The notes under the pieces are model-generated. The model saw only the letters and a program-made list of their open reading frames with translations. It was not told the DNA's origin and did not search any database. Source: Dermacentor variabilis (lineage: Eukaryota; Arthropoda; Arachnida; Ixodida; Ixodidae). Taken from it: a DNA stretch of 64,000 nt. The position numbers and the translations under genes were made by a program. The stretch's first letter is position 1; every line of letters begins with the position of its first letter. The stretch lies in NCBI RefSeq assembly GCF_050947875.1, contig NC_134571.1:227302024-227366023 (forward strand). Direction: 5' to 3'. Below are positions 1 through 64,000 of this stretch, piece after piece.

Positions 1-938
1 TTCAGTAATGCTGCCAGCTTCAAAAGCCCATTTTGCACATCTTGAATGCTTCCTTCTTAAGACTTTGCTGGGTGCAAGCATTCTACTGTCCAAAAGCTGT
101 CATTGAGAGCACTGTTGGTTTGGTGGCAATAAAGTTCAGAAGCAATTGCAACAAACCTCCCGTCCTAGTTGGCCTGGATGCTCACCGTGCTTATGAAGCA
201 GCACCATGAGGCAAGCAAGGTGAACTGATGCCTCCAAGCCCTTGTTCGTTTATCACACTGTTCTGTTAGTAACAACCACGAGACTTGAAACCAACAAGCT
301 CAAGTTCTCCACTCGCATGGTTACTGCGGAGGATCCATAAAAAGCACAAAAACAGAAAACTCGAGGGAAGGGATAAAGCACCATTTAACACTTAGTATTG
401 CTACAGCCCAACCACTTCTTTTATTTTGTCTGGTCGTGCTACATCTTTTTACTATAGATAGGCATGAACTTAGATGATGTTCCCAATCAGTGTCCAATTT
501 TTATATACACTATGTGCTGGTTCAAAGAGGTTTGAAACACTGCAATGGAAGCTTCAAGTAGAAAAGGTGCCAGGAAGAAAAAAAGAAAGCTGTGCTGCAA
601 CCATCTCGGCAACATCTTGTCCCTTTAATAAAAATTGTGCTTCCATATTAACTTGAGCACTCCAGTTTAGAGTAAAGTACCAGTGCACTTATGAACAATG
701 AATCAATTCTCAAAGAGCATGTGCAGTCCAGCCAAAAGCAGGGGCAAGAATCCGCATTGTGCGCCTGCATTGAAGGTGAATAACACGTACCATAATGGCG
801 AATGTGCTTTAGTAAGCTTCCCTGCAATATGAATTTGTAATGTACAAAGAATTGTCAATGAAGCTTACCACGAGCACAGATGCACTTGCAAATTATATCA
901 CAATTGAAGATAATGAGCAAACCTATGTGCCCTTTCCA
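1..938. other. No gene recognised
   Basis: A+T-rich sequence with only short spurious open frames. No RNA gene, transposon protein or convincing promoter was seen. It could be intron or intergenic DNA of the host. Confidence 0.5.
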
Positions 939-1226
939 CTCTTAGTATGCTTTACTGCACGATGCTTATTTACACCCCTGTATTGCGGTGTAGCAAGCTA
1001 CAAAAGAAACTTTGCATAATTAGGCTTTTTAGGATTCTTTCTCGCAATACACTAATATTTCGCGGTGAAGCCTAAGCAATGTACTGCGGTGAAGCATACT
1101 AAAAGTGAAAAGGGGCAAGAGTTCTTTAATCATACACTCGCGAACCCTCCGCCTCTCAGGTCGCCTAAGTGGACATACTATGCTGGCTGATAGCGGCCCC
1201 CTCCCACTTTTAGTATGCTTCACCGC
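939..1226. repeat. Palindromic repeat, 22-bp perfect inverted arms plus a degenerate third copy
   Basis: The 22 bases at 1,086-1,107 are the exact reverse complement of 1,205-1,226, separated by 97 nt. A diverged copy of the right arm lies at 939-960, and shorter GCGGTG pieces lie near 980 and 1,060. This looks like a foldback or MITE-type element with a local partial duplicate. No target duplication could be defined. The open frame over this region on the minus strand (1,029-1,328) is not thought to be coding. Confidence 0.6.
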
Positions 1227-2199
1227 GTAACTAAAATGTACTGCGGCGAAGAAGCTGTACATTTGTATTGAGTGAATAAATAAATGGTTTTTACAACAGT
1301 ACAGAAATAAGCGCGCACCATGCATCATTCTACCACACGAAAGAGCGTCGCAACATACGGTAGCTGATTCACACAGGCCGTGTAGCCCACTTATCAGTCG
1401 TAAAGGGTATTATGGGTAATTCAAAATTTCAGACACACATGTGTTTATGTTTACGTTCGCACTCCTTGTGTAATAAGACTCCCAGAACTTCCACAATAGA
1501 AAGTAATTTACAACACACAAATGCAAATAACACAGACATATGTCTCGTTTTCAGCTCGGCCGTCATGCAAATGACATATAGTGCGGAAAAACGTGAACAT
1601 GCTGTGTGTTAGCGTCGTAAACCTTATACTAGGCAAGGAGCTAGCACACCACAGTCCCGCGACAGCCGCTAATGAGACCAAGACGGAAGCACATGTCTGT
1701 GAACGCGCAAACGGAGCCCTTAAGCCACTCTGCTCCTCAGCCACCCCCACTGCACGGCTGCACCACTCGTTTCAAGCACAGCACACCAAACACACATTCA
1801 GCGCTGAACAGTGGGCTGTCGACGCAGTTGCATTTACATGACCTGCAGCGAGCAGCACATTCCTCGATGTCCGTTAAGCAAAGTCGGACACGGCGACGCC
1901 ACATCGTGGTTCGCTGAACTTCACTGCCGAGGCGCTAGGCCACTTCGATATTTCAATCGTCACCACCGCCGGGTTCTCTAGAAAGCACGGTTCACACAAC
2001 GCAGATTCTGTACTGCCAGAGTTCACCGAGGCCAAAGCCGCACTGCCGCACCACCACTACTCACGTCTTTCCGCCAAGTAACACAGAACCTACAACCAAC
2101 ACACAAGCAACGCACTACAATCACATGAGCAACGTTGAACAACGCGCGGTCCAGAGAACGATCAGGCCGAGGACGAACACGCCACGGCGTCGCTCGGCG
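1227..2199. other. No gene recognised
   Basis: Moderately G+C-richer sequence with several short overlapping open frames on both strands and no recognisable protein family. Nothing can be supported as a gene. Confidence 0.45.
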
Positions 2200-2527
2200 C
2201 CTTCTCAAAAATCCCTAAACAATGCTGTCCCTAGGCATCTAGGATCAGGTCACGTGAGGGATTTTTGTACGACAATTAGACGCACGCGCTTCCGGAGGTC
2301 GGTCTTCACACCTCCCCATTCTAGCCACCCTAATATGGGTAGGAGTGGCTTAAAATTCCGCCAAGCAGTGCGCTGCGATCGGCAGCGATGTGCATATTTA
2401 AAACCTTATAATAAATTACACGCTTTACGCGGAGCACTTAGATGTGTCAATTAATGATCAGAAGGACCTACTCTAACGACTCAATACGTTTGTAGAAAAT
2501 CGTCAAAAGCGTTTCAGGGTCCCTTTA
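2200..2527 (-). repeat. Interspersed repeat beginning AAAGGGACCCTGAAACG (minus strand)
   Basis: On the minus strand the block starts with AAAGGGACCCTGAAACG directly at the broken 3' end of Gypsy-1 and runs about 330 nt. Similar AAAGGG-type starts head other repeats in this window (25,173; 35,479; 38,276). I recognise the start as a common tick interspersed repeat type, but this is from memory. The far boundary is uncertain. It occupies the place where the Gypsy-1 3' LTR would be expected. Confidence 0.45.
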
Positions 2528-2612
2528 AGAAGCATCGATCCGATGCTGCAAAGAAACGAAAGAAATAAAGATGCACTCGTAGCAAAGAAAACAACAAAAT
2601 AAGGAAAGTTCG

Positions 2613-4823
2613 TCAGCGTCCATAAAAGGGTTTAAGACGCACCACGTGGACCACTTCAGATCGTGCGCGGCGCCGCTGTGAATGCGAAATGCCGTCTGGC
2701 ACGACCTCATAGTCCAGTGCGCCAATACGTCGGATGACTTTGTAGGGCCCGAAATAGCGTCGCAATAGTTTCTCACTCAGTCCTCGTCGGCGTATCGGGG
2801 TCCATACCCAAACACGGTCGCCGGGCTGGTACTCGACGAAGCGTCGTCGGAGGTTGTAGTGTCGGCTGTCGGTACGCTGCTGGTTCTTGATACGGAGGCG
2901 GGCGAGCTGTCGGGCTTCTTCGGCGCGCTGGAGATAGGTAGCGACGTCAAGATTCTCCTCGTCAGTGACGTGCGGCAGCATGGCGTCGAGCGTCGTCGTC
3001 GGGTTCCTGCCGTAAACCAACTTGAACGGCGTGATCTGTGTTGTTTCTTGCACCGCCGTGTTGTAGGCGAATGTTACATACTGCAGGACCGCGTCCCACG
3101 TCTTGTGTTCAACGTCGACGTACATCGCTAGCATGTCGGCGAGGGTCTTGTTCAGGCGCTCCGTGAGACCATTCGTTTGCGGATGGTAGGCAGTTGTCCT
3201 CCTGTGGCTTGTCTGGCTATATTGCAGAATGGCTTGGGTGAGCTCCGCTGTAAAAGCCGTTCCTCTGTCGGTGATGAGGACTTCTGGGGCACCATGTCGC
3301 AGCAGGATGTTCTCGACGAAAAATTTCGCCACTTCGGCTGCGCTGCCTTTTGGTAGAGCTTTAGTTTCAGCGAAGCGGGTGAGATAGTCCGTCGCCACGA
3401 CGATCCACTTATTCCCGGATGTTGACGTCGGAAACGGCCCCAACAAATCCATCCCAATCTGCTGGAATGGTCGACGAGGAGGTTCGATCGGCTGTAGTAA
3501 TCCCGCTGGTCTTGTCGGTGGTGTCTTGCGTCGTTGACAGTCTCGGCATGTCTTGACGTAACGGGCGACGTCGGCGGTCAGACGCGGCCAATAATACCTT
3601 TCCTGTATCCTCGACAGCGTCCGGGAGAATCCTAGGTGCCCATCGGTGGGATCGTCGTGTAAGGCGTGCAGTACTTCTGGACGCAGCGCTGACGGTACAA
3701 CAAGAAGGTAGCTGGCGCGGACTGGTGAGAAGTTCTTCTTCACAAGTAGGTTGTTTTGTAGCGTGAACGAAGACAACCCGCGCTTAAATGCCCTAGGGAC
3801 AACGTCGGTGTTCCCTTCCAAATACTCGATGAGGCCTTTTAGCTCCGGCTCTGCTCGCTGCTGTTTAGTGTAGTCTTCCGTGCTTATTATTCCAAGGAAG
3901 GCGTCGTCGTCCTCGTCTTCTTGCGGCGGGGGATCGATGGGGGCGCGTGATAAGCAGTCGGCGTCAGAGTGCTTTCTTCCGGACTTGTATATTACGGTGA
4001 CGTCATATTCTTGCAGTCTGAGGCTCCACCGCGCCAGCCGTCCTGAAGGGTCCTTTAAGTTAGCTAGCCAACACAACGTGTGATGGTCGCAGACGACTTT
4101 CAATGGCCTGCCATAGAGGTAAGGGCGGAATTTTGCTGTAGCCCAAATGATGGCGAGGCATTCCTTTTCAGTCGTAGAGTAATTGCCTTCTGTTTTTGAC
4201 AGCGACTGGCTAGCATAAGATATAACCCGTTCAAGTCCGTCTTTCCTCTGGACTAGGACGGCACCGAGGCCTAGGCTACTGGCGACAGTGTGGATTTCAG
4301 TATCGGCGTCCTCGTCGAAGTGTGCAAGTACCGGCGGCGACTGCATGCGTCGTTTGAGTTCTTGAAATGCGTCGGCCTGCGGCGTTTCCCACTTGAACTC
4401 GACATCACATTTCGTTAGATGTGTTAGCGGCTCCGCGATGCGTGAAAAGTCCTTGACAAAGCGCCTATAGTAGGCACACATGCCAAGGAGCCTGCGCACT
4501 GCCCTCTTGTCGATTGGCTGCGGGAACTTTGCGATGGCAGCTGTCTTCTGCGGGTCTGGGCATACCCCAGATTTGCTGATGACGTGGCCTAGGAATAGAA
4601 CCTCACCGTAAGCGAAGCGACACTTTTCCGGCTTCAGAGTGAGCCCAGATGACTTGATGGCCTCTAATACTGTCGCAAGCCCCTTAAGGTGATCGTCGAA
4701 ATTTCCGGCGAAGACAACGACGTCATCCAAGTAAACAAGACAAGTCTGCCACTTCAATCCTGCTAAAACCGTGTCCATCACGCGCTGGAATGTTGCAGGC
4801 GCCGAGCACAGTCCAAATGGCAT
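2613..4823 (-). pseudogene. pol: Gypsy-1 pol, C-terminal part: RT palm, RNase H, integrase
   Basis: This 736-codon frame carries the RT palm with YLDD (residues ~31-34), the RT connection, an RNase H domain (~175-290) and integrase (~385-720). Integrase shows an HHCC zinc finger (His near 389 and 396, Cys-x2-Cys at ~426-429) and the DDE triad at about D459, D519 and E555, spaced D-35-E as is typical. The C-terminal GPY/F module is near residue 690. The RNase H first catalytic position, normally Asp in the TDAS motif, reads TVAS here, which should abolish RNase H activity. The frame starts only because of an upstream frameshift; the first methionine lies inside RT. The rest of RT is in another frame just upstream. 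Confidence 0.9.
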
Positions 4824-4885
4824 AACCTTGAACTCATAGAGGCCGTCTGGTGTGATGAAGGCGGTCTTTTCGCGATCCCTTTCGT

Positions 4886-6220
4886 CGACTTATATTTGCA
4901 GTAGCCAGACTTGAGGTCCATCGATGAGAAATACTTAGCATTGCAGAGCCGATCCAATGCGTCGTCTATCCGTGGGAGGGGGTATATATCTTTCTTCGTG
5001 ATTTTGTTCAGTCGACGATAATCGACGCAGAAACGTAGGGTTCCGTCCTTTTTCTTTACTAAAACAACTGGAGACGCCCACGGGCTTTTCGACGGCTGTA
5101 TGATGTCGTCGCGCAGCATTTCGTCGACTTGTTGTCTTATAGCTTCGCGTTCTCGCGTCGAAACTCGGTAAGGGCTCTGGCGGAGTGGTCGAGTGCACTC
5201 TTCGACTACTATGCGATGCTTTGCGACTGGTGTCTGTCGAATCTTCGATGACGTCGAAAAGCAGTCTTTGTATCGTCAAAGCAGACTTCTGAGCTGTTGC
5301 CGCTTAATCACGGGGAGACTTTGATTTATGTCGAAGTCTGGCTCGGGAACTACGGTAGTCGGGGTAGATGCGACAGAATCCGAGAGGACAAACGCATTGC
5401 TCATTTCCAGAATGTCCTCGACGTATGCGATCGTCGTGCCCTCGTTGATGTGCTTGAACTCCTGGCTGAAGTTTGTCAGCAACACTTCAGTTTTCCCTCC
5501 ATGCAGTCGAGCGATCCCTCTTGCAACGCATATTTCACGGTCGAGCAGTAGACGTTGGTCGCCTTCGATGACGCCTTCTACGTCAGCGGGCGTTTCGGTG
5601 CCAACCGAGATAACAATGCTGGAGCGAGGCGGGATGCTCACTTGATCTTCGAGCACACTCAAGGCGTGGTGACTACGAGGACTCTCCGGCGGTATCGCTT
5701 GATCTTCCGACAGCGTTATTGACTTCGACTTCAGGTTGATGATTGCGCCGTGTTGGTTCAGGAAGTCCATGCCGAGAATGACGTCTCGTGAACACTGTTG
5801 CAGGATAATGAAGGTGGCAGGGTAAGTCCGGTCATGAATGGTAATTCTTGCCGTGCAGATCCCAGTCGGCGTAATCAGGTGTCCTCCAGCAGTCCGAATT
5901 TGAGGGCCTTCCCATGCAGTCTTAACTTTCCTCAACTGGGCGGCGATGGGTCCACTCATGACGGAGTAATCGGCTCCTGTGTCTACTAAGGCGGTGACTG
6001 CGTGGCCGTCGAGAAGCACCTCGAGGTCGGTGGTTCTTCGTCTGGCGTTGCAGTTAAGTCTTGGCGTCGGATCACGGCTGCGTCGTGCTGAACTGAAGCT
6101 GAAACGTCGAGTGGTCAAGTCGTCCTTCGTCGGTGCAGTCTTGGCTTCCTGACTTCGTCGCGACGGCGGCGTGTCATTATGTCGTCGAGATGGTCTCTTT
6201 GTCGTCGGCGGAGGATCTTC
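4886..6220 (-). pseudogene. pol: Gypsy-1 protease and N-terminal RT (broken)
   Basis: The retropepsin domain carries DTGAD near 5,965-5,980 and the later ILGMDF strand, so this is the polyprotein protease. The frame is interrupted by TGA at 5,276-5,278 and continues in the same frame into the RT fingers ([35 protein letters not shown]). Around 4,880-4,900 a one-base loss shifts the frame and is followed by a TAA in the original frame; RT then continues in the 2,613-4,823 frame. Protease lies in a different frame from gag, as is normal for elements that use programmed frameshifting, though indels prevent saying which shift. Confidence 0.85.
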
Positions 6221-6221
6221 G

Positions 6222-7600
6222 TCAGTTCGACGAACAGCAACCGCACCTCCATCGGTTGCCGCTTTTAGTTTTCCGGATATGTGCTCGCAGAGCGGCCCAG
6301 GCTGGGCCGGTGTATGGTCGGTGCTGCGGCGACAGGTAGCGGCCTGGTGACGGCGAACGGGACGGTCGTCGAGGGCTCCACTGAGTAGCGGCGAGGTAGT
6401 CGGCTATATCGCGAGGGCGTTCACCTTGCTGCGGGCGCGGAGCGTTGACGGCGAAACCTCGCAGTCCCATCTCCCGGTATGGGCATCGTCGGTAGATGTG
6501 GGCGGCTTCGCCGCAGTGGTAGCAGAGCGGGCGGTGGTCGGGGGCGCGCCAAATGTCCGTCTTCCTCGCGTAGGTGCGCTGGGCGACGGGTGGTCGTGCT
6601 GGCGGCGGCGGCGGCGGACGACGGAACTGCGGCGTGACAGGGCCCTGGCGCGGTCGCGGAGGGGGACCTTGACGGCGTGCGACGGCGGCGTAGGTCATCG
6701 CTTCTGGCTGGGGCTGCGGTAATTGAGGTTGCACCTCAGGAGCTCCCAGCGATCGCTGAACCTCATCTTTCACTATGTCAGCGATCGAGGCTACTTGAGG
6801 TTGCGACAAAGGCAAGACCTTGCGGAGTTCTTCGCGCACAATGGCCCTTGGAGATCAACGGAGCCCAGCGCTTGGATGACGCACTGAGACGTGAACACTT
6901 GGCGGTTATATTGCCTAGTGCGCATTTCTAACGTTTTCTCAATCGCCGTAGCCTCTATCAGGAACTCAGCTACGGTCTTCGGTGGGTTTCGGATTAGTCC
7001 GGCGAAAAGTTCTTGCTTGACGCCTCGCATCAAGAAACGCACTTTTTTCTCTTCAGACATTTCCGGGTCGGCGTGCCGGAAAAGACGGGTCATCTCTTCT
7101 GTGAAGATGGCGATGGTCTCATTGGGTAGTGGGGCTCGGGTTTCCAGCAGAACTTCGGCCCTTTCTTTTCGGACAACGCTCGTGAACGTCCTCAGGAAGT
7201 TACTGCGGAACAGGTCCCATGTTGCAAGGGTGGACTCCCGGTTCTCGAACCAAGTCCTCGCGGCATCTTCCAAGGAGAAGTACACGTGTCGTAGCTTATC
7301 CTCAGGGGTCCAGTTATTGAAGGTCGAGATCCTTTCGAAGGTTTCGAACCAGGTTTCAGGATCCTCCGACGTAGCTCCACGGAAGGTAGGGGGCTCTCTG
7401 GGTTGTTGAAGTACGATGGGTGCGACTGGGGCAGCCATTGTGGTTGTCTTGGCCGCAATCTTCTTGGTCTTCTCAGGTAGAAGTCCGTGCTCCGGGGGCA
7501 GGTGTTGTGGACGACGGCTTGCTCGATGGTCCGTGACTACGTTGGTGCTCTCTTTACGGTCCGGGCTTGGATCACGGCTTGTCGGGGGCGTCCGGTACAT
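6222..7600 (-). pseudogene. gag: Gypsy-1 gag, frameshifted
   Basis: Gag packages the element RNA in cytoplasmic particles. The likely start is the ATG at 7,598-7,600, ten bases after the primer-binding site; the longer open frame from 7,675 begins inside the LTR and is not used. The capsid-like part contains FRGATSEDPETWFETFERI and a SPLIT-free alpha-helical region similar to Gypsy-4 gag. A one-base deletion near 6,860 moves the reading into a second frame, which carries a proline/arginine-rich linker and one nucleocapsid zinc knuckle (CYHCGEAAHIYRRC). The frame ends at 6,222 just before the protease frame. Confidence 0.85.
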
Positions 7601-7609
7601 GGACGAAAA

Positions 7610-7621
7610 GCACCTCCACCA
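7610..7621 (-). promoter_or_regulatory. Gypsy-1 primer-binding site (candidate)
   Basis: Minus-strand TGGTGGAGGTGC lies two bases after the inferred LTR end (CA at 7,624-7,625) and begins TGG, the complement of a tRNA CCA end. Gypsy-3 has nearly the same site (TGGTGGACGTGC). The tRNA was not identified. Confidence 0.55.
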
Positions 7622-7623
7622 GA

Positions 7624-8035
7624 TGTCCCGTGGTCGTGACGTCAAAGAACAGAGTAGCAATACTGTGAAAAGCAAAACTAATTTTTATTGGGCGAACCTG
7701 TGCCCACAAAACAGGCTACACTTAAAGCACAACGAGAGCGGCGAACACAGTCGGCGATCGTCGAAAATCTGATCAGCGGGTCAAGCGCGTCCGCTTTTAT
7801 ACAGCAGTCGTCGAATGTTCCAGACTAATCGTTCGGACCCGCGTGCCTTCCACAATGTTCTACACCATTCGCGTCACGCGATGAAATCAGATAACACAAC
7901 GTTCGGCGACAACAGACAGCCGGATAGAAGCATCGATAATGTTCCAGAAACTTCGGATACATGCAGGCGCGTCCCGCGCTGTGCGATTACATTTGTTAGG
8001 CGGCGAAACGTGGTCGCCCGATAAATATAAGTACA
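7624..8035 (-). repeat. Gypsy-1 5' LTR (outer boundary approximate)
   Basis: On the minus strand there is a TATAAAAG box at about 7,803-7,796, then a region with GGGCACAGGTTCGCCC and an AATAAAA polyadenylation signal near 7,690. The Gypsy-2 3' LTR has the same GGGCAC-TTCGCCC-AATAAA arrangement. The inner end is ...GGGACA. The outer end could lie anywhere between about 7,990 and 8,040, since no second LTR is available for alignment. Confidence 0.65.
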
Positions 8036-8084
8036 CGTGTGAGTATCTAAGAAAATGTCACTATGTATGATGCGTCAAACAGGG

Positions 8085-8345
8085 CAAATAACCCATTGGA
8101 CCACGAATATCCTCTGGACATCCCGATTAGATCCGAACGTCCAAGTCCCGATCAGGACGTCTAGTGGATAACATGTGGACATTAATTTCGCAATGTCCTA
8201 TTTAAGACATCCTTCAGACATCCACACGATTGAACTTCTGGGATCTAAACAAAATCCCAAAACTTTAATCCTATGGATGCCCGAAGGATGTTTTCAACGG
8301 GATGTCCCATACCGGTCATATGTGGGACCAACACACACAGTCCAA
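8085..8345. repeat. GGACGTCC/GGATATCC-rich degenerate repeat tract, copy 1
   Basis: Short half-palindromes such as GGACATCC, GGACGTC, GACATCC and GGATATTC recur every 15-40 nt. The phrase TCCAATGGGTTATTT (minus strand here, 8,088-8,102) is shared with the larger tract at 15,400-15,955. No coding signal. Confidence 0.55.
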
Positions 8346-9399
8346 CACATACTACGTGATCATATCGCAGAATATTAAATCTCTACCACGGCTGCCTTCA
8401 GCGCACGCTCTTCCAAAAAGACATGTCAGCCAGCAATGTGAAGTTGCTGCACTCATAATCAAACTTCCAATGCCGACGATAAGCGGAGAAGCTGAAATGA
8501 ACGCCCGAAACTGCGCAAGCATATTGGGAGGAAACGTCACAAAGAGACAGGCAGAACGCCGGAACAGCTGCGCATTAACACCTACCGCAAGGCGTAACCG
8601 AATCAATCGTGTCCTGTGCTCTTACACTCTCCGAACATGTCGAGAAAGAAGAGTACGGCAACCTCTGCAACGCCTGCAACCCCTGCCGTTGTACAGAGCA
8701 GTGACTGCCTTTACCCAGTCGAATCACCACTGTCTGTAGCATGCACACGAACGCTTTGCGCTGATTTGCGCGTAGTCGGTCACATGACTTAACGAATGCG
8801 TCTTATTGGATCTCTTCTCCCTTCTGCGTAAGCTCGGAATGCTTGAAGGCCTGAAGGTTGCTGGGTTGGTGTGCTCCGCGCTCTCACACGTTCAGTTCGC
8901 GCGCTTTCTGTGAACGTCGTGGTTGTATCGTTGTGCCATGCGCTTACGAGTTTCAGGGTGAGCGTTGGTCCGCTCCAGATGAACGTTTTTGTCATGCGCT
9001 TTGGAGCTCCATTTCTGCGGCGCCTGTCAAGCGGTAAGTGACAGTTCATGAAGTCAATGTTTTTCTATTAGCAGCCCTGCAAGTGTCGTGTCTGCGCATA
9101 ATCGAATGACGGGCATTGTAGTACATCCCCATCTTTTGCAGCGACGGTAACGTCAATCGGCGAATGACCATGCGTTGTGTTACGTTTGGTCGCATCGTAC
9201 TACTTTTCTGCAAATTTCCGAGCTTATACTCTGTCCTATATTTCTGCGCAGCGCTGAGATCCGCAAAAAAAAAAAAAAAAATGAATTCGAAACTTTAGAA
9301 CCGTTAACCCCCATGTGGCCCACAGGATGAGTCCGCAAGAGTTATCGTTGTCTTTACTGAACAGCGGCGAATATTAAGAAAATGAATATTAATTATAAT
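8346..9399. other. No gene recognised
   Basis: Mixed sequence with a poly-A run near 9,268-9,286. Open frames are short and unlike any family I know. Confidence 0.45.
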
Positions 9400-10614
9400 A
9401 GCTTGCCGACACACACTGTCCAATAGCCTTGCTTCAGCTTCGTGTGCGTTTTCTTTGCGTAACCGTCATTGCGAGAGTAATAAGTTGTACAACTGGGTAA
9501 GTTGAAATAGCTGAAATTTTGTAGGCATTTGTATCGCGGTCGGGGCACTTGCTGCACATTATGGCCGGCAACGCTGCTGAATTTTAATACGCCTGTCTTT
9601 AGGGCTGCTATATTCTTACTAACAGTGCATGCACTTTTCTTGTAATAAGTAAACTTTAGGGCGACTTGTTAGTCTTCAAGACAAGTTTACTCCTCGGCTG
9701 CCTGTGACGAACGAAACGTTTGCGCCTACTTAATTGCTCGTTCGCATGTGGTCGTATTTTTTAGTACGTAACAGTGAAACTTTTTCTAACTATAGACTGA
9801 TTCTTTCGCATGCTTGTAGTGATAATCGTGTCGCTTAAACTTCTATACGTGTGCTGTTGGCGTTTTGTTTGCGTAACAGCGATTGCCAAAGTAATCGTAA
9901 AACTGCGTACGTTCGGAATCATAGAACTTCGTTGGCGTTTGTATCGCGATTTCAGAATTTGCTGCCCGGGACGGCCGGTCACGCTGCTGAATTTAACAGC
10001 TCGTGTAATTACGGCTGGTATTGTTTTTGGCTAACAGTGTCGTGCACGTTCTCGTAATAACGAGACATCTGGGCGACTTGTTAGGTTTCTGCTTATTTAC
10101 ACGTGAACGGATGCATGCTAGTATGGTGTCAAGGTCAAATTCACGTCTCAGCTCTGTGACGACGAAACTGCGCGCTGATGAGCTCGTTCGCACGTGGTCG
10201 CAATTTTTTTTATATATATAAGAGTTTGTGAGGGTTGACTCCACCACACGCTCTTTGTCAGTAACCGTGTCGCTTAAGCTTCGTCTGCCATTGCTGTTTT
10301 GTTTGCTTAACGATCGCGATAGCAATCGTAAAAAAGTGCGTAAGGATGGATTAACTGAATTTACTTATTTCAATACTCTTAATGTCACGCAGGGCGTTAC
10401 AAAGAGGGGTGGGATTCTATGCAACAAGTGGAAATCGTGGTTTTGATGATGATGATGAGTATGATGGGACAGCTTGTCGCTGACCTTAGTAAAAAGAAGG
10501 AATAACTGTGCACGTTTGTACGTGAACTTGAGGCGTGGAATACAGATGTAGGCATCTGTATCACGATCGGAGCACTTGCTGCGCGTGATGGCTAATTGGG
10601 CGGCTGTACTGCTT

Positions 10615-10648
10615 AACTTTACCACGCTTGGTAAAGCGTGGTAAAGTT
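10615..10648. repeat. Perfect hairpin, 14-bp arms
   Basis: AACTTTACCACGCT (10,615-10,628) and its exact reverse complement (10,635-10,648) flank a 6-nt loop inside the third unit of the tandem array, at the position where other units have GCTGAATTTT. Confidence 0.7.
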
Positions 10649-11384
10649 CAGCAGCGCGGCCGGCTACTTAACCATTACATACAGCATACATATATGTGAC
10701 AAACAGTGACCTGCAGATTTTTCGAAAAAAACGAAACTTTTGGACTTGTTAGGCTGCTGCCTATTTGCATGTGGTCGGATGCATGCTATTATGAGGGCAG
10801 TAAGATCAAGCTTAGGCCTCAGCATCCTGTAACGATCGACACATTTACGCTACTTATCTATAGCTCGTTCGCACGTGGTCGTATTGTTTCGTATTAATGG
10901 GGAACGTTTGTCAATCTTCGTTGACTGCTAAATTTGCGTCACGCGCCGGCCGCACTCACTGATGAGCCATGTCGCTTGAGCTTCGTCGGCCGTACGAGAT
11001 TTCTTTTTTTTTTTTGCGTAATCGCGACTGCTAGAGTGATCGTAAAAACGGCGTGCGGTTGAAATAACAAAAATTTGTGGGCATTTGAATCACGATCGCA
11101 GCACTTGTTGCACGTGATGGTTGGCCGGCCGCGCTGCTGAATTTTCCCACGTGTTTCTGTCATACAATGCCGTACACGTTTGTTTCTAAAAATAACGAAA
11201 TTTTGGGTGACATCTTGTGAACTGCTGCATATTTACACGTTCTCAGGTGCATACTAGTATGTTGGTGAGGTCAAGCTTACGTCTCAGATGTGGGTAACGA
11301 TCGAAACGTTTACGCCTATTAGACTATTGCGCCGAATTCGCGCGTTGTCGTATTTTTAGTAATGGAGTCTCGGCATAGGCGCCC

Positions 11385-11530
11385 GCATTTTGATGAGGGC
11401 GAAATGCGAAAGCACCCGTGTACTTAGATTTGGGTGCACGTTAAGAACCCCAGGTGTCCAAATTATTCCGGAGTCCCCTACTATGGCGTGCTTCATAATC
11501 AGATCATGGTTTTGGCACGTAAAACACAAC
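11385..11530 (+). mobile_element. Ruka-like SINE, 5'-truncated body
   Basis: The segment matches the body of the fuller SINE at 11,583 (GATGAGGGCGAAATGCGAAA, ACCCCAGGTG, GGCACGTAAAA) but lacks the tRNA-like head. It sits about 60 nt upstream in the same orientation, suggesting insertion of two copies into one tandem-array unit. Confidence 0.7.
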
Positions 11531-11582
11531 AATTAGTTTTTTAGTAATGGTGAACGTTTGTCTCTTTTGACTGTTAATTACC

Positions 11583-11816
11583 CGTCGTGGTAGCTCAGTG
11601 GCTATGGTGTTGGGCTGCTGAGAACGAGGTCGCGGGATCGAATCCCGGCCACGGCGGTCGCATTTCGATGGGGACGAAATGCTAAAACACCCGTGTAGTT
11701 AGATTTAGGTGCACGTTAAAGAACCCCAGGTGGTCGAAATTTCCGGAGTCCTCCACTACGGCGTGCCTCATAATCAGAAAGTGGTTTTGGCACGTGAAAA
11801 CCCCATAATTTAATTT
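11583..11816 (+). mobile_element. tRNA-derived SINE (tick Ruka type)
   Basis: The head has an RNA polymerase III A box (TAGCTCAGTGG, 11,591-11,601) and B box (GGATCGAATCC, 11,635-11,645) with a closing GTCGTGG/CCACGGC stem. The body follows with CGAAATGCTAAAACACCCG, GTGCACGTTAAAGAACCCC and TGGTTTTGGCACGTGAAA, and ends in CCCATAATTTAATT. It is not a free-standing tRNA gene because the body continues without a terminator. The family name is from memory of the tick SINE described as Ruka. Confidence 0.8.
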
Positions 11817-12130
11817 GACTGTTAAATAAATTTCTGTCGGTTGCGCGTTTTATCGCGTTTTGCTGGACCCAATAAAATTTTTTTCACTCACTCACTCCCT
11901 CTGTCAGGTGATTTACCGTGTAGCCGAAGTTTCGTCTACCGTTTGAGTTTTCTTTGCATAATCGCATTTGCAAGACCAATACAATCGCGGAAGTTTCAAA
12001 TAACGGAACTATATTGTAGACATTTGTATTTCAATGGCAGCACCTCGCACACAGGGCGGTTGACCAACCGTGCTGCTTCAGTTTTCTCGCATTTGCTATC
12101 ATTTGGGCCAGCGTGTGTGCTGACATGTGT

Positions 12131-12889
12131 GCGAGACGCGCTGGACAAGATTACGAGACTGTTGTATCTCCATATTGTCATTGTATATTTACTGGAGTTA
12201 TATAGTCGACAATCGCCTAATTTTGTTCTATTGTTGCGATAGAAATTGTAGAAACACTCCTGTCGAAATTCCGCTGATGCGAAAGTGCGCTGCGGTTGGT
12301 TGTGGCTTCGTGGGCGCTGTTCCCGCGCAGCTTAGTGTCGAAGTTCGCGTAAATTTGGCTCTGGAAAGGCATTGTGGCTGAAAGCAGCAAGAAGCGATCG
12401 CTTCTCGCTGCTGCCCCACTTCACGCCAGTGTTCATACAGCGTGTTTACCGTCAGGGAGATGTGTTCATGTATGGCTTTGCGCACGACACTGTTAATTTA
12501 ACAAGGAAGCGAAGGTTTACTGTAATTTAAAGTGGCGATAACACGTACAGCTGTTTAAATATAGGCATTTCGTAATTTGCTGTCCCAATCGCTGCTTCGC
12601 TTTTCGGACGAAACTGCTATGCAGACGCAGTGACTGGAATTCCTTTTATCTTTATACAAGGGTGAAATCATTACTTCTTTTCTGATAACTGTTCGCTCAA
12701 CGAGTTTGTATTAAGTCACAAAGAAGCAAAGTTGCTGTCAGAACCAGCAGATTGCTGTTAAATGTGCAGGTTGTTAAGGTAGTAATTTTTGTAAACAGTT
12801 CTAACACGTTTTTATTGCATACTTTACAGTCATGCTGTGTTCCTGCCGTCAGCCTGGTGTCACTTTGGGTCGACATCATTCTTTGTTGA
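12131..12889. other. No gene recognised
   Basis: A+T-rich flank of the tandem array. Nothing recognisable in either strand. Confidence 0.45.
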
Positions 12890-13385
12890 GGATCATCACA
12901 GAAACAAGCTCACGGAAATCTGCTTTCTTAGTACCTCTGATCTCAACAGTGTATTTTCGTGCCTGCGACCACTGGAACCGATCCTTCAGGATGACTAGTA
13001 AATTGTGTAGCGTACCCGTGATCTTTTCTGTTCGGCATCTGAAACTATGGACGAAAGGCTTCACCCAGCGTGTGGCGACTTCCTTATGGACCGATGTGCC
13101 TGTGAACTCTGGGTTAATTTTTGTCTGTGACTGTTCAAGCAAGTCCACAGAAATGCCCCACTAAATTTCTTAGTACACGTGAACTGCAATGTAGTCGTCT
13201 TCGACCGCTGAGCCAGCCTGCAGTGAGCCTTAGTGAAATGTTTAGTCACCAAGATACCTGTGATCTTTTCAGAAGTATTTGTAACTGCTGCCATTGAAGA
13301 ACAGTCATGCTCTGCCTCAGGTAACTTCCATCGAGGCTGTCTGATACCTGTGAATTTTTAGGATGAAATTGTGTTTATGTGTCGC

Positions 13386-13585
13386 CACTGAAGCAAGCCC
13401 ACACAAATCCTCTATTAGCTTTTCATATGGGTGAACTCATATAATGGATTTTTCTGTCTATGACTGCTGAAGCGAGCAGGCTGCAAGCACTGAAGCAAGC
13501 CCACACAAATCTTCTATTAGCTTTTCATATGGGTGAACTCGTATAATGGATTTTTCTATGATTGCTGAAGCGAGCAGGCTGCAAG
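13386..13585. repeat. Recent tandem duplication, 102-bp and 98-bp copies
   Basis: 13,386-13,487 and 13,488-13,585 are almost identical, both starting CACTGAAGCAAGCCCACAC and ending GCAGGCTGCAAG. The second copy lacks four bases (TGTC) and has two or three substitutions. Confidence 0.9.
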
Positions 13586-14239
13586 CTCTTAGTTAATTGT
13601 GTAGTTGCCAAGGTACCTGTGACGGTTCAGCAATATTTGGTTGACCACGGAAAGGTCGCATTCAGCTTCTGTTTACTTGCTTAGAGGCCTTCAAGCCTAT
13701 GAACACTTATGGTGAATTTGTGTTTGTGACCACTCAAGTGCAGCAAGTGTCTTGTGACTCTAGTACCTGTGAAATCAGTTTGGTATTGTGTTGAAGCAAG
13801 TGTCTTGTAACTGCTTTTGTATCTGTGAACTCTCTTGTAATGTTCGTGTTTGCAACTGCTTAAGTGATCCTTTAGTAATTTTTTAATGCCCAGTGTGTCT
13901 ATAATATATTTAGTACTTTTACTGTGTCCAACCACTGAAGGAGGCCTGCAGAAAGTGAAGTAGCTTCCGTCTTGGAAGACACCTCTGATCTTTCCAGCAA
14001 ATATTGCATTTATGTGCCCGCGACCGTTGAAGTGTGCCACCCAATGTAGCCCTCTTACTAACTTCCTTTGTACCCCCCACACTTGCATAGGGCTTTTAAA
14101 GTTCTTTTACTGGCCGAGGCGCATCTGCGAATTAGCTCAACTGAAATGGTCTTGTCACTACACACGAAAGTAGCGATGTTTGCTCTGGTGACCTTTGCCA
14201 GAACTTGTTATGGATGCACAGCGCATTTGCTCTACACAG

Positions 14240-14486
14240 AACAGTTGCACCCTTTGTGTTGTAAATTTGCCACAGAACAATAATCGTCATCTGTCTTGCT
14301 TGCGTTTCCTTTCTTGAAATCCCTGCGCTCGTTACTTTCCTGTCAAGAATGCTCTGTCATGCTGATAATGCGCATGGCGTTCGTGACATGGAAGTACCGG
14401 GCTTGCAGTGTTAAAGAAAGGAAATGCGGGCAAAACAGATGATTATTGTTCCGTGGCAAATATACACCCCAAAGGGTGCAACTGTT
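14240..14486. repeat. Foldback element with ~75-bp inverted arms
   Basis: The left arm (14,240-14,315), starting AACAGTTGCACCCTTTG, is the near reverse complement of the right arm (14,413-14,486), with about 97 nt between them. Both arms include TTTGCCACRGAACAATAATC. No transposase. A non-autonomous foldback or MITE is likely. Confidence 0.75.
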
Positions 14487-14800
14487 TTTAGAGAGTAAGT
14501 GGATCATCATACAGCAGCTGTTTGTATATATATGGCCACTGAACTAGTCTCGAGTAATTCTGTTAATGCCTAATGTAGTTGTGACATCTTAATTTAGCAT
14601 AACTCGTGTTCGTGTATGTAACTACTGAATATGGCCTAGGGAAAGGCTCTGGAAACTTAAAGTGGCTAACATATCTAAACTTTTCCCCAAATTTTGCATT
14701 GATGTGCCTGCGACCATGGAAGTGAGCCCACTGCGAGTTTCATGATAAGTTCCGTAGTGGCCCCACTGCGAATTCTTAAATTTTCTTGCTATCCAAAGTG

Positions 14801-15399
14801 CATTTGTAAAGAGTCTGATTAATATCCACTTTTACTAACCATGGTGCGGTATAAATAACTCCTAATAGCTGAGCTTGTATGATGAAATTATTGAGTTTTA
14901 TTTGTTTGCATTGATTGGTTTCACTGAAAACTGCTGAGTGCATTTTAGGGTTCGAGTGATCTTCCTGCAACTGTTTTATTGAAATAAATGCTGTATATTT
15001 TAATGAGATTGTCAAATGATTCAGCAGCCTGCAGAACTTAGTTCTGTAGCTTCGTCCCTGTTAGCACAAAAAAGTATAGGTTGCATGTCTATATGTTTTG
15101 AATTAATGCATTTTTGTCAAGTTGTATGTAATGTATTTGCTTAGCGTAGCAGGGAATCATGTGCACAATGCTTCTGCAGCCTTCATTTAACGTGCTTTGA
15201 GATGCGGTGGGCTGCATTCCTGGCTTGTCTCCTGGTTCTTCAGCTTTTGCAGGACAAAAATATTTGGTCGCCTTATTGGACCGCTGTGATGGATCTTCAA
15301 GAGCCATGCAGTTTCTTTTCATCATTGCCCACAAGTCATCACAAAACCAGGCCTAGTTTTGTTAATGGTATATGTAAATTGCAGCAGGCTTGCTGCACT
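14801..15399. other. No gene recognised
   Basis: A+T-rich sequence. No recognisable coding or RNA feature. Confidence 0.45.
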
Positions 15400-15955
15400 G
15401 TAGGGTCCATTCGGAGGAACGTCTCAATTATGGTAATTTTTAATCAATATGGACGCCCTGTGGATATCCTAAATCCCCAACCAAATGTCCCACAAACGTC
15501 CATTGGACGATTGGTAAAATATCCCAGAAGCATCCTACATCCTGATAAAAATGTCCTTAGGATGTACTCTGGGTTATGCAATAGGAGTGATCCGTATTCA
15601 AACATCTCTTGGACGTCCAAATATCCCATTATGACGTTCGGGGGACGTTTCTATGAACGTCAATCCCAGGGACGTGATGTCCCGTTTTCGATCTCTGCTG
15701 GGCATCTGTAGGACGCTGGTGCTCCAATGGGTTATTTTCAAAGGTCCTGCGGACGTCCGAATATTTGATTTTGATGTACGAGGGACGTTCGTTGGATGTG
15801 CAATTCTCTTGCGTCGGACGATCCTATGGACATCCGTAGTACATCATCGGGACTTCTAGGGATGTCCGACGGACATCAAGATATCCTTTGTAGGACGTCC
15901 TTTGGACATTCACTGGAGATGTGGGGTCCAATGGGAAGCATGTTGCGCAACCACA
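15400..15955. repeat. GGACGTCC/GGATATCC-rich degenerate repeat tract, copy 2
   Basis: About twenty half-sites of the type GGACGTCC, GGACATCC, GGACGTTC and AATATCC occur in 555 nt on both strands. It shares TCCAATGGGTTATTT (15,731-15,745) with the tract at 8,085-8,345. The 169-codon open frame over 15,202-15,711 is probably a by-product of this composition. It ends about 220 nt before repeat D copy 1. Confidence 0.55.
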
Positions 15956-16177
15956 GATTGATAAAGCCTCAATTTTCCAAAAGTATAGCGTCATTCGTAG
16001 GTCCTTCCGCCACCCCGCTCTCCCCGCGACGTTTCCTACTCCCCCCAGCTTCCTCCGCTCCCCCATTGGGCAATATGTGTCACGTGGAAGCAGGCAGCGC
16101 GCTTTTGCATATTTTTTCCTTTCCAGCGCGCTCCGACCGCCATTGCTGGCCCTGCGCGACGAAAGTACGTGCAAACG

Positions 16178-16964
16178 GCCCAAGCAACCCTAGCCGACTG
16201 CCGATGATTGGCCGATTGTTGGGAAATAGTCGGCAGCCGGCTTCACTGGCCACCCGACTTCCGAAAACAGTCGACCCGACGCTTCCTTCCAGCTACATCG
16301 GCACACGGCCGGCCGCACGGGCTGGGTCTCCGTCAGAGCAAGACAACGCCGAGCGCGCCAAACGCTCGTCGGTGCAACAAGCCGGCAATGCATTGGCCTG
16401 GCGTTAGTTGCCGACTGAACTTTGGCTCCACGTATTTTTTTTTTTTTTGTTAGACAGCATAAAATGTATCGCACAAAGTACATAACTGCAATAATAACAG
16501 CATTTTGCATGCTGCCACAGCTTATGCGCACTGCAGAAGCTCCAGATTGCAACTCGATCTGGACTTTTTAAAATTCTTTCTTAATGAGTTTGCTCGTGTT
16601 GCTGCTTGGTTTCAACTCACGCTTCGCTAAAAGGTGGCATTTTTTGTTTCTCCGCATTCGTAAAACGCTTTGAATTGCTTTTAAACTGGTTCGTTCGCAG
16701 CTGATTCGGTCCGACTGGGTAGGAGGTGTCTTTTTCGCATGAACCGTGGCAAGCAGAAATACTAATTAAACACTGTGAAAAATGCAAGAAAGAAAGAATG
16801 CGACCTCATTGCGAAATTTGAGCGTGAACAAGCAATGTGAACGTGCATGCCTACTTCCAACGACAAGCTGATATAGCGTCTGGCGACTCGGACTAAGGGA
16901 AAAAAAAAGTAAAGTAAGATAGTTCCGAGGCGGGGAAGAATTCGGGCAAGAAGGGAGGATCGAG
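16178..16964 (+). repeat. Repeat D, copy 1 (~0.79 kb)
   Basis: The block from GCCCAAGCAACCCTAGCC to GGGCAAGAAGGGAGGATCGAG is present again in the opposite orientation at 21,597-22,400 with high identity, including a poly-T run, an AGCATGCAAAATGC-like stretch and GACAAGCTGATATAGCGTCTGG. No protein is encoded and no terminal inverted repeats are seen, so it may be a solo LTR or a SINE/MITE-like unit. Confidence 0.85.
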
Positions 16965-17214
16965 CGCTTGATCCGTTCTCATATAAAACCTTTTTTTTTT
17001 TTCCTGCGAGAAAAAGACAGAAAAAACAAGGAGTTTATTATACGTTGCAAAACCATGTATGCAATACAAAGCGAATTTTGTTCATTTGAAAAAGACGCTC
17101 ATGCATTACACAACGTGAAATTAAAATGCCACTTACGAGTACGCACATCTTAAACGGCTCCACTGCATGGAAAGGGCTTGCGCTGTTCTTGTCCATGTCA
17201 CTTTTGTGTAGTTT

Positions 17215-17817
17215 GCGTTTATATGCGCAGTCCATGATAACAGAAATGATCCAACTAGCCTACCAAGAGACGCGGAACGAGCTGGCATCCAGAGCTAGCA
17301 TTTGTCGGCAACTCGCGCCCCTGATTGCCCCTCCGCGCCATTTGGTGGGAACTCGTCTGCGCCCCTGCGAGCAGGCGGCGTTACGCTTGACGAATAAAAA
17401 AAATAGATAGCAAAGAAAGCCCCGCTTCGCTTTCTCACCCAGTCCTCGCTGCTTTCCAAGAACCTCTTCATTCCTTCTGAGAGGGAGATGAGACCGCGCA
17501 AGACGACCGCGGTTCCCCCAGTCTTTTCCTTTTTTTTTTTTTTTTTTTCAGGCGCCTCCATGCGCCTCTTGTGAGCGCGTCGCCGTTTACTTTTGGTGTG
17601 TGTGTTGGGCACGTGCGTGCGTGCGTCTGTGTAATGAAAGTCTGCGTTCTATATTTTGCAGGGATTGGTATCTCTATACGAATACGTATATAGCTTATGT
17701 ATACCATAATTTTGACCTCTTCAATGCGTCGAACAGTACTTAGGGTGCTATGTATAGACCGTCTCTTGGTAGGCTAGTTGGATCATTTCTGTTATCATGG
17801 ACTGCGCATATAAACGC
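17215..17817. repeat. 58-bp perfect inverted repeat around a ~0.49-kb spacer
   Basis: 17,215-17,272 is the exact reverse complement of 17,760-17,817. The spacer contains a poly-T run and GTGTGT/GTGCGT microsatellite sequence but no recognisable gene. The perfect identity contrasts with the decay of most repeats here, so the structure is recent or under gene conversion. Confidence 0.85.
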
Positions 17818-18292
17818 TGCGCTTGCGGCCGAGAAGCCAGCGGTGTCTGTCGTCAGTAAATTTTGAATAAGCGGTGCGATCGATCTGAGCCCAAGATGAG
17901 AAATTCAGAAACGCACCCAAGGCAGCACCACAAAAGCACTTGCATGCGGAAGAAATAACATGGATGCATACGCTATAGTGCGTCGCAACAAATGTATAGT
18001 TTAATTGCAATATTTTTTTAATCAATATTGTTTTACCTATAGATCTCGAGCTTTCCCTAATATAGTTATAAGTGTCTGGCTGAAAACATGTAACGGCTTA
18101 CATTAGGCAATATAATATAGGTTTCTTTTTTCTTGTCCATCAATTGCTGCTGTCAACTTTATACGTTTTCATATATCGCTCTTGCGCAAGAGGAAGGGCG
18201 TTCTCGACAGTGGCACCAGCGGTCTACGCTGCCCGTCATGTAATATATAATCGACGCAGTCGCACAATAAACTTAGTTGAAAGTTTGCGCTT
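17818..18292. other. No gene recognised
   Basis: A+T-rich unassigned sequence. Confidence 0.4.
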
Positions 18293-18365
18293 GGTGTGTC
18301 GTCTTCTCTCATGTCCGTGTCGTTCTTTTTTTTTTTTTTTGGTCGCGCAATATCATTTAAGCAAT
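18293..18365 (+). repeat. Short interspersed motif TGTGTCGTCTT...TGTCCGTGTCG...GCGCAATATCAT
   Basis: The same ordered motif recurs at about 22,776-22,828 in the same orientation, where it lies inside a fossil LINE. The copy here has a poly-T expansion. It is probably part of a transposable element. Confidence 0.5.
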
Positions 18366-19398
18366 GGCACCACTTCCCAAATGGCTGACTGCGCGCTGCA
18401 TGCAGGCGGCCACGTAACTTATAGCTCTTATCTAAAATAAACCTTCGTCATTACAATATATGACTCGTGCATGTACTGCCTCTGTATACGAAATCGCATT
18501 CGTCGGAAGTCTCATTGTGGATATTATATATGTGAATGTCCGGTAGATATCCCGCACTTCTAGCTGGCACATATATGAAAAAAAAAAAAAAAAGTCGTTT
18601 GACGTGATGGAACTTTCGGTTTCTGCGTTCGAATATACATGTTTTCTTGTTTTTATATGGGGCTATGATGCAATTACGTGACAAATTGAGACCACCGAAC
18701 GTCCGAAATGACGAAATGATAGACATATACCATAATGCATAAACGAGGTTTACGCCTAAATGAGTATTTGTAATTAATGACATAATATAGCGAATGGGTA
18801 CAACCACACACAGCGACACACGTAGCTGGAGTGCCTGAATGCTGGTGTAAGTTGACCATTGAAATAATGGAATAACATTACTATAAAAGGAGGTGTTCTT
18901 TACTTGCTGCTACCAGCGCGTGCCAGAGAAGAGGCGACACACGAGAGATACGCACTTAATGTTTGCACGAATATAGCGCGAGTTTTCCCCCCGAAATTTC
19001 GAGCCTCGGAACGCGCCTCGCATTACATTCGGGTTCGTGACATTTTTCTTTTACTTTATCTAACGCTGACATTTCCCCGTGCGCAAGAGCGCGCGAGCTG
19101 GGAGTTCTCACTGTTCATTTCGCGCCGCCTTTATGCTCCTTGTTTAAAACGCTGTTAGTGCCGCATCAATATGGTTACGGCGTATTAATCGAAACCTTGT
19201 GCAAGACGATCGGCGATGTGCAGGCGCGCCAAGCGAGCGGCCTTCGAAGTCGCCCGGTGAATCGTCGCACAGTGCCTTCGCCGTATTCCATTATATTACG
19301 GGTATTTCTGAAGTGCTGCCTGCCGAATAACTTTGGTCGCATGGGGGGCAGAAACAGCCATCGCTGACGGTGACAAAGTAGTCAGCAGTAACAACGAG

Positions 19399-19399
<1 letters not shown>
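18366..19399. other. No gene recognised
   Basis: No recognisable coding, RNA or repeat feature apart from homopolymer runs near 18,580. Confidence 0.4.

Positions 19400-19459
<60 letters not shown>
19400..19459. repeat. (AT)n microsatellite
   Basis: About 59 bases of uninterrupted AT. It abuts the 3' end of the Gypsy-2 LTR and may have expanded from or destroyed the LTR terminus. Confidence 0.97.
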
Positions 19460-19460
<1 letters not shown>

Positions 19461-19742
19461 CAGTTACGACGGCCGTTTCTATGAAAACTAATTTATATTT
19501 ATTCTGGGCGAACGTGTGCCCGTCAACAAAAGCGTCCCTTGAGCTTCGCTTCTTCCAACGTCGTTCTCTTCTTTGTCGCCTCCTGTCGCGTGCCAGTCCG
19601 ATTCTCGCGCACGAGCCGCCGGTCTGTCAGCACCGGCCCAGCGTTGCCTTGCGGTGCTTTCCTTGACGCTTGCGGTGTGGCGGCTCTTTGAAACGCAGTT
19701 GGGATGTGGCGGTCGTCTTGTGTTCTCGCAATGCTGGCGGCA
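19460..19742 (-). repeat. Gypsy-2 3' LTR
   Basis: Begins TGCCGCC directly after the polypurine tract and contains GGGCACACGTTCGCCC followed by AATAAA, as in the Gypsy-1 LTR. It ends near ...GTCGTAACTGTTA where the (AT)n tract begins, so its true terminus is uncertain. Confidence 0.65.
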
Positions 19743-19955
19743 TTGGCCCCCTCCGAAGAAGCATCGTCCCGATGCGTAGAAAAGGCCTATAGAGAAGCCA
19801 ACTGCTTTAAAACGACAGTGGTCAGAGGATGGCTGGTACTAGGCTTGATCGCACGCGCAAATTCTGGTTGTCAATGCCTTTCATGGTAAGGCTTCATTCG
19901 TACTACGTGTACGACCTCTGGGCGAGTCCTGCGTCGTGTGGAGCAGACTTGGCCT

Positions 19956-21473
19956 TCAGGATCGAGTTACCTCGTAATTTAAGGGACTTAGCAGGCGAAG
20001 TACTCTGTAGGGGCCAAAGTAACGGCGCAGTAGCTTCTCTGAAAGACCGGGCGTACGTATAGGCGTCCATACCCACACTTTGTCTCCGGGTTTGTACTGT
20101 ACCTCTCTTCGCCCTAGGTTGTACCGGTTGGCGTCGACGTTTTGCTGTTGTACGATACGGTGTCTTGCCAACTGCCGTGCTTCTTCTGCCCTTTTTATGT
20201 ACTCACTAACGTCAGGGTCGTCTTCGGTGCTGTTGTCTACAGGTAACATCGCGTCTAGTGTCGTTGTTACTGTCCGACCGTAAACAAGTTCAAATGGCGT
20301 GAAATGTGTCGTCTCTTGTACTGCAGTATTATACGCAAAGGTAGCATATGGTAGAATACTGTCCCATGTCCGATGCTCGATGTCCACGTACATTGAGATC
20401 ATGTCAGCGAGCGTTCTACTGAGCCGTTCAGTCAGGCCGTTGGTTTGCGGATGGTACGCTGTGGTTTTTCTATGAGCAGTATGTGTTAGTTTCATAACAG
20501 ACTGCATCAAACGGGCAACAAAAGCTGTTCCTTTGTCTGTTATGAGTACGTTAGGTGCGCCATGTCGTAACACTATGTGTGTGACAAAAAACTGAGCCAC
20601 TTCAATGGCGGTTCCTTTTGTAAGAGAAGATGTCTCAGCATACCGAGTCAGATAATCGGTTGCTACCACAATCCACCGCTTTCCTGAGGTTGATACGGGA
20701 AATGGTCCAAGTAAATCCACTCCTATTTGTTCAAAGGGTGCTGCTGGTGGCTGTATCGGTTGCAGAAAACCTGCTGGTTTGAGTGGCGGTGTTTTGCGTC
20801 TTTGACAATCTCGGCATGATTTTACATAGTGCTGCACTGAATTCATCAACTTCGGCCAGTAATATTTCTGGCGGATCCTCGCCAGAGTCCTACTAACGCC
20901 TAAGTGGCCAGCTGCAGGATCATCATGGCAAGCTTCTAAGATCTCAGCTCGCAGCGATGATGGTACGAGAAGTAGAAACGTCTCACCAGTGTGCTCGAAG
21001 TTTCGTTTGTAGAGGACGTTGTTCCGGATGACATACGAACACAATCCGCGGACGAAAACTCGAGGCACTTTCACTTGTCGACCCTCCAGGTACTCGATGA
21101 GCAGGAGTAATTCCGGATCTGTACGCTGGTGATGAGCCATTTCCGTCGTATTTACAGCCCCAAGAAATGGGAAATCTTGGTCGTATTCAGGTGACGTAGA
21201 TTCGATTGGTGCACGTGATAAGCAATCAGCATCATTGTGTTTGAGACCGGACTTGTAAACGACCGTGATGTCATACTCCTGTAGACGCAAACTCCATCTA
21301 GCGAGTCTTCCAGAAGGGTCCTTGAGGTTCGCCAGCCAGCACAATGAATGATGGTCGCTAATGGCTCGAAACGGTCTGCCATATAAGTATGACCGGAACT
21401 TACTGATGGCCCATATAACCGCCAGACATTCCTTTTCTGTAGCTGAGTCATTTGTCTCGGCTTTTGATAAGGT
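19956..21473 (-). CDS. pol: Gypsy-2 RNase H (partial) and complete integrase
   Basis: About 506 codons without stop or frameshift. The N-terminal ~75 residues are the second half of RNase H ([38 protein letters not shown]). Integrase follows with HHCC zinc finger (HDDPAAGHLG ... CRDCQRRK), core aspartates in VDLLGPF and ITDKGTAF, and the glutamate in NGLTERLSR, then the GPY/F module (LLRRYFGPYRVL). All catalytic residues are present. The frame technically opens at 21,560, but the first ~29 residues come from flanking DNA. Integrase joins element cDNA to chromosomes; alone, with no gag or RT, this copy cannot move. Confidence 0.88.
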   Translation of the reverse strand, partial: TLSKAETNDSATEKECLAVIWAISKFRSYLYGRPFRAISDHHSLCWLANLKDPSGRLARWSLRLQEYDITVVYKSGLKHNDADCLSRAPIESTSPEYDQDFPFLGAVNTTEMAHHQRTDPELLLLIEYLEGRQVKVPRVFVRGLCSYVIRNNVLYKRNFEHTGETFLLLVPSSLRAEILEACHDDPAAGHLGVSRTLARIRQKYYWPKLMNSVQHYVKSCRDCQRRKTPPLKPAGFLQPIQPPAAPFEQIGVDLLGPFPVSTSGKRWIVVATDYLTRYAETSSLTKGTAIEVAQFFVTHIVLRHGAPNVLITDKGTAFVARLMQSVMKLTHTAHRKTTAYHPQTNGLTERLSRTLADMISMYVDIEHRTWDSILPYATFAYNTAVQETTHFTPFELVYGRTVTTTLDAMLPVDNSTEDDPDVSEYIKRAEEARQLARHRIVQQQNVDANRYNLGRREVQYKPGDKVWVWTPIRTPGLSEKLLRRYFGPYRVLRLLSPLNYEVTRS

Positions 21474-21596
21474 ACAGCGGCCGAAAAGATTCCCGCGCTT
21501 CTCCGCCTGCCATCCCTGGTTGCGCACGTTTTGTCTTTTTCTTTCTCCTCCTAGCTCCATACTGCGCTTACCTGGCCACGCTACTCGGCCTTGGGC

Positions 21597-22400
21597 TCGG
21601 TCCTCCCTTCTTGCCCGAATTCTTCCCCGCCTCTGAACTATTTTACTTTACTTTTTTTTTCCCCCTTAGTCCGAGTCGCCAGACGCTATATCAGCTTGTC
21701 GTTGGAAGTAGGCATGCACGTTCACATTGCTTGTTCACGCTCAAATTTCGCAATGAGGTCGCATTCTCTCTTTCTTGCATTTTTCACAGAGTGTTTAATT
21801 AGTATTTCTGCTTGCCACGGTTCATGCGAAGAAGACACCTCCTACCCAGTCGGACCGAACCAGCTGCGAACGAACCAGTTTAAAAGCAATTCAAAGCGTT
21901 TTACGAATGCGGAGAAACAAAAAATGCCACCTTTTAGCGAAGCGTGAGTTGAAACCAAGCAGCAACACGAGCAAACTCATTAAAAAAGAATTTTAAAAAG
22001 TCCAGATCGAGTTGCAATCTGGAGCTTCTGCAGTGCGCATAAGCTGTGGCAGCATGCAAAATGCTATTATTGCAGTTATGTACTTTGTGCAATACATTTT
22101 ATGCTGTCTAACAAAAAAAAAAAATACGTGGAGCCAAAGTTCAGTCGGCAACTAAAGCCGGGCCAATGCATTGCCGGCTTGCCGCACCGACGAGCGTTTG
22201 GCCCGCTCGGCGTTCAGTCGTGCTCTGAAGGAGACCCAGCCCGTGCGGCTGGCCGCGTGCCGATGTAGCCGGAACATGGCGTGAGCTGGAAGGAGACGTC
22301 GGGCCGACTGTTTTCGGAAGTCGGGTGGCCAGTGAAGCCGGCTGCCGACTATTTCCCAACAATCGGCCAATCATTGGCAGTCGGCTAGGGTTGCTTGGGC
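21597..22400 (-). repeat. Repeat D, copy 2 (~0.80 kb)
   Basis: Inverted relative to copy 1 at 16,178-16,964, with small indels and a scattering of substitutions. The two copies form an inverted pair about 4.6 kb apart. Confidence 0.85.
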
Positions 22401-22439
22401 TATTATACTGCCTAGTGTCCTCTCTAGGTTAAAAAAGCA

Positions 22440-23150
22440 ATAAAGAAAAAAAAAAACCATATCAACTCCCACAACCAAATTTTCTGACCACCTATTGCAA
22501 GCTTTGCTTTTATACGTCTCAGTTTTCTGTCGTTTCCCTACTTTTCTTCCACCAATCTTCCGATCGCCTCCTAACCTCTATTCCGGACATGTTTACTTTT
22601 TCCCTGCTCTCGCTGAACCCAAGGGTTTCAAGGAGGCTAGTGGTGCCTAAATCTACCGCTGTGCAGATGTCTTCACCTTCTAATAAAACATGAGAGCAGC
22701 ATTCTGAGCAAGTTGGTAATCCATTACTCAAATGATATTGCGGAAAAAAAATATACACTGACGTAAGAGAATACGCTTCGTGTGTCGTCTTACGTCCGTG
22801 TCGATTTTTGTTGCGCAATATCATATGAGTAATAAAACATGCTCCATCGTTTCCCTAGCTTTGCCGCAGCAAGGACATATGCTTCTTCCTTCTTATATCT
22901 CGCTTTATAGGTGCGTGTTCTTAGGCATCCCGATCTTGCTTCGAAAACTAATGAGCTTCCCTTTGAGTTATCAAATTGTTTCTTTCTTGATTTCGTTTTT
23001 TCCTCTTAAGTAGTTACTCATGGCCAGTTTCTTTTCCATTGCCGCCACCCATGAGATTATTTCAGCCTCTCTTGACTTTCCGCTTGACATTCTTTGTTGC
23101 TGTGCCCACCCTACAGGCCGCATATATTGCTGGTAAGCTTCCTAGTTCTT
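22440..23150 (-). pseudogene. Fossil LINE 3' end with reverse-transcriptase C-terminal zinc knuckle
   Basis: Minus-strand reading in pieces gives MSNYLRGKNEI and FEARSGCLRTRTYKARY, then a CCHC-like CPCCGKARETMEHVLL near 22,880. A further piece (22,519-22,720) reads TCSECCSHVLLEGED and ends at a stop. These match the tail of ORF2 in RNase H-bearing LINEs, where a Cys-rich motif follows the catalytic domains. A short interspersed motif (22,776-22,828) interrupts the pieces. Poly-A/T near 22,445 may be the LINE tail. Clade not assigned. Confidence 0.55.
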
Positions 23151-24249
23151 TTCCTCCACTGTGAATCAATGTTTTTCCTGTACAGATACCTCAATGAACA
23201 GATCACAGCGCCCCCTCCCTCCACTCCCCCCGATGTATCGCGTGCGACAGAAGGCGGCGCGCTTCCTCCCTGCTTTTCTCCCTTGCGCACACAAGACTCG
23301 AGCCACGACCATCGCCGGCTCACCCATGCCCCCCCCCCCCCGCCCTTTTACTCGCACATGCGGCGCGCGGTCACGATGTTACCGCGCTTGGACTTTATAC
23401 GGAGCATAAGGGCGACGGCGACGGCAGGAATGAGCCTGGAGTGTCCATATAATTGCTATTGCAACAATATAATAAGAATATCCGGCAACTGAAGCGTCCC
23501 GTGGCCCATTACTTTCCGCAAAAGAGGTAACAAAATCAAACTGTCACTATGCGACAATTCGCTGCGCCGCAACAATGTCTTTTTTTTTCTCTCGCGCTGC
23601 AGGGGGCACCGAAATGAAATAAAGGAAACCATGTTGGCTACAATCGAATGCCTAGTTTGGGCACCTAGTGTACGTGGCTACCTAAGGAATATTGAAGAAA
23701 ACGTGAGACGCTTGGTCTACAGAGAACCATACTCATATATACTGCTCGGTATTCTACACCGGCGAGAAAAGCTTTCCGGAGAGTTTGCGCTCAAACGAAC
23801 GCGTTGCAATCCGTCGAGTCTCCACAGCGATGGCGACGAGCGACCATTGTTTCTTTTTCTGGTCTGCTAGCCAGAAAGCATCCAAAACTCTGCCAGGCGA
23901 AAATCCACTCGTCCAGAAAAAAATGAACACGCACTAAAGCAACATAAAGTGCACCGTATGTTTGCCGGAGCAACACGAGAAAAACGCATGCGCTCTGGCA
24001 GCCCTCGGGTACGTAGGAGAAGAAGAAAATTGAAGAAGCTCAATGTGTGCTCGCGATTAAAAGTTAAAGCAGAAAAATAAAGCGCGTATATATAGTTGCC
24101 TTTGCTGGCATTAGTGTCTTGACATGGTTGCTTTGGCGCTAGGTGAAAAAGAAATGATGGCACAATTGAACCACCACAACGCTTCGTCTCATCGGACCTC
24201 GCTGCGTGCTTCAATTTGTCTGATAGCGTGTTGATTTGGCTTGTCCCGT
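23151..24249. other. No gene recognised
   Basis: Contains a C-rich run near 23,330 and a short phrase (TGTCCATATAATTGCTATTG, 23,440) that I associate with common tick repeats. No coding feature supported. Confidence 0.4.
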
Positions 24250-24755
24250 TGTATGGTCCGACGTACGACTTTACAAAAGTCAGTGCATCTTTGGCGTCAA
24301 ATGTTTATAACAACAATAAGCCCACAAAGTTCCGGAATTAAAAATCTAAAGCACGACTTTGGAAATATCAATGCACCTTTCGCATCAAAAGATTGTGAGA
24401 ACTTTATACCAATAAAGTTTCATGGATGAAATCCAAACGCTCCCTATAAATTCCGCGACCTCCGCGAGATGCCGCGACCAGCCCGCTCGCCGTCAAAACG
24501 CCTTTGAGACTTTGTTCTCAGATGCAGCTCCTTGCATTACGATATGTGACTACCGGTGCATGGGCGTTGCCACGAAATCCAGCCCGATTTCGCAATGTTC
24601 ACGCTAAAATGTCCTTTGGAGCGTGAAAAGGACATTCTAGGCAAAATGGAGCATGATTTCCGGCGCCGGGGGTTGTTTTGGTCGACGGCGCATGACAGCA
24701 CGTAAAAATGGGGGGCTGAAACACTATAAGCACCCCCCCCGTCTACGCCCCTGAT
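24250..24755 (+). repeat. Candidate interspersed repeat ending GGGGGGCTGAAACACTATAAGC...CTACGCCCCTGA
   Basis: An internal partial duplication (GCGTCAAATGTTTATAAC and GCATCAAAAGATTGTGAGAAC, each followed by AATAAGC/AATAAAG) and a G-run/C-run end suggest a repeat family. Boundaries and class are guesses from general familiarity with tick sequence. Confidence 0.35.
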
Positions 24756-25172
24756 TGCTTGGGACGCTTTGGGGTCGGAGGAGCTTGTCTGGAGTCGCCG
24801 GTGGATTCCGTTCTCACCGCAGTCAGCAAATAGTTGCAAATTTACGGAAGTCTGTAGTCACCAATATTATTGTAGATGTCGCCTGCACGTGTTTACAAGA
24901 TGCAATTGTGCAAACACAAGTAAACACAGATATAAAACAGGAACTTTTATCAGAAACGTGCGATGGAGAAGAGGCAGCGACTTCCGACGCTGCACGACGA
25001 GTGAGCGCAACTCTTCCACTGTCGAAACTTGCCGAGCCACCGTCAGAGACGCTGGCTGTAGTTACGGGCACTGCACGCATCCGGCGTGAACGCGGGAAAA
25101 CGCGGACGGCGTCAGCAGTAGCAGCGTCCCATCTTTTGGTGCATTGCCTCATTGGGGCTGCTACGTCACTAC
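24756..25172. other. No gene recognised
   Basis: Short open frames in both strands without family resemblance. Confidence 0.4.
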
Positions 25173-25502
25173 CTTAAAGGGCTCCTTCAGGTCTGGCCAT
25201 TTTGAGCTGACAAGCACAAGGCATACAATGCGCGCTAACGACCGTGTCTGCTGAACATTACTACTTGCTGTGGAAAAATCTGAAATTTCAAACCGAACGC
25301 CGTTCGCTCTTCTCCTCGCAGCCGCCGTGCTCCGAGCCGGAGTGTGACGTGCACATGCTAGTGCACCTACGTACACGACAGATCGCTCATAGCGACACCT
25401 GACTTGGAGAATTATTCAAGGCAACATCTGTTATTTCTGCAATATGTTCCTTGAATAGACTAATTAAAGCTTAGAGAAATAATAAAACACACAAACCGAA
25501 TG
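25173..25502 (+). repeat. Repeat A, copy 1
   Basis: Starts CTTAAAGGGC and ends AATAATAAAACACACAAACC. It aligns over its whole length with 37,934-38,276 in the opposite orientation (shared TTTTGAGCTGACAAGC, CTACGTACA, GGCAACATCTGTTA). No coding capacity. Confidence 0.8.
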
Positions 25503-25814
25503 AGAAGAAGAGGTGGCCGAAGAAAGCAGATGCACTTCACGCCGGCTCCGTCTTCGATCAATGATTTCGCAGGGAAGTCACCGAAAATCACCGAGTTTTT
25601 GCTACCATCTCACGCAGCAAGTTACCAAGATTCTGCCGATACCAACTTCAAGGTGGGAATCCCATTTTTCGAACTTCTACGCCAAATTTTCGTCTGTGCC
25701 ACACCGGCAGCCGCGGCGGCCGCAAGCCTAGGCCTATAGGCGCACCTGCGTAAAAAGAGTACACGTGGCGCGCGCCCACGCTCGCTCGCAGACGGAAGAA
25801 ATGGAGGTTCTCGT
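25503..25814. other. No gene recognised
   Basis: Short unassigned interval between repeat A and the LINE-2 tail. Confidence 0.4.
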
Positions 25815-26970
25815 GCAATTGGAGAGAGAGAGAGAGAGCTATTTGGTCCATTATGGGTTTAGCGTTCGGTCTTCGTCGCTGCAGACGCTTGACCTTCTTA
25901 GCAGGGTTGGGCCCCTAGTCCAGGGCTGCACTGAGCCGCGCTGCTTCGCTTGCGTGCTGCACCATTGCCCTTTGGGCGGCGAGCTCGCAGCTGGTGAGCC
26001 GGCTCTCCCACTGCTCCGCACTCGGGGTTTTGTGTTGGTGCAATGTGTAGTTACGTTTACACTCCCAGGTTATATGGTAAAGCGTGGGGGTCGTCCCGCA
26101 CCACGGGCAAGTGTTCCTAAATTGTGTAGGATACATCTTGCTTAGTATATGTAAGTTAGAGAAGGTTCCCGTTTGCAGCCTCCGCCAACTAGCTGCTTCT
26201 TGCTGTGTTAAGGCTTTGTGTGGCGGGGAGTATCTAATTCTCTTGCCTCTGTGGTAGTTCAGCAACTCTGAATAACCTATCTCCACGGTGAAGTGCTGTC
26301 CCAGGGTGTGTGGCCGCTCGACTCCGTACGTGATCTGGCGAGCCAAGCTGTCTGCCCTTTCATTTCCTTCTATCCCCGTGTGTGCCGGAATCCAGGTTAG
26401 TTTGTGGGTTGCGGTGTGTCTGAGGTGTTCTGAGGATAGCTAAGGCAGCCCTGCAGATTCTACCCTTTGTGTAGTTCCTGCATGTCTCTTTTGAATCCGT
26501 TAAATGACCATTGATTTGACTTTTCGATAGCCCTTAGCCGCTGCCAGTGCAACAGCGACTTCCTCCGCTTCCACTATCCTGGCGCTACGTGTAGTTGCGC
26601 AGGTGATTAGCTTGCCTGCGTTGTCAACCACTACCGAAGCTGTCTTAATGTAATTTGTATGTCTACTCCATGGATACAGTGTTGCATCCGTGAAAACCGT
26701 GTTTTCTAGCTTGGCTAAATGCCTTTCCACATAATCTGCCCGCGCCTGCCTTCTGGCCGCGTGGAGATTTGGATCCATGTTTTTCGGAATGGGATTGATC
26801 TGCAGGGTCTTATGGATCTCGTCGGGTATATCGGCGGATCGATCGTGATGTCTCCTTGGGTCGCGACCTATAGCCTTGTCAGGAGCGCTCTTCCCGTAGC
26901 CGTGTCTCTGAGTCAGTGAAACTGTGTTCCAAGCTGTGCTTCTGCCAGTTCGGCGAACATTTCCTATGAC
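25815..26970 (-). pseudogene. LINE-2: 5'-truncated LINE, RNase H and C-terminal zinc region of ORF2
   Basis: Minus-strand ORF2 tail. The 26,500-26,900 part has an RNase H core (VFTDATLY, then VEAEEVAVALAAA), used by I-superfamily LINEs to remove template RNA. The 25,915-26,346 part has RRLQTGTF and a Cys/His motif (CPWCGTTPTLYHITWEC), usual at the end of such ORF2 proteins. A stop and frameshifts lie at 26,880-26,930. The element ends in a (CT)n/(AG)n run at 25,823-25,838. It begins abruptly near 26,970, head to head with LINE-1. Residues differ widely from the LINE-1 RNase H, so it is a separate subfamily. Confidence 0.75.
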
Positions 26971-28468
26971 GAATTCGAGGCCGGCACGGGCTGGAGTACC
27001 GTCGGCTCGAAAAAGCAAGCCGTGGAGAGATCCGATACCAGCAGTTTTGGCGCCCACCTCGCCACCGGCGGAAGGAAGCAGAAGCTGAAACAGCAGTTAA
27101 TCAAGACCAGCCGCATGCCATATCTACAGAAGGGTGATTTCAAGATTATTATCCGCCCAAAGGGAGGCCTTGGCGAATTAGGAGTGGCTCGAGTAGCCTC
27201 GTGCATCTACCAAGCTGCTGGCATACCCGGGAAGCACAGGGAAGACGACACCGTGTGCCTCAACGTACAACAGAACATTATCGTAGTGAGTACCCCCAGT
27301 GAAGCCAACGCAGACCGATACCAAAGAGTCGAGCGCCTCGTGGTCAACGGCCAGGCCTATATATATGAGACCAACACATGACTTGGCATCCGACTTAACT
27401 TCCAAAGGGGTGATCAGGGGTATATCTCTCGAAGATTCACCCTGGGGCATCACTGCCCAGGTTGTTACTCCCAAGAATCCTATGGCAATCGCTGCGAAAC
27501 GACTCAGCAATACCACCATAGTTATCGTGCTGTTTTCCGGACTGAAAGCTACGGAGGCGCACTCATCAGGTGCGCGTTGTACAGAAAACAACTGGACCTG
27601 TGCTTGACACCATATTTAGTCAAGAGATGACTTTGGGAAAGACAACGACAACAGGAAGAAGAATTCCTAGCATCGGAGGCTACAACGGAATCAGTTGGAT
27701 GCCCTTCTCGGGTGACCAGGCCCCATTCACGCTTGAGGGCCCGCTCGAGAACCAGAAAGTCCAGATCACGGAGCCGCACACCCGGACCGGCCCGAACCCA
27801 GATCCAGGAGCTGTACGCGTTGGCGATCCCGTCGCGGCGGCCCAGCGGTAGAAGAGGCCACCAACACGGTGAGCTGGGCAGACGCGGTCAAGGGCTCGTC
27901 GTGCCGCGGTGGATCCGAGGAGACTGCAACTTCTAAGGAAACAGCAGAAATGAGACGGGAAAATGCGCAACTGAGAGAATTAATACCACACTTCACGAGA
28001 GAAATCCAGGATCTTAAGAACAGTCGAAGGGTGGAGATATCTCCCTGTCTGAGTACTTGTAGTGCAGGTGCAGCTGCGGTAACCCCTAATTATAGCATGG
28101 AGGAGCACGACAACCCTCCGCCACTTAAAAGAAAGGCTCCAGCCATTAGCAGCCAAACCGGATCACAACTGGCAGACCTAGGGTAGAAATTAATGGAAAT
28201 GCAAAATGTACTCAAACAACAAGCGGAAGCCATTGGCAACCTCACGCTGGCGGTCTCGACCACAATGTCGAGACTTGACAAATTCGAAAACCACGTGGCC
28301 AACCTAAGTATTAGTGTAGCCAAACTGCAGCCAGATACCACCGCAGGGGCCCCCATAACTGGGGTCGCATCTAATCAATTCCACGACACCCCTGCAAACA
28401 CCGCAGCAACATCTGGGGTCGTTCAGACCGCCACCCCACGACCAGACCAAAATAGGCAAACACGGTAA
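26971..28468 (+). pseudogene. LINE-1 ORF1 (nucleic-acid-binding protein), broken
   Basis: Reads through several frames. The N-terminal part contains GRKQKLKQQLIK and GDFKIIIRPKGGLG, then SKGVIRGISLEDSPW and TIVIVLFSGL, typical of tick LINE ORF1 proteins. A gag-like zinc knuckle should start near 27,590 but is lost to stops. An arginine/serine-rich stretch (27,735-27,780) is followed by WADAVKG (27,875) and a coiled-coil region (27,950-28,350). Breaks include a stop at 27,381, another near 27,607, and a TAG at 28,184-28,186. Confidence 0.65.
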
Positions 28469-28474
28469 AAGAGG

Positions 28475-31400
28475 CGCGCTGACGATATGGCAGTGGAATT
28501 GCAGGAGTTGCGCCGCAAAAAAAGTGGTCCTGCAACACCTTAAAAGCAAATCAAAACCCGACATAATAATGCTACAAGAGACACAAGAATTAGCAAAACT
28601 AGCCGGTTACCAAGCCATCGGTCTCCCATCCGGGGAGAACCACGCGGTAACTACTTTGGTCAGGAAAGGCTTAGTGGTCGTTCGTCATGACATAACGTAA
28701 CGCAGATTGAACAAGTGTTTATAGAAATTATACCCAAAAGCAAGAGCCAATGCAGCACGTTTATCCTCAATCTATACAGCAACCCTGCGCACATACGACA
28801 GTGCTTCCTAACCCTTTTTAGGAGTGCCACCGACATTGCGGGCTCCCATCCTTTAGTAATCGGGGGAGATTTTAACGCCCCGCACGGAGCGTGGGGCTTC
28901 GCCTATACAAGAGCCAAAGGCAAGGCTTTATGGCAGGATATACAGGAGACAGGCCTGGCCCTCATCACCGACCCCAGCTTCCCCACCAGAATGGGAACCG
29001 GGCTGACAAGAGACACCACGCCCGATATAACATTAGTGAAGAACGCGAGAGGAGCGAGTTGGAATAACACATTCGAAGACCTTGGTAGTGACCACAGAAT
29101 TCTCGAAACGAAATTATTGGAGAATTTAAAGATCGAACCCAACAAAACCTTCAAATGGACGGACTGGGACCAGTTCCGCAAAAATCGAGCCGGAATGATG
29201 CATGCGCCCATCACAGACATTCAACAATGGGCCGAAAAAGTGATGGCTGACGTCAATAAAGTAACAAAGACTGTGATGCCAGAACTTCCCGCCGAGAAGA
29301 TCGACAGCCACCTGGTGAACATGTGGGAGGCCAAATGATCGCTTCAAGCCAGGTGGCAGAAACAAAGACACAATAGGAAGTTGAGGAAACGTATAGCATT
29401 ACTCAACAAACAAATAGAAGAACACTGCAGAACTCTTAGTAAACAACAATGGGGTGAGATCTGCAACGCGATGGACAGACGTCGGATTGGCACCGGTCAC
29501 ACACAATGCCTGCTCCGACACCTGCTAGAGCCGACCAAGACCAAGGCAACACATAGGGACACCATGCGCAAGCTAATATCCACACATATCAAGGACGAGG
29601 AAGAAATCCTTTCCGAACTCTGCGATAGATACGCCCCACAGAACCCGACTATTCAATATGGGGAGTACACGGGAAAACCCAACTTCTCTCTGGACAGAGA
29701 CTTTGGCGAAGCGGAAATCCGGGCCGCTTTGCAAAAGCTCAACAGCAAGTCGGCCCCGGGACTGGACGGCGTAACTAATAATACCCTTCATAACTTGGAC
29801 AACGAGACCATCTCCGAACTGACCAAGTACATTAACGATTGCTGGACCCGAGGATGCATCCCCGACCAGTAGAAAAGAGCAAAAATGGTGCTCATCCCCA
29901 AACCAGGGAAACCCCCAGATCTGGCCAACCTTCGACCAATATCCCTTACGTCGTGTGTTGACAAGTTGATGGAGCACGCCTTCTTCACCCGGATCAATGC
30001 ACACTTGGACGACGTGGAAGCATATCCGGAGACCATGCTCGGGTTTTGAGCTCATCTCTCCACACAGGATTCAATGTTGCAAATCAAACACCAGATACTC
30101 GACAACAAGACAAGAGGTACCAGGACCATTCTAAGATTAGACCCCAAGAAAGCCTTCGACAACGCAGCTCACGCGGCCATACTACGCTACATTGCTGCAC
30201 TCAGTCTAGGAAACTGTGCGTACAGCTATGTTCAGGATTTTCTCACAAACAGGAAAGTCTCCTTAATGCTGGGCAAACTCTCATCCAAAGACAGGAACAT
30301 AGGCAGCGTCGGCACCCTGCAAGGCTCGGTCATCTCGCCGATGCTCTTTAATCTCATTATGATCGGCCTCCCCGAGCACCTCAACGCCATCGAAGGAGTG
30401 CATCACACAATATACGCGGACGACATTACGATCTGGGTGTCCGAGGGAAGCAATGGAAAAATCGAACAGCGGTTACAGACCGCGGTCGAGGTGGTGGAAG
30501 AGTACCTCGTCGGAACCGGTCTCGTCTGCCCGCCAGAAAAATCTGAACTCCTCTTCTACCGCCCGACGCTTAGGGGAAGACCCCCAAGGCTTACATCCAG
30601 CATGCTGCATACGAAGAAATTTTCATCACACCAAAGACGAACAAGAAATACCCAGGCTGAAGCAGATTAAGGTGCTCGGACTCATCCATAGAATCGAACG
30701 GCAACGGAGAAACGGTCAGGCATTTGGAGACTAAGATCACGAACACGATGAGGCTCATCGGATTCACCAACAGACATCAGGGTATGAGGGAGGCCAACAT
30801 CGTCAGACTTATACACTCTTTCGTTATTAGCCACATTACCTATGTGGCCGCCTACCACAACTGGTACGTGGCCGAATATGCCAAACTGAATACCCTCATT
30901 ATAAGAACACACAAGATGGCACTGGGCCTTCCAGACAGCACACTGCTACAGCTGGGCGTCCACAACATGCTCGAAGAGTTAATTGAGGCACAAATCTCGC
31001 AACTCGAGACTAGCGAAGACACTAACGGGCAGGAGCATCCTGGACAAACTCGGCATAAGTTATCACAGGCAGCACAGCTACAAGACATCCCTTCCAAGTG
31101 CGAGCAGGGAAAAGCTGCAAGTGGCTAATATACCCAAAAACATGAGCTCCAAATTCAATCAGGGTCGAAGAGAGCGTAGAGCCAAGGCTTTACTTCGAGC
31201 CTTCGGTAGGGACAAGGAAGCGCTGTTCGTAGATGCTGCAGAATACAAGGATCGACATGCTTTCGCAGTGGCCGTCCTCAATACCAACGAACAATTGGTC
31301 AGTTCTTGCAGTATACGTGGCAGAAACCCCGAGATAGCGGAAGAGGTGGCGATAGCCCTAGCCATCGTTAACCCCAGTTGCAGATACGTACTCAGTGACT

Positions 31401-32095
31401 TGCATACGGCGGTCAGAAACGATGCACAAGGCAGAATTTCGCCGAAGGCTGAGGCTATACTCAAAGCCAATGCGAACTATGTCACCTTCGAGGAGTCGGA
31501 GGAACGACACATTACGTATATGGTTCCCGGCTCATACGTCCACCGACACCCCTGTACCTAACCTCAACGAGGAGGTCAACCGTGTAGCGCGAGGTCTCAC
31601 ATTCCACACCCGTGTAGAAGGATCCCCTCTTGGGGTTGGAAATCCAACGGAGGCATGGACAGAGAGGGACAGAATGACCATGTACTGTGATATTACAAAA
31701 TTTTATCAAAACTCCCAGGCATGATTATCCGCCCCCTAACCTCAAGCTCGACAGGGCCCAAGCGGTAGACTGGAGGCAGTTACAAAGACCTTCCCCAACC
31801 CCGTCCATCTCGGGAGGGTATATCCGGACATATACTGAGACGATAACTGCAAACTATATGGCAGGGCTCACGCATCTCTTAGACACATTCTCTGGGAATG
31901 TGAGGTATGCAGAGAAAATGCAGCTTCCCCAGATGAAGCTGTGGTGCGATGGACAGCCGTCTTGCGCAGCTCAAACCTCCAAAATCCATTACGTGCCATC
32001 CAGCAAGCCCGTGAGGTGGCAAGGAGACAGGATCTCCGGACCTCCTCGGGGGCAGCCTAGGCCCAGGCCACGAATTTGTCGGATTTTCACTGAAG
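28475..32095 (+). pseudogene. LINE-1 ORF2: endonuclease, reverse transcriptase, RNase H (broken)
   Basis: The endonuclease is visible in 28,490-29,330 (IIMLQETQE, VIGGDFNAPHGAWG, LGSDHRIL). A TGA at 29,336-29,338 interrupts the linker. RT follows at 29,380-30,620: SAPGLDGVTNNTLHN, KMVLIPKPGK, RPISLTS, LDPKKAFDNAAH, GSVISPMLFNL and the catalytic box YADDITIW. Stops at about 29,870 and 30,048 and a frameshift near 30,600 break it. RNase H is in 31,200-31,560 (LFVDAAEYKD, IAEEVAIALA), and the tail (LDRAQAVDWRQLQ) ends near 32,090. RT catalytic aspartates are intact, unlike in LINE-3. Confidence 0.78.
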
Positions 32096-32109
32096 TTGTT
32101 ACCACCACC

Positions 32110-32660
32110 ACAAACCGAATGACTGCATGTTTTTGTTTTACTTCGCACCGCAGCAAGAGAGATGAACTACTGTTTCGTCTGCTTGTTCCCACATTGTGCA
32201 TTAGCGCGCACAGACATCGAAACTAAGTAATTTTCTATCGTGTTCCAGTGCGGGCCCATGCTCTATGATCCGCTTGTGTCAGCCTTAGTATTTGTGTAGC
32301 ACTGACTTAAACCGCTAGTCAGCTGTCCTTGTGCGCAGCTTGAAAAATCATGCGCTGCACAAAACGAGACAAACGGAACAGCTCACGCACGACGCCGTCA
32401 GCGCAAGTGCGCCGAGAGAAAAAAAGAAAGTGAAGGTTGGGCCCATCACGTACGTGACACGCGTTTCTCGAGCTCCGGTATGGGAGAACACAGCGAAGGA
32501 ATTTCGCTTGCGGAGGCTAGACGGTGCAAGTGGAGAGATTGTCTTGCTTGGCAGCACGGGGTTCGTACATCATGCTTGGCAGTGGCGCTCACCTCCTGAA
32601 ATCATGGATTCACAGCACTGAAATATTTCTATTTCGGCTATTAATGAACTGATTTGAAAA
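32110..32660 (+). repeat. Repeat C, copy 1
   Basis: Begins CCGAATGACTGCATGTTTTT just after the LINE-1 end and closes near GAACTGATTTGAAAAATG. It aligns with 37,436-37,944 in the opposite orientation (GCAAGAGAGATG, GGAGAACACAGNGAAGGAATTT, CACTGAAATATTTCT). A possible pol III B-box-like stretch occurs near the end, so a SINE-type origin is possible but unproven. Confidence 0.7.
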
Positions 32661-33551
32661 ATGTTTGTGGCAGAATGCTCCATATAGTGCACATAACTTC
32701 CAGCATATAACTGAAACAGGCTCTCAAATTATGGACTGAAGCCTTTAAAACAACCTTGCATTGTATTACAACTTCCCAGATTCGTTGTGTCTGCAAGAAA
32801 ACATGTCTCCTGTGAAAAATCAAAGCTCTTGTATGATGGCTCATTGAAATTGATAAAGCTCCATGCATGCAACTGATGAGCACTATGGTTGATCCATTCG
32901 TGTTGGATTAATCTCACTTTGAGCATGCGAATGAAAATTGTGTGAGTCAGGTTGCACATGCATCCGCCACGAAAATGGAGTACAAATCTGATTGGCAAGT
33001 TGAGGGTCAGGAAATCACTTGTTTAGAGTGTTGTTTTCTACTGCTCGCTATAGCAAGCAACAAGTTTCCATGTGACAGGCCATTGTCACATATTCTCTCT
33101 CACTTGCATTCTATACACTACTTAATTCTTGCAGTGCTTTTGCGCTTAAGCTTTTCGCAAGTTGAGGGCTTCATTGTTGACAGAAGCTACGGCTTCAAGC
33201 ACAGTGAGATAACAGGGTCAACATTCAAATGTGTGATTAGGTGCACTATTAGTGTAGTGTCGCAATACCATAGCCAAAAACAATAAAACACATGCTAAGT
33301 GCCCAATGGAAGTACGGAAAATGGATGCACATGTGATTTAACAGCATGCGGTGTGATGAGGCAATTACAGCTTGAGATAAGAGCATGCAGGTGATGTCCA
33401 TCTATAAGCTGTTGGTGAATTACTGTGAAGATGTGTAGAGTGATGTGCATAGATGTCATACTAGCTCTTCTATTTTTTTCCCTCATAGGACAAAGAAACG
33501 TTTTGATGGACTTTGCTGAGCTGTCTAAGACTTTTCAGTGAATAAATGGCA
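32661..33551. other. No gene recognised
   Basis: A+T-rich sequence with no recognisable protein, RNA or repeat. Confidence 0.4.
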
Positions 33552-34390
33552 TTAAAGGTACACGAAAGGCAAATACTAACTCGATGCGGACTGTTTAAAT
33601 ACCATTACAGAAACCTCGCAGCTCTTTAGTGCCAGGAAATGACTTCGGTTACGAAAAAATGACATCTGAAGGGTCCAACTACCTTCATCACAATTCAAAT
33701 CGCTCATTACCCAACCAGTGAGTGATGACATTGCATATGCCATTGTCGCCGTTTGCTGCAGTCGGTAATTAAATGTCGCCCGACAGACGACGGTACAGTT
33801 TTTTGCACAATACGCACACACGCGGCCGTGGAGAAACCGAGCCAAGACAAAATTGTGGATTTGCCACTGCAGCTGCTTTTCGTCATGTGGTTTCGGCATC
33901 CCGTGACATCACATGAAAGTGGAATCCTCTGCTACTTGCAGTTTGTGCGAGTTTAGCGAGCCAGCAAAACTAGCGCTGCACTACGTGATAACGAAACTAC
34001 TGAAATGCGAAAGCGCGGGCAGTGCAGAGACAAGCAAAAACGAAACCTTTCGACCGTTCGCCAGGGTAATATGTCAGGGTAATGCCAACGAATTATTTTT
34101 TCTAAAATTGAAAGAGAACTGGACATATAGCAATTTCTTTCGTCTTATAATGCTATGCAATGATCTCTTTATAATGAGTGGTCGAGTATTAGTGAAAAAT
34201 TTTTAATGAGTGCCTTCGTTATTGGGCAAGTACTTAAATGTCCCTGGGGAGTCTCTAATCATGCCATGCATTTACCTCAATTTCTCGATTACTAAGGCTC
34301 TGTTTGCAACAATATTGATGCTTTGGAGATTCTCAAGCACTTATCTATTACATTAGCTTGATTTAATATTTGCCTTTAGTGTCCCTTTAA
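33552..34390. mobile_element. Repeat B, copy 1: TTAA-flanked non-autonomous element with ~30-bp inverted termini
   Basis: Left end TTAAAGGTACACGAAAGGC and right end (reverse complement) TTAAAGGGACACTAAAGGC form terminal inverted repeats. The interior matches copy 2 (35,479-36,267) in the opposite orientation. No transposase is encoded. The TTAA at both ends fits piggyBac-type target duplication; see copy 2. Confidence 0.8.
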
Positions 34391-34499
34391 TAAATGCTCA
34401 ATTTGCACTTATACAACGTGTTAAAACGCCTTTTTTTTTTTTTTTTTTTTTGCCAAGTGTGAATCAAATGCAATTTTCATGAACAAGGTGTACCGCAAG
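34391..34499. repeat. Poly-T tract and flank
   Basis: A run of about 21 T residues at 34,431-34,451 in a short unassigned interval. Confidence 0.8.
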
Positions 34500-35394
34500 T
34501 TGAGCTGTACAAACTTAGTCTGCTCAATCTAATCTCAAAACCTCTAATGCAGATTGAATGCTTATTGATCGCTCTCAGTTTCTGTCTGCTAACAACACAA
34601 ATGCTGACTACTCTGCTGGGCCTTCTGCTGTACCACAGGGCTCAGTCCGGACCTTAGAACTACCTTAGAACTCCTCAGCACTAGCTTAAATAATAACATG
34701 CCACAATAATATTAACACTCTTCAGCCACAAGTTAACACTGTTTCTTCTTACAGTTTGGAAAACAAAATTAAATGTACAAACATTCAAGCTTGTGCAAGA
34801 TTTTGATCAAATAGCATGCTTCCTGTTACCGTCTACAGCTTAAATTATGCTCTTTTAGACAATGTGTTCTTATAAAATCAAGCCTATCTTGGACTATTCA
34901 TATTCAATACGTCATTAACAATGCTAACTGTGTGCTAGGATACATTCGTTGGAGCTTTTCCAGGTCACCTGTGTCTGCAAGACTATTATTACATACATCA
35001 CTTAACAGGGCAAAACTTCAATATGCTTCCTTGGTTTTGGATTCATGTCAGGCTACCATATTTGCATGCAAATACTGTGACCATGAATTGCCCAATTTTA
35101 GCATGCGGAATTTATTTTATCCGCTGAATTAGAGTGCCTGTTGCTGAAAACAAAAATTTCCTGCAGAACCCATATCCAATGATTATCGATGTTATTGCAA
35201 TTAGCATTGCAGAAATGTAGTGATGCACCGCACTGCCCCTGCCTCAACGCATAAGGTATACAGCCGGGCTTCTCTAGCACTGTGCACCCTGGACACGCTG
35301 CATCACCTAGCAGAGATGCCTTGTTGTGTCTGAATATATACGATGTGGTGTTGATTCCGCCCAGCACCTGATAAATTTTAAGGGATATTTTTTC
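34500..35394 (+). pseudogene. Fossil CR1/L2-like LINE reverse-transcriptase fragment
   Basis: Pieces of RT are readable: DRSQFLSANNTN and SAVPQGSV (34,568-34,650), equivalent to the linker and SGVPQGSVLGP motif, and NNANCVLGYIRWSFS plus LNRAKLQYASLVLDSCQ (34,910-35,050), equivalent to the RT thumb. These resemble the same regions of LINE-4. The YADD region is lost by deletion and stops abound. Confidence 0.6.
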
Positions 35395-36410
35395 CCCACT
35401 GAAAAGTGTCACAAAACCAGTGCCATATGCCAAGTTCCTGCCTCAATGTTAAATGTTCACGCTTTCACACAAGACAATTTAAAGGGACACTAAAGGCAAA
35501 TACTAAGTCAAGCTAAAGCGATAGATTAGTGCTTGAGAATCTCTAAAGCGTCAATATTATCGCGAATAGAGCCTTAATAATTGAGAAATTGAGGTAAATG
35601 CATGGCACGGTTAGAGACTCCCCTGGGACATTCAAGCACATGGCGGATGACGAAAGCACTCCTCAGTTAAATTCTGTCCCTAGTACTCAACTACTCGTCG
35701 TAAAAAGATCTCTGTATTGTATTATAAGATGAAATAAAATGCTACTTGCCCACTTTTATTTTAATTTTAGAAAAAAAGAACACATTGAAATTACCATTGA
35801 CAACAACGCAGGCGGTCGAAAGGTTCCATTTTTGCTCGACTGTGCCCTGCCCACGCTTTCGCGTTTAAGTACTTTCCCGATTGCATAGTGCTGCGCTGGT
35901 TTTGCTGGCTCGTGAAACTTGCACAAAATGCAAGTAGCAGAGAATTCAACTTCCATGTGATGTCGCGGAATGCCCGAACCACTTGACCAAAAAGCAGCTG
36001 CAGTGGCGAATCAACCGCTCAGTCTTGATTCTGTGCTGCTGTCTGCTCACCGACAACAGCAAAGGGTGGTGATGGCATATGCAACGTCACCACTCCCTCA
36101 GTCGGGTGGCGGGAGATTTGAATTTCAAAAAAGGTATTCGGACCCTTCAGATGCAATTTTCTCGTAAAGCAAGTCTTTTCTTGGCACGAAACAAACATTG
36201 AAAGATTTCTGGAGTGGTATTTAGACAGTCCATGTCGACTTAGTACTTGCCTTTAGTGTCCCTTTAACACGAACTAGCACAATCGGTTACGCTACTAAGT
36301 CGCATACTAGGTGACCCAAGTTGTTCCATTGGTTAGTATTGAACAGTTTCCTCAGCATAGCAGCACGATGCTCTACCCATTAGAGCTACCCAGCAGCCTA
36401 AGTTGGCAGG
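35395..36410 (-). mobile_element. Repeat E, copy 1: tRNA-like-headed SINE interrupted by repeat B copy 2
   Basis: On the minus strand the head (36,410-36,330) reads TAGCTCTAATGGGTAGAGC, a good tRNA D-arm/A-box match, then a degenerate B box. The body (CACCTAGTATGCGACTTAG) runs to 36,268, is split by repeat B, and resumes at 35,478 with GTGTGAAAGCGTGAACATT. Copy 2 (37,270-37,440) has the same body with no repeat B in it. Confidence 0.6.
35479..36267. mobile_element. Repeat B, copy 2: TTAA-targeting MITE with a matching empty site
   Basis: Terminal inverted repeats are about 31 bp: TTAAAGGGACACTAAAGGC at the left and its reverse complement at the right, one mismatch over the first 31. The flanks (CTTTCACACAAGACAAT before, CACGAACTAGCACAATC after) align base for base with 37,344-37,385, where a single TTAA (37,365-37,368) takes the place of the element. 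This shows that the target is TTAA, duplicated on insertion, the hallmark of piggyBac-superfamily transposition. No transposase is present. Confidence 0.88.
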
Positions 36411-37269
36411 AAAATGGTTAGAGACAAGCATCCTGGAAAGTGTGTGAAGTATCTGAAGAATAGCATTAAAAGTCAAGCTTGTCATGAACTCTTTGTTTTG
36501 TGCACATGTAGCAGCAGTGAACAGAAGTGGGAGTGCACCACAGAACAAGCAGCTGCTGTGTTTCGTTTTACTGTGCCTTAGACAAGATGGCAGAAGGTGC
36601 TTTGTTGCAAGTCAACAGAGGGTGCTTGCCATCGTGAATAACCCCTAATATCTGTAATTTTTTTTCTATGAACACTATTGAAACATTAAAGAAAGGATAC
36701 ACAGTAGCGTAGCTTGTGCCTTCTTAATATTATTATAAGGCACAAGAATGGTAAGCTTTCTTACATTTTTGAATGTTTCTGCAAATAACCATAGTCACTT
36801 GAATTTTTGAGGAGCCCTAGCTCTCTGAGAAATTATTCTATAACGATAAATTTGGCACCCAGCCCTTTACTGTTGCTATAATCATGTCATCAAAATATTA
36901 TTAAAATTGAGCCAGTGGCTCGCAAAAGTGCACCGTCATGAGCTATGTCCCTTCTGATACAATGGCTCTTACTGTGCATATATAGTTGTACAACACTGCT
37001 TCTAACCTTTCAACCTGCAAGACGAATTGTTCACTTGGTTGCTTCAGGTAAGCACGAAAAAACAAAAAAGACTGCAGAATGAGGGCATGTCAACGAGACT
37101 ATGCACAGGCATGACTAAACTGCACCTACAGTAAGTATGTCCACAGGTTTCTTTACTTCTAAGGTGCATGACCTCTACCCAGACAACTGCACTATGCAAC
37201 ACATATGAACGTTCCTTAAGGGGCCGCTCACCAGGCCACATTGCAAATTTCGGTTATATACTGAAAACT
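36411..37269. other. No gene recognised
   Basis: Unassigned A+T-rich sequence between two SINE-like blocks. Confidence 0.4.
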
Positions 37270-37944
37270 GTTACGTGCCCTCTAGGGAAAAAGTGGCACA
37301 CACCCATAGCATACACCAAGCTCCTGCCTCAATGTTAAATGTTTGCGCTTTCACACATGATGTCTTAAAACCAACTAGCACAATCAGTTACGCTACTAAG
37401 TCACATACTAGGTGACACAAATTGTTCAGCTGAAGGAAATTTTCAAATTGGTTCATTAATAGCAGAGACAGAAATATTTCAGTGCCGCGAACCCATGACC
37501 TCAGGAGGCGAATGCTACTGCCTAAACTACTGCCAAGAGAAACACTCACTGCACTTTCCCCATCTAGCCCCCGCAAGCAAAATTCCTTCCCTGTGTTCTC
37601 CTATACTGGAGTTCGATGATTGCATGATGCATACGTCACGGGCTCCGCCTTCATTTTTTTCCCTCGCTTTTTTGATGTGCGACGCACTTCCGCTGACGGC
37701 ACCGTGTGTGAGCTGGTCAATATGTCTCATTTCGTGCAGTGCACAATTTTGTGCACACAAGAGCACTTGACTAACGGTACAAGTCAGTGCTGAGCATGAG
37801 CCCGTGCTGGAATATGGTAGAAAATGACGTGGTTTCATTGTCTGTGTGCGCGATTGCATGACGTGGGAAGCAGCAGATGTAATGGAAGTACATCTCTCTT
37901 GCTGTGGTGCGAACTAAAACAAAAACACGCAGACATTCGGTCTG
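37270..37944 (-). repeat. Repeat C copy 2 joined to repeat E copy 2
   Basis: On the minus strand, 37,944-37,436 matches repeat C copy 1, and 37,440-37,270 matches the body of repeat E. The E part carries the unoccupied TTAA at 37,365-37,368. The whole may be one larger family of which the other copies are fragments. Confidence 0.65.
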
Positions 37945-38276
37945 TGTTTTATTACTTCTCTAAATTTTAATTCGTCAACTGAAACAACAGATTACACAAG
38001 TAACAGATGTTGCCTTGAATGATTCTCAAAATCACGTGCCACTATGAGCGAGTCGCAGCCCTGCCACGTACATAGGTACACTTGTGTGATATGCATCGAC
38101 TCTCTGGCTGGGAGCGCGTTGTCCGCGTAAAAGGGGAAATGGCATTTGGTTTGAAATTCTAGCGCTTTCTATGGCACATAGTGATGTAATACTTAGCAGA
38201 CACGATCGTTAGCATGAATTGTACGCAAGGCGCTTGTCAGCTCAAAATCGCCAGATCTGGTGAGGGGCCCTTTAAG
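37934..38276 (-). repeat. Repeat A, copy 2
   Basis: Reverse-orientation match to 25,173-25,502. It abuts repeat C copy 2 at the shared phrase CATTCGGTCTGTGTTTT. Copy 1 of C also starts next to CACAAACCGAATG, so A and C may be modules of one element. Confidence 0.75.
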
Positions 38277-39785
38277 TGACAACCATGGAATCTATTCTTA
38301 GACTGTGCAGTGTTGCAGGGAAGGTCGCTTCTAATAAGCGAATTATGCGGCGGTGGTTGGGTACTTGTCACGCTACGTATGTGTTAAGTGAGCCAGCCAA
38401 CAACTCCACTAAAGATAATGTCCAAATGAACCTAATCCAAGGGTTCTTTTTGATCCGACACATCCTTTTTGTGGGAGCTGCAGCACAAATGACACAAACA
38501 ACAAAACTGCATAGCAGCAGTACATAAAAACGTCCACTGGAGAGAAACAAAACAAAAGTGCAAAAACAGTGAATGACAGACGATGGCGTCGGCTATATTC
38601 GTGGCGATTCTAGTCACTCCGTTGACTACCCAGAATAGAAGGTTTTCGTTCTTTCACGTATGCTTTGTGCAGTTCTCTGCTAAATCTTATTTTGGAGCAG
38701 GCTGGCACAAATGGCATAAAATTTCTGAGAGCATGATATGAATACATTGAGCAACGCACTGGCAACCCGAACATCACATAAATAAAACAAAAGTTGTCAT
38801 TATGTGTGTCCTTGTCTCACCTTATTTCCTTGCAGCCGAACATTTCCCATAAACTGGAGATATTGCAACGCTTGCCGCTGGTTAGTTTCTCAGCTATGTC
38901 GAGTTTAAAACTCACACCAATGCGAGCTTGAATCCACCTTTAGCTTTTACTAGATGCCTTCCCGTAAGGGCTGTTTTAGCCACACAAAAATGACCCAACT
39001 CAAATAATTACAAGATGGCCAAGCAACTTTGTTCTCGATATCAAAGAAATGACAAATAGGTGTACTGCATCTTCACACAGCCTATACCTACAGTAGGCAG
39101 CAAATACATGCAGCCTAACCAGTGCAGATTATTTTATCCGAGACACTCCTTATCTAAGTCATCTATCAAGAAGACAGCCATGGCTTGATGTGCACAATTT
39201 CCTGAACTTACATTACATTAGGTTTAACTCAAGGAATTAGTTACGATGAGGTGCTCTGCCAAAGTCATTTCTTGCACTGCTCTGCATACACAATGAAGGC
39301 TCTTGAAAGGATTATCGTCACAAGGCGGCATCCTTCAAGCGCTGAGCATAGAGCCCAAGCCATGTGAGTCGAGCCACGCCAGCCTGCCCTGCCGAGAACA
39401 GCCAGTTGGCACTGCCACAGTTGGGGCTCCAGCACACCTGCATGCAAGGTGTCCATTTCAGTGGCACAACCATGTTATAAATGCCAGCATTAGAAATAAT
39501 GACCCATATAATGCGAACATAAATTACATACAAGACACATACTGAAGAGTGCTGGGAAATCATTGCAAATGGAGAAATTATAGTTTATAAATTCTCAAAC
39601 ATACATTACCAAGCACTCAAACAATTCATAAACAAACAAATTGAAGGACTCTTTTCTTTTGCTACATGACAGCCAAAGGAGAGAAAAGAAAACTGCAAGA
39701 AAACCACAGTCAGCACTTGTCTTATGTTTTTTTTTCTGTGTTTCGTCTGTCGGCATGTCACATACCAAAGGAACCATACCAACTA
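38277..39785. other. No gene recognised
   Basis: Only short open frames. The minus-strand frame at 39,265-39,456 has unremarkable composition and no recognised family. Confidence 0.4.
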
Positions 39786-40280
39786 GCCCAGCTTTTCACC
39801 TTTTACAGCGAAGCTGCATGCTAGCTGATTGATCCATCCATCCATCTGTCGCCTATATGCCAAAAACTCCTTTGGCGAAAAAAAAAAAAAAGAAAGAAAG
39901 AAAGAGAGGCGTGCGATTGCTGCGCCAGTAGTGACATCGCTGGCTCTCCGTTGCAGCCAAGCGCACGTGCAGCAGTTTATCTCCGGCTCCGAAATGGGTA
40001 GGCCATGCATCATACGCGCTTTTGAGGAGCAGGCAGCTTTTGTTCAGCAACGCTGCGAGCAGAACCGGGAATGAGCTCGTCTACGGCGTGCCGATGCTGT
40101 TGGTCGGGCACAAGAACAGGCTCATGCAGCCAAGCGCAAGCAGTAGCTCTGTACCGAGGATCTGGCAGCCTACAACGCCGTTGTTTAATGAACCATTGGA
40201 ATTAACCCAATGATAAACACCGGGGCTGCACATTTCAGCTTCGCTGGTTAACCATCTGTATGGAGTGCTTGGGCAGTGAT
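39786..40280. repeat. Candidate MITE with CAGCGAAGCTG/CAGCTTCGCTG ends
   Basis: CAGCGAAGCTG near 39,806 and its reverse complement near 40,236 bracket a G+C-richer segment with an A-rich/AAAG microsatellite. The ends are short and boundaries unsure. Confidence 0.35.
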
Positions 40281-41013
40281 TTTTTTTTCGCATGTTTCAC
40301 AAAATTTTTGTTCTGTCTGTCTGTGCACCTTTGATGTAGCTGTTTCATAATTTTCTTGCCTTACCAACTGCATGCTTTTCTTCTTTTTAGCTATTGTTCA
40401 AGCCCAAATCCTTTCACATAGCTAGCTAATGTTCATTCACAAGGTTTAAATGTTTCTTTTTTGTATAAGCAAATATCTTTTTTTGTTACTTTTCATTTTT
40501 GGCATAGAGTTGGCTTCCATTAAATAAATTTTAATAGGATCAACACAATTGATTCAATTATCCGGCAGCCTAATTAAAAGGAGAGGCATAAAAAACAATG
40601 TATTTGGTAGAATTTGCACAACTTCTGTCCATAGAACACCATGCATTTTGAACTTCAATATGAAGTTACCCAACATAATGAGGTCTGTTTATACACAGTT
40701 TCAACGTAACGAAATTTCACTCCTGCCACGAAGGAATACCGAGGCAATAAAATTGCAGCAGAACCCATCGCATGATGACTATAGACGGTAATGCATTGAA
40801 TGAATATAGTGACATGACGTCCTGCCACCATCACAACGAGTTATGCATGAGGCGTGAACTGCAGCGGGACTCCTCTTTTGCACTTTCCTAAGAACACTCA
40901 GTGCTGCCTTCTGGCACTGCCGCCGCAAAGCCTGTCTGAAATGCATGGTGCGCCGGTGCATGCGAAGCATGTCGTGCGGCAACCGGGCTCCTCTGCCATG
41001 CTCCTCTCTGGAT
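40281..41013. other. No gene recognised
   Basis: A+T-rich to 40,800, then more balanced sequence. Could include the far end of the Gypsy-5 LTR, but this cannot be shown. Confidence 0.35.
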
Positions 41014-41540
41014 CTAGTGGCACTGCCAAAGAGTCTGCATGTGCCTTTCGAGATGAGAAGCGTGATGCACCAGTGCCTGTGAACACTGAAAATTATTCCC
41101 CCATTTGTGACCCAAGTTGCTGAGAGGTTCATTGAAGAGCAGCACATAGCCAGTCAAATTCACAGAGTAGGGGGTGGGCTGGTGTGCATCTAGCACAGCC
41201 ATGGCTGCACACGGCTGAGCATATGCATAGCCTGCACGCTCTGTTTTAGAGGTAATCTGCCATACGTGAGAGGACTGGGCGAGCTGAGGTCGTGAGGACA
41301 TTGTGTAATCTCGAGTTTTGGGGATGTGCTGAAGCAAGAGGCAGATGAAGCTGCCGGGAACCAAGGGGTCGCAGTGGACCACCAGAACATGAGGACCAGT
41401 GCAGCAGGCTTCTAGAACAGAACTGCCCGTGCTGTGCTTGCACATCAAGTACGCACTGCCCACCTTTGTTTCCTTCGTCTTTCGCACCAAGGCACCGGCT
41501 AAGAGTGCCGACCCATGGTGTGGCGTCAGTTGGGTGCTAC

Positions 41541-42915
41541 AAGGCCCCCCCAACCAGACGGAATGGTGAAATGTACGCGTCAACAAGGCAGAGATAGCGC
41601 TATCTTGGTGATATACAGATCAGTGGACATGCCGGTGACATCCACGGGGTGCTCCGTGGGAGGTGTCTTGAGTTAGGCCAGTTTGAGGCGGTCTAACGAG
41701 ACAATCTCTTCACACGACCGTTCAAGAGGATGGTGGCGCACTTCAGCGTGTTGTGGAAGACATGGTACGGCCCATCTAGAGGGTGCAAGAGGTGCCTTTA
41801 CAGCATCTCAGCTGAGAAAAACGTGCGTCGAAGACGCAAGGTCTGAATGCACAAAGATGCTGTGGTCAGAAGATCGAGGCAGGACAGGGTGCAATTGCTG
41901 AATGCAGTCCTGCAGGCATTGGAGGCACTGCAGCGACTGGGGAGAGGGGGCCGTAGGAATGAACAAGTCTCCAGGAAGCCACAGGGGTGCACTGCAGACA
42001 AGCTCGGCCGCTGAACAGCCAAGGTTGCGAAGAAGGATGATGCGTAGGCCAAGAAGCACCATAGGAAAGAGGTCAACCCAGTGCTCTCGATCCAGGTGCA
42101 TAGTGAGGGCAGCCTTGAGCTGGCGATAGAGCTGCTCAAACCATGTGCGGGGATGGTATGCCGTGGTACAACAGTGCTTAGTGCCAAGCAGGCAGTTGAA
42201 GGAAATGAGAGTACATTCAAACTGCTGGTTGGCGATCAGTTGTAACAATGTTCAGGCATCCGAAGCGGGAAATCCATGCTGAAATGAAGGCTTTGGTGAC
42301 CATTTCTGCAGTGATATCCGGAATGGGCACCGCTTCGTTCCAACGAGTGAGGTGGTACTGGCAGCCGTACTGGCAGTCGTGAGGAGGAAGAAGCGGTCCA
42401 ACCAAATCAACATCAACATGGTCAAAGCGACAGCCAGGTGGCAAGAAAAATTGCGTGGGAGTCTCTGTGTGGCGGCTCACCTTGGTGATCTGGCAAGCGA
42501 GATGCAAGTGGGCCCACTGGCAAACATCAATGTGAATGCTCGGTCAGACGTACTGCTGTGTAATGAGGCACTGTATGCCTCAGATGCTGGAATGCCAGAT
42601 GATGTGAAGTTATTGGAAACCCCACAACAAAAGACAGCCAGAATGAAGGTGCGAGGTAGAGCTGCTGAAATGTCACGCCAGAGTGAGCCAGGCACAAACG
42701 GATGAGGAACGAGTTGCAGACGGAAGGAACGGGGGTGGTGATGCAGCGCATGCAACTCAGGGTCTTCCATCTGTGCCCAAGCTAGACATTCCCAGTTTAC
42801 AGCAGATTTACAGGTGCCAAGGTAAATGCCAAGGGAGGTGATGCATGAAAGTGTGTCAGCTGCCTCATTGTCAATGCTGTTGATGTGCCGGATATCTGTT
42901 GTGAACTCCAATATA
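41541..42915 (-). pseudogene. pol: Gypsy-5: decayed CsRn1-like Gypsy pol fragment (RNase H end, integrase)
   Basis: Minus strand. The end of RNase H is at 42,840-42,915 (DIRHINSIDNEAADTLS). The integrase core is at 42,240-42,460 ([12 protein letters not shown], then [19 protein letters not shown] and TTDRQ) and continues at 41,800-42,220 (TTAYHPRT, then LKAALTMHLDREHWVDLFPMVLLGLR). The glutamate site is degraded. A GPY-like module lies near 41,740. After it comes a G-run (minus strand of 41,545-41,551) and TGTAGCACCC, which looks like a polypurine tract and LTR start. The FDHVHVDLVGPLPPS style of core is typical of the CsRn1 clade, different from Gypsy-1 to -4. Truncated at the RT side by a LINE tail. 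Confidence 0.72.
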
Positions 42916-43088
42916 CTGTCCACTTTCCACTGTCTATTATTAATGTATGTCTATCATGTTTTGTTATACGTCTTACATACTCTTCTAATACTACTGTATC
43001 TAATACTACTGTATTAGAAGAATATATACCCCCTTACCCAATGCCTCATACGAGGCCTGTAAGGACATTTTTAAATAAAATAAAAAAC
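42905..43088 (+). mobile_element. 5'-truncated LINE 3' tail
   Basis: Ends in CCCAATGCCTCATACGAGG, then CTGTAAGGACATTTTTAAATAAAATAAAAA. This is the kind of short 3' UTR and A-rich simple-repeat tail seen in CR1/L2-type LINEs. No coding sequence remains. It cuts Gypsy-5. Confidence 0.5.
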
Positions 43089-43785
43089 AGTGATACCTCG
43101 AACTCGCATATCTGGAAAAATTGGCCAAGTCTAAATTTTCCGTGGCACTGAACTATTTCCCATACATGCCAAGTATTTACTGTCCTTTGTCTCGAAGTGT
43201 TTTGGGGCAAAATAGAGGATATCTCAAAACTTCACCAAAACTGGAACAGAAATTCTGCTGCCGGAGAGTTTAACAAGCTTGGCATGAGGCTGCCACGCTT
43301 ACCACAAAGCGGACACTTTCCCCGAATGTGAAGTTGTGGCCCAGCAGTATAACTTTGTCGAGCAACCATGTGGCACAGCATGTGATGGGAGAGACATGCA
43401 CAGAGGCAGGTCGTGCAAAATAGTATGCGTGATGCAGTTCCTTTTGTTCACTTTATGCAGTGCACACTATTTACCATCAGAGGTGTGATTTCAATTTTAA
43501 TTTTATTCTATGCAATGCATGCAGCACTGATTTTTTTGTTCTATGCAACATTGAATAGAAGCGCACATGGCACAGCTTACCAGGAACAGTGCCTAAGAAA
43601 GCAATGTGAGCTTTAGCAAGTACGTGCTATGCAAGCAGGATGTACTGGTGGCAGGTAAATTTACTGATGCTGAAATCGCTGGGATGGTTACAAACGAAGG
43701 CAATGGTGAAGATGATGGTGATGACAACAAAAGACCCCAAGAGGTGCCAACATCAGCTGAAACAGAAAACATACTTTGCTTCGAA
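43089..43785 (+). pseudogene. Tigger/pogo-type DNA transposon remnant
   Basis: Left end CAGTGATACCTCGAACTCG resembles pogo/Tigger inverted termini (CAGTN...CCTCG). At 43,606-43,770 the plus strand reads AGKFTDAEIAGMVTNEG then an acidic stretch and PQEVPTSAET, like the acidic C-terminal tail of Tigger transposases. The DDE core is missing. LINE-3 ends directly after it. Confidence 0.5.
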
Positions 43786-44201
43786 TGTGTGGTGTTTATT
43801 GGCACAACGGCCAGGTATGGCCAAAGAGCGCCTATCCAGTGTTGATGAGTTTGCAGTGGAGTTATGACTTCTATGAAGTTGAGGTGACGTGGCTGTAAAG
43901 GGGCCTAAAATAGTCACTGTAAAGTGCGTAGAGTCTACATGCAATAAGATTATGGCGATGACAAAAGACATGTACTATGAGCATTAAGGTGCATTGTGAA
44001 ATAATGATACCATATAAAAAATGTATAAGATTCTAAAATTCACTAGAGCACTATGGCCTCGTTAGAGCCCTTAAAGCACAAGGGCCTAGAGGCATGTGCT
44101 ATACAAAACAACTATCACAGTGGCACCTTCTGGAAAGAGGATGCGCTACGAGTTTAATGGGCTTATAACAGGTAGGACAACATCATTTAAAAAACTGAGT
44201 A

Positions 44202-45427
44202 CTACATTGGTGTTAAAAAAAGTTCTTTACCAAGAAACATAGCTGGGTGAAGAGGGACGCAATAATGATATGCAAGAGGAAAATGTTTCTTTCTTTCAGA
44301 TTCGGCTTTCCGACAGTCCAAGAGGACATGGAGGACGGTCAGCCTCTCACCACATCGACCACAGGTTGACGGTTGAGTTCCAGTAAGCAGAAAATTGTGG
44401 GTACCAAATGTGTGCCCTATCCTGAGGTGACAGAATAGGACATCTGTTTGCCGAGATTTTGTTGGGGAGGGCCAAAAACCTAACTGTGGCTTTATAACAT
44501 GCAGTTTATTATTTGTTTCTGTGTTCCACATGCGTTGCCAGTATTGTCGCAGTTTCTTTCTTAAGAAAGGCTTCAGATCTGTGACAGGGACAGCAGCCGT
44601 AGGAAAAGTGGTTAGTGATGTGAGTGATCTGGCCATTTTGTCAGCTAGTACATTACCCTCAATGCCTTTATGGCCGGGTACCCGGCATATTACTACATGT
44701 CTATGTGATAAGTATATGTTACATAAGAGCGAGTAAAGTTCTATGAAAACAAGATTTGTATGCTTTTGTAAAGAAATTAACGCTTTTACAAGACTTAACG
44801 CATCTGGAAATACTATTGCTCTGTCGAGTTTTAATTTATTTATATGTTTTACTGCAGACAGTACTGCATAGGCTTCTGCAGTGAAGATACTTGTTAAGGG
44901 ATTCAATACGTCAGATTCAGAAAATGAGGAACCAACAGCAGCAAAAATACATCAGAATGTGATTTTGACACGTCTGTGTAGAATTCTGAGCACGAGTACT
45001 TCGACTGAAGTTCACGGAAATGCATAGCGATTTCGAGGTCAGGTGCATGCTTTGTGACCTCTACTAAGGACATGTCACAGTCTATCACCTGCCACTCCCA
45101 GGGCGGTAATGGCTTAGCTGGAGGCATTAGGCAATGTTTGAGAACTGGGACATCCATTTCTTCGCTAAGTTCTCTTGCACGGAGTGCCAAAGAAAGTCTC
45201 ATAAAGGGTCTATTACGAAAAAGTGTTTTGCAGGTCAAGTCGTTTACAGTTGTGAAACACGGATGTTCTTTATTAGAGTGCAGTTTGAGAAAATAGGTGA
45301 AGCTGATGTATGTTCTCTGAAAATGGAGTGACCACTCATCTGAATCTACGTATAGACTTCCGACAGGGCTTGTTCTAAAGGTGCCAGTGGCCAGGCGGAT
45401 ACCCAGGTGGTTGACGGGGTCTAACAT
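44202..45427 (-). pseudogene. LINE-3 ORF2 C-terminal: RT thumb, RNase H, zinc knuckle
   Basis: Two frames. 44,903-45,427 holds the thumb/connection (LDPVNHLGIRLATGTFRTSP) and the first RNase H strand (EFYTDVSKS, with the catalytic Asp). A frameshift near 44,910 leads to 44,202-44,906 with TAEAYAVLSAV (Glu), FPDALSLVKAL (Asp) and VPGHKGIEGNVLADKMA (last His/Asp), so the RNase H catalytic set is recognisable. The end has a CCHC-like CGRCGERLTVLHVLLDC. Downstream is the 3' UTR to about 43,785. Confidence 0.82.
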
Positions 45428-45604
45428 CTTTAGCGCGCTCAGAGCGGCAGAGTGCTAAACCACGGCACCATAGTACAGTCGTGATCAAACTAGGCTCCTG
45501 TAAATATTCAATGAACACTGTCTGTCACTACCTCACATTGTGTGGGATAGGATTTTAAGTAAGTTCATTGTTATAAGACATTTTTCTTTAATATGATTGA
45601 ACAT

Positions 45605-45715
45605 CTTGAAGGGGCAGCGCAATAAGACGAAGACAGAAGGCAGGAACATACAGGACAGCGCTGATGATACTGCTCCTGCCTTCTGTCTTCGTCTTATATG
45701 CGCTGCCCCTTCAAG
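45605..45715. mobile_element. 111-bp hairpin MITE inside LINE-3
   Basis: Both ends read CTTGAAGGGGCAGCGC inward, and the arms (~42 nt each, two small differences) extend through AAGACGAAGACAGAAGGCAG. The loop is about 27 nt. It is flanked by AT on both sides (45,603-45,604 and 45,716-45,717), and deleting the insert plus one AT gives a continuous LINE-3 reading frame. Two-base duplication fits Tc1/mariner-like chemistry, although TA would be the usual target. Confidence 0.85.
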
Positions 45716-45717
45716 AT

Positions 45718-46932
45718 GTTCAACCAGTACCAATTCGCCCAAATGTCGATCCTTTCTTTAAGATAATTTATGTGAGGAATGAAAGTAAGCCTGGAGTCAA
45801 GTATAACACCTAGAAATTTGAGCTCTTTGTTGAAGGAAATTCTACCCAGTTCTACACAAGGATCAGGGACCAGGCCTCTCTTTCTTGTGAAGAAAACACA
45901 AGAGCTTTTTTGGGGGTCGATTTTAAATCCATTTTGGTCTGCCCACTTGGACACCTTGTTTAAGCCCTGCTGTACCTGTCTTTCGCACACTGTAAGGTTG
46001 CACAATTTGTAACCTATTTGTATATAGTCCACGCAGACGGAATAAAAAATGGCCGGTGGTAGAGAAGCAGGAAGTGTGTTCATCTTAACGATAAAGAGTG
46101 TGCAACTAAGTACGCCTCCCTGGGGTACACCAGTTTCTTGTATAAAAGGCCGCGATAATATGTTGCCGATTTTCACGCGGAAGATATGATTCGACAAATA
46201 GCTTTAAATTATTTTCAACATATTTCCACAGATGCCCGTTCTCGACAAGTCTTGCAAGATCTCGTAACGCCATGTTGTGTCACATGCCTTCTCCATATCG
46301 AGGAATATTAAGAGGAAATACTGCTTGTGTACAAATGCACCACGGATATATCCTTCAATGCACACAAGATGATCGGTTGTCGACCACCTTTGCCTGAAGC
46401 CACACTGATAGAGATCGAGCATATTGGCATATTGTTGAGTTCTAGGAAATGTATGGAGTCTGCGATTAATCATTTTTTCAAAAAGTTTACACAGACAATT
46501 GGTAAGAGCTATCAGACGATAACTTGCTGCCAAGGAAGGGTCTTTTCCCTGCTTCAGAACAGGAACCACAATCGCTTCTTTCCACGAGGATGGGACGTAT
46601 CCCGCAGCCCAAATAGTGTTGAAAAGTGTGAGTAGTGTAACTTGTGTGTCAGTATGTAAGTTTCTGATCATGTCATACATGACTCTGTCAGGTCCCGGTG
46701 TGGTGCTTTTGCATGTGTTCAAAGCAGCTCTCAACTCGGCAATACTGAAAGGCCGGTTATACGGTTCATTCTGTCTGGATTTTCGTATGATTGGCTTACG
46801 TTCTTCTATTTCTTTACGTTTAAGAAAGGATTGGGAATAATGGATTGAGCTCGACACATGCTCAAAGTGCTCCCCAAGTGAGTCTGCCTGATCTTGTAGT
46901 GTATCGCCCTGTGTATTTACCAGAGGGAGTGA
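45718..46932 (-). pseudogene. LINE-3 ORF2 reverse transcriptase
   Basis: Fingers and palm are clear: TTPGPDRVMYDMI (46,690), WKEAIVVPVLKQGKDP, AASYRLIALTN, CGFRQRWSTTDHLV, LDMEKACDTTW and GVPQGGVLSCTLF (46,100). The catalytic box, YVDD in relatives, is CVDY here (about 46,025), so at least one catalytic aspartate is lost. A frameshift lies near 46,200. The 5' side is interrupted at 46,936 by Gypsy-3. Confidence 0.85.
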
Positions 46933-46936
46933 ATAT
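46933..46936. repeat. Gypsy-3 target site duplication ATAT (left)
   Basis: ATAT here and at 51,997-52,000. LINE-3 reads in frame when one copy and the element are removed. Confidence 0.85.
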
Positions 46937-47089
46937 TGTCACAGTCGGTAATGTGTGAAGAAGAGGACTATGATGGTGGCCTGAGAAACGACAACGAATA
47001 GGGTAGTTTTTTATCGCTGCTCTACGCTTGTTGGCCCAGCCATTAAAAGCCATCTGTAAATAGGCGCACGCTTCTTCCTTTCCGTAACG
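46937..47089 (+). repeat. Gypsy-3 5' LTR
   Basis: Starts TGTCACAG and ends CCGTAACG (A to G compared with the 3' LTR end CCGTAACA). Very short for an LTR. No clear TATA box; TTAAAAGCC occurs near 47,043. Confidence 0.93.
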
Positions 47090-47093
47090 TCAT

Positions 47094-47105
47094 TGGTGGA
47101 CGTGC
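47094..47105 (+). promoter_or_regulatory. Gypsy-3 primer-binding site (candidate)
   Basis: TGGTGGACGTGC begins four bases after the LTR. One base differs from the Gypsy-1 candidate site, suggesting the same tRNA primer. The tRNA was not identified. Confidence 0.6.
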
Positions 47106-47158
47106 GGGGTAATCACTTGCGCAAGACAGAGCTCCGCAGCGAACGCAACCTGGCCACT

Positions 47159-48343
47159 ATGTCATCCGAAGGAGAGAGTTCAACCACGGCCCCATCGTCA
47201 CCACCGACAGTCATCCTGGCCTAGCCTTGCGACCCTGGCATGTTTTCCGGGATCGACAACATTGACGTCGATGACTGGTTGCAGAATTACGAACGGGTAA
47301 GCGCACACAACAGGTGGTACAACATGCTTATGCTCGCCAATATAATATTCTACCTTAAGAAAATGGCACGGGTCTGGTTCGAACCACACAATGAAGAGAT
47401 TACGAGTTGGGACCAGTGCAAGCAGAAGCTTAGAGATTTGTTCGGCAAGCCCATCGGCCGCCAACGTGCTGCGAAGAAGGACCTTGGGACCCGTGTACAG
47501 ACGTCCACTGAATCTTACGTGGCGTATATCCAGGACGTCCTCGCTCTTTGCCGCAAAGTAGATAACAATATGGCAGAGGCAGACAAGGTCAGCCACGTCT
47601 TAAAAGGCATCGCGGACGACGCGTTTAACCTGCTTGTTTATAAGAACATAACAACGGTCAATGAGATCATTAACGAATGTCGCCGCTTTGAAGACGCAAA
47701 GAGTCGCTGCATAGTTCAACAGTTTACGGGGCTACCCAATAACGCAGCTTCATCGACGTGCGAAGACATTTGTCCACCGCGTGAGCCCACCTCCTCCGAG
47801 AACGTCGTACGTATCGTTCGGCGAGAAATCGAAGCAGCGTCTCCTGCCACGCCTGTGACGCAGTGCTTTGACGATTCCAGGCCGCTTGTGTGACTCATTC
47901 AGTCGGTCATTTGCCAAGAACTTGCCAATGTAGGTCTTCTGTCCATCTGCTCCGCCAGCCGTACTGACTTTGCTTCGTCTGCTGCCTCTGCCCCTGTTCA
48001 CCGGAGCCAATGCGGTCCATATCCGGGCTATTGCAACTCGGCCGAATGGCGCACCCATGATGACAGACCCATCTGCTTTTACTGTGGACGTGTGGGCCAC
48101 ATCTCTCGCCACTGTCGAAGCTTCTGGCCAGCTCACTCTCGACCAAGCTTTCCCGCCTACCGCCGCTCCCCACTGAATCCCCGCCCGCCATCCTTCTCCA
48201 CCGAGGTTGAAGACGCACCTGACAACGCTCGAGCCACCGCGACCAGCCGATCACCACCACCCCATAGTCGCCGCTCCCGTTCGCCCCAGCTGCGTCGCTC
48301 TCCATCCCCAGCTTACCGTCGCCGCTCTCCGATGGGAAACTAA
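47159..48343 (+). pseudogene. gag: Gypsy-3 gag with two in-frame stops
   Basis: One reading frame from ATG 47,159 to TAA 48,341-48,343, broken by TAG at 47,222-47,224 and TGA at 47,891-47,893. The capsid-like region (47,240-47,700) has DWLQNYERVSAHNRW and KDLGTRVQTSTESYVAYIQDVLALCRK. The nucleocapsid part has one CCHC knuckle (CFYCGRVGHISRHC, ~48,078-48,119) followed by an Arg/Ser/Pro-rich tail. Confidence 0.87.
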
Positions 48344-48432
48344 CTGGGGCAGCTCCTGGAGGTGACGCTGCTCTAGAACACCGGCCTGAAATTCCTCTGC
48401 TGACCCTGCCTACTAATCGGAACCTTCTGGAC

Positions 48433-50420
48433 GTGGACGTGGATGGTTTGCCCGTTACAGCACTCATCGACACTGGAGCCCAAATTTCCATTATGAGTGC
48501 GGAGCTTCGAACGCGCTTGAAGAAAGTACTGACTCCTGCTCCGACTCGACTGCTCCAGGTCGCCGATGGTGGAACTCCAGTTGTGCTTGGAATGTGTACT
48601 GCTCGTGTCAGTGTCGCCGGTCGCCACATGTCCGTTTTGTTTAGTGTGCTCGAACATTGCCCTCACAATGTGATCCTCGGACTCGACTTTCTGGCCGCCC
48701 ATTCTGCTCTGATTGATTGTTCCGCCGGCGTTGTACAACTTGATCTACCCCTACCTGTTTCCATTGACCTTCCTGCTCAAGCTCCAACTCAGCTTTGTTC
48801 CGCGGATTTTATACGCCTGCCATCTCTTGCAGCAACCTGCATCCCTGTCTTAGCCTGCCCACCTGTACCTGACGGAGACTACGTCCTTCCTCCCGCGACT
48901 TCAGTCCTGCTTTCTCACAATGTCTCCTTCCCACACACCATCGTTTCTGTTGCGGACAATCAGACATGACTTCCAATCCTGAATTTCGGACAGTGCCCAC
49001 AAGTAGTTCCTCGAGGCATGTCTCTTGCCACGTTGCCACCAACACACGAGTGCCACATTTCCGCTCTATCTGTTGCGCCGTCTTCGACCAATGCTCATTC
49101 TCCGCCGTCTATGTCAGCCCTGACTGACGACTTTACAAAGATGATTGCACCGGACCTCTCGACCCAACAAGCCGCAGAGCTCCGTTGCCTCCTCGAGTCC
49201 TACTCCGACATTTTCGACCTGAACGATCGCCCTTTGTGTCAAACTACGGTCGTGAAGCATCATATAAATACCGGCGATGCAGCACCTGTTCGCCGACGCC
49301 CATACCGGGTGTCCCCTTCTGAGCAACACGTTATCCAGAGCGAGGTTGACAAGATGCTTGCCAAAGGGATTATTGAACACTCTTCCAGCCCATGGGCGTC
49401 CCCTGTTGTTCTTGTCAAAAAGAAGGATAACAGCTGGCGATTCTGCGCTGACTATCGTCATCTAAACACGATCACCAAGAAAGATGTATATCCACTTCCC
49501 CGCATTGACGATGCTCTGGATTGTCTCCACGGTGCCACTTATTTTTCATCTATAGACCTTTGCTCTGGATATTGGCAAATTGCCGTGGATGAAATGGACT
49601 GTGAAAAGACTGCATTTGTCACACCAGACGGCCTATATCAGTTCCAAGTAATGCCTTTTGGCTTGTGCAATGCCCCGGCGACCTTTGAACGGATGATGGA
49701 CATGCTCTTGCGTGGTTTGAAATGGTCCATCTGTTTGTGCTTCTTGGTTGATGTCATCGTATTCTCTTCAACATTTGTGACTCATCTTGATAGACTTTCA
49801 CCTGTTCTTTCTGTTTTTCGCACCGCTGGCTTGCAGCTCAACTCGTCCAAGTGCCACTTCGGTCATCGCCAAATAACTATGCTCGGACACCTCGTCGATT
49901 CATCAGGCATTCGCCCCGACCCCGCTAAAGTTAATGCTGTGCAGAATTTCCCCGTACCAACTTGTTCCAAAGATGTTCGCAGCTTTATTGGCCTTTGCTC
50001 GTACTTCCGCAGGTTAGTGGAAAATTTCGCCCATGTTGCCCGTCCCCTGACTGACCTCCTGAAGAAAGACATTCCTTTCTGTTGGGGCTCTGAACAAGCG
50101 TCTGCTTTCTCGCAGCTCATCACGCTGCTCACCACACCTCCTGTTCTCGCCCATTTTGACGCCTCCGCTCCGACAGAAATCCGCACTGACGCTAGTGGCT
50201 ACGGCATCGGCGCAGTTTTAGCTCAATGCCAATGTGGGCACGACCGCGTCATCGCCTACGCCAGCCGCCTCCTCTCTCCCGCAGAGCGCAATTAATCGAT
50301 TACTGAGCATGAGTGTCTCGCCCTCATTTGGGCGGTGGGCAAGTTCAGACCTTATATATATGGTCGGCCATTTACAGTTACAACCGACCACCACGCCCTT
50401 TTGTTGGCTTTCCTCGCTTA
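48433..50420 (+). pseudogene. pol: Gypsy-3 protease, reverse transcriptase and start of RNase H
   Basis: The protease has DTGAQ near 48,470 and ILGLDFL near 48,675. TGA at 48,967-48,969 lies between protease and RT in the same frame. RT (49,018-50,060) shows [32 protein letters not shown] and MPFGLCNAPATF; the catalytic box, YLDD in relatives, reads FLVD (~49,745), losing one aspartate. RNase H starts with TEIRTDASGYGIGAVL (~50,180), then TAA at 50,293-50,295 and a frameshift near 50,400. Confidence 0.88.
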
Positions 50421-51820
50421 AAGATCCCACCGGACGCCTCGGTCGCTGGGCCCTACGGCTGCAAGAATACACATACACTGTGGTCTACAAGTCGGGTCGT
50501 CTACATCAGGACGCCGACTGCCTGTCTCGTCATCCCGTCGATGTACCGGATGGCTTAGTGGATGTCGCACCGATCTGCGTTCTTTCGCTCTCTGCCTTGC
50601 AAGACATTGGCGCTGAACGATGACGCGATGAGTCGTTACGCCCCATTATCGAACGCCTGCTCTCTGATCCGTCTGACCCATCCCTTCACATGTTTGTGCT
50701 ACAAAATGGCATCCTGTATCGCCGCAACATGCACCCCGACGGGCTTGAGCTCCTGACCGTCATTCCGTCTCATCTGCGACAGACTGTACTGCAGCAACTG
50801 CACGGCTGCACCGCTGGACACCTTGGCGTTACGCGGACCCATGACCGAATTTAACGACGGTTTTTCTGGCCCGTTCGGCGCTATGTTGCCGCGTGTGAGT
50901 CGTGTCAACGCCGGAAAAGACCAGCTGTGCCTCCTGCCGGACTGCTGCAGCCTTTGGATATACCGGCCGGCCCTTTTTCTCGCGTTGGCGTTGATCTTCT
51001 CGGACCATTCCCTATGTCGAATGACGGAAATAGGTGGATTGCCGTCGCTACGGACTATACAACTCGCTATACCATTACTAGAGCCCTACCGACCAGCTGC
51101 GCTAGACGTAGCTGATTTCTTGCTTCAGGACGTTATCTTGCACCACGGTGCACCTCGTCAACTTCTCACCGATCGCGGCAGATACTTTCTTTCCAAAGTC
51201 ATAGACGACCTACTTCGATCATGTGCTACTAAACACAAACTTACTACCGCTTACCATCCTCAAACTAACGGTCTTACCGAACGCCTGACATGCTCGCAAT
51301 GTATGTTTCCTCCGATCATCGCGACTGGGACATTGCTCTACCATTTGTCATGTTCGCCTACAATTCCTCGCGCCACGGCACAGCTGGCTATTCCCCCTTC
51401 TATCTCCTCTTCGGCCGTGAGCCAACTTTGCCTTTCGAGACACTCCTCTCGACCACGCTCGACTCGCCGACAGAGTACACTCGGGATGTCATAACCACAG
51501 CGACCGAAGCACACCAGATTGCCCGCATTCGTCTTTCTGCTTCACAGACACGCGAGAAGTGCCATTACGACCAGCGCCATCACGACGTGCATTATGAACC
51601 AGGTGCTCTTGTGCTAGTCTGGTATCCAACTCGGTGTGTTGGTCTTTCGGAGAAATTCCTCTCGCGATACTATGGCCCTTACTGCATCCTTCGCCAGGTG
51701 ACCCCTGTCACATATGAAGTGTCTCCGCTGGATGCCACGGTGCCTTCACCTCTCTCTGAAATCATCCACGTCAGCCGTCTCAAACATTACCTTTCTCGGA
51801 CAGATGAGCCGCACCAATAA
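50400..51820 (+). pseudogene. pol: Gypsy-3 end of RNase H and integrase (frameshifted)
   Basis: The frame at 50,400-50,623 gives the end of RNase H ([29 protein letters not shown]). Integrase follows with an HHCC finger (HGCTAGHLG ... CESCQRRK, ~50,800-50,920), VDLLGPFPMS (~50,985), LTDRGRYF (~51,165) and NGLTERL (~51,270), so all DDE residues are present though split by frameshifts near 51,095 and 51,285. The C-terminal frame 51,290-51,820 carries the GPY/F module (LSRYYGPYCILR) and ends 24 bases before the 3' LTR. Confidence 0.87.
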
Positions 51821-51832
51821 GGTGCTTTTTCC

Positions 51833-51843
51833 GACGGGGGTGA
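51833..51843 (+). promoter_or_regulatory. Gypsy-3 polypurine tract
   Basis: GACGGGGGTGA immediately before the 3' LTR; the plus-strand DNA primer in reverse transcription. Confidence 0.7.
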
Positions 51844-51996
51844 TGTCACAGTCGGTAATGTGTGAAGAAGAGGACTATGATGGTGGCCTGAGAGACGACG
51901 AGGAAGAGGGTAGTTTTTTATCGCTGCTCTACGCTTGTTCGCCCAGCCATTAAAAGCCATCTGTAAATAGGCGCACGCTTCTTCCTTTCCGTAACA
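51844..51996 (+). repeat. Gypsy-3 3' LTR
   Basis: 153 bp, TGTCACAG to CCGTAACA, followed by the ATAT duplication at 51,997-52,000. Confidence 0.93.
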
Positions 51997-52000
51997 ATAT

Positions 52001-52315
52001 GTTTGTCGACCTCTTATCCTATTAACCTTGTTCCAGACTTTGGCCTCATCTGCATACGAGTTGATGCCAGATAAAAACTTCTGCCAACTCTCTCTTCTGG
52101 CCTGTTGGCGTAGCAACCCCCACGCTTTGTTCTGTTTCCTACGAGCAATTCTACATTCCTCATTCCACCACAGGACACGCCATTTGCATGCCAAGCAATT
52201 TACTTCCGATGTGCATTTAGATGCGGCATCTATTATGAAGGCTGTAAAATACTCCACAGCAGCATCAATTTCTAATGAGAACATGTCATCCCATGAGATA
52301 ATAGTGAGAGTTCAA
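52001..52315 (-). pseudogene. LINE-3 ORF2, endonuclease-RT linker between the two large insertions
   Basis: Minus-strand reading from about 52,310 to 52,001 has the WWNEECRIARRKQNKAWGLL stretch usual between endonuclease and RT, then a piece that joins in frame to 46,932 once Gypsy-3 and one ATAT are removed. At the other end it joins LINE-3 sequence at 57,402 once LINE-4 and one AATTT are removed; a TGA sits right after that join. Confidence 0.83.
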
Positions 52316-52319
52316 AATT

Positions 52320-52320
<1 letters not shown>
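52316..52320. repeat. LINE-4 target site duplication AATTT (left)
   Basis: AATTT here and at 57,397-57,401 flank LINE-4. Part of the left copy could be read as element tail, so the length is 5 or slightly more. Confidence 0.7.

Positions 52321-52350
<30 letters not shown>
52321..52350 (-). repeat. LINE-4 3' tail, (TAAA)n type
   Basis: About seven TAAA-type units on the minus strand at the very 3' end, adjoining the target duplication. Confidence 0.85.
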
Positions 52351-52603
52351 TAGATACTGCGATCTGAAATCAGATCATAGCAGGGTGGGTATACATAGAA
52401 ATATACAAGCATGTAAACACATACAAATCCATCACATATGCAGGCATTTTCAGACATTGGTGAAGAATACATAACATACAAGAAAAAAACATACAAGCAG
52501 ATAAAGCACACGAATTCATAACATTTGCAAGCATTTTTCAAACATTGATAAGGAATTCTGGGTAACAATATGAGAATTAAGATTATTCCAGTCTGTTATT
52601 GTC

Positions 52604-54275
52604 CTAGGAAAAAAAAGAATATTTGAAACAGTTATTCCGTGCGTTGATGGGGGTTATCGATAAAGCATGCCTTCGTCTCGTGTTATAACCTGATGGGTAA
52701 GTAAAGAACTTGGAAGTGTTAACCTTATAATGGCTGTTTACAAGTTGAAAGAGGAACTTTAATCGACAGATACGGTTGCGCACAGTCACCGGGGGTAATC
52801 CACTGCGCCTTATGAGCTCACCAACAGACGCGCGGCCGTATGAACTAAAAACAAACCTAACTACCTTATACTGTACACATTCCAGTCTTTTAATATTGGT
52901 TAAAGTGAATGGGTCCCAAATAATTACGGCATATTCCAACAACGGACGAATGTAGGAATTGTACGCCAGTAAACGAACATCAGACGTAGATGATTTCAGT
53001 GAGCGCCTCAAGAAAAACAGTTTACGCAAAGAATTCGCAACAACAGTATCTATGTGCTTCGTCCAGGAAAGCTCATTGGTTATCCATAGGCCCAAATATT
53101 TGTACTCTCTTATCTCTGATAGAGATACATTATCAACATTATATGCAAATTGAACAGGTTCTTTCTTATGTGTGATTCTCATAAAAACAGTTTTTTCAAA
53201 ATTAATAGACATTTGCCATTGTTCGCACCAAGCAGCGACTTTTGCCAGGTCATTATTTAGACGCACCTGATCATCAACAGAAGATATCTTTTCATACAAA
53301 ATACAGTCATCTGCGTAAAGTTTCACGGAAACTGAAAGTTCTGCGACTATGTCATTTATAAATAATAGAAATAAAAGTGGTCCCAAAACTGACCCCTGGG
53401 GGACTCCAGACGCAACCTCTGTATTGTTAGAAGTATTGTTTAAGGTGACAAATTGGTGTCTGTTAGTAAGATAGGCTCTGTTCCATGTAAGTATCTGTTC
53501 ATTTTTTATATAATACCCTAATTTATGGATTAATTTGTTCTGTGATACCTTGTCAAATGCTTTACGAAAATCCATGAACACAATATCTGTTTGCTTCCCT
53601 TCATTAATTGCCTGTGCGAGATCATGAACAGTCTCAACTAATTGAGTACATGTAGAAAACCTATGCCTGAAACCATGTTGGACATCTGTAAGTACCTTGT
53701 GCTCTTCTAAGAAACTTAATATATGTTTATGAATTATATGCTCTAAAATTTTGCATGATGTAGATGTAAGAGATACAGGTCGGTAATTGTCTGTGTGTGT
53801 TTTTTTCCCGGATTGATGTAAAGGTTTGATTTCGGCCATCCTCCAGTCATCCGGTAGGGAACCATCGCATAAAGATCTGATGAATACGACATACAGGTAC
53901 TTAGCACACCATTCCGCATAACGCTTTAAAAACGCGTTTGGTATTTTATCTGGTCCTGGTGACTTTTTAGTATCAACGTTCAATAGCAAATTAAAAACGC
54001 CACTCTCAGAAATGACGTCAGATATAACAGGAAGCGATATAGAAAAGTTGGGAAGGCAACCATTATCTTTGGTAAATACCGACTGGAAGATTTTGTTAAA
54101 AGCAGAACAAACGACAGTCTCATCACTTACACATTTGCAGTCTATCATGAACCCACTGGTAGAAGAAGATTTAGGTGTGATTTGGCGCCATAATCTCTCG
54201 GGAGACGTTTTAATAAACGAAGGCAGGATCGTTACGTAATATTTTTCTTTGTCGCAAATTATTTCTGTTTTAGTT
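52604..54275 (-). pseudogene. LINE-4 ORF2 reverse transcriptase
   Basis: Nearly intact RT of 514+ codons. Motifs in order are KKSPGPDKIPNAFLK, WRMAEIKPLHQSGKK, NYRPVSLTSTSCKILE, HGFRHRFSTCTQLVE, FMDFRKAFDKV, GVPQGSVLGPLLFLLFIND, KLYADDCILYE (both catalytic aspartates present), INFEKTVFM, YKYLGLWI and the thumb (YIRPLLEYAVIIWDP). It synthesises element cDNA at nicked target DNA. The open frame starts at 54,148 by first Met but homology continues to about 54,275, where a one-base shift separates it from the endonuclease frame. A T-run slip near 52,605-52,615 removes the last ~40 residues from frame. No RNase H domain follows. Confidence 0.9.
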
Positions 54276-55278
54276 GTTCTGAAGTGCCTTCTACAATAGA
54301 TTTTAAGGTTACATTTGTTCTTGCTTTAACTTTTAACCTTTTAAGCCTTCGCTGTAAGCGTAACGTCTCGCGAGAAAGCCATGGGTTACGGTGCACAGAA
54401 GATTTTGCAATTGTGGGAACGAATCGTTGGATGCATTCAGAGACAATTCCCCTAAAAGAAAGCCACAAGTCATTTACATTGCAAGTGCTGTTTCTAAAGT
54501 CATCAAAGTAAAATGCAAGCATATCCAGAATAGATTCATCATCAGCACGAGAAAAATTGGGAAACAAATGAACATCGTTTTTGCGATCAGGGTAGACATT
54601 TGACAAGCTCAACAAGACAGCTTCGTGATCAGAAATCTCGTTTGTGACTTCACAAGTTGTCGCATTTCGGATGGCGCCACTTACAAAAAATAAGTCCAGA
54701 ATTGAGCCTACGGCTCCCTGTACTCTCGTGAAATTATTTACCATTTGCAGTAAGTCAAACGTGAATACAATATCAAAGATTGTGTTATCAATACTGTGAG
54801 CAGAATGCAATGAAAAGGTGTGCCAATCAATGTTTGGTAAATTAAAGTCCCCTGCCAGTAGTATTCTGTCATCTGATTTTACATGGCAGTGCATATATTC
54901 CCTTAAGTTTTCAAGTACCGCAGCAGAAGAGTTTGGAGGCATATAAAAAACACCAAGGATGAAGCGGACCTTGTTGATGTATGCTTTGCAAAAGACAGCT
55001 TCAATATCTTGCGCATCGGGCATACTAAAAAGTTGCATTGATGATTTGTACAAAATGGCCACTCCTCCACCTCTTCTGTCGCGGTCACCCCGAAATACCT
55101 TATAGCCCTTAGGAACAAACTCACTGTCAAATATTTCACTGCTCAACCACGTCTCTGTAAGCATGGCAACGTCTGCATCATGCGAGAACAGCATGCCCTC
55201 AAGTTCTGCAGCTTTATTGACGACGCTACGACAGTTTATGTTTAAGATTTTGAATGCAGGGCTGGTCTCTTTGTGGTG
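54259..55278 (-). CDS. LINE-4 ORF2 endonuclease domain
   Basis: APE-type endonuclease nicks target DNA for target-primed reverse transcription. The frame is open from the TGA at 55,279 to 54,259. Motifs are ILNINCRSVVNKAAEL (start of the domain, upstream of the first Met at 55,194), LTETWLSS (catalytic Glu), LLAGDFNLPNIDW and EISDHEAVLLSL (catalytic Asp/His). Because the first catalytic Asn lies before Met 55,194, translation from that Met would give an incomplete domain. The frame is the same as that of ORF1, one TGA upstream. A one-base frameshift near 54,270 separates it from RT. Confidence 0.85.
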   Translation of the reverse strand, partial: HHKETSPAFKILNINCRSVVNKAAELEGMLFSHDADVAMLTETWLSSEIFDSEFVPKGYKVFRGDRDRRGGGVAILYKSSMQLFSMPDAQDIEAVFCKAYINKVRFILGVFYMPPNSSAAVLENLREYMHCHVKSDDRILLAGDFNLPNIDWHTFSLHSAHSIDNTIFDIVFTFDLLQMVNNFTRVQGAVGSILDLFFVSGAIRNATTCEVTNEISDHEAVLLSLSNVYPDRKNDVHLFPNFSRADDESILDMLAFYFDDFRNSTCNVNDLWLSFRGIVSECIQRFVPTIAKSSVHRNPWLSRETLRLQRRLKRLKVKARTNVTLKSIVEGTSEQLKQK

Positions 55279-56166
55279 TCATTTATGGTTCTTTGGGATT
55301 TTATACCGTTTGTTTTTTGCATTATCCCATCCAAACATATCACCGTTAATGCTTAACTTATCAAAAACCAGCTTAATGTTAGCACCATTAACCTTTTCCT
55401 GTGATGCGCTTTCCCATAATTTCCTTCTTACATCATGAATTCTTTTCGAGTAGTCCTCGCTGATTGAATATTCTGAACCTTTCAATTTCGGGCATGCCTT
55501 CATTATTAAAGTCTTCTCTCGGTAGTCACGTAGATTTATGATGACAGGACGATTCCTGTTTGATTTCCTACCTATTCGATGGCATCTTTGCATGCTCTTT
55601 ATCGTAACTCCAAGTTTTTCGCTAAGAATGTCCTTTGTTATTTTGTCCATAAGTTCCGTTTCTGTTTCCCTTTCCTCTTCTTTTATGCCGTAAATAAGTA
55701 AGTTATTCCTACGGCTTCTATTTTCCAAGTCGTCAGTTTTAGTTAACAGGTGTGATACAGTGGCTTCCAGTTTATTAATAGTTGACCTCACATGGTCTAC
55801 TTCTGCTTTTACGGTCTTGATAGTTGCCACCTCGTCTTCCAAATTTTTGATTCTCTCGGTCAAACCATCTATTTTTTTCTCAAAAGAGCCCTGTTTTGCA
55901 AGAATGTCACTGACAGATGATTTCAGGGAACTTTGACCTAATAGAATCTGCTGGAGCATTTCCCTTTCAGTCGTGTCTGGGCCTGGGTTTGATTCAATAT
56001 CACCCCATTTTAAAAGATCGTCTTGGGAAGAAAAAAGGTATGCACAAACACTCTTTATACGTAGTGGGCTGGGCAGCAGCAACAAAAAGCGGTTGTCGCT
56101 ACGATAGCAGTAGGCCGATAAGTAGTTACTAACCTGCGCAGTGAAGCAAAATGGGTTCTTGAGCAT
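55279..56166 (-). CDS. LINE-4 ORF1: 2A motif, coiled coil and RNA-binding protein (295 aa)
   Basis: I start ORF1 at ATG 56,164-56,166, 30 nt after the predicted transcription start of the last monomer. The same frame is open upstream through all monomers (to 57,408), so N-terminally extended forms are possible. Residues ~25-45 are hydrophobic (FLLLLPSPLRIKSVCAYLF). Residues 55-63 are GDIESNPGP, a full 2A consensus (DxExNPGP) preceded by DDLLKW. After it come a predicted coiled coil (~75-150), RSRRNNLLIYGI and GRKSNRNRPVIINLRDY, typical of the RRM/C-terminal part of LINE ORF1 RNA-binding proteins. If 2A acts, translation gives a 62-residue leader and a 233-residue ORF1 protein starting with Pro. 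No stop or frameshift. Ends TGA, followed in frame by the endonuclease. Confidence 0.87.
   Translation of the reverse strand: MLKNPFCFTAQVSNYLSAYCYRSDNRFLLLLPSPLRIKSVCAYLFSSQDDLLKWGDIESNPGPDTTEREMLQQILLGQSSLKSSVSDILAKQGSFEKKIDGLTERIKNLEDEVATIKTVKAEVDHVRSTINKLEATVSHLLTKTDDLENRSRRNNLLIYGIKEEERETETELMDKITKDILSEKLGVTIKSMQRCHRIGRKSNRNRPVIINLRDYREKTLIMKACPKLKGSEYSISEDYSKRIHDVRRKLWESASQEKVNGANIKLVFDKLSINGDMFGWDNAKNKRYKIPKNHK
55978..56004 (-). other. 2A-type ribosome-skipping motif GDIESNPGP
   Basis: Codons for G-D-I-E-S-N-P-G-P, ORF1 residues 55-63. It matches every fixed position of the 2A consensus D-x-E-x-N-P-G-P, with a Leu-Leu-Lys run three residues upstream as in many active 2A peptides. Skipping would occur between residues 62 and 63. 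2A motifs near the N terminus of non-LTR retrotransposon proteins are known from sea urchins and trypanosomes. Confidence 0.9.
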
Positions 56167-56195
56167 TGTGCCTGAGGTGCTGCTGCCAAGCCCAC

Positions 56196-56258
56196 TGGTT
56201 GCAACCGGCGATGGGAAGCTTCTTATATAGGGCATGGTGTCCCCGTGATGTGACGTCA
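56196..56258 (-). promoter_or_regulatory. Monomer promoter 4 (nearest ORF1): CRE, TATA, initiator
   Basis: Minus strand: TGACGTCA (56,258-56,251), TATATAAG (from 56,229), and CCAGTGG with A at 56,196, 33 nt after the TATA start. CAGT fits the arthropod initiator. ORF1 ATG follows after a 30-nt leader. Confidence 0.7.
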
Positions 56259-56495
56259 CCGTTGACAGCGCAGGCGCAGACACGTTGATGGAAGTCATGA
56301 TGAGGTCGTTGATCAAGCAAAAATCAGCTCGTGCTGGATGCTCGAAGCCAACGTCATTTGCTTGGTAAGAGGGAGATCGGGCGAATCCTTCACCAAGATA
56401 AAGCGGTTGTGCGGGCAGCAAGAGGGTCAAAACCTGCGTAATGAAGCAAAATTGGTTCTTGAGCATTGTGCCTGAGGTGCTGCTGCCAAGCCCAC

Positions 56496-56558
56496 TGGTT
56501 GCAACCGGCGATGGGAAGCTTCTTATATAGGGCATGGTGTCCCCGTGATGTGACGTCA
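56496..56558 (-). promoter_or_regulatory. Monomer promoter 3: CRE, TATA, initiator
   Basis: Same arrangement as in 56,196-56,258, displaced by 300 nt. TGACGTCA and TATATAAG are unchanged. Confidence 0.68.
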
Positions 56559-56795
56559 CCGTTGACAGCGCAGGTGCAGACACGTTGATGGAAGTCATGA
56601 TGAAGTCGATGATTAAGCAAAAATCAGCTCGTGCTGGATGCTCGAAGCCAACATCATTTGCTTGGTAAGAGGGAGATCGGGCGAATCCTTCACCGAGATA
56701 AAGCGGTTGTGCGGGCAGCAAGAGGGTCAAAACCTGCGTAATGAAGCAAAATTGGTTCTTGAGCATTGTGCCTGAGGTGCTGCTGCCAAGCCCAC

Positions 56796-56858
56796 TGGTT
56801 GCAACCGGCGATGGGAAGCTTCTTATATAGGGCATGGTGTCCCCGTGATGTGACGTCA
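56796..56858 (-). promoter_or_regulatory. Monomer promoter 2: CRE, TATA, initiator
   Basis: Same arrangement, 600 nt from the ORF1-proximal unit. TGACGTCA and TATATAAG are unchanged. Confidence 0.68.
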
Positions 56859-57095
56859 CCGTTGACAGCGCAGGTGCAGACACGTTGATGGAAGTCATGA
56901 TGAGGTCGTTGATCAAGCAAAAATCAGCTCGTGCTGGATGCTCGAAGCCAACGTCATTTGCTTGGTAAGAGGGAGATCGGGCGAATCCTTCACCGAGATA
57001 AAGCGGTTGTGCGGGCAGCAAGAGGGTCAAAACCTGCGTAATGAAGCAAAATTGGTTCTTGAGCATTGTGCCTGAGGTGCTGCTGCCAAGCCCAC

Positions 57096-57158
57096 TGGTT
57101 GCAACCGGCGATGGGAAGCTTCTTATATAGGGCATGGTGTCCCCGTGATGTGATGTCA
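57096..57158 (-). promoter_or_regulatory. Monomer promoter 1 (5'-most): CRE mutated
   Basis: Same arrangement, but the CRE reads TGATGTCA on the plus strand (57,151-57,158), a one-base change. TATA and initiator are unchanged. Confidence 0.66.
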
Positions 57159-57396
57159 CCGTTGACAGCGCAGGCGCAGACACGTTGATGGAAGTCATGA
57201 TGAGGTCGCTGATTAAGCAAAAATCAGCTCGTGCTGGATGCTCGAAGCCAACGTCATTTGCTTGGTAAGAGGGAGATCGGGCGAATCCTTCACCGAGATA
57301 AAGCGGTTGTGCGGGCAGCAAGAGGGTCAAAACCTGCGTAATGAAGCAAAATGGGTTCTTGAGCATTGTGCCCGAGGTGCTGCTGCCAAGCCCACC

Positions 57397-57401
57397 AATT
57401 T
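57397..57401. repeat. LINE-4 target site duplication AATTT (right)
   Basis: Matches 52,316-52,320. LINE-3 endonuclease sequence resumes immediately after it. Confidence 0.75.
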
Positions 57402-58115
57402 CTCCCAATCAGCTGTACCAATCTTCCGCCTAGGAGCCTGTAATGGATATTCATTTTCTTTAAGTGTTCGTAGCAGTATGGGGAAGTGGTCGCTTCCTTA
57501 AGGATTGTTCATAACTTCCCATTCGAGTTCAGGAATTATAGACGGGGAAACTATGCTGAGATCAATTGAAGAAAAAGTTTTGCTTGCAAGACAGTAATAT
57601 GTGGGTTCCTTCTTATTCTACAGGCACGCACCAGAAGAAAAAAGGAATTGTTCAACAAGACGTCCTCGTGCATCTACACGAGGGTCGCCCCACAGGTAGC
57701 TGTGTGCATTGAAATCGCCAAGAACAACATAAGGTTCTGGCAATTCATCTATAAAGGACTGAAATTCATGTTTGTTTAATTTGTAATGTGGAGGTATGTA
57801 AAGCGAGCAAATAGTAATAAGTTTGTTTAGCAGAACAACTCGAACCGCCACTGCTTCAAGGGCCGTTCGTTGCTGTAAACATTGACATGCTGTGCTTTTT
57901 TGAATTACAATGGCAACACCGCCCGATGATGCTATCGCATCATCGCGATCTTTGTGAAAAGTAACATACTGTTGAAGAAAGTTTGTGTGTTTTGGTTTTA
58001 AGTGTGTTTCCTGTGAACACAGCACTTTTGAATTGTGTTTGTGGATGAGTTCTTGTACATCATCAAGGTTTCTAAGAAGACCTCTGCCGTTCCATTAAAT
58101 GATTTGTGCATCCAT
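57402..58115 (-). pseudogene. LINE-3 ORF2 endonuclease
   Basis: APE-type endonuclease from ATG 58,113-58,115. A TAA occurs at codon 7, then NGRGLLRNLDDVQELI, CSQETHLKP (catalytic Glu), VVLGDFNAHSYLWGDP, a TAG at about 57,618, then IDLSIVSPS and GSDHFPIL (catalytic Asp/His) near 57,490. It is cut at 57,401 by LINE-4; the linker continues at 52,315. Confidence 0.83.
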
Positions 58116-58166
58116 ATTTAAAGTAAATTGGTGCTGTGTATACAGAAACAGTAGTGATGCCTTAGT

Positions 58167-59020
58167 TTACAGAGCTCTTTCGAGGCCCTTAACGGGGCTT
58201 TTGCCCTTTCTGAAGTGTTCGAGGGAGTCTCGCTGCTCCTCAGGCGCTTGGTGCGCCGTGAGGATAGGTGTAGTGTCCATTGCCTCTTGTGAGGCGCCGG
58301 ACACGTGCTCTTGCGAGCGGGAAGTTTTCCGAGAGAGTCCCGCCTCGGAAGGCAAGACCCCTGCGCCCATCAGCCCGGAGGTCGATGGGGCTCCCTGTGG
58401 AATTTGGCTGCGCCGGCTTTTGCCAGCGCTGGAAGGGCCCGAGGAGGTTGAGGCAGCCATCGCTGCGCCTACCTTCGGGGCTGCTATCAGTCCTGCGGGA
58501 TCACTGCGTGTAGTGCAGGTTGCCGCAGATAACTCTAGTGGGGCCAGCAACCCAAGGGTAGCCTGGCCTGTTTGCTGGTTGGATGGAGTAGGCTTACCTA
58601 CTTCCACCCTGGGGGCAGGAGCCAAAGGTACCTGCTCACTGCACGGGGGCTGGGCACTTGCCAATGGTTGCTGTGACGCTGCCCCCCGACGCGCCGCATC
58701 AGCATAAGGTGTGCTGTGGAAAGGTGAGCACCTCTTACGAGGGCTTCCTTAAACGAAATATTTTCCTTGACTTTGAGGGTGATTATCTCTTTTTCTTTCT
58801 TCCAGTTCGGACAGGAGCGTGAGTAGGCTGGATGGTCACCACTGCAGTTCACACAGTGAGGTGTGCCACTGCAATTGTTGGAGAGGTGGCCCTGGACTCC
58901 ACACTTTGCACAAGTTATTTGACCATGGCAGCTCTGCGATCCATGGCCGAACCTCTGACATTGGAAACACCGTCTAGGGTTGGGGATATATAGACGCAAA
59001 ATAAGTTTGCACGTGATGAC
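58167..59020 (-). pseudogene. LINE-3 ORF1 with three CCHC zinc knuckles
   Basis: Gag-like nucleic-acid-binding protein. Three knuckles follow each other: CFQCQRFGHGSQSC, CAKCGVQGHLSNNC and CVNCSGDHPAYSRSC (58,850-58,970), then a Lys/Glu-rich helix, a frameshift near 58,700, and a long Pro/Ser/Ala-rich low-complexity tail (58,167-58,664) ending 52 nt before ORF2. The N-terminal part is missing because LINE-3 stops at about 59,020. A plus-strand open frame over 58,099-58,707 is its antisense shadow. Confidence 0.83.
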
Positions 59021-59125
59021 ACGGGACCCTTAAGGCGAGAACGACGAAGTTCATGGTTGCGTGCCCGCTCTCCGAGGACCAGCCATCGCTAAAGGCAGAC
59101 GTTTTTTTCAGCCGAGCTTACCCCT

Positions 59126-60307
59126 GTGCACGTACGTGCCAGCCGACTTCTCCAGGGACTCCAGCCACAGCACGGTCTGCTACCCGAACGAACTAGAATG
59201 ACGAACCAACCACCTCCTGCCACTCCTGCAGCATCGCACGTTGTCGTCAATCACATCCGCACGCCGAATCTGTTCCACGGAAGTGCTTCAGAGGACGCCG
59301 ACGACTGGCTTGACCATTTTGACCAGGTTGCCAACCTCAACGACTGGAACCACAAGCGTAAGCTACGCTACGTGTACTTCGCTCTTGAGGATTCCGCGAA
59401 AACATGGTTTGAGAACCACGAGGTGACACTGACGTCATGGGAAGAATTTCGTAGGCAGTTCCTCAATGTCTTCGCCAGTGCGGACAGGAAGGAGAGGGCG
59501 GAGTTAGCGTTGGAGGCAAGAATTCAAGGCCCGAATGAGCGAGTGATGGCGTACGTAGAAGACATGAATCGGCTTTTCAGACGTGCTGACCCTTCTATGA
59601 CTGAAACAAAGAAGGTGCGCCATCTCGTGCGCGGTGTCAAAGAGGAAATCTTTGCTAGCATTCGAAATCCGCCGATGACACTTGCAGAGTTCCATGACGA
59701 AGCCACTGCTATGGAAAAGGCCCTTCAACAGAGGGCCAGGCAAAACAACTGTGATGGCATGATTTCAAGGGAGCTCTCTGCCGTTACCCTTGGTAACGAC
59801 GTTGGCGCCTTGCGAGAACTCATCAGGGCTGTAGTCAAGGAGGAACTGCAGAGGATGCAGATGAGCACTGCCCCTGTGGGACAACTTTCCATTGTGAAAA
59901 TGGTGTGCGCCGAGGTCCGACAGGCCGTCCATATTCCTGGACAGTACAAGGCACCACAGCAGGGATCGCACGCCGAAATGAGTTACACTGAAGCAGTACG
60001 CTGTCCGCTACCCTCAAGTGCGTGTAGCATGGTACACCCCACTCAACAAATGGATGTAAGCTTCAGGCCGCCTCGCAGCCCACCGCACATCGCCGAAGCA
60101 AGGACTAGGAAGAGCGACGTCTGGCGCACCACAGACTACAAGCCCCTTTGGTTTCGTTGTGGCAAAGCCGGACACATCTACAGAATGTGTCCTTTTTGTC
60201 AAGTGGGGCTCCGTGGATTCTTGCCGAATGCACCTCGTCCACGACCTGGTGAGTGGCCGCCGGAAATAGAGAGTTTCGTCGCGAATCGTCGCAATGTTTA
60301 TCAGTGA
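59126..60307 (+). CDS. gag: Gypsy-4 gag (393 aa, zinc knuckle altered)
   Basis: Uninterrupted frame. The N-terminal ~35 residues resemble the Gypsy-1 gag leader; an internal ATG at 59,198 (MTNQPPPATPAAS) is an alternative start. The capsid-like part contains LFHGSASEDADDWLDHFDQ, YVYFALEDSAKTWFENHE, PNERVMAYVEDMNRLFRRADP and VRGVKEEIFASIRNPP, matching Gypsy-1 gag over its whole length. The zinc knuckle near residue 346 reads WFRCGKAGHIYRMC: the first Cys of CCHC is Trp, so zinc binding is probably lost. Gag forms the particle that holds element RNA. Confidence 0.9.
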   Translation: MHVRASRLLQGLQPQHGLLPERTRMTNQPPPATPAASHVVVNHIRTPNLFHGSASEDADDWLDHFDQVANLNDWNHKRKLRYVYFALEDSAKTWFENHEVTLTSWEEFRRQFLNVFASADRKERAELALEARIQGPNERVMAYVEDMNRLFRRADPSMTETKKVRHLVRGVKEEIFASIRNPPMTLAEFHDEATAMEKALQQRARQNNCDGMISRELSAVTLGNDVGALRELIRAVVKEELQRMQMSTAPVGQLSIVKMVCAEVRQAVHIPGQYKAPQQGSHAEMSYTEAVRCPLPSSACSMVHPTQQMDVSFRPPRSPPHIAEARTRKSDVWRTTDYKPLWFRCGKAGHIYRMCPFCQVGLRGFLPNAPRPRPGEWPPEIESFVANRRNVYQ

Positions 60308-60465
60308 TGGCAGGAGCCCCATTCGTTGTCTCCTGCTCGTTACAGGTCACCATCACCAAGCCAAGCCCTTACTAGCGGCGCTCTGAGACGCCGCTCGCCT
60401 AGCCCGGCGGGTCGGGAAAACTGAGTTCAGCGACCTCCAGAGGTGAGGCCGCTGACGACGACCGT

Positions 60466-61299
60466 ATGCAAGATCCTCCACTACGACGACAACGACGAAA
60501 ACAGAACGATGCAGACGTACAGACAGAGTCAAACACGTTACGAGAGGTAGTAACGTCGAACATTCCTGTCACCATAGACAACGAAGAAATAACGGCGTTA
60601 ATCGACACTGGAGCGGACACCTCAGTTATGAGCATGGACCTTGCCTGCAAGCTGAAGAAAGTTTCTACCGAGTGGACTGGGTCACAGATTCGCAATGCAG
60701 GAGGCCATCTGCTAACCCCGGTAGGAAGATGCACAGCGCAAGTGAGCATTCGTGGGTTTACGTACCTCGGAGATTTCGTTATCCTCCCAAGCTGTTCGAG
60801 GGACCTAATTCTGGGAATGGACTTTCTGCAGGCTAATGGAGCTGTGATTAACTTACAAAAGTCACGGGTAACGTTTTCGACGGCGCAGGCCTTAGCAGGG
60901 AGCAGCACTGATGACACGTATGTCAACGCCTTGAGGATTGTTGACAAGAATATCACGGTGCCGCCAAGGAGCAGCATAGTGACCCTCGTCACCTGCGACG
61001 CGTTCGACGGCAATGAGGGTATTGCCGAGGCAAATACCCCGCTGCTGCTAGAAAGATACATCTGCATCACCCAGGGGCTTGTTCGAAAACAGCATAAGTG
61101 CTCGCAAGTTTTGTTGACAAATTTCAGCCATGAGTATCAGCACGTCCCTCAAGGTACAGCTGTGGCATTCCTGAACGACATTGCTGACTTTTCCGACATC
61201 GGCACGTTACAAGTGACTTCACCGGATGCAACAACTCACGCCAGCCTGAATACCGGTGTCCACATTAATGCTGACTTAGCAGATGTACAGAAGGATTAG
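60466..61299 (+). CDS. pol: Gypsy-4 protease region (277 aa)
   Basis: Retropepsin with active-site DTGAD at residues 47-51 and ILGMDFLQANGAVINL near residues 119-134, the second conserved strand. The C-terminal half links to RT. The frame differs from gag, as in Gypsy-1. It ends at TAG 61,297-61,299, after which the same frame continues with LLGLLTELSGCFSTEYK into RT, so the TAG is a lesion. Confidence 0.85.
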   Translation: MQDPPLRRQRRKQNDADVQTESNTLREVVTSNIPVTIDNEEITALIDTGADTSVMSMDLACKLKKVSTEWTGSQIRNAGGHLLTPVGRCTAQVSIRGFTYLGDFVILPSCSRDLILGMDFLQANGAVINLQKSRVTFSTAQALAGSSTDDTYVNALRIVDKNITVPPRSSIVTLVTCDAFDGNEGIAEANTPLLLERYICITQGLVRKQHKCSQVLLTNFSHEYQHVPQGTAVAFLNDIADFSDIGTLQVTSPDATTHASLNTGVHINADLADVQKD

Positions 61300-62184
61300 C
61301 TGCTTGGCCTACTGACAGAACTCTCTGGCTGTTTTTCCACAGAATACAAAGTCCAGTGCACTTCCGTTACGCAACACCGGATTGTTACAGAAAAGTTGGT
61401 GCGGCCTGTTCGTCAGCATCCGTATCGCATGTTACCTATGGAGCGGGAGGCGATTAAGTGTCAAGTTCAAGAAATGCTAAATGATGACGTCATCCAGCTG
61501 TCGACAAGTCTGTGGGCATCGCCTGTCGTACTAGTAAAAAAGAAAGACAACACACTCCACTTCTGTGTTGACTACAGACGGCTTAACCGAGTCACCAAAC
61601 GCAATATTTATCCCCTGCCACGGATCGATGACGCTTTCGACTGTCTGCGTCATGCTCAGTTCTTTACTTCGTTAGACCTAAAGTCTGGCTACTGGCAAAT
61701 CGAAGTGGACGAGCGTGACCGTGAAAAAACCGCCTTCGTGACTCCTGATGGGCTGTACGAATTTAAAGTGCTGCCTTTCGGTCTCTGTTTCGCTCCTGCT
61801 ACGTTCCAACGAATGATGGACACTGTACTCATTGGACTAAAGTGGCAGACGTGTCTACTGTACCTAGACAACATTGTTGTGTTTTCCAGCACGTTCGATG
61901 AACATCTCGCCCGGCTACAAAGCATCCTTACCGCAATACGCAAGGCCAACCTCACCATCAAGCCTGAAAAATGTTGCTTTGGCTTCCAGGAACTCAAGTT
62001 TCTAGGCTACTTGGTCAGCTCCCAAGGAGTACGACCAGACCCAGAAAAACTCGCTGCTGTTGCCGAGTTTCCTCGTCCTAAAGATAAAAAGGCTGTTCAG
62101 CGGTTCCTGGGCCTCTGTGCTTACTACCGTCGTTTCGTTGAAGGCTTCTCAAGGATTGCCAAACCGCTTACGAGACTGACGTGA
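61300..62184 (+). pseudogene. pol: Gypsy-4 reverse transcriptase
   Basis: Motifs are [44 protein letters not shown] and LPFGLCFAPATF. The catalytic box reads YLDN instead of YLDD (~61,860), which should inactivate polymerisation. The connection continues to [12 protein letters not shown] and a TGA at 62,182-62,184 caused by a frameshift. Confidence 0.88.
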
Positions 62185-63070
62185 CTGATGTGCCCTTTGC
62201 GTGGACGGAAGACCAAGAGCAGGCCTTCACCGAATTGCGTAAACGCCTTCAATCCGCTCCAGTGCTGGCACATTTTGATGACACCGCGGCAACTGAAATA
62301 CACACCGACGCCAGCAACGTAGGACTCGGGGCCATTCTGGTTCAATAGCAAGATGGTGCAGAAGGTGTAATTGCGTATGCGAGTCGTAGTCTGACAAAAG
62401 CAGAAGCTAATTATTCAACGACCGAAAAAGAATGCTTGGCAGTCGTGTGGGCCATCAGCAAGTTCTGACCCTACTTATACGGCCAGCCATTTCGAGCGAT
62501 CAGCGATCACCACTCGCTCTGCTGGCTTGCCAATCTACGAGACCCATCAGGTCGCCTCGCTCGTTGGAGCCTCCGCCTCCAGGAATACGTAACTGGAGGC
62601 GGACATAACTGTTGTCTACAGATCCGGCCATAACCATAGCGACGCTGATTGCTTGTCACATTCTCCTATTCCCTTGACATCCTCCGACTTGGAGCTAGAT
62701 ATGCCATTTCTTGGTGTCGTCGACGTGGTGCGCATGGCTGACTATCAACGTGCAGACTCTGAGCTGCTTCCAGTCATCCGATATCTCAAGGGAGCTGACG
62801 TTGTTGTCCCACGCCCACTTTCACGAGGATTGATGTCGTACTGCCTGCGAAACGATGTCCTGTACAAGAAAAATTTCGAGAACAGCCAGGAAACGTTCCT
62901 TCTCGTCGTTCCGACGGCACTGCGTGAGGAAGTTTTACAGGCGAGTCACGACGATCCCTGTCGATACATTAGGCTTCGCGAGGACATTAGCGCGCATACG
63001 GCAAAAATACTACTGTCCACACCTATTTTCGTCGGTTCAGCGCTATGTGCGAAGTCACGTGTGTGACAGT
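62185..63070 (+). pseudogene. pol: Gypsy-4 RNase H and integrase N-terminal region
   Basis: RNase H reads [16 protein letters not shown] (catalytic Asp present), then TAG at about 62,346, [17 protein letters not shown] at about 62,467, and [16 protein letters not shown]. Duplicated/shifted sequence follows near 62,600. The piece 62,653-63,066 has VVPRPLSRGL and YKKNFENSQETFLLVVP, leading to the HHCC finger, which is disrupted by a frameshift near 62,960. Confidence 0.8.
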
Positions 63071-64000
63071 CACGTGCTGTGACTGTCAGAGGTGTAAAGT
63101 TCCACCCGTCAAGCCTGCCGGCCTCCTTCAGCCTTTGGATCCGCCTCCGGCGCCGTTCCAGCAAGTGGGAATGGACCTTCTTGGGCCATTCCCCATGTCA
63201 TCCTTGCAAAATAAGTGGATAATCATGGCAACTGACTATTTAACTCGCTATGCGGAGACGAAAGCTGTGCCACGGGGAACTGTTGCTGAAGTCACCAGCT
63301 TCTTCGTCCACAACATCGTGCTTCACCACGGTGCACTCGCTGTACTCATTACTGACCGTGGTGCAGTTTACAGCGGAGTTATTGCAACAAGTCGTCACAC
63401 TGACGCACACCGACCACCGACAGACCACAGCCTATCATCCCCAAACTAACAGCTTAACAGAGCGCCTAAACAGAACATTAGCCGACACGCTCTCCATGTA
63501 CATTGATGTGGAACACAAAACATGGGATGAAATTTTGCCATACGTCACGTTTGCTTACAATATCGCTGTGCAGGAGACCACCGAGTTTACACCATTCGAG
63601 CTTGTTTATGGACGTCGCATTACAACCCCCTTAGACGCCATGCTCCCGGTAGACCACGGAACCACAAGGAATGACACCACTGAAGATTTCGTCGAGAAAG
63701 CCGAGGAAGCTCGCCAGCTTGCTCAGAATTGCATCCGCACCCAGCAGAATACCGGTGCCTACCGTTACAACCGGACCCGACGGAATGTCCAGTACTTACC
63801 AGGCAACTGTGTGTGGGTGTGGACACCTATCCGACACCATGGGCTCTCAGAGAAATTGTTGCGCCACTATTTCGGCCCCTATGAAGTTGTATGCTGCCTC
63901 AGTGATGTGAACTACGAGGTGGTGCCTCAAAGCTCTGATCCTGATTCGAACCGACGCCGTCCCCGTGCTGAAGTCGTCCACGTAGTACGGATGAAGCCAT
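63045..64000 (+). pseudogene. pol: Gypsy-4 integrase core and C-terminal part (runs off window)
   Basis: CCDCQRCKVPPVKPAG is the end of the zinc finger. MDLLGPFPMS (~63,175) and LITDRGAVYS (~63,350) carry the two aspartates. A frameshift near 63,370 moves to a frame with SLTERLNRTLADTLSMYID (Glu, ~63,455), FTPFELVYGRR and the GPY/F module (LLRHYFGPYEVV). The window ends before the stop codon. Confidence 0.85.

What the first reader, a model, noticed from the sequence alone, without database searches (positions are those of the whole stretch)
55978..56004. 2A ribosome-skipping motif in ORF1 of a tick CR1/L2-type LINE
Seen: ORF1 residues 55-63 are GDIESNPGP, matching every invariant position of the 2A consensus, in an uninterrupted frame. 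Known: 2A peptides make ribosomes skip one bond and occur at the N terminus of some non-LTR retrotransposon proteins (sea urchin, trypanosome). Inference: LINE-4 makes a 62-residue leader with a hydrophobic stretch plus a separate Pro-started ORF1 protein. A dual role (leader directs location when skipping fails) is possible, as proposed for echinoderm 2A signals.
Basis: partly seen in the sequence, partly recalled or inferred. Interest (0 to 1): 0.88.

Follow-up and report, generated by a model that had tools for sequence, protein, structure and literature searches.

The report
Tick retrotransposon with translated promoter repeats
A tick jumping gene appears to make its RNA-binding protein behind a ribosome-skipping (2A) peptide, and its repeated promoters seem to be part of the same reading frame, so that skipping would release the same protein however many promoter copies are read first.

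Summary
The motif is real: GDIESNPGP at 56004-55978, minus strand, in the open ORF1 frame of a LINE in tick-like DNA. It is conserved: of 211 pooled ORF1 homologues, 161 keep [D/G/C/N][V/I]ExNPGP, 6 have it with one change, and 44 start at or after it or have another N terminus there. A working 2A in this family is very likely. This copy has W at p10, where relatives have S, C, A or G.

New is what lies upstream. The ORF1 frame continues without a stop through four complete 300-bp tandem units to the element's 5' end. Each unit carries CRE-, TATA- and initiator-like sequences and ORF1's own first ATG. In-frame units of 78-111 codons precede ORF1 in 63 of 124 anchored sequences (54 monomer families); their interiors are unalignable between families.

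Best reading: the tandem promoters are also coding, and 2A frees an invariant L1-type ORF1p from a leader of variable length. The unit border is compatible with CAG|GTNNG in 121 of 122 sequences, a splice-donor-like signature that I cannot explain.

The parts
55978..56001 (-). 2A/StopGo core octapeptide DIESNPGP; the predicted missing bond is Gly62-Pro63
   Evidence: translation; canonical core in 161 of 211 pooled homologues
55978..56016 (-). 2A region LLKWGDIESNPGP; Leu51 and Gly55 are conserved in the family (L in 127 of 133 rows, G in 135 of 136), W54 is unusual
   Evidence: L-rich (A/S/C)G context described in PMC12846837 section 10
55279..56166 (-). ORF1 counted from its nearest ATG (295 aa + UGA): 62-aa leader, 2A, then a coiled coil, RRM and C-terminal domain of L1 ORF1p type
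   Evidence: AF2 mean pLDDT 84; ten matches with E <= 0.001, all human LINE-1 ORF1p
55279..57408 (-). the whole open frame (709 aa from a TTG in the flank); from the element's 5' end at 57395 to the ORF1 stop without interruption
   Evidence: upstream stop TGA at 57411, outside the element
56134..57333 (-). four complete 300-nt tandem monomers (57333-57034, 57033-56734, 56733-56434, 56433-56134), each ending ATG...CAG
57334..57395 (-). 5' partial monomer; the element begins within one base of the initiator-like site that the other monomers carry
56192..56198 (-). initiator-like CCAGTGG (A+1 at 56196); same site in the other monomers from 56498, 56798 and 57098
56222..56229 (-). TATA-like TATATAAG (repeated from 56529, 56829, 57129); the TATAAG part begins 31 nt upstream of A+1
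   Evidence: TATA-codable residue pair exactly 10 codons upstream of the initiator codon in 59 of 83 sequences
56251..56258 (-). CRE/ATF-like TGACGTCA (also 56551 and 56851; TGACATCA at 57151)
   Evidence: compatible residues [MVL]TS in 36 of 85 sequences
56128..56136 (-). monomer/ORF1 border CAG|GTTAGT, splice-donor-like; encodes Q11 V12 S13
   Evidence: residue after QV is NGN-codable in 121 of 122 anchored sequences
54259..55278 (-). start of ORF2: AP endonuclease, same frame as ORF1, directly after its UGA
   Evidence: PF03372 2.6e-16, PF14529 4.2e-12
52604..54238 (-). rest of ORF2: reverse transcriptase, in another frame than the endonuclease (this copy is frameshifted)
   Evidence: PF00078 6.8e-36; a 585-aa homologue (P0121) is continuous across the border
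52319..52351 (-). (TAAA)n tail at the 3' end of the element

Best explanation
The element is a tick non-LTR retrotransposon whose 5' end is an array of tandem 300-bp monomers. Each monomer is an RNA polymerase II promoter (CRE, TATA box, initiator) followed about 30 nt later by the first ATG of ORF1. The monomers are whole numbers of codons long and have no stop, so an RNA started in any monomer opens the same frame: a leader of n x 100 aa plus 62 aa, and then ORF1. The 2A peptide at the end of the leader makes the ribosome skip the Gly62-Pro63 bond. One and the same ORF1 protein (coiled coil-RRM-CTD) is thereby released whichever monomer was used, and the leader (often signal-peptide-like) is shed. 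Shown by sequence: motif, its conservation, tandem units, open frame, promoter-like sites and their spacing, 5' end at the initiator-like site. Inferred: skipping activity, promoter activity, translation of the monomers.
For: 2A: 161 of 211 hits canonical, 6 one-off. In 136 non-redundant core-bearing rows (chosen for the core, so only the flanks inform) L at -5 and G at -1 are nearly fixed, as in StopGo, and the residues after the core vary. Architecture: tandem in-frame units in 63 of 124 anchored sequences (window included), unit 78-111 aa, identity between copies ends at the border Q or the V after it in 61 of 63; 54 monomer families at under 40% identity. At least 50 aa upstream of the border, i.e. 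beyond the initiator, in 68 of 102 non-redundant rows; on a tree of 99 ORF1 bodies the trait is scattered, not one clade. Monomer interior is at near-random identity (0.22; shuffled 0.20) between families whose ORF1 bodies are 30-50% identical, yet the frame stays open: what is kept is the frame, not the peptide, as expected if 2A discards it. Of sampled 100-codon frames in the 64-kb window 7.3% are open, so one third of that, about 2.4%, would be open and in frame by chance. Promoter: TATA-codable pair at exactly -10 codons in 59 of 83, at most 3 at any other offset; CRE-compatible residues in this phase 36 of 85, in the alternative stop-free phase 2 of 85. The window copy starts at the initiator-like site. 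Five of seven differences among the monomers (three body-specific ones set aside) are synonymous third positions, one-sided p = 0.045, which is weak.
Against: The tick relatives seen are all proteins; an out-of-frame or interrupted monomer would be invisible in them, and gene models favour long frames. 34 of 102 non-redundant rows have less than 50 aa upstream of the border; the reason is unknown. The tree rows were picked longest-upstream first, which favours extended forms (68 of 99). Monomer openness in the window alone is not remarkable (dinucleotide shuffles: 7%). W at p10 is off-consensus, and PMC12846837 reports near-complete loss of activity for most changes at characteristic upstream residues (section 10), so this copy's 2A may be weak. 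17 hits, among them the fish protein P0119 and distant ones (P0108-P0115, P0120), have another N terminus there and may truly lack 2A. No peptide, translation or transcription data were examined. This copy's ORF2 is frameshifted.
Confidence: 0.6

Rival explanations
1. The 2A serves dual targeting: skipped product in the cytosol, unskipped product led to the secretory pathway by the leader. The translated monomers are incidental.
For: Upstream-unit N termini are M, a few polar residues, a hydrophobic run from Q-5 to about Q+10, then mostly polar or small residues (mean hydropathy profile over 63 tandem-bearing sequences). Among 120 listed ORF2-type hits, 27 of the 36 with an NPGP have a hydrophobic stretch in their first 30 residues, against 3 of 84 without NPGP; the 2A LINE ORF1 in locus L001 also starts so. 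Precedent for 2A signal sequences: PMC4981915 (passages).
Against: Does not explain why the promoter units stay in frame while their interior is unalignable. The four upstream contexts tested in PMC12846837, one of them L-rich, worked at about 93% or more (section 10), leaving little unskipped product. No signal-peptide predictor was run. T/C-rich DNA also encodes hydrophobic residues.
Confidence: 0.25
2. The in-frame extension is an artefact of gene models and open-frame bias; real mRNAs start at the last monomer and the leader is always about 60 aa.
For: Database proteins tend to be chosen for long frames. Short forms are common (34 of 102 non-redundant rows). A monomer of this base composition is open in one given frame 7% of the time.
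Against: The searches used queries without monomers, yet 63 of 124 anchored sequences have units in frame where about 2.4% is expected. The copy in the window is itself an insertion whose 5' end lies four monomers upstream. Several extended hits are UniRef entries without a genomic contig (P0007, P0019, P0025, P0028, P0043, P0084); that these are transcriptome-derived is my recall.
Confidence: 0.15
3. The NPGP motif is conserved but is not a recoding site; it is part of a structural boundary before the coiled coil.
For: No activity was measured here. The window copy has W at p10.
Against: The conservation pattern (L at -5, G at -1, [VI] at +1, variable residue at +3, then N-P-G-P) is that of the StopGo consensus in PMC12846837, and the next residues vary.
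Confidence: 0.05

Closest known systems
[quoted passage not shown] 2013, PMC3708506; not held; recalled and seen only as a citation)
   Same: 2A octapeptide in a LINE ORF, in a continuous frame with element proteins
   Different: Here the host group is ticks, ORF1 is of L1 type, and the leader is continuous with in-frame tandem promoter-like monomers; I could not check whether that paper covers ticks
L1Tc of Trypanosoma cruzi (Pr77 promoter/ribozyme and L1Tc2A; PMC4748587 passages)
   Same: 5' end with an internal pol II promoter, unspliced translated RNA, and an active 2A in the element's ORF
   Different: Promoter in the first 77 nt, transcripts from its first base, no TATA box; tandem monomers are not part of what I saw. 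Here TATA- and initiator-like sites lie in repeated units
Mouse LINE-1 monomeric 5' ends (Tf; PMC11602158 seen in a search listing with the start of its abstract; details recalled)
   Same: Tandem promoter monomers upstream of ORF1; RNAs start inside monomers, so each copying round should lose one
   Different: Mouse monomers are called 5' UTR; here they are in frame with ORF1, stop-free, and end with ORF1's own first codons, followed by 2A
Sea urchin NLR proteins with 2A-like signal sequences (PMC4981915 passages)
   Same: N-terminal signal-like leader ending in 2A
   Different: Cellular genes with a 26-aa 2A-like sequence; promoter repeats are not part of what I saw

Membership tests
2A/StopGo peptide | core (D/G/C/N)(V/I)ExNPGP | tested here: met
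   DIESNPGP; 161 of 211 hits; core definition from PMC12846837
2A/StopGo peptide | upstream L-rich context ending (A/S/C)G before p12 = D | tested here: inconclusive
   Family: p10 is S, C or A in 117 of 136 rows (G in 14), G at p11 in 135 of 136. Window copy: LLKWG, W at p10, not met; P0102 also has W
2A/StopGo peptide | ribosome skips the Gly-Pro bond | not testable with these tools
   needs a translation assay
APE-type non-LTR retrotransposon | AP endonuclease and reverse transcriptase in ORF2 | tested here: met
   PF03372 2.6e-16, PF14529 4.2e-12, PF00078 6.8e-36
APE-type non-LTR retrotransposon | ends of a retrotransposed RNA: defined 5' end, 3' simple tail, target-site duplication | tested here: inconclusive
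   5' end at the initiator-like site and (TAAA)n tail present; target-site duplication not clear (ATTG/ATTTTG)
CR1/L2 clade | RT phylogeny within CR1/L2 | not tested
   no RT tree was built; PMC4748124 (passages) reports recent activity of CR1, I and L2 elements in Ixodes scapularis
L1-type ORF1p | coiled coil followed by RRM and CTD | tested here: met
   AF2 model: helix 65-151, then two mixed domains, block means of pLDDT 91 or more for residues 71-290; Foldseek: ten matches with E <= 0.001, all human LINE-1 ORF1p, best 1.6e-08
Monomeric LINE promoter array | tandem units at the 5' end containing the start site | tested here: met
   the start site is inferred from the 5' end of this one insertion
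Monomeric LINE promoter array | units drive transcription | not testable with these tools
   only CRE-, TATA- and initiator-like sequences and their spacing were seen

The most novel reading that the evidence does not exclude
The monomers are RNA-splicing units. The border is a stretch that would be pyrimidine-rich (F/L/V/I codons) ending in CAG; the last border continues GTNNG, which together looks like a recursive splice site, whereas the inner borders usually lack GTNNG. Back-splicing or trans-splicing of LINE RNAs between these sites would add exactly one promoter monomer per event. That would offset the monomer lost in each copying round, and the added unit is tolerated because it is in frame and 2A later removes the translated promoter. 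The array would thus be a promoter renewed through RNA.
Probability: 0.12. Interest if true: 0.92.

Novelty: new variant of a known kind. Interest (0 to 1): 0.72.

Why it matters
N-terminal 2A peptides in LINEs have been known for over a decade (recalled) without, to my knowledge, a settled reason for them. This architecture offers one: a retrotransposon whose internal promoter overlaps its coding frame can vary promoter number and sequence freely because 2A strips off whatever the promoter encodes. It also bears on an open problem, how monomeric LINEs keep their promoter arrays although each round of copying should lose one unit, and gives a precise lead (the CAG|GTNNG border). Such elements are abundant in tick sequence collections, so the steps can be tested with existing genome and RNA data.

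Tried and rejected
DNA of relatives: the viral-contig scan gave no confirmed relative; genome contigs gave one distant locus, L001, from a MAG, in which the repeat finder saw no 5' monomer array. A spliced ORF2 message joining M..NPF..Q to the endonuclease: none of the 120 listed ORF2 hits (258 in all) starts that way, but I do not know which of them come from RNA, so this excludes little. Pfam for ORF1 found only weak coiled-coil-type hits below cut-offs, and the PDB sequence search found only weak matches, mostly coiled coils; the fold search was informative. That monomer peptides are conserved proteins: rejected, interiors are at near-random identity between families. Literature: no paper on 2A or on translated promoter monomers in ticks was found in the listings; two relevant papers were not held.

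Choices that shape the counts: the initiator pattern and the QV anchor were chosen after seeing the sequences; the -10 offset, the residue after QV and the phase test were then read off. Serine is also codable by TCN, so 'NGN-codable' is generous. Rows without a QV anchor were left out (122 of 162 core-bearing rows anchored, window included). Searches use 124 anchored rows because they also accept D for the core E (adding P0309 and P0312). One search uses 118 anchored rows with a long enough body, thinned to 99 with the longest-upstream rows taken first. The searches listed 120 of 125, 120 of 258 and 120 of 450 hits; only listed ones were used.

Full report
What was claimed and what is there. 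The sequence is there on the minus strand, at residues 55-63 counted from the ATG at 56166, and it is the only NPGP in six frames of the window. ORF1 is followed, in the same frame and after a single UGA, by an AP endonuclease, and in another frame by a reverse transcriptase; the element ends in a (TAAA)n tail. That the host is a tick is inferred: the named ORF1 homologues are tick proteins apart from one fish protein (P0119).

Is the 2A conserved? Two searches were made with ORF1 queries without upstream monomers: the window's 295-aa ORF1 (125 hits, 120 listed) and a profile of 27 short-form hits (450 hits, 120 listed, 91 of them new). Of the 211 pooled hits, 161 have the canonical [DGNC][VI]ExNPGP and 6 have it with one change (P0083, P0290, P0292, P0307, P0309, P0312). 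The other 44 all come: 27 start at or after the place (P0086 and P0089 begin inside the motif) and 17 have a different N terminus there, among them the fish hit and distant ones that may truly lack 2A. In 136 non-redundant core-bearing rows, window included, L is at -5 in 127 of 133, G at -1 in 135 of 136, D in 134, and E, N, P, G, P are fixed (the core was the selection criterion, so the flanks are the informative part); the next seven residues vary at 3 bits or more. This is the L-rich StopGo class described in PMC12846837 (section 10 read). The window copy has W where 131 of 136 rows have S, C, A or G; one other hit (P0102) has W too. Since changes at characteristic upstream residues mostly abolished activity in that paper, skipping in this very copy is less certain than in the family.

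The ORF1 protein. A model from 59 sequences has a long helix at 65-151 followed by two mixed domains with high confidence; the leader is low-confidence, and a helix drawn at 35-53, just before the 2A, has pLDDT of only about 50. The ten Foldseek matches with E at or below 0.001 are all human LINE-1 ORF1p. The 2A thus cuts just before the coiled coil.

The upstream frame. The ORF1 frame is open to the 5' end of the element, through a 62-nt partial and four complete 300-nt units that are 97-98% alike. The first stop upstream, at 57411, lies in the flank. Each unit ends with the ORF1 ATG and ten further codons up to and including CAG; after the last unit the ORF1-specific sequence starts GTTAGT. 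The units carry TATATAAG, with TATAAG beginning 31 nt before the A of CCAGTGG, and TGACGTCA (three units) or TGACATCA (one) further up. The element's own 5' end lies within one base of this initiator-like site, so the copy looks like the insertion of an RNA that started there, with four further monomers downstream. The first AUG of such an RNA is the unit's ORF1-type ATG, 29 nt from the end, with A at -3.

The same architecture in relatives. In a first look at the 120 hits, 24 had tandem N-terminal units, and so did the window. In the pooled set 63 of 124 anchored rows do (units 78-111 aa; border at Q or the following V in 61 of 63), forming 54 families at under 40% monomer identity. At least 50 aa upstream of the border are present in 68 of 102 non-redundant rows. 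On a tree of 99 ORF1 bodies (longest-upstream rows taken first) 68 have at least 60 aa, scattered over the tree (29 changes against 26.5 for shuffled labels), so it is not a property of one clade. Monomer interiors are unalignable (mean identity 0.22 against 0.20 for shuffled) when ORF1 bodies are 30-50% alike. The promoter-like sites can be read through the protein code: a TATA-codable pair (IK, LK, YK, IN, IR) sits exactly ten codons before the initiator codon in 59 of 83 rows and at no other offset in more than 3; [MVL]TS, one phase of TGACGTCA, is in 36 of 85 rows against about 0.03 per 32 aa in the ORF1 bodies, while the other stop-free phase is in 2 of 85. These are compatibilities of codons, not observed DNA; DNA was seen only in the window.

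Is the open frame more than chance? For one monomer alone, no: shuffles are open 7% of the time, as are 7.3% of sampled 100-codon frames in the window. For the family, yes: with a length divisible by three as well, about 2.4% is expected, and 63 of 124 are seen (binomial; rows are related, so the p-value is not to be taken at face value). The caveat is that interrupted monomers cannot be seen in proteins and that gene models like long frames. In the window, five of seven differences among the monomers are synonymous third positions (p = 0.045), which is weak.

The border. The residue after QV is S53, G30, R28, C10, K1: 121 of 122 are codable by NGN, against 16-52% at the next six positions (serine also has TCN codons). 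S, G, R and C share little but the middle base, so the constraint looks nucleotide-level: CAG|GTNNG, a splice-donor pattern (consensus recalled). The residues before Q are mostly F, L, V, I, as a pyrimidine tract would encode, though a hydrophobic peptide would look the same. At inner borders the residue after Q is V32, I13, L6, F4, A3, M3, T1. I have no proven function for this; see the novel case.

Mechanism chosen. The 2A makes ORF1p output independent of how many translated promoter units precede it. Rivals: a targeting role for the leader (signal-peptide-like profile; hydrophobic starts in 27 of 36 NPGP-bearing against 3 of 84 other ORF2-type hits; precedent in PMC4981915), artefact of gene models, or a non-recoding motif. 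The first is compatible with the main reading and may be additional.

Relation to what is known. 2A in non-LTR retrotransposons is established (stated in passages of PMC11512398, and PMC4981915; Odon 2013 itself was not held). L1Tc combines a 5' promoter with 2A (PMC4748587 passages) without a TATA box. 36 of 120 listed ORF2-type hits have NPGP in their N-terminal part, 18 of them with the canonical core, none in the top group P0121-P0161; the named ones are Amphiura, Pinctada and Mercenaria. I found no report of in-frame translated promoter monomers or of 2A in tick elements in the held library; most subscription papers are not in it.

Noticed in passing
window 55279-55281 and downstream; L001:1381-1620: ORF2 follows the ORF1 stop in the same frame with no ATG before the first endonuclease motif (UGA in the window, UAG in the MAG locus L001), so ORF2 may need readthrough, reinitiation or another start. 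Many of the tick-like ORF2 hits do have an M close to that motif.
   Followed up: partly
window about 54150-54350: ORF2 of this copy is frameshifted between endonuclease and reverse transcriptase; a close homologue (P0121, 97% and 95% identical to the two parts) is continuous there.
   Followed up: partly
window 51787-52284 and 57396-58025: The element seems nested in another LINE: the joined flanks give open frames across the site, with endonuclease-like ORFs on both sides judged by eye. Possible short duplication ATTG/ATTTTG.
   Followed up: partly
window 2613-7675, 19956-21560, 47240-51820, 59126-63449: Several Ty3/gypsy-like pol and gag-like ORFs, judged by eye from the ORF list.
   Followed up: no
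P0006, P0019, P0025, P0031, P0266, P0289: ORF1 proteins of this LINE group carry host-gene names in public databases (myosin light chain kinase, unc-13 homolog C-like), presumably from their coiled coil.
   Followed up: no
P0162-P0237: 36 of 120 listed ORF2-type hits carry an N-terminal NPGP, 27 of them with a hydrophobic stretch in the first 30 residues against 3 of the 84 others; a hydrophobic leader plus NPGP is a wider theme of these LINEs.
   Followed up: partly
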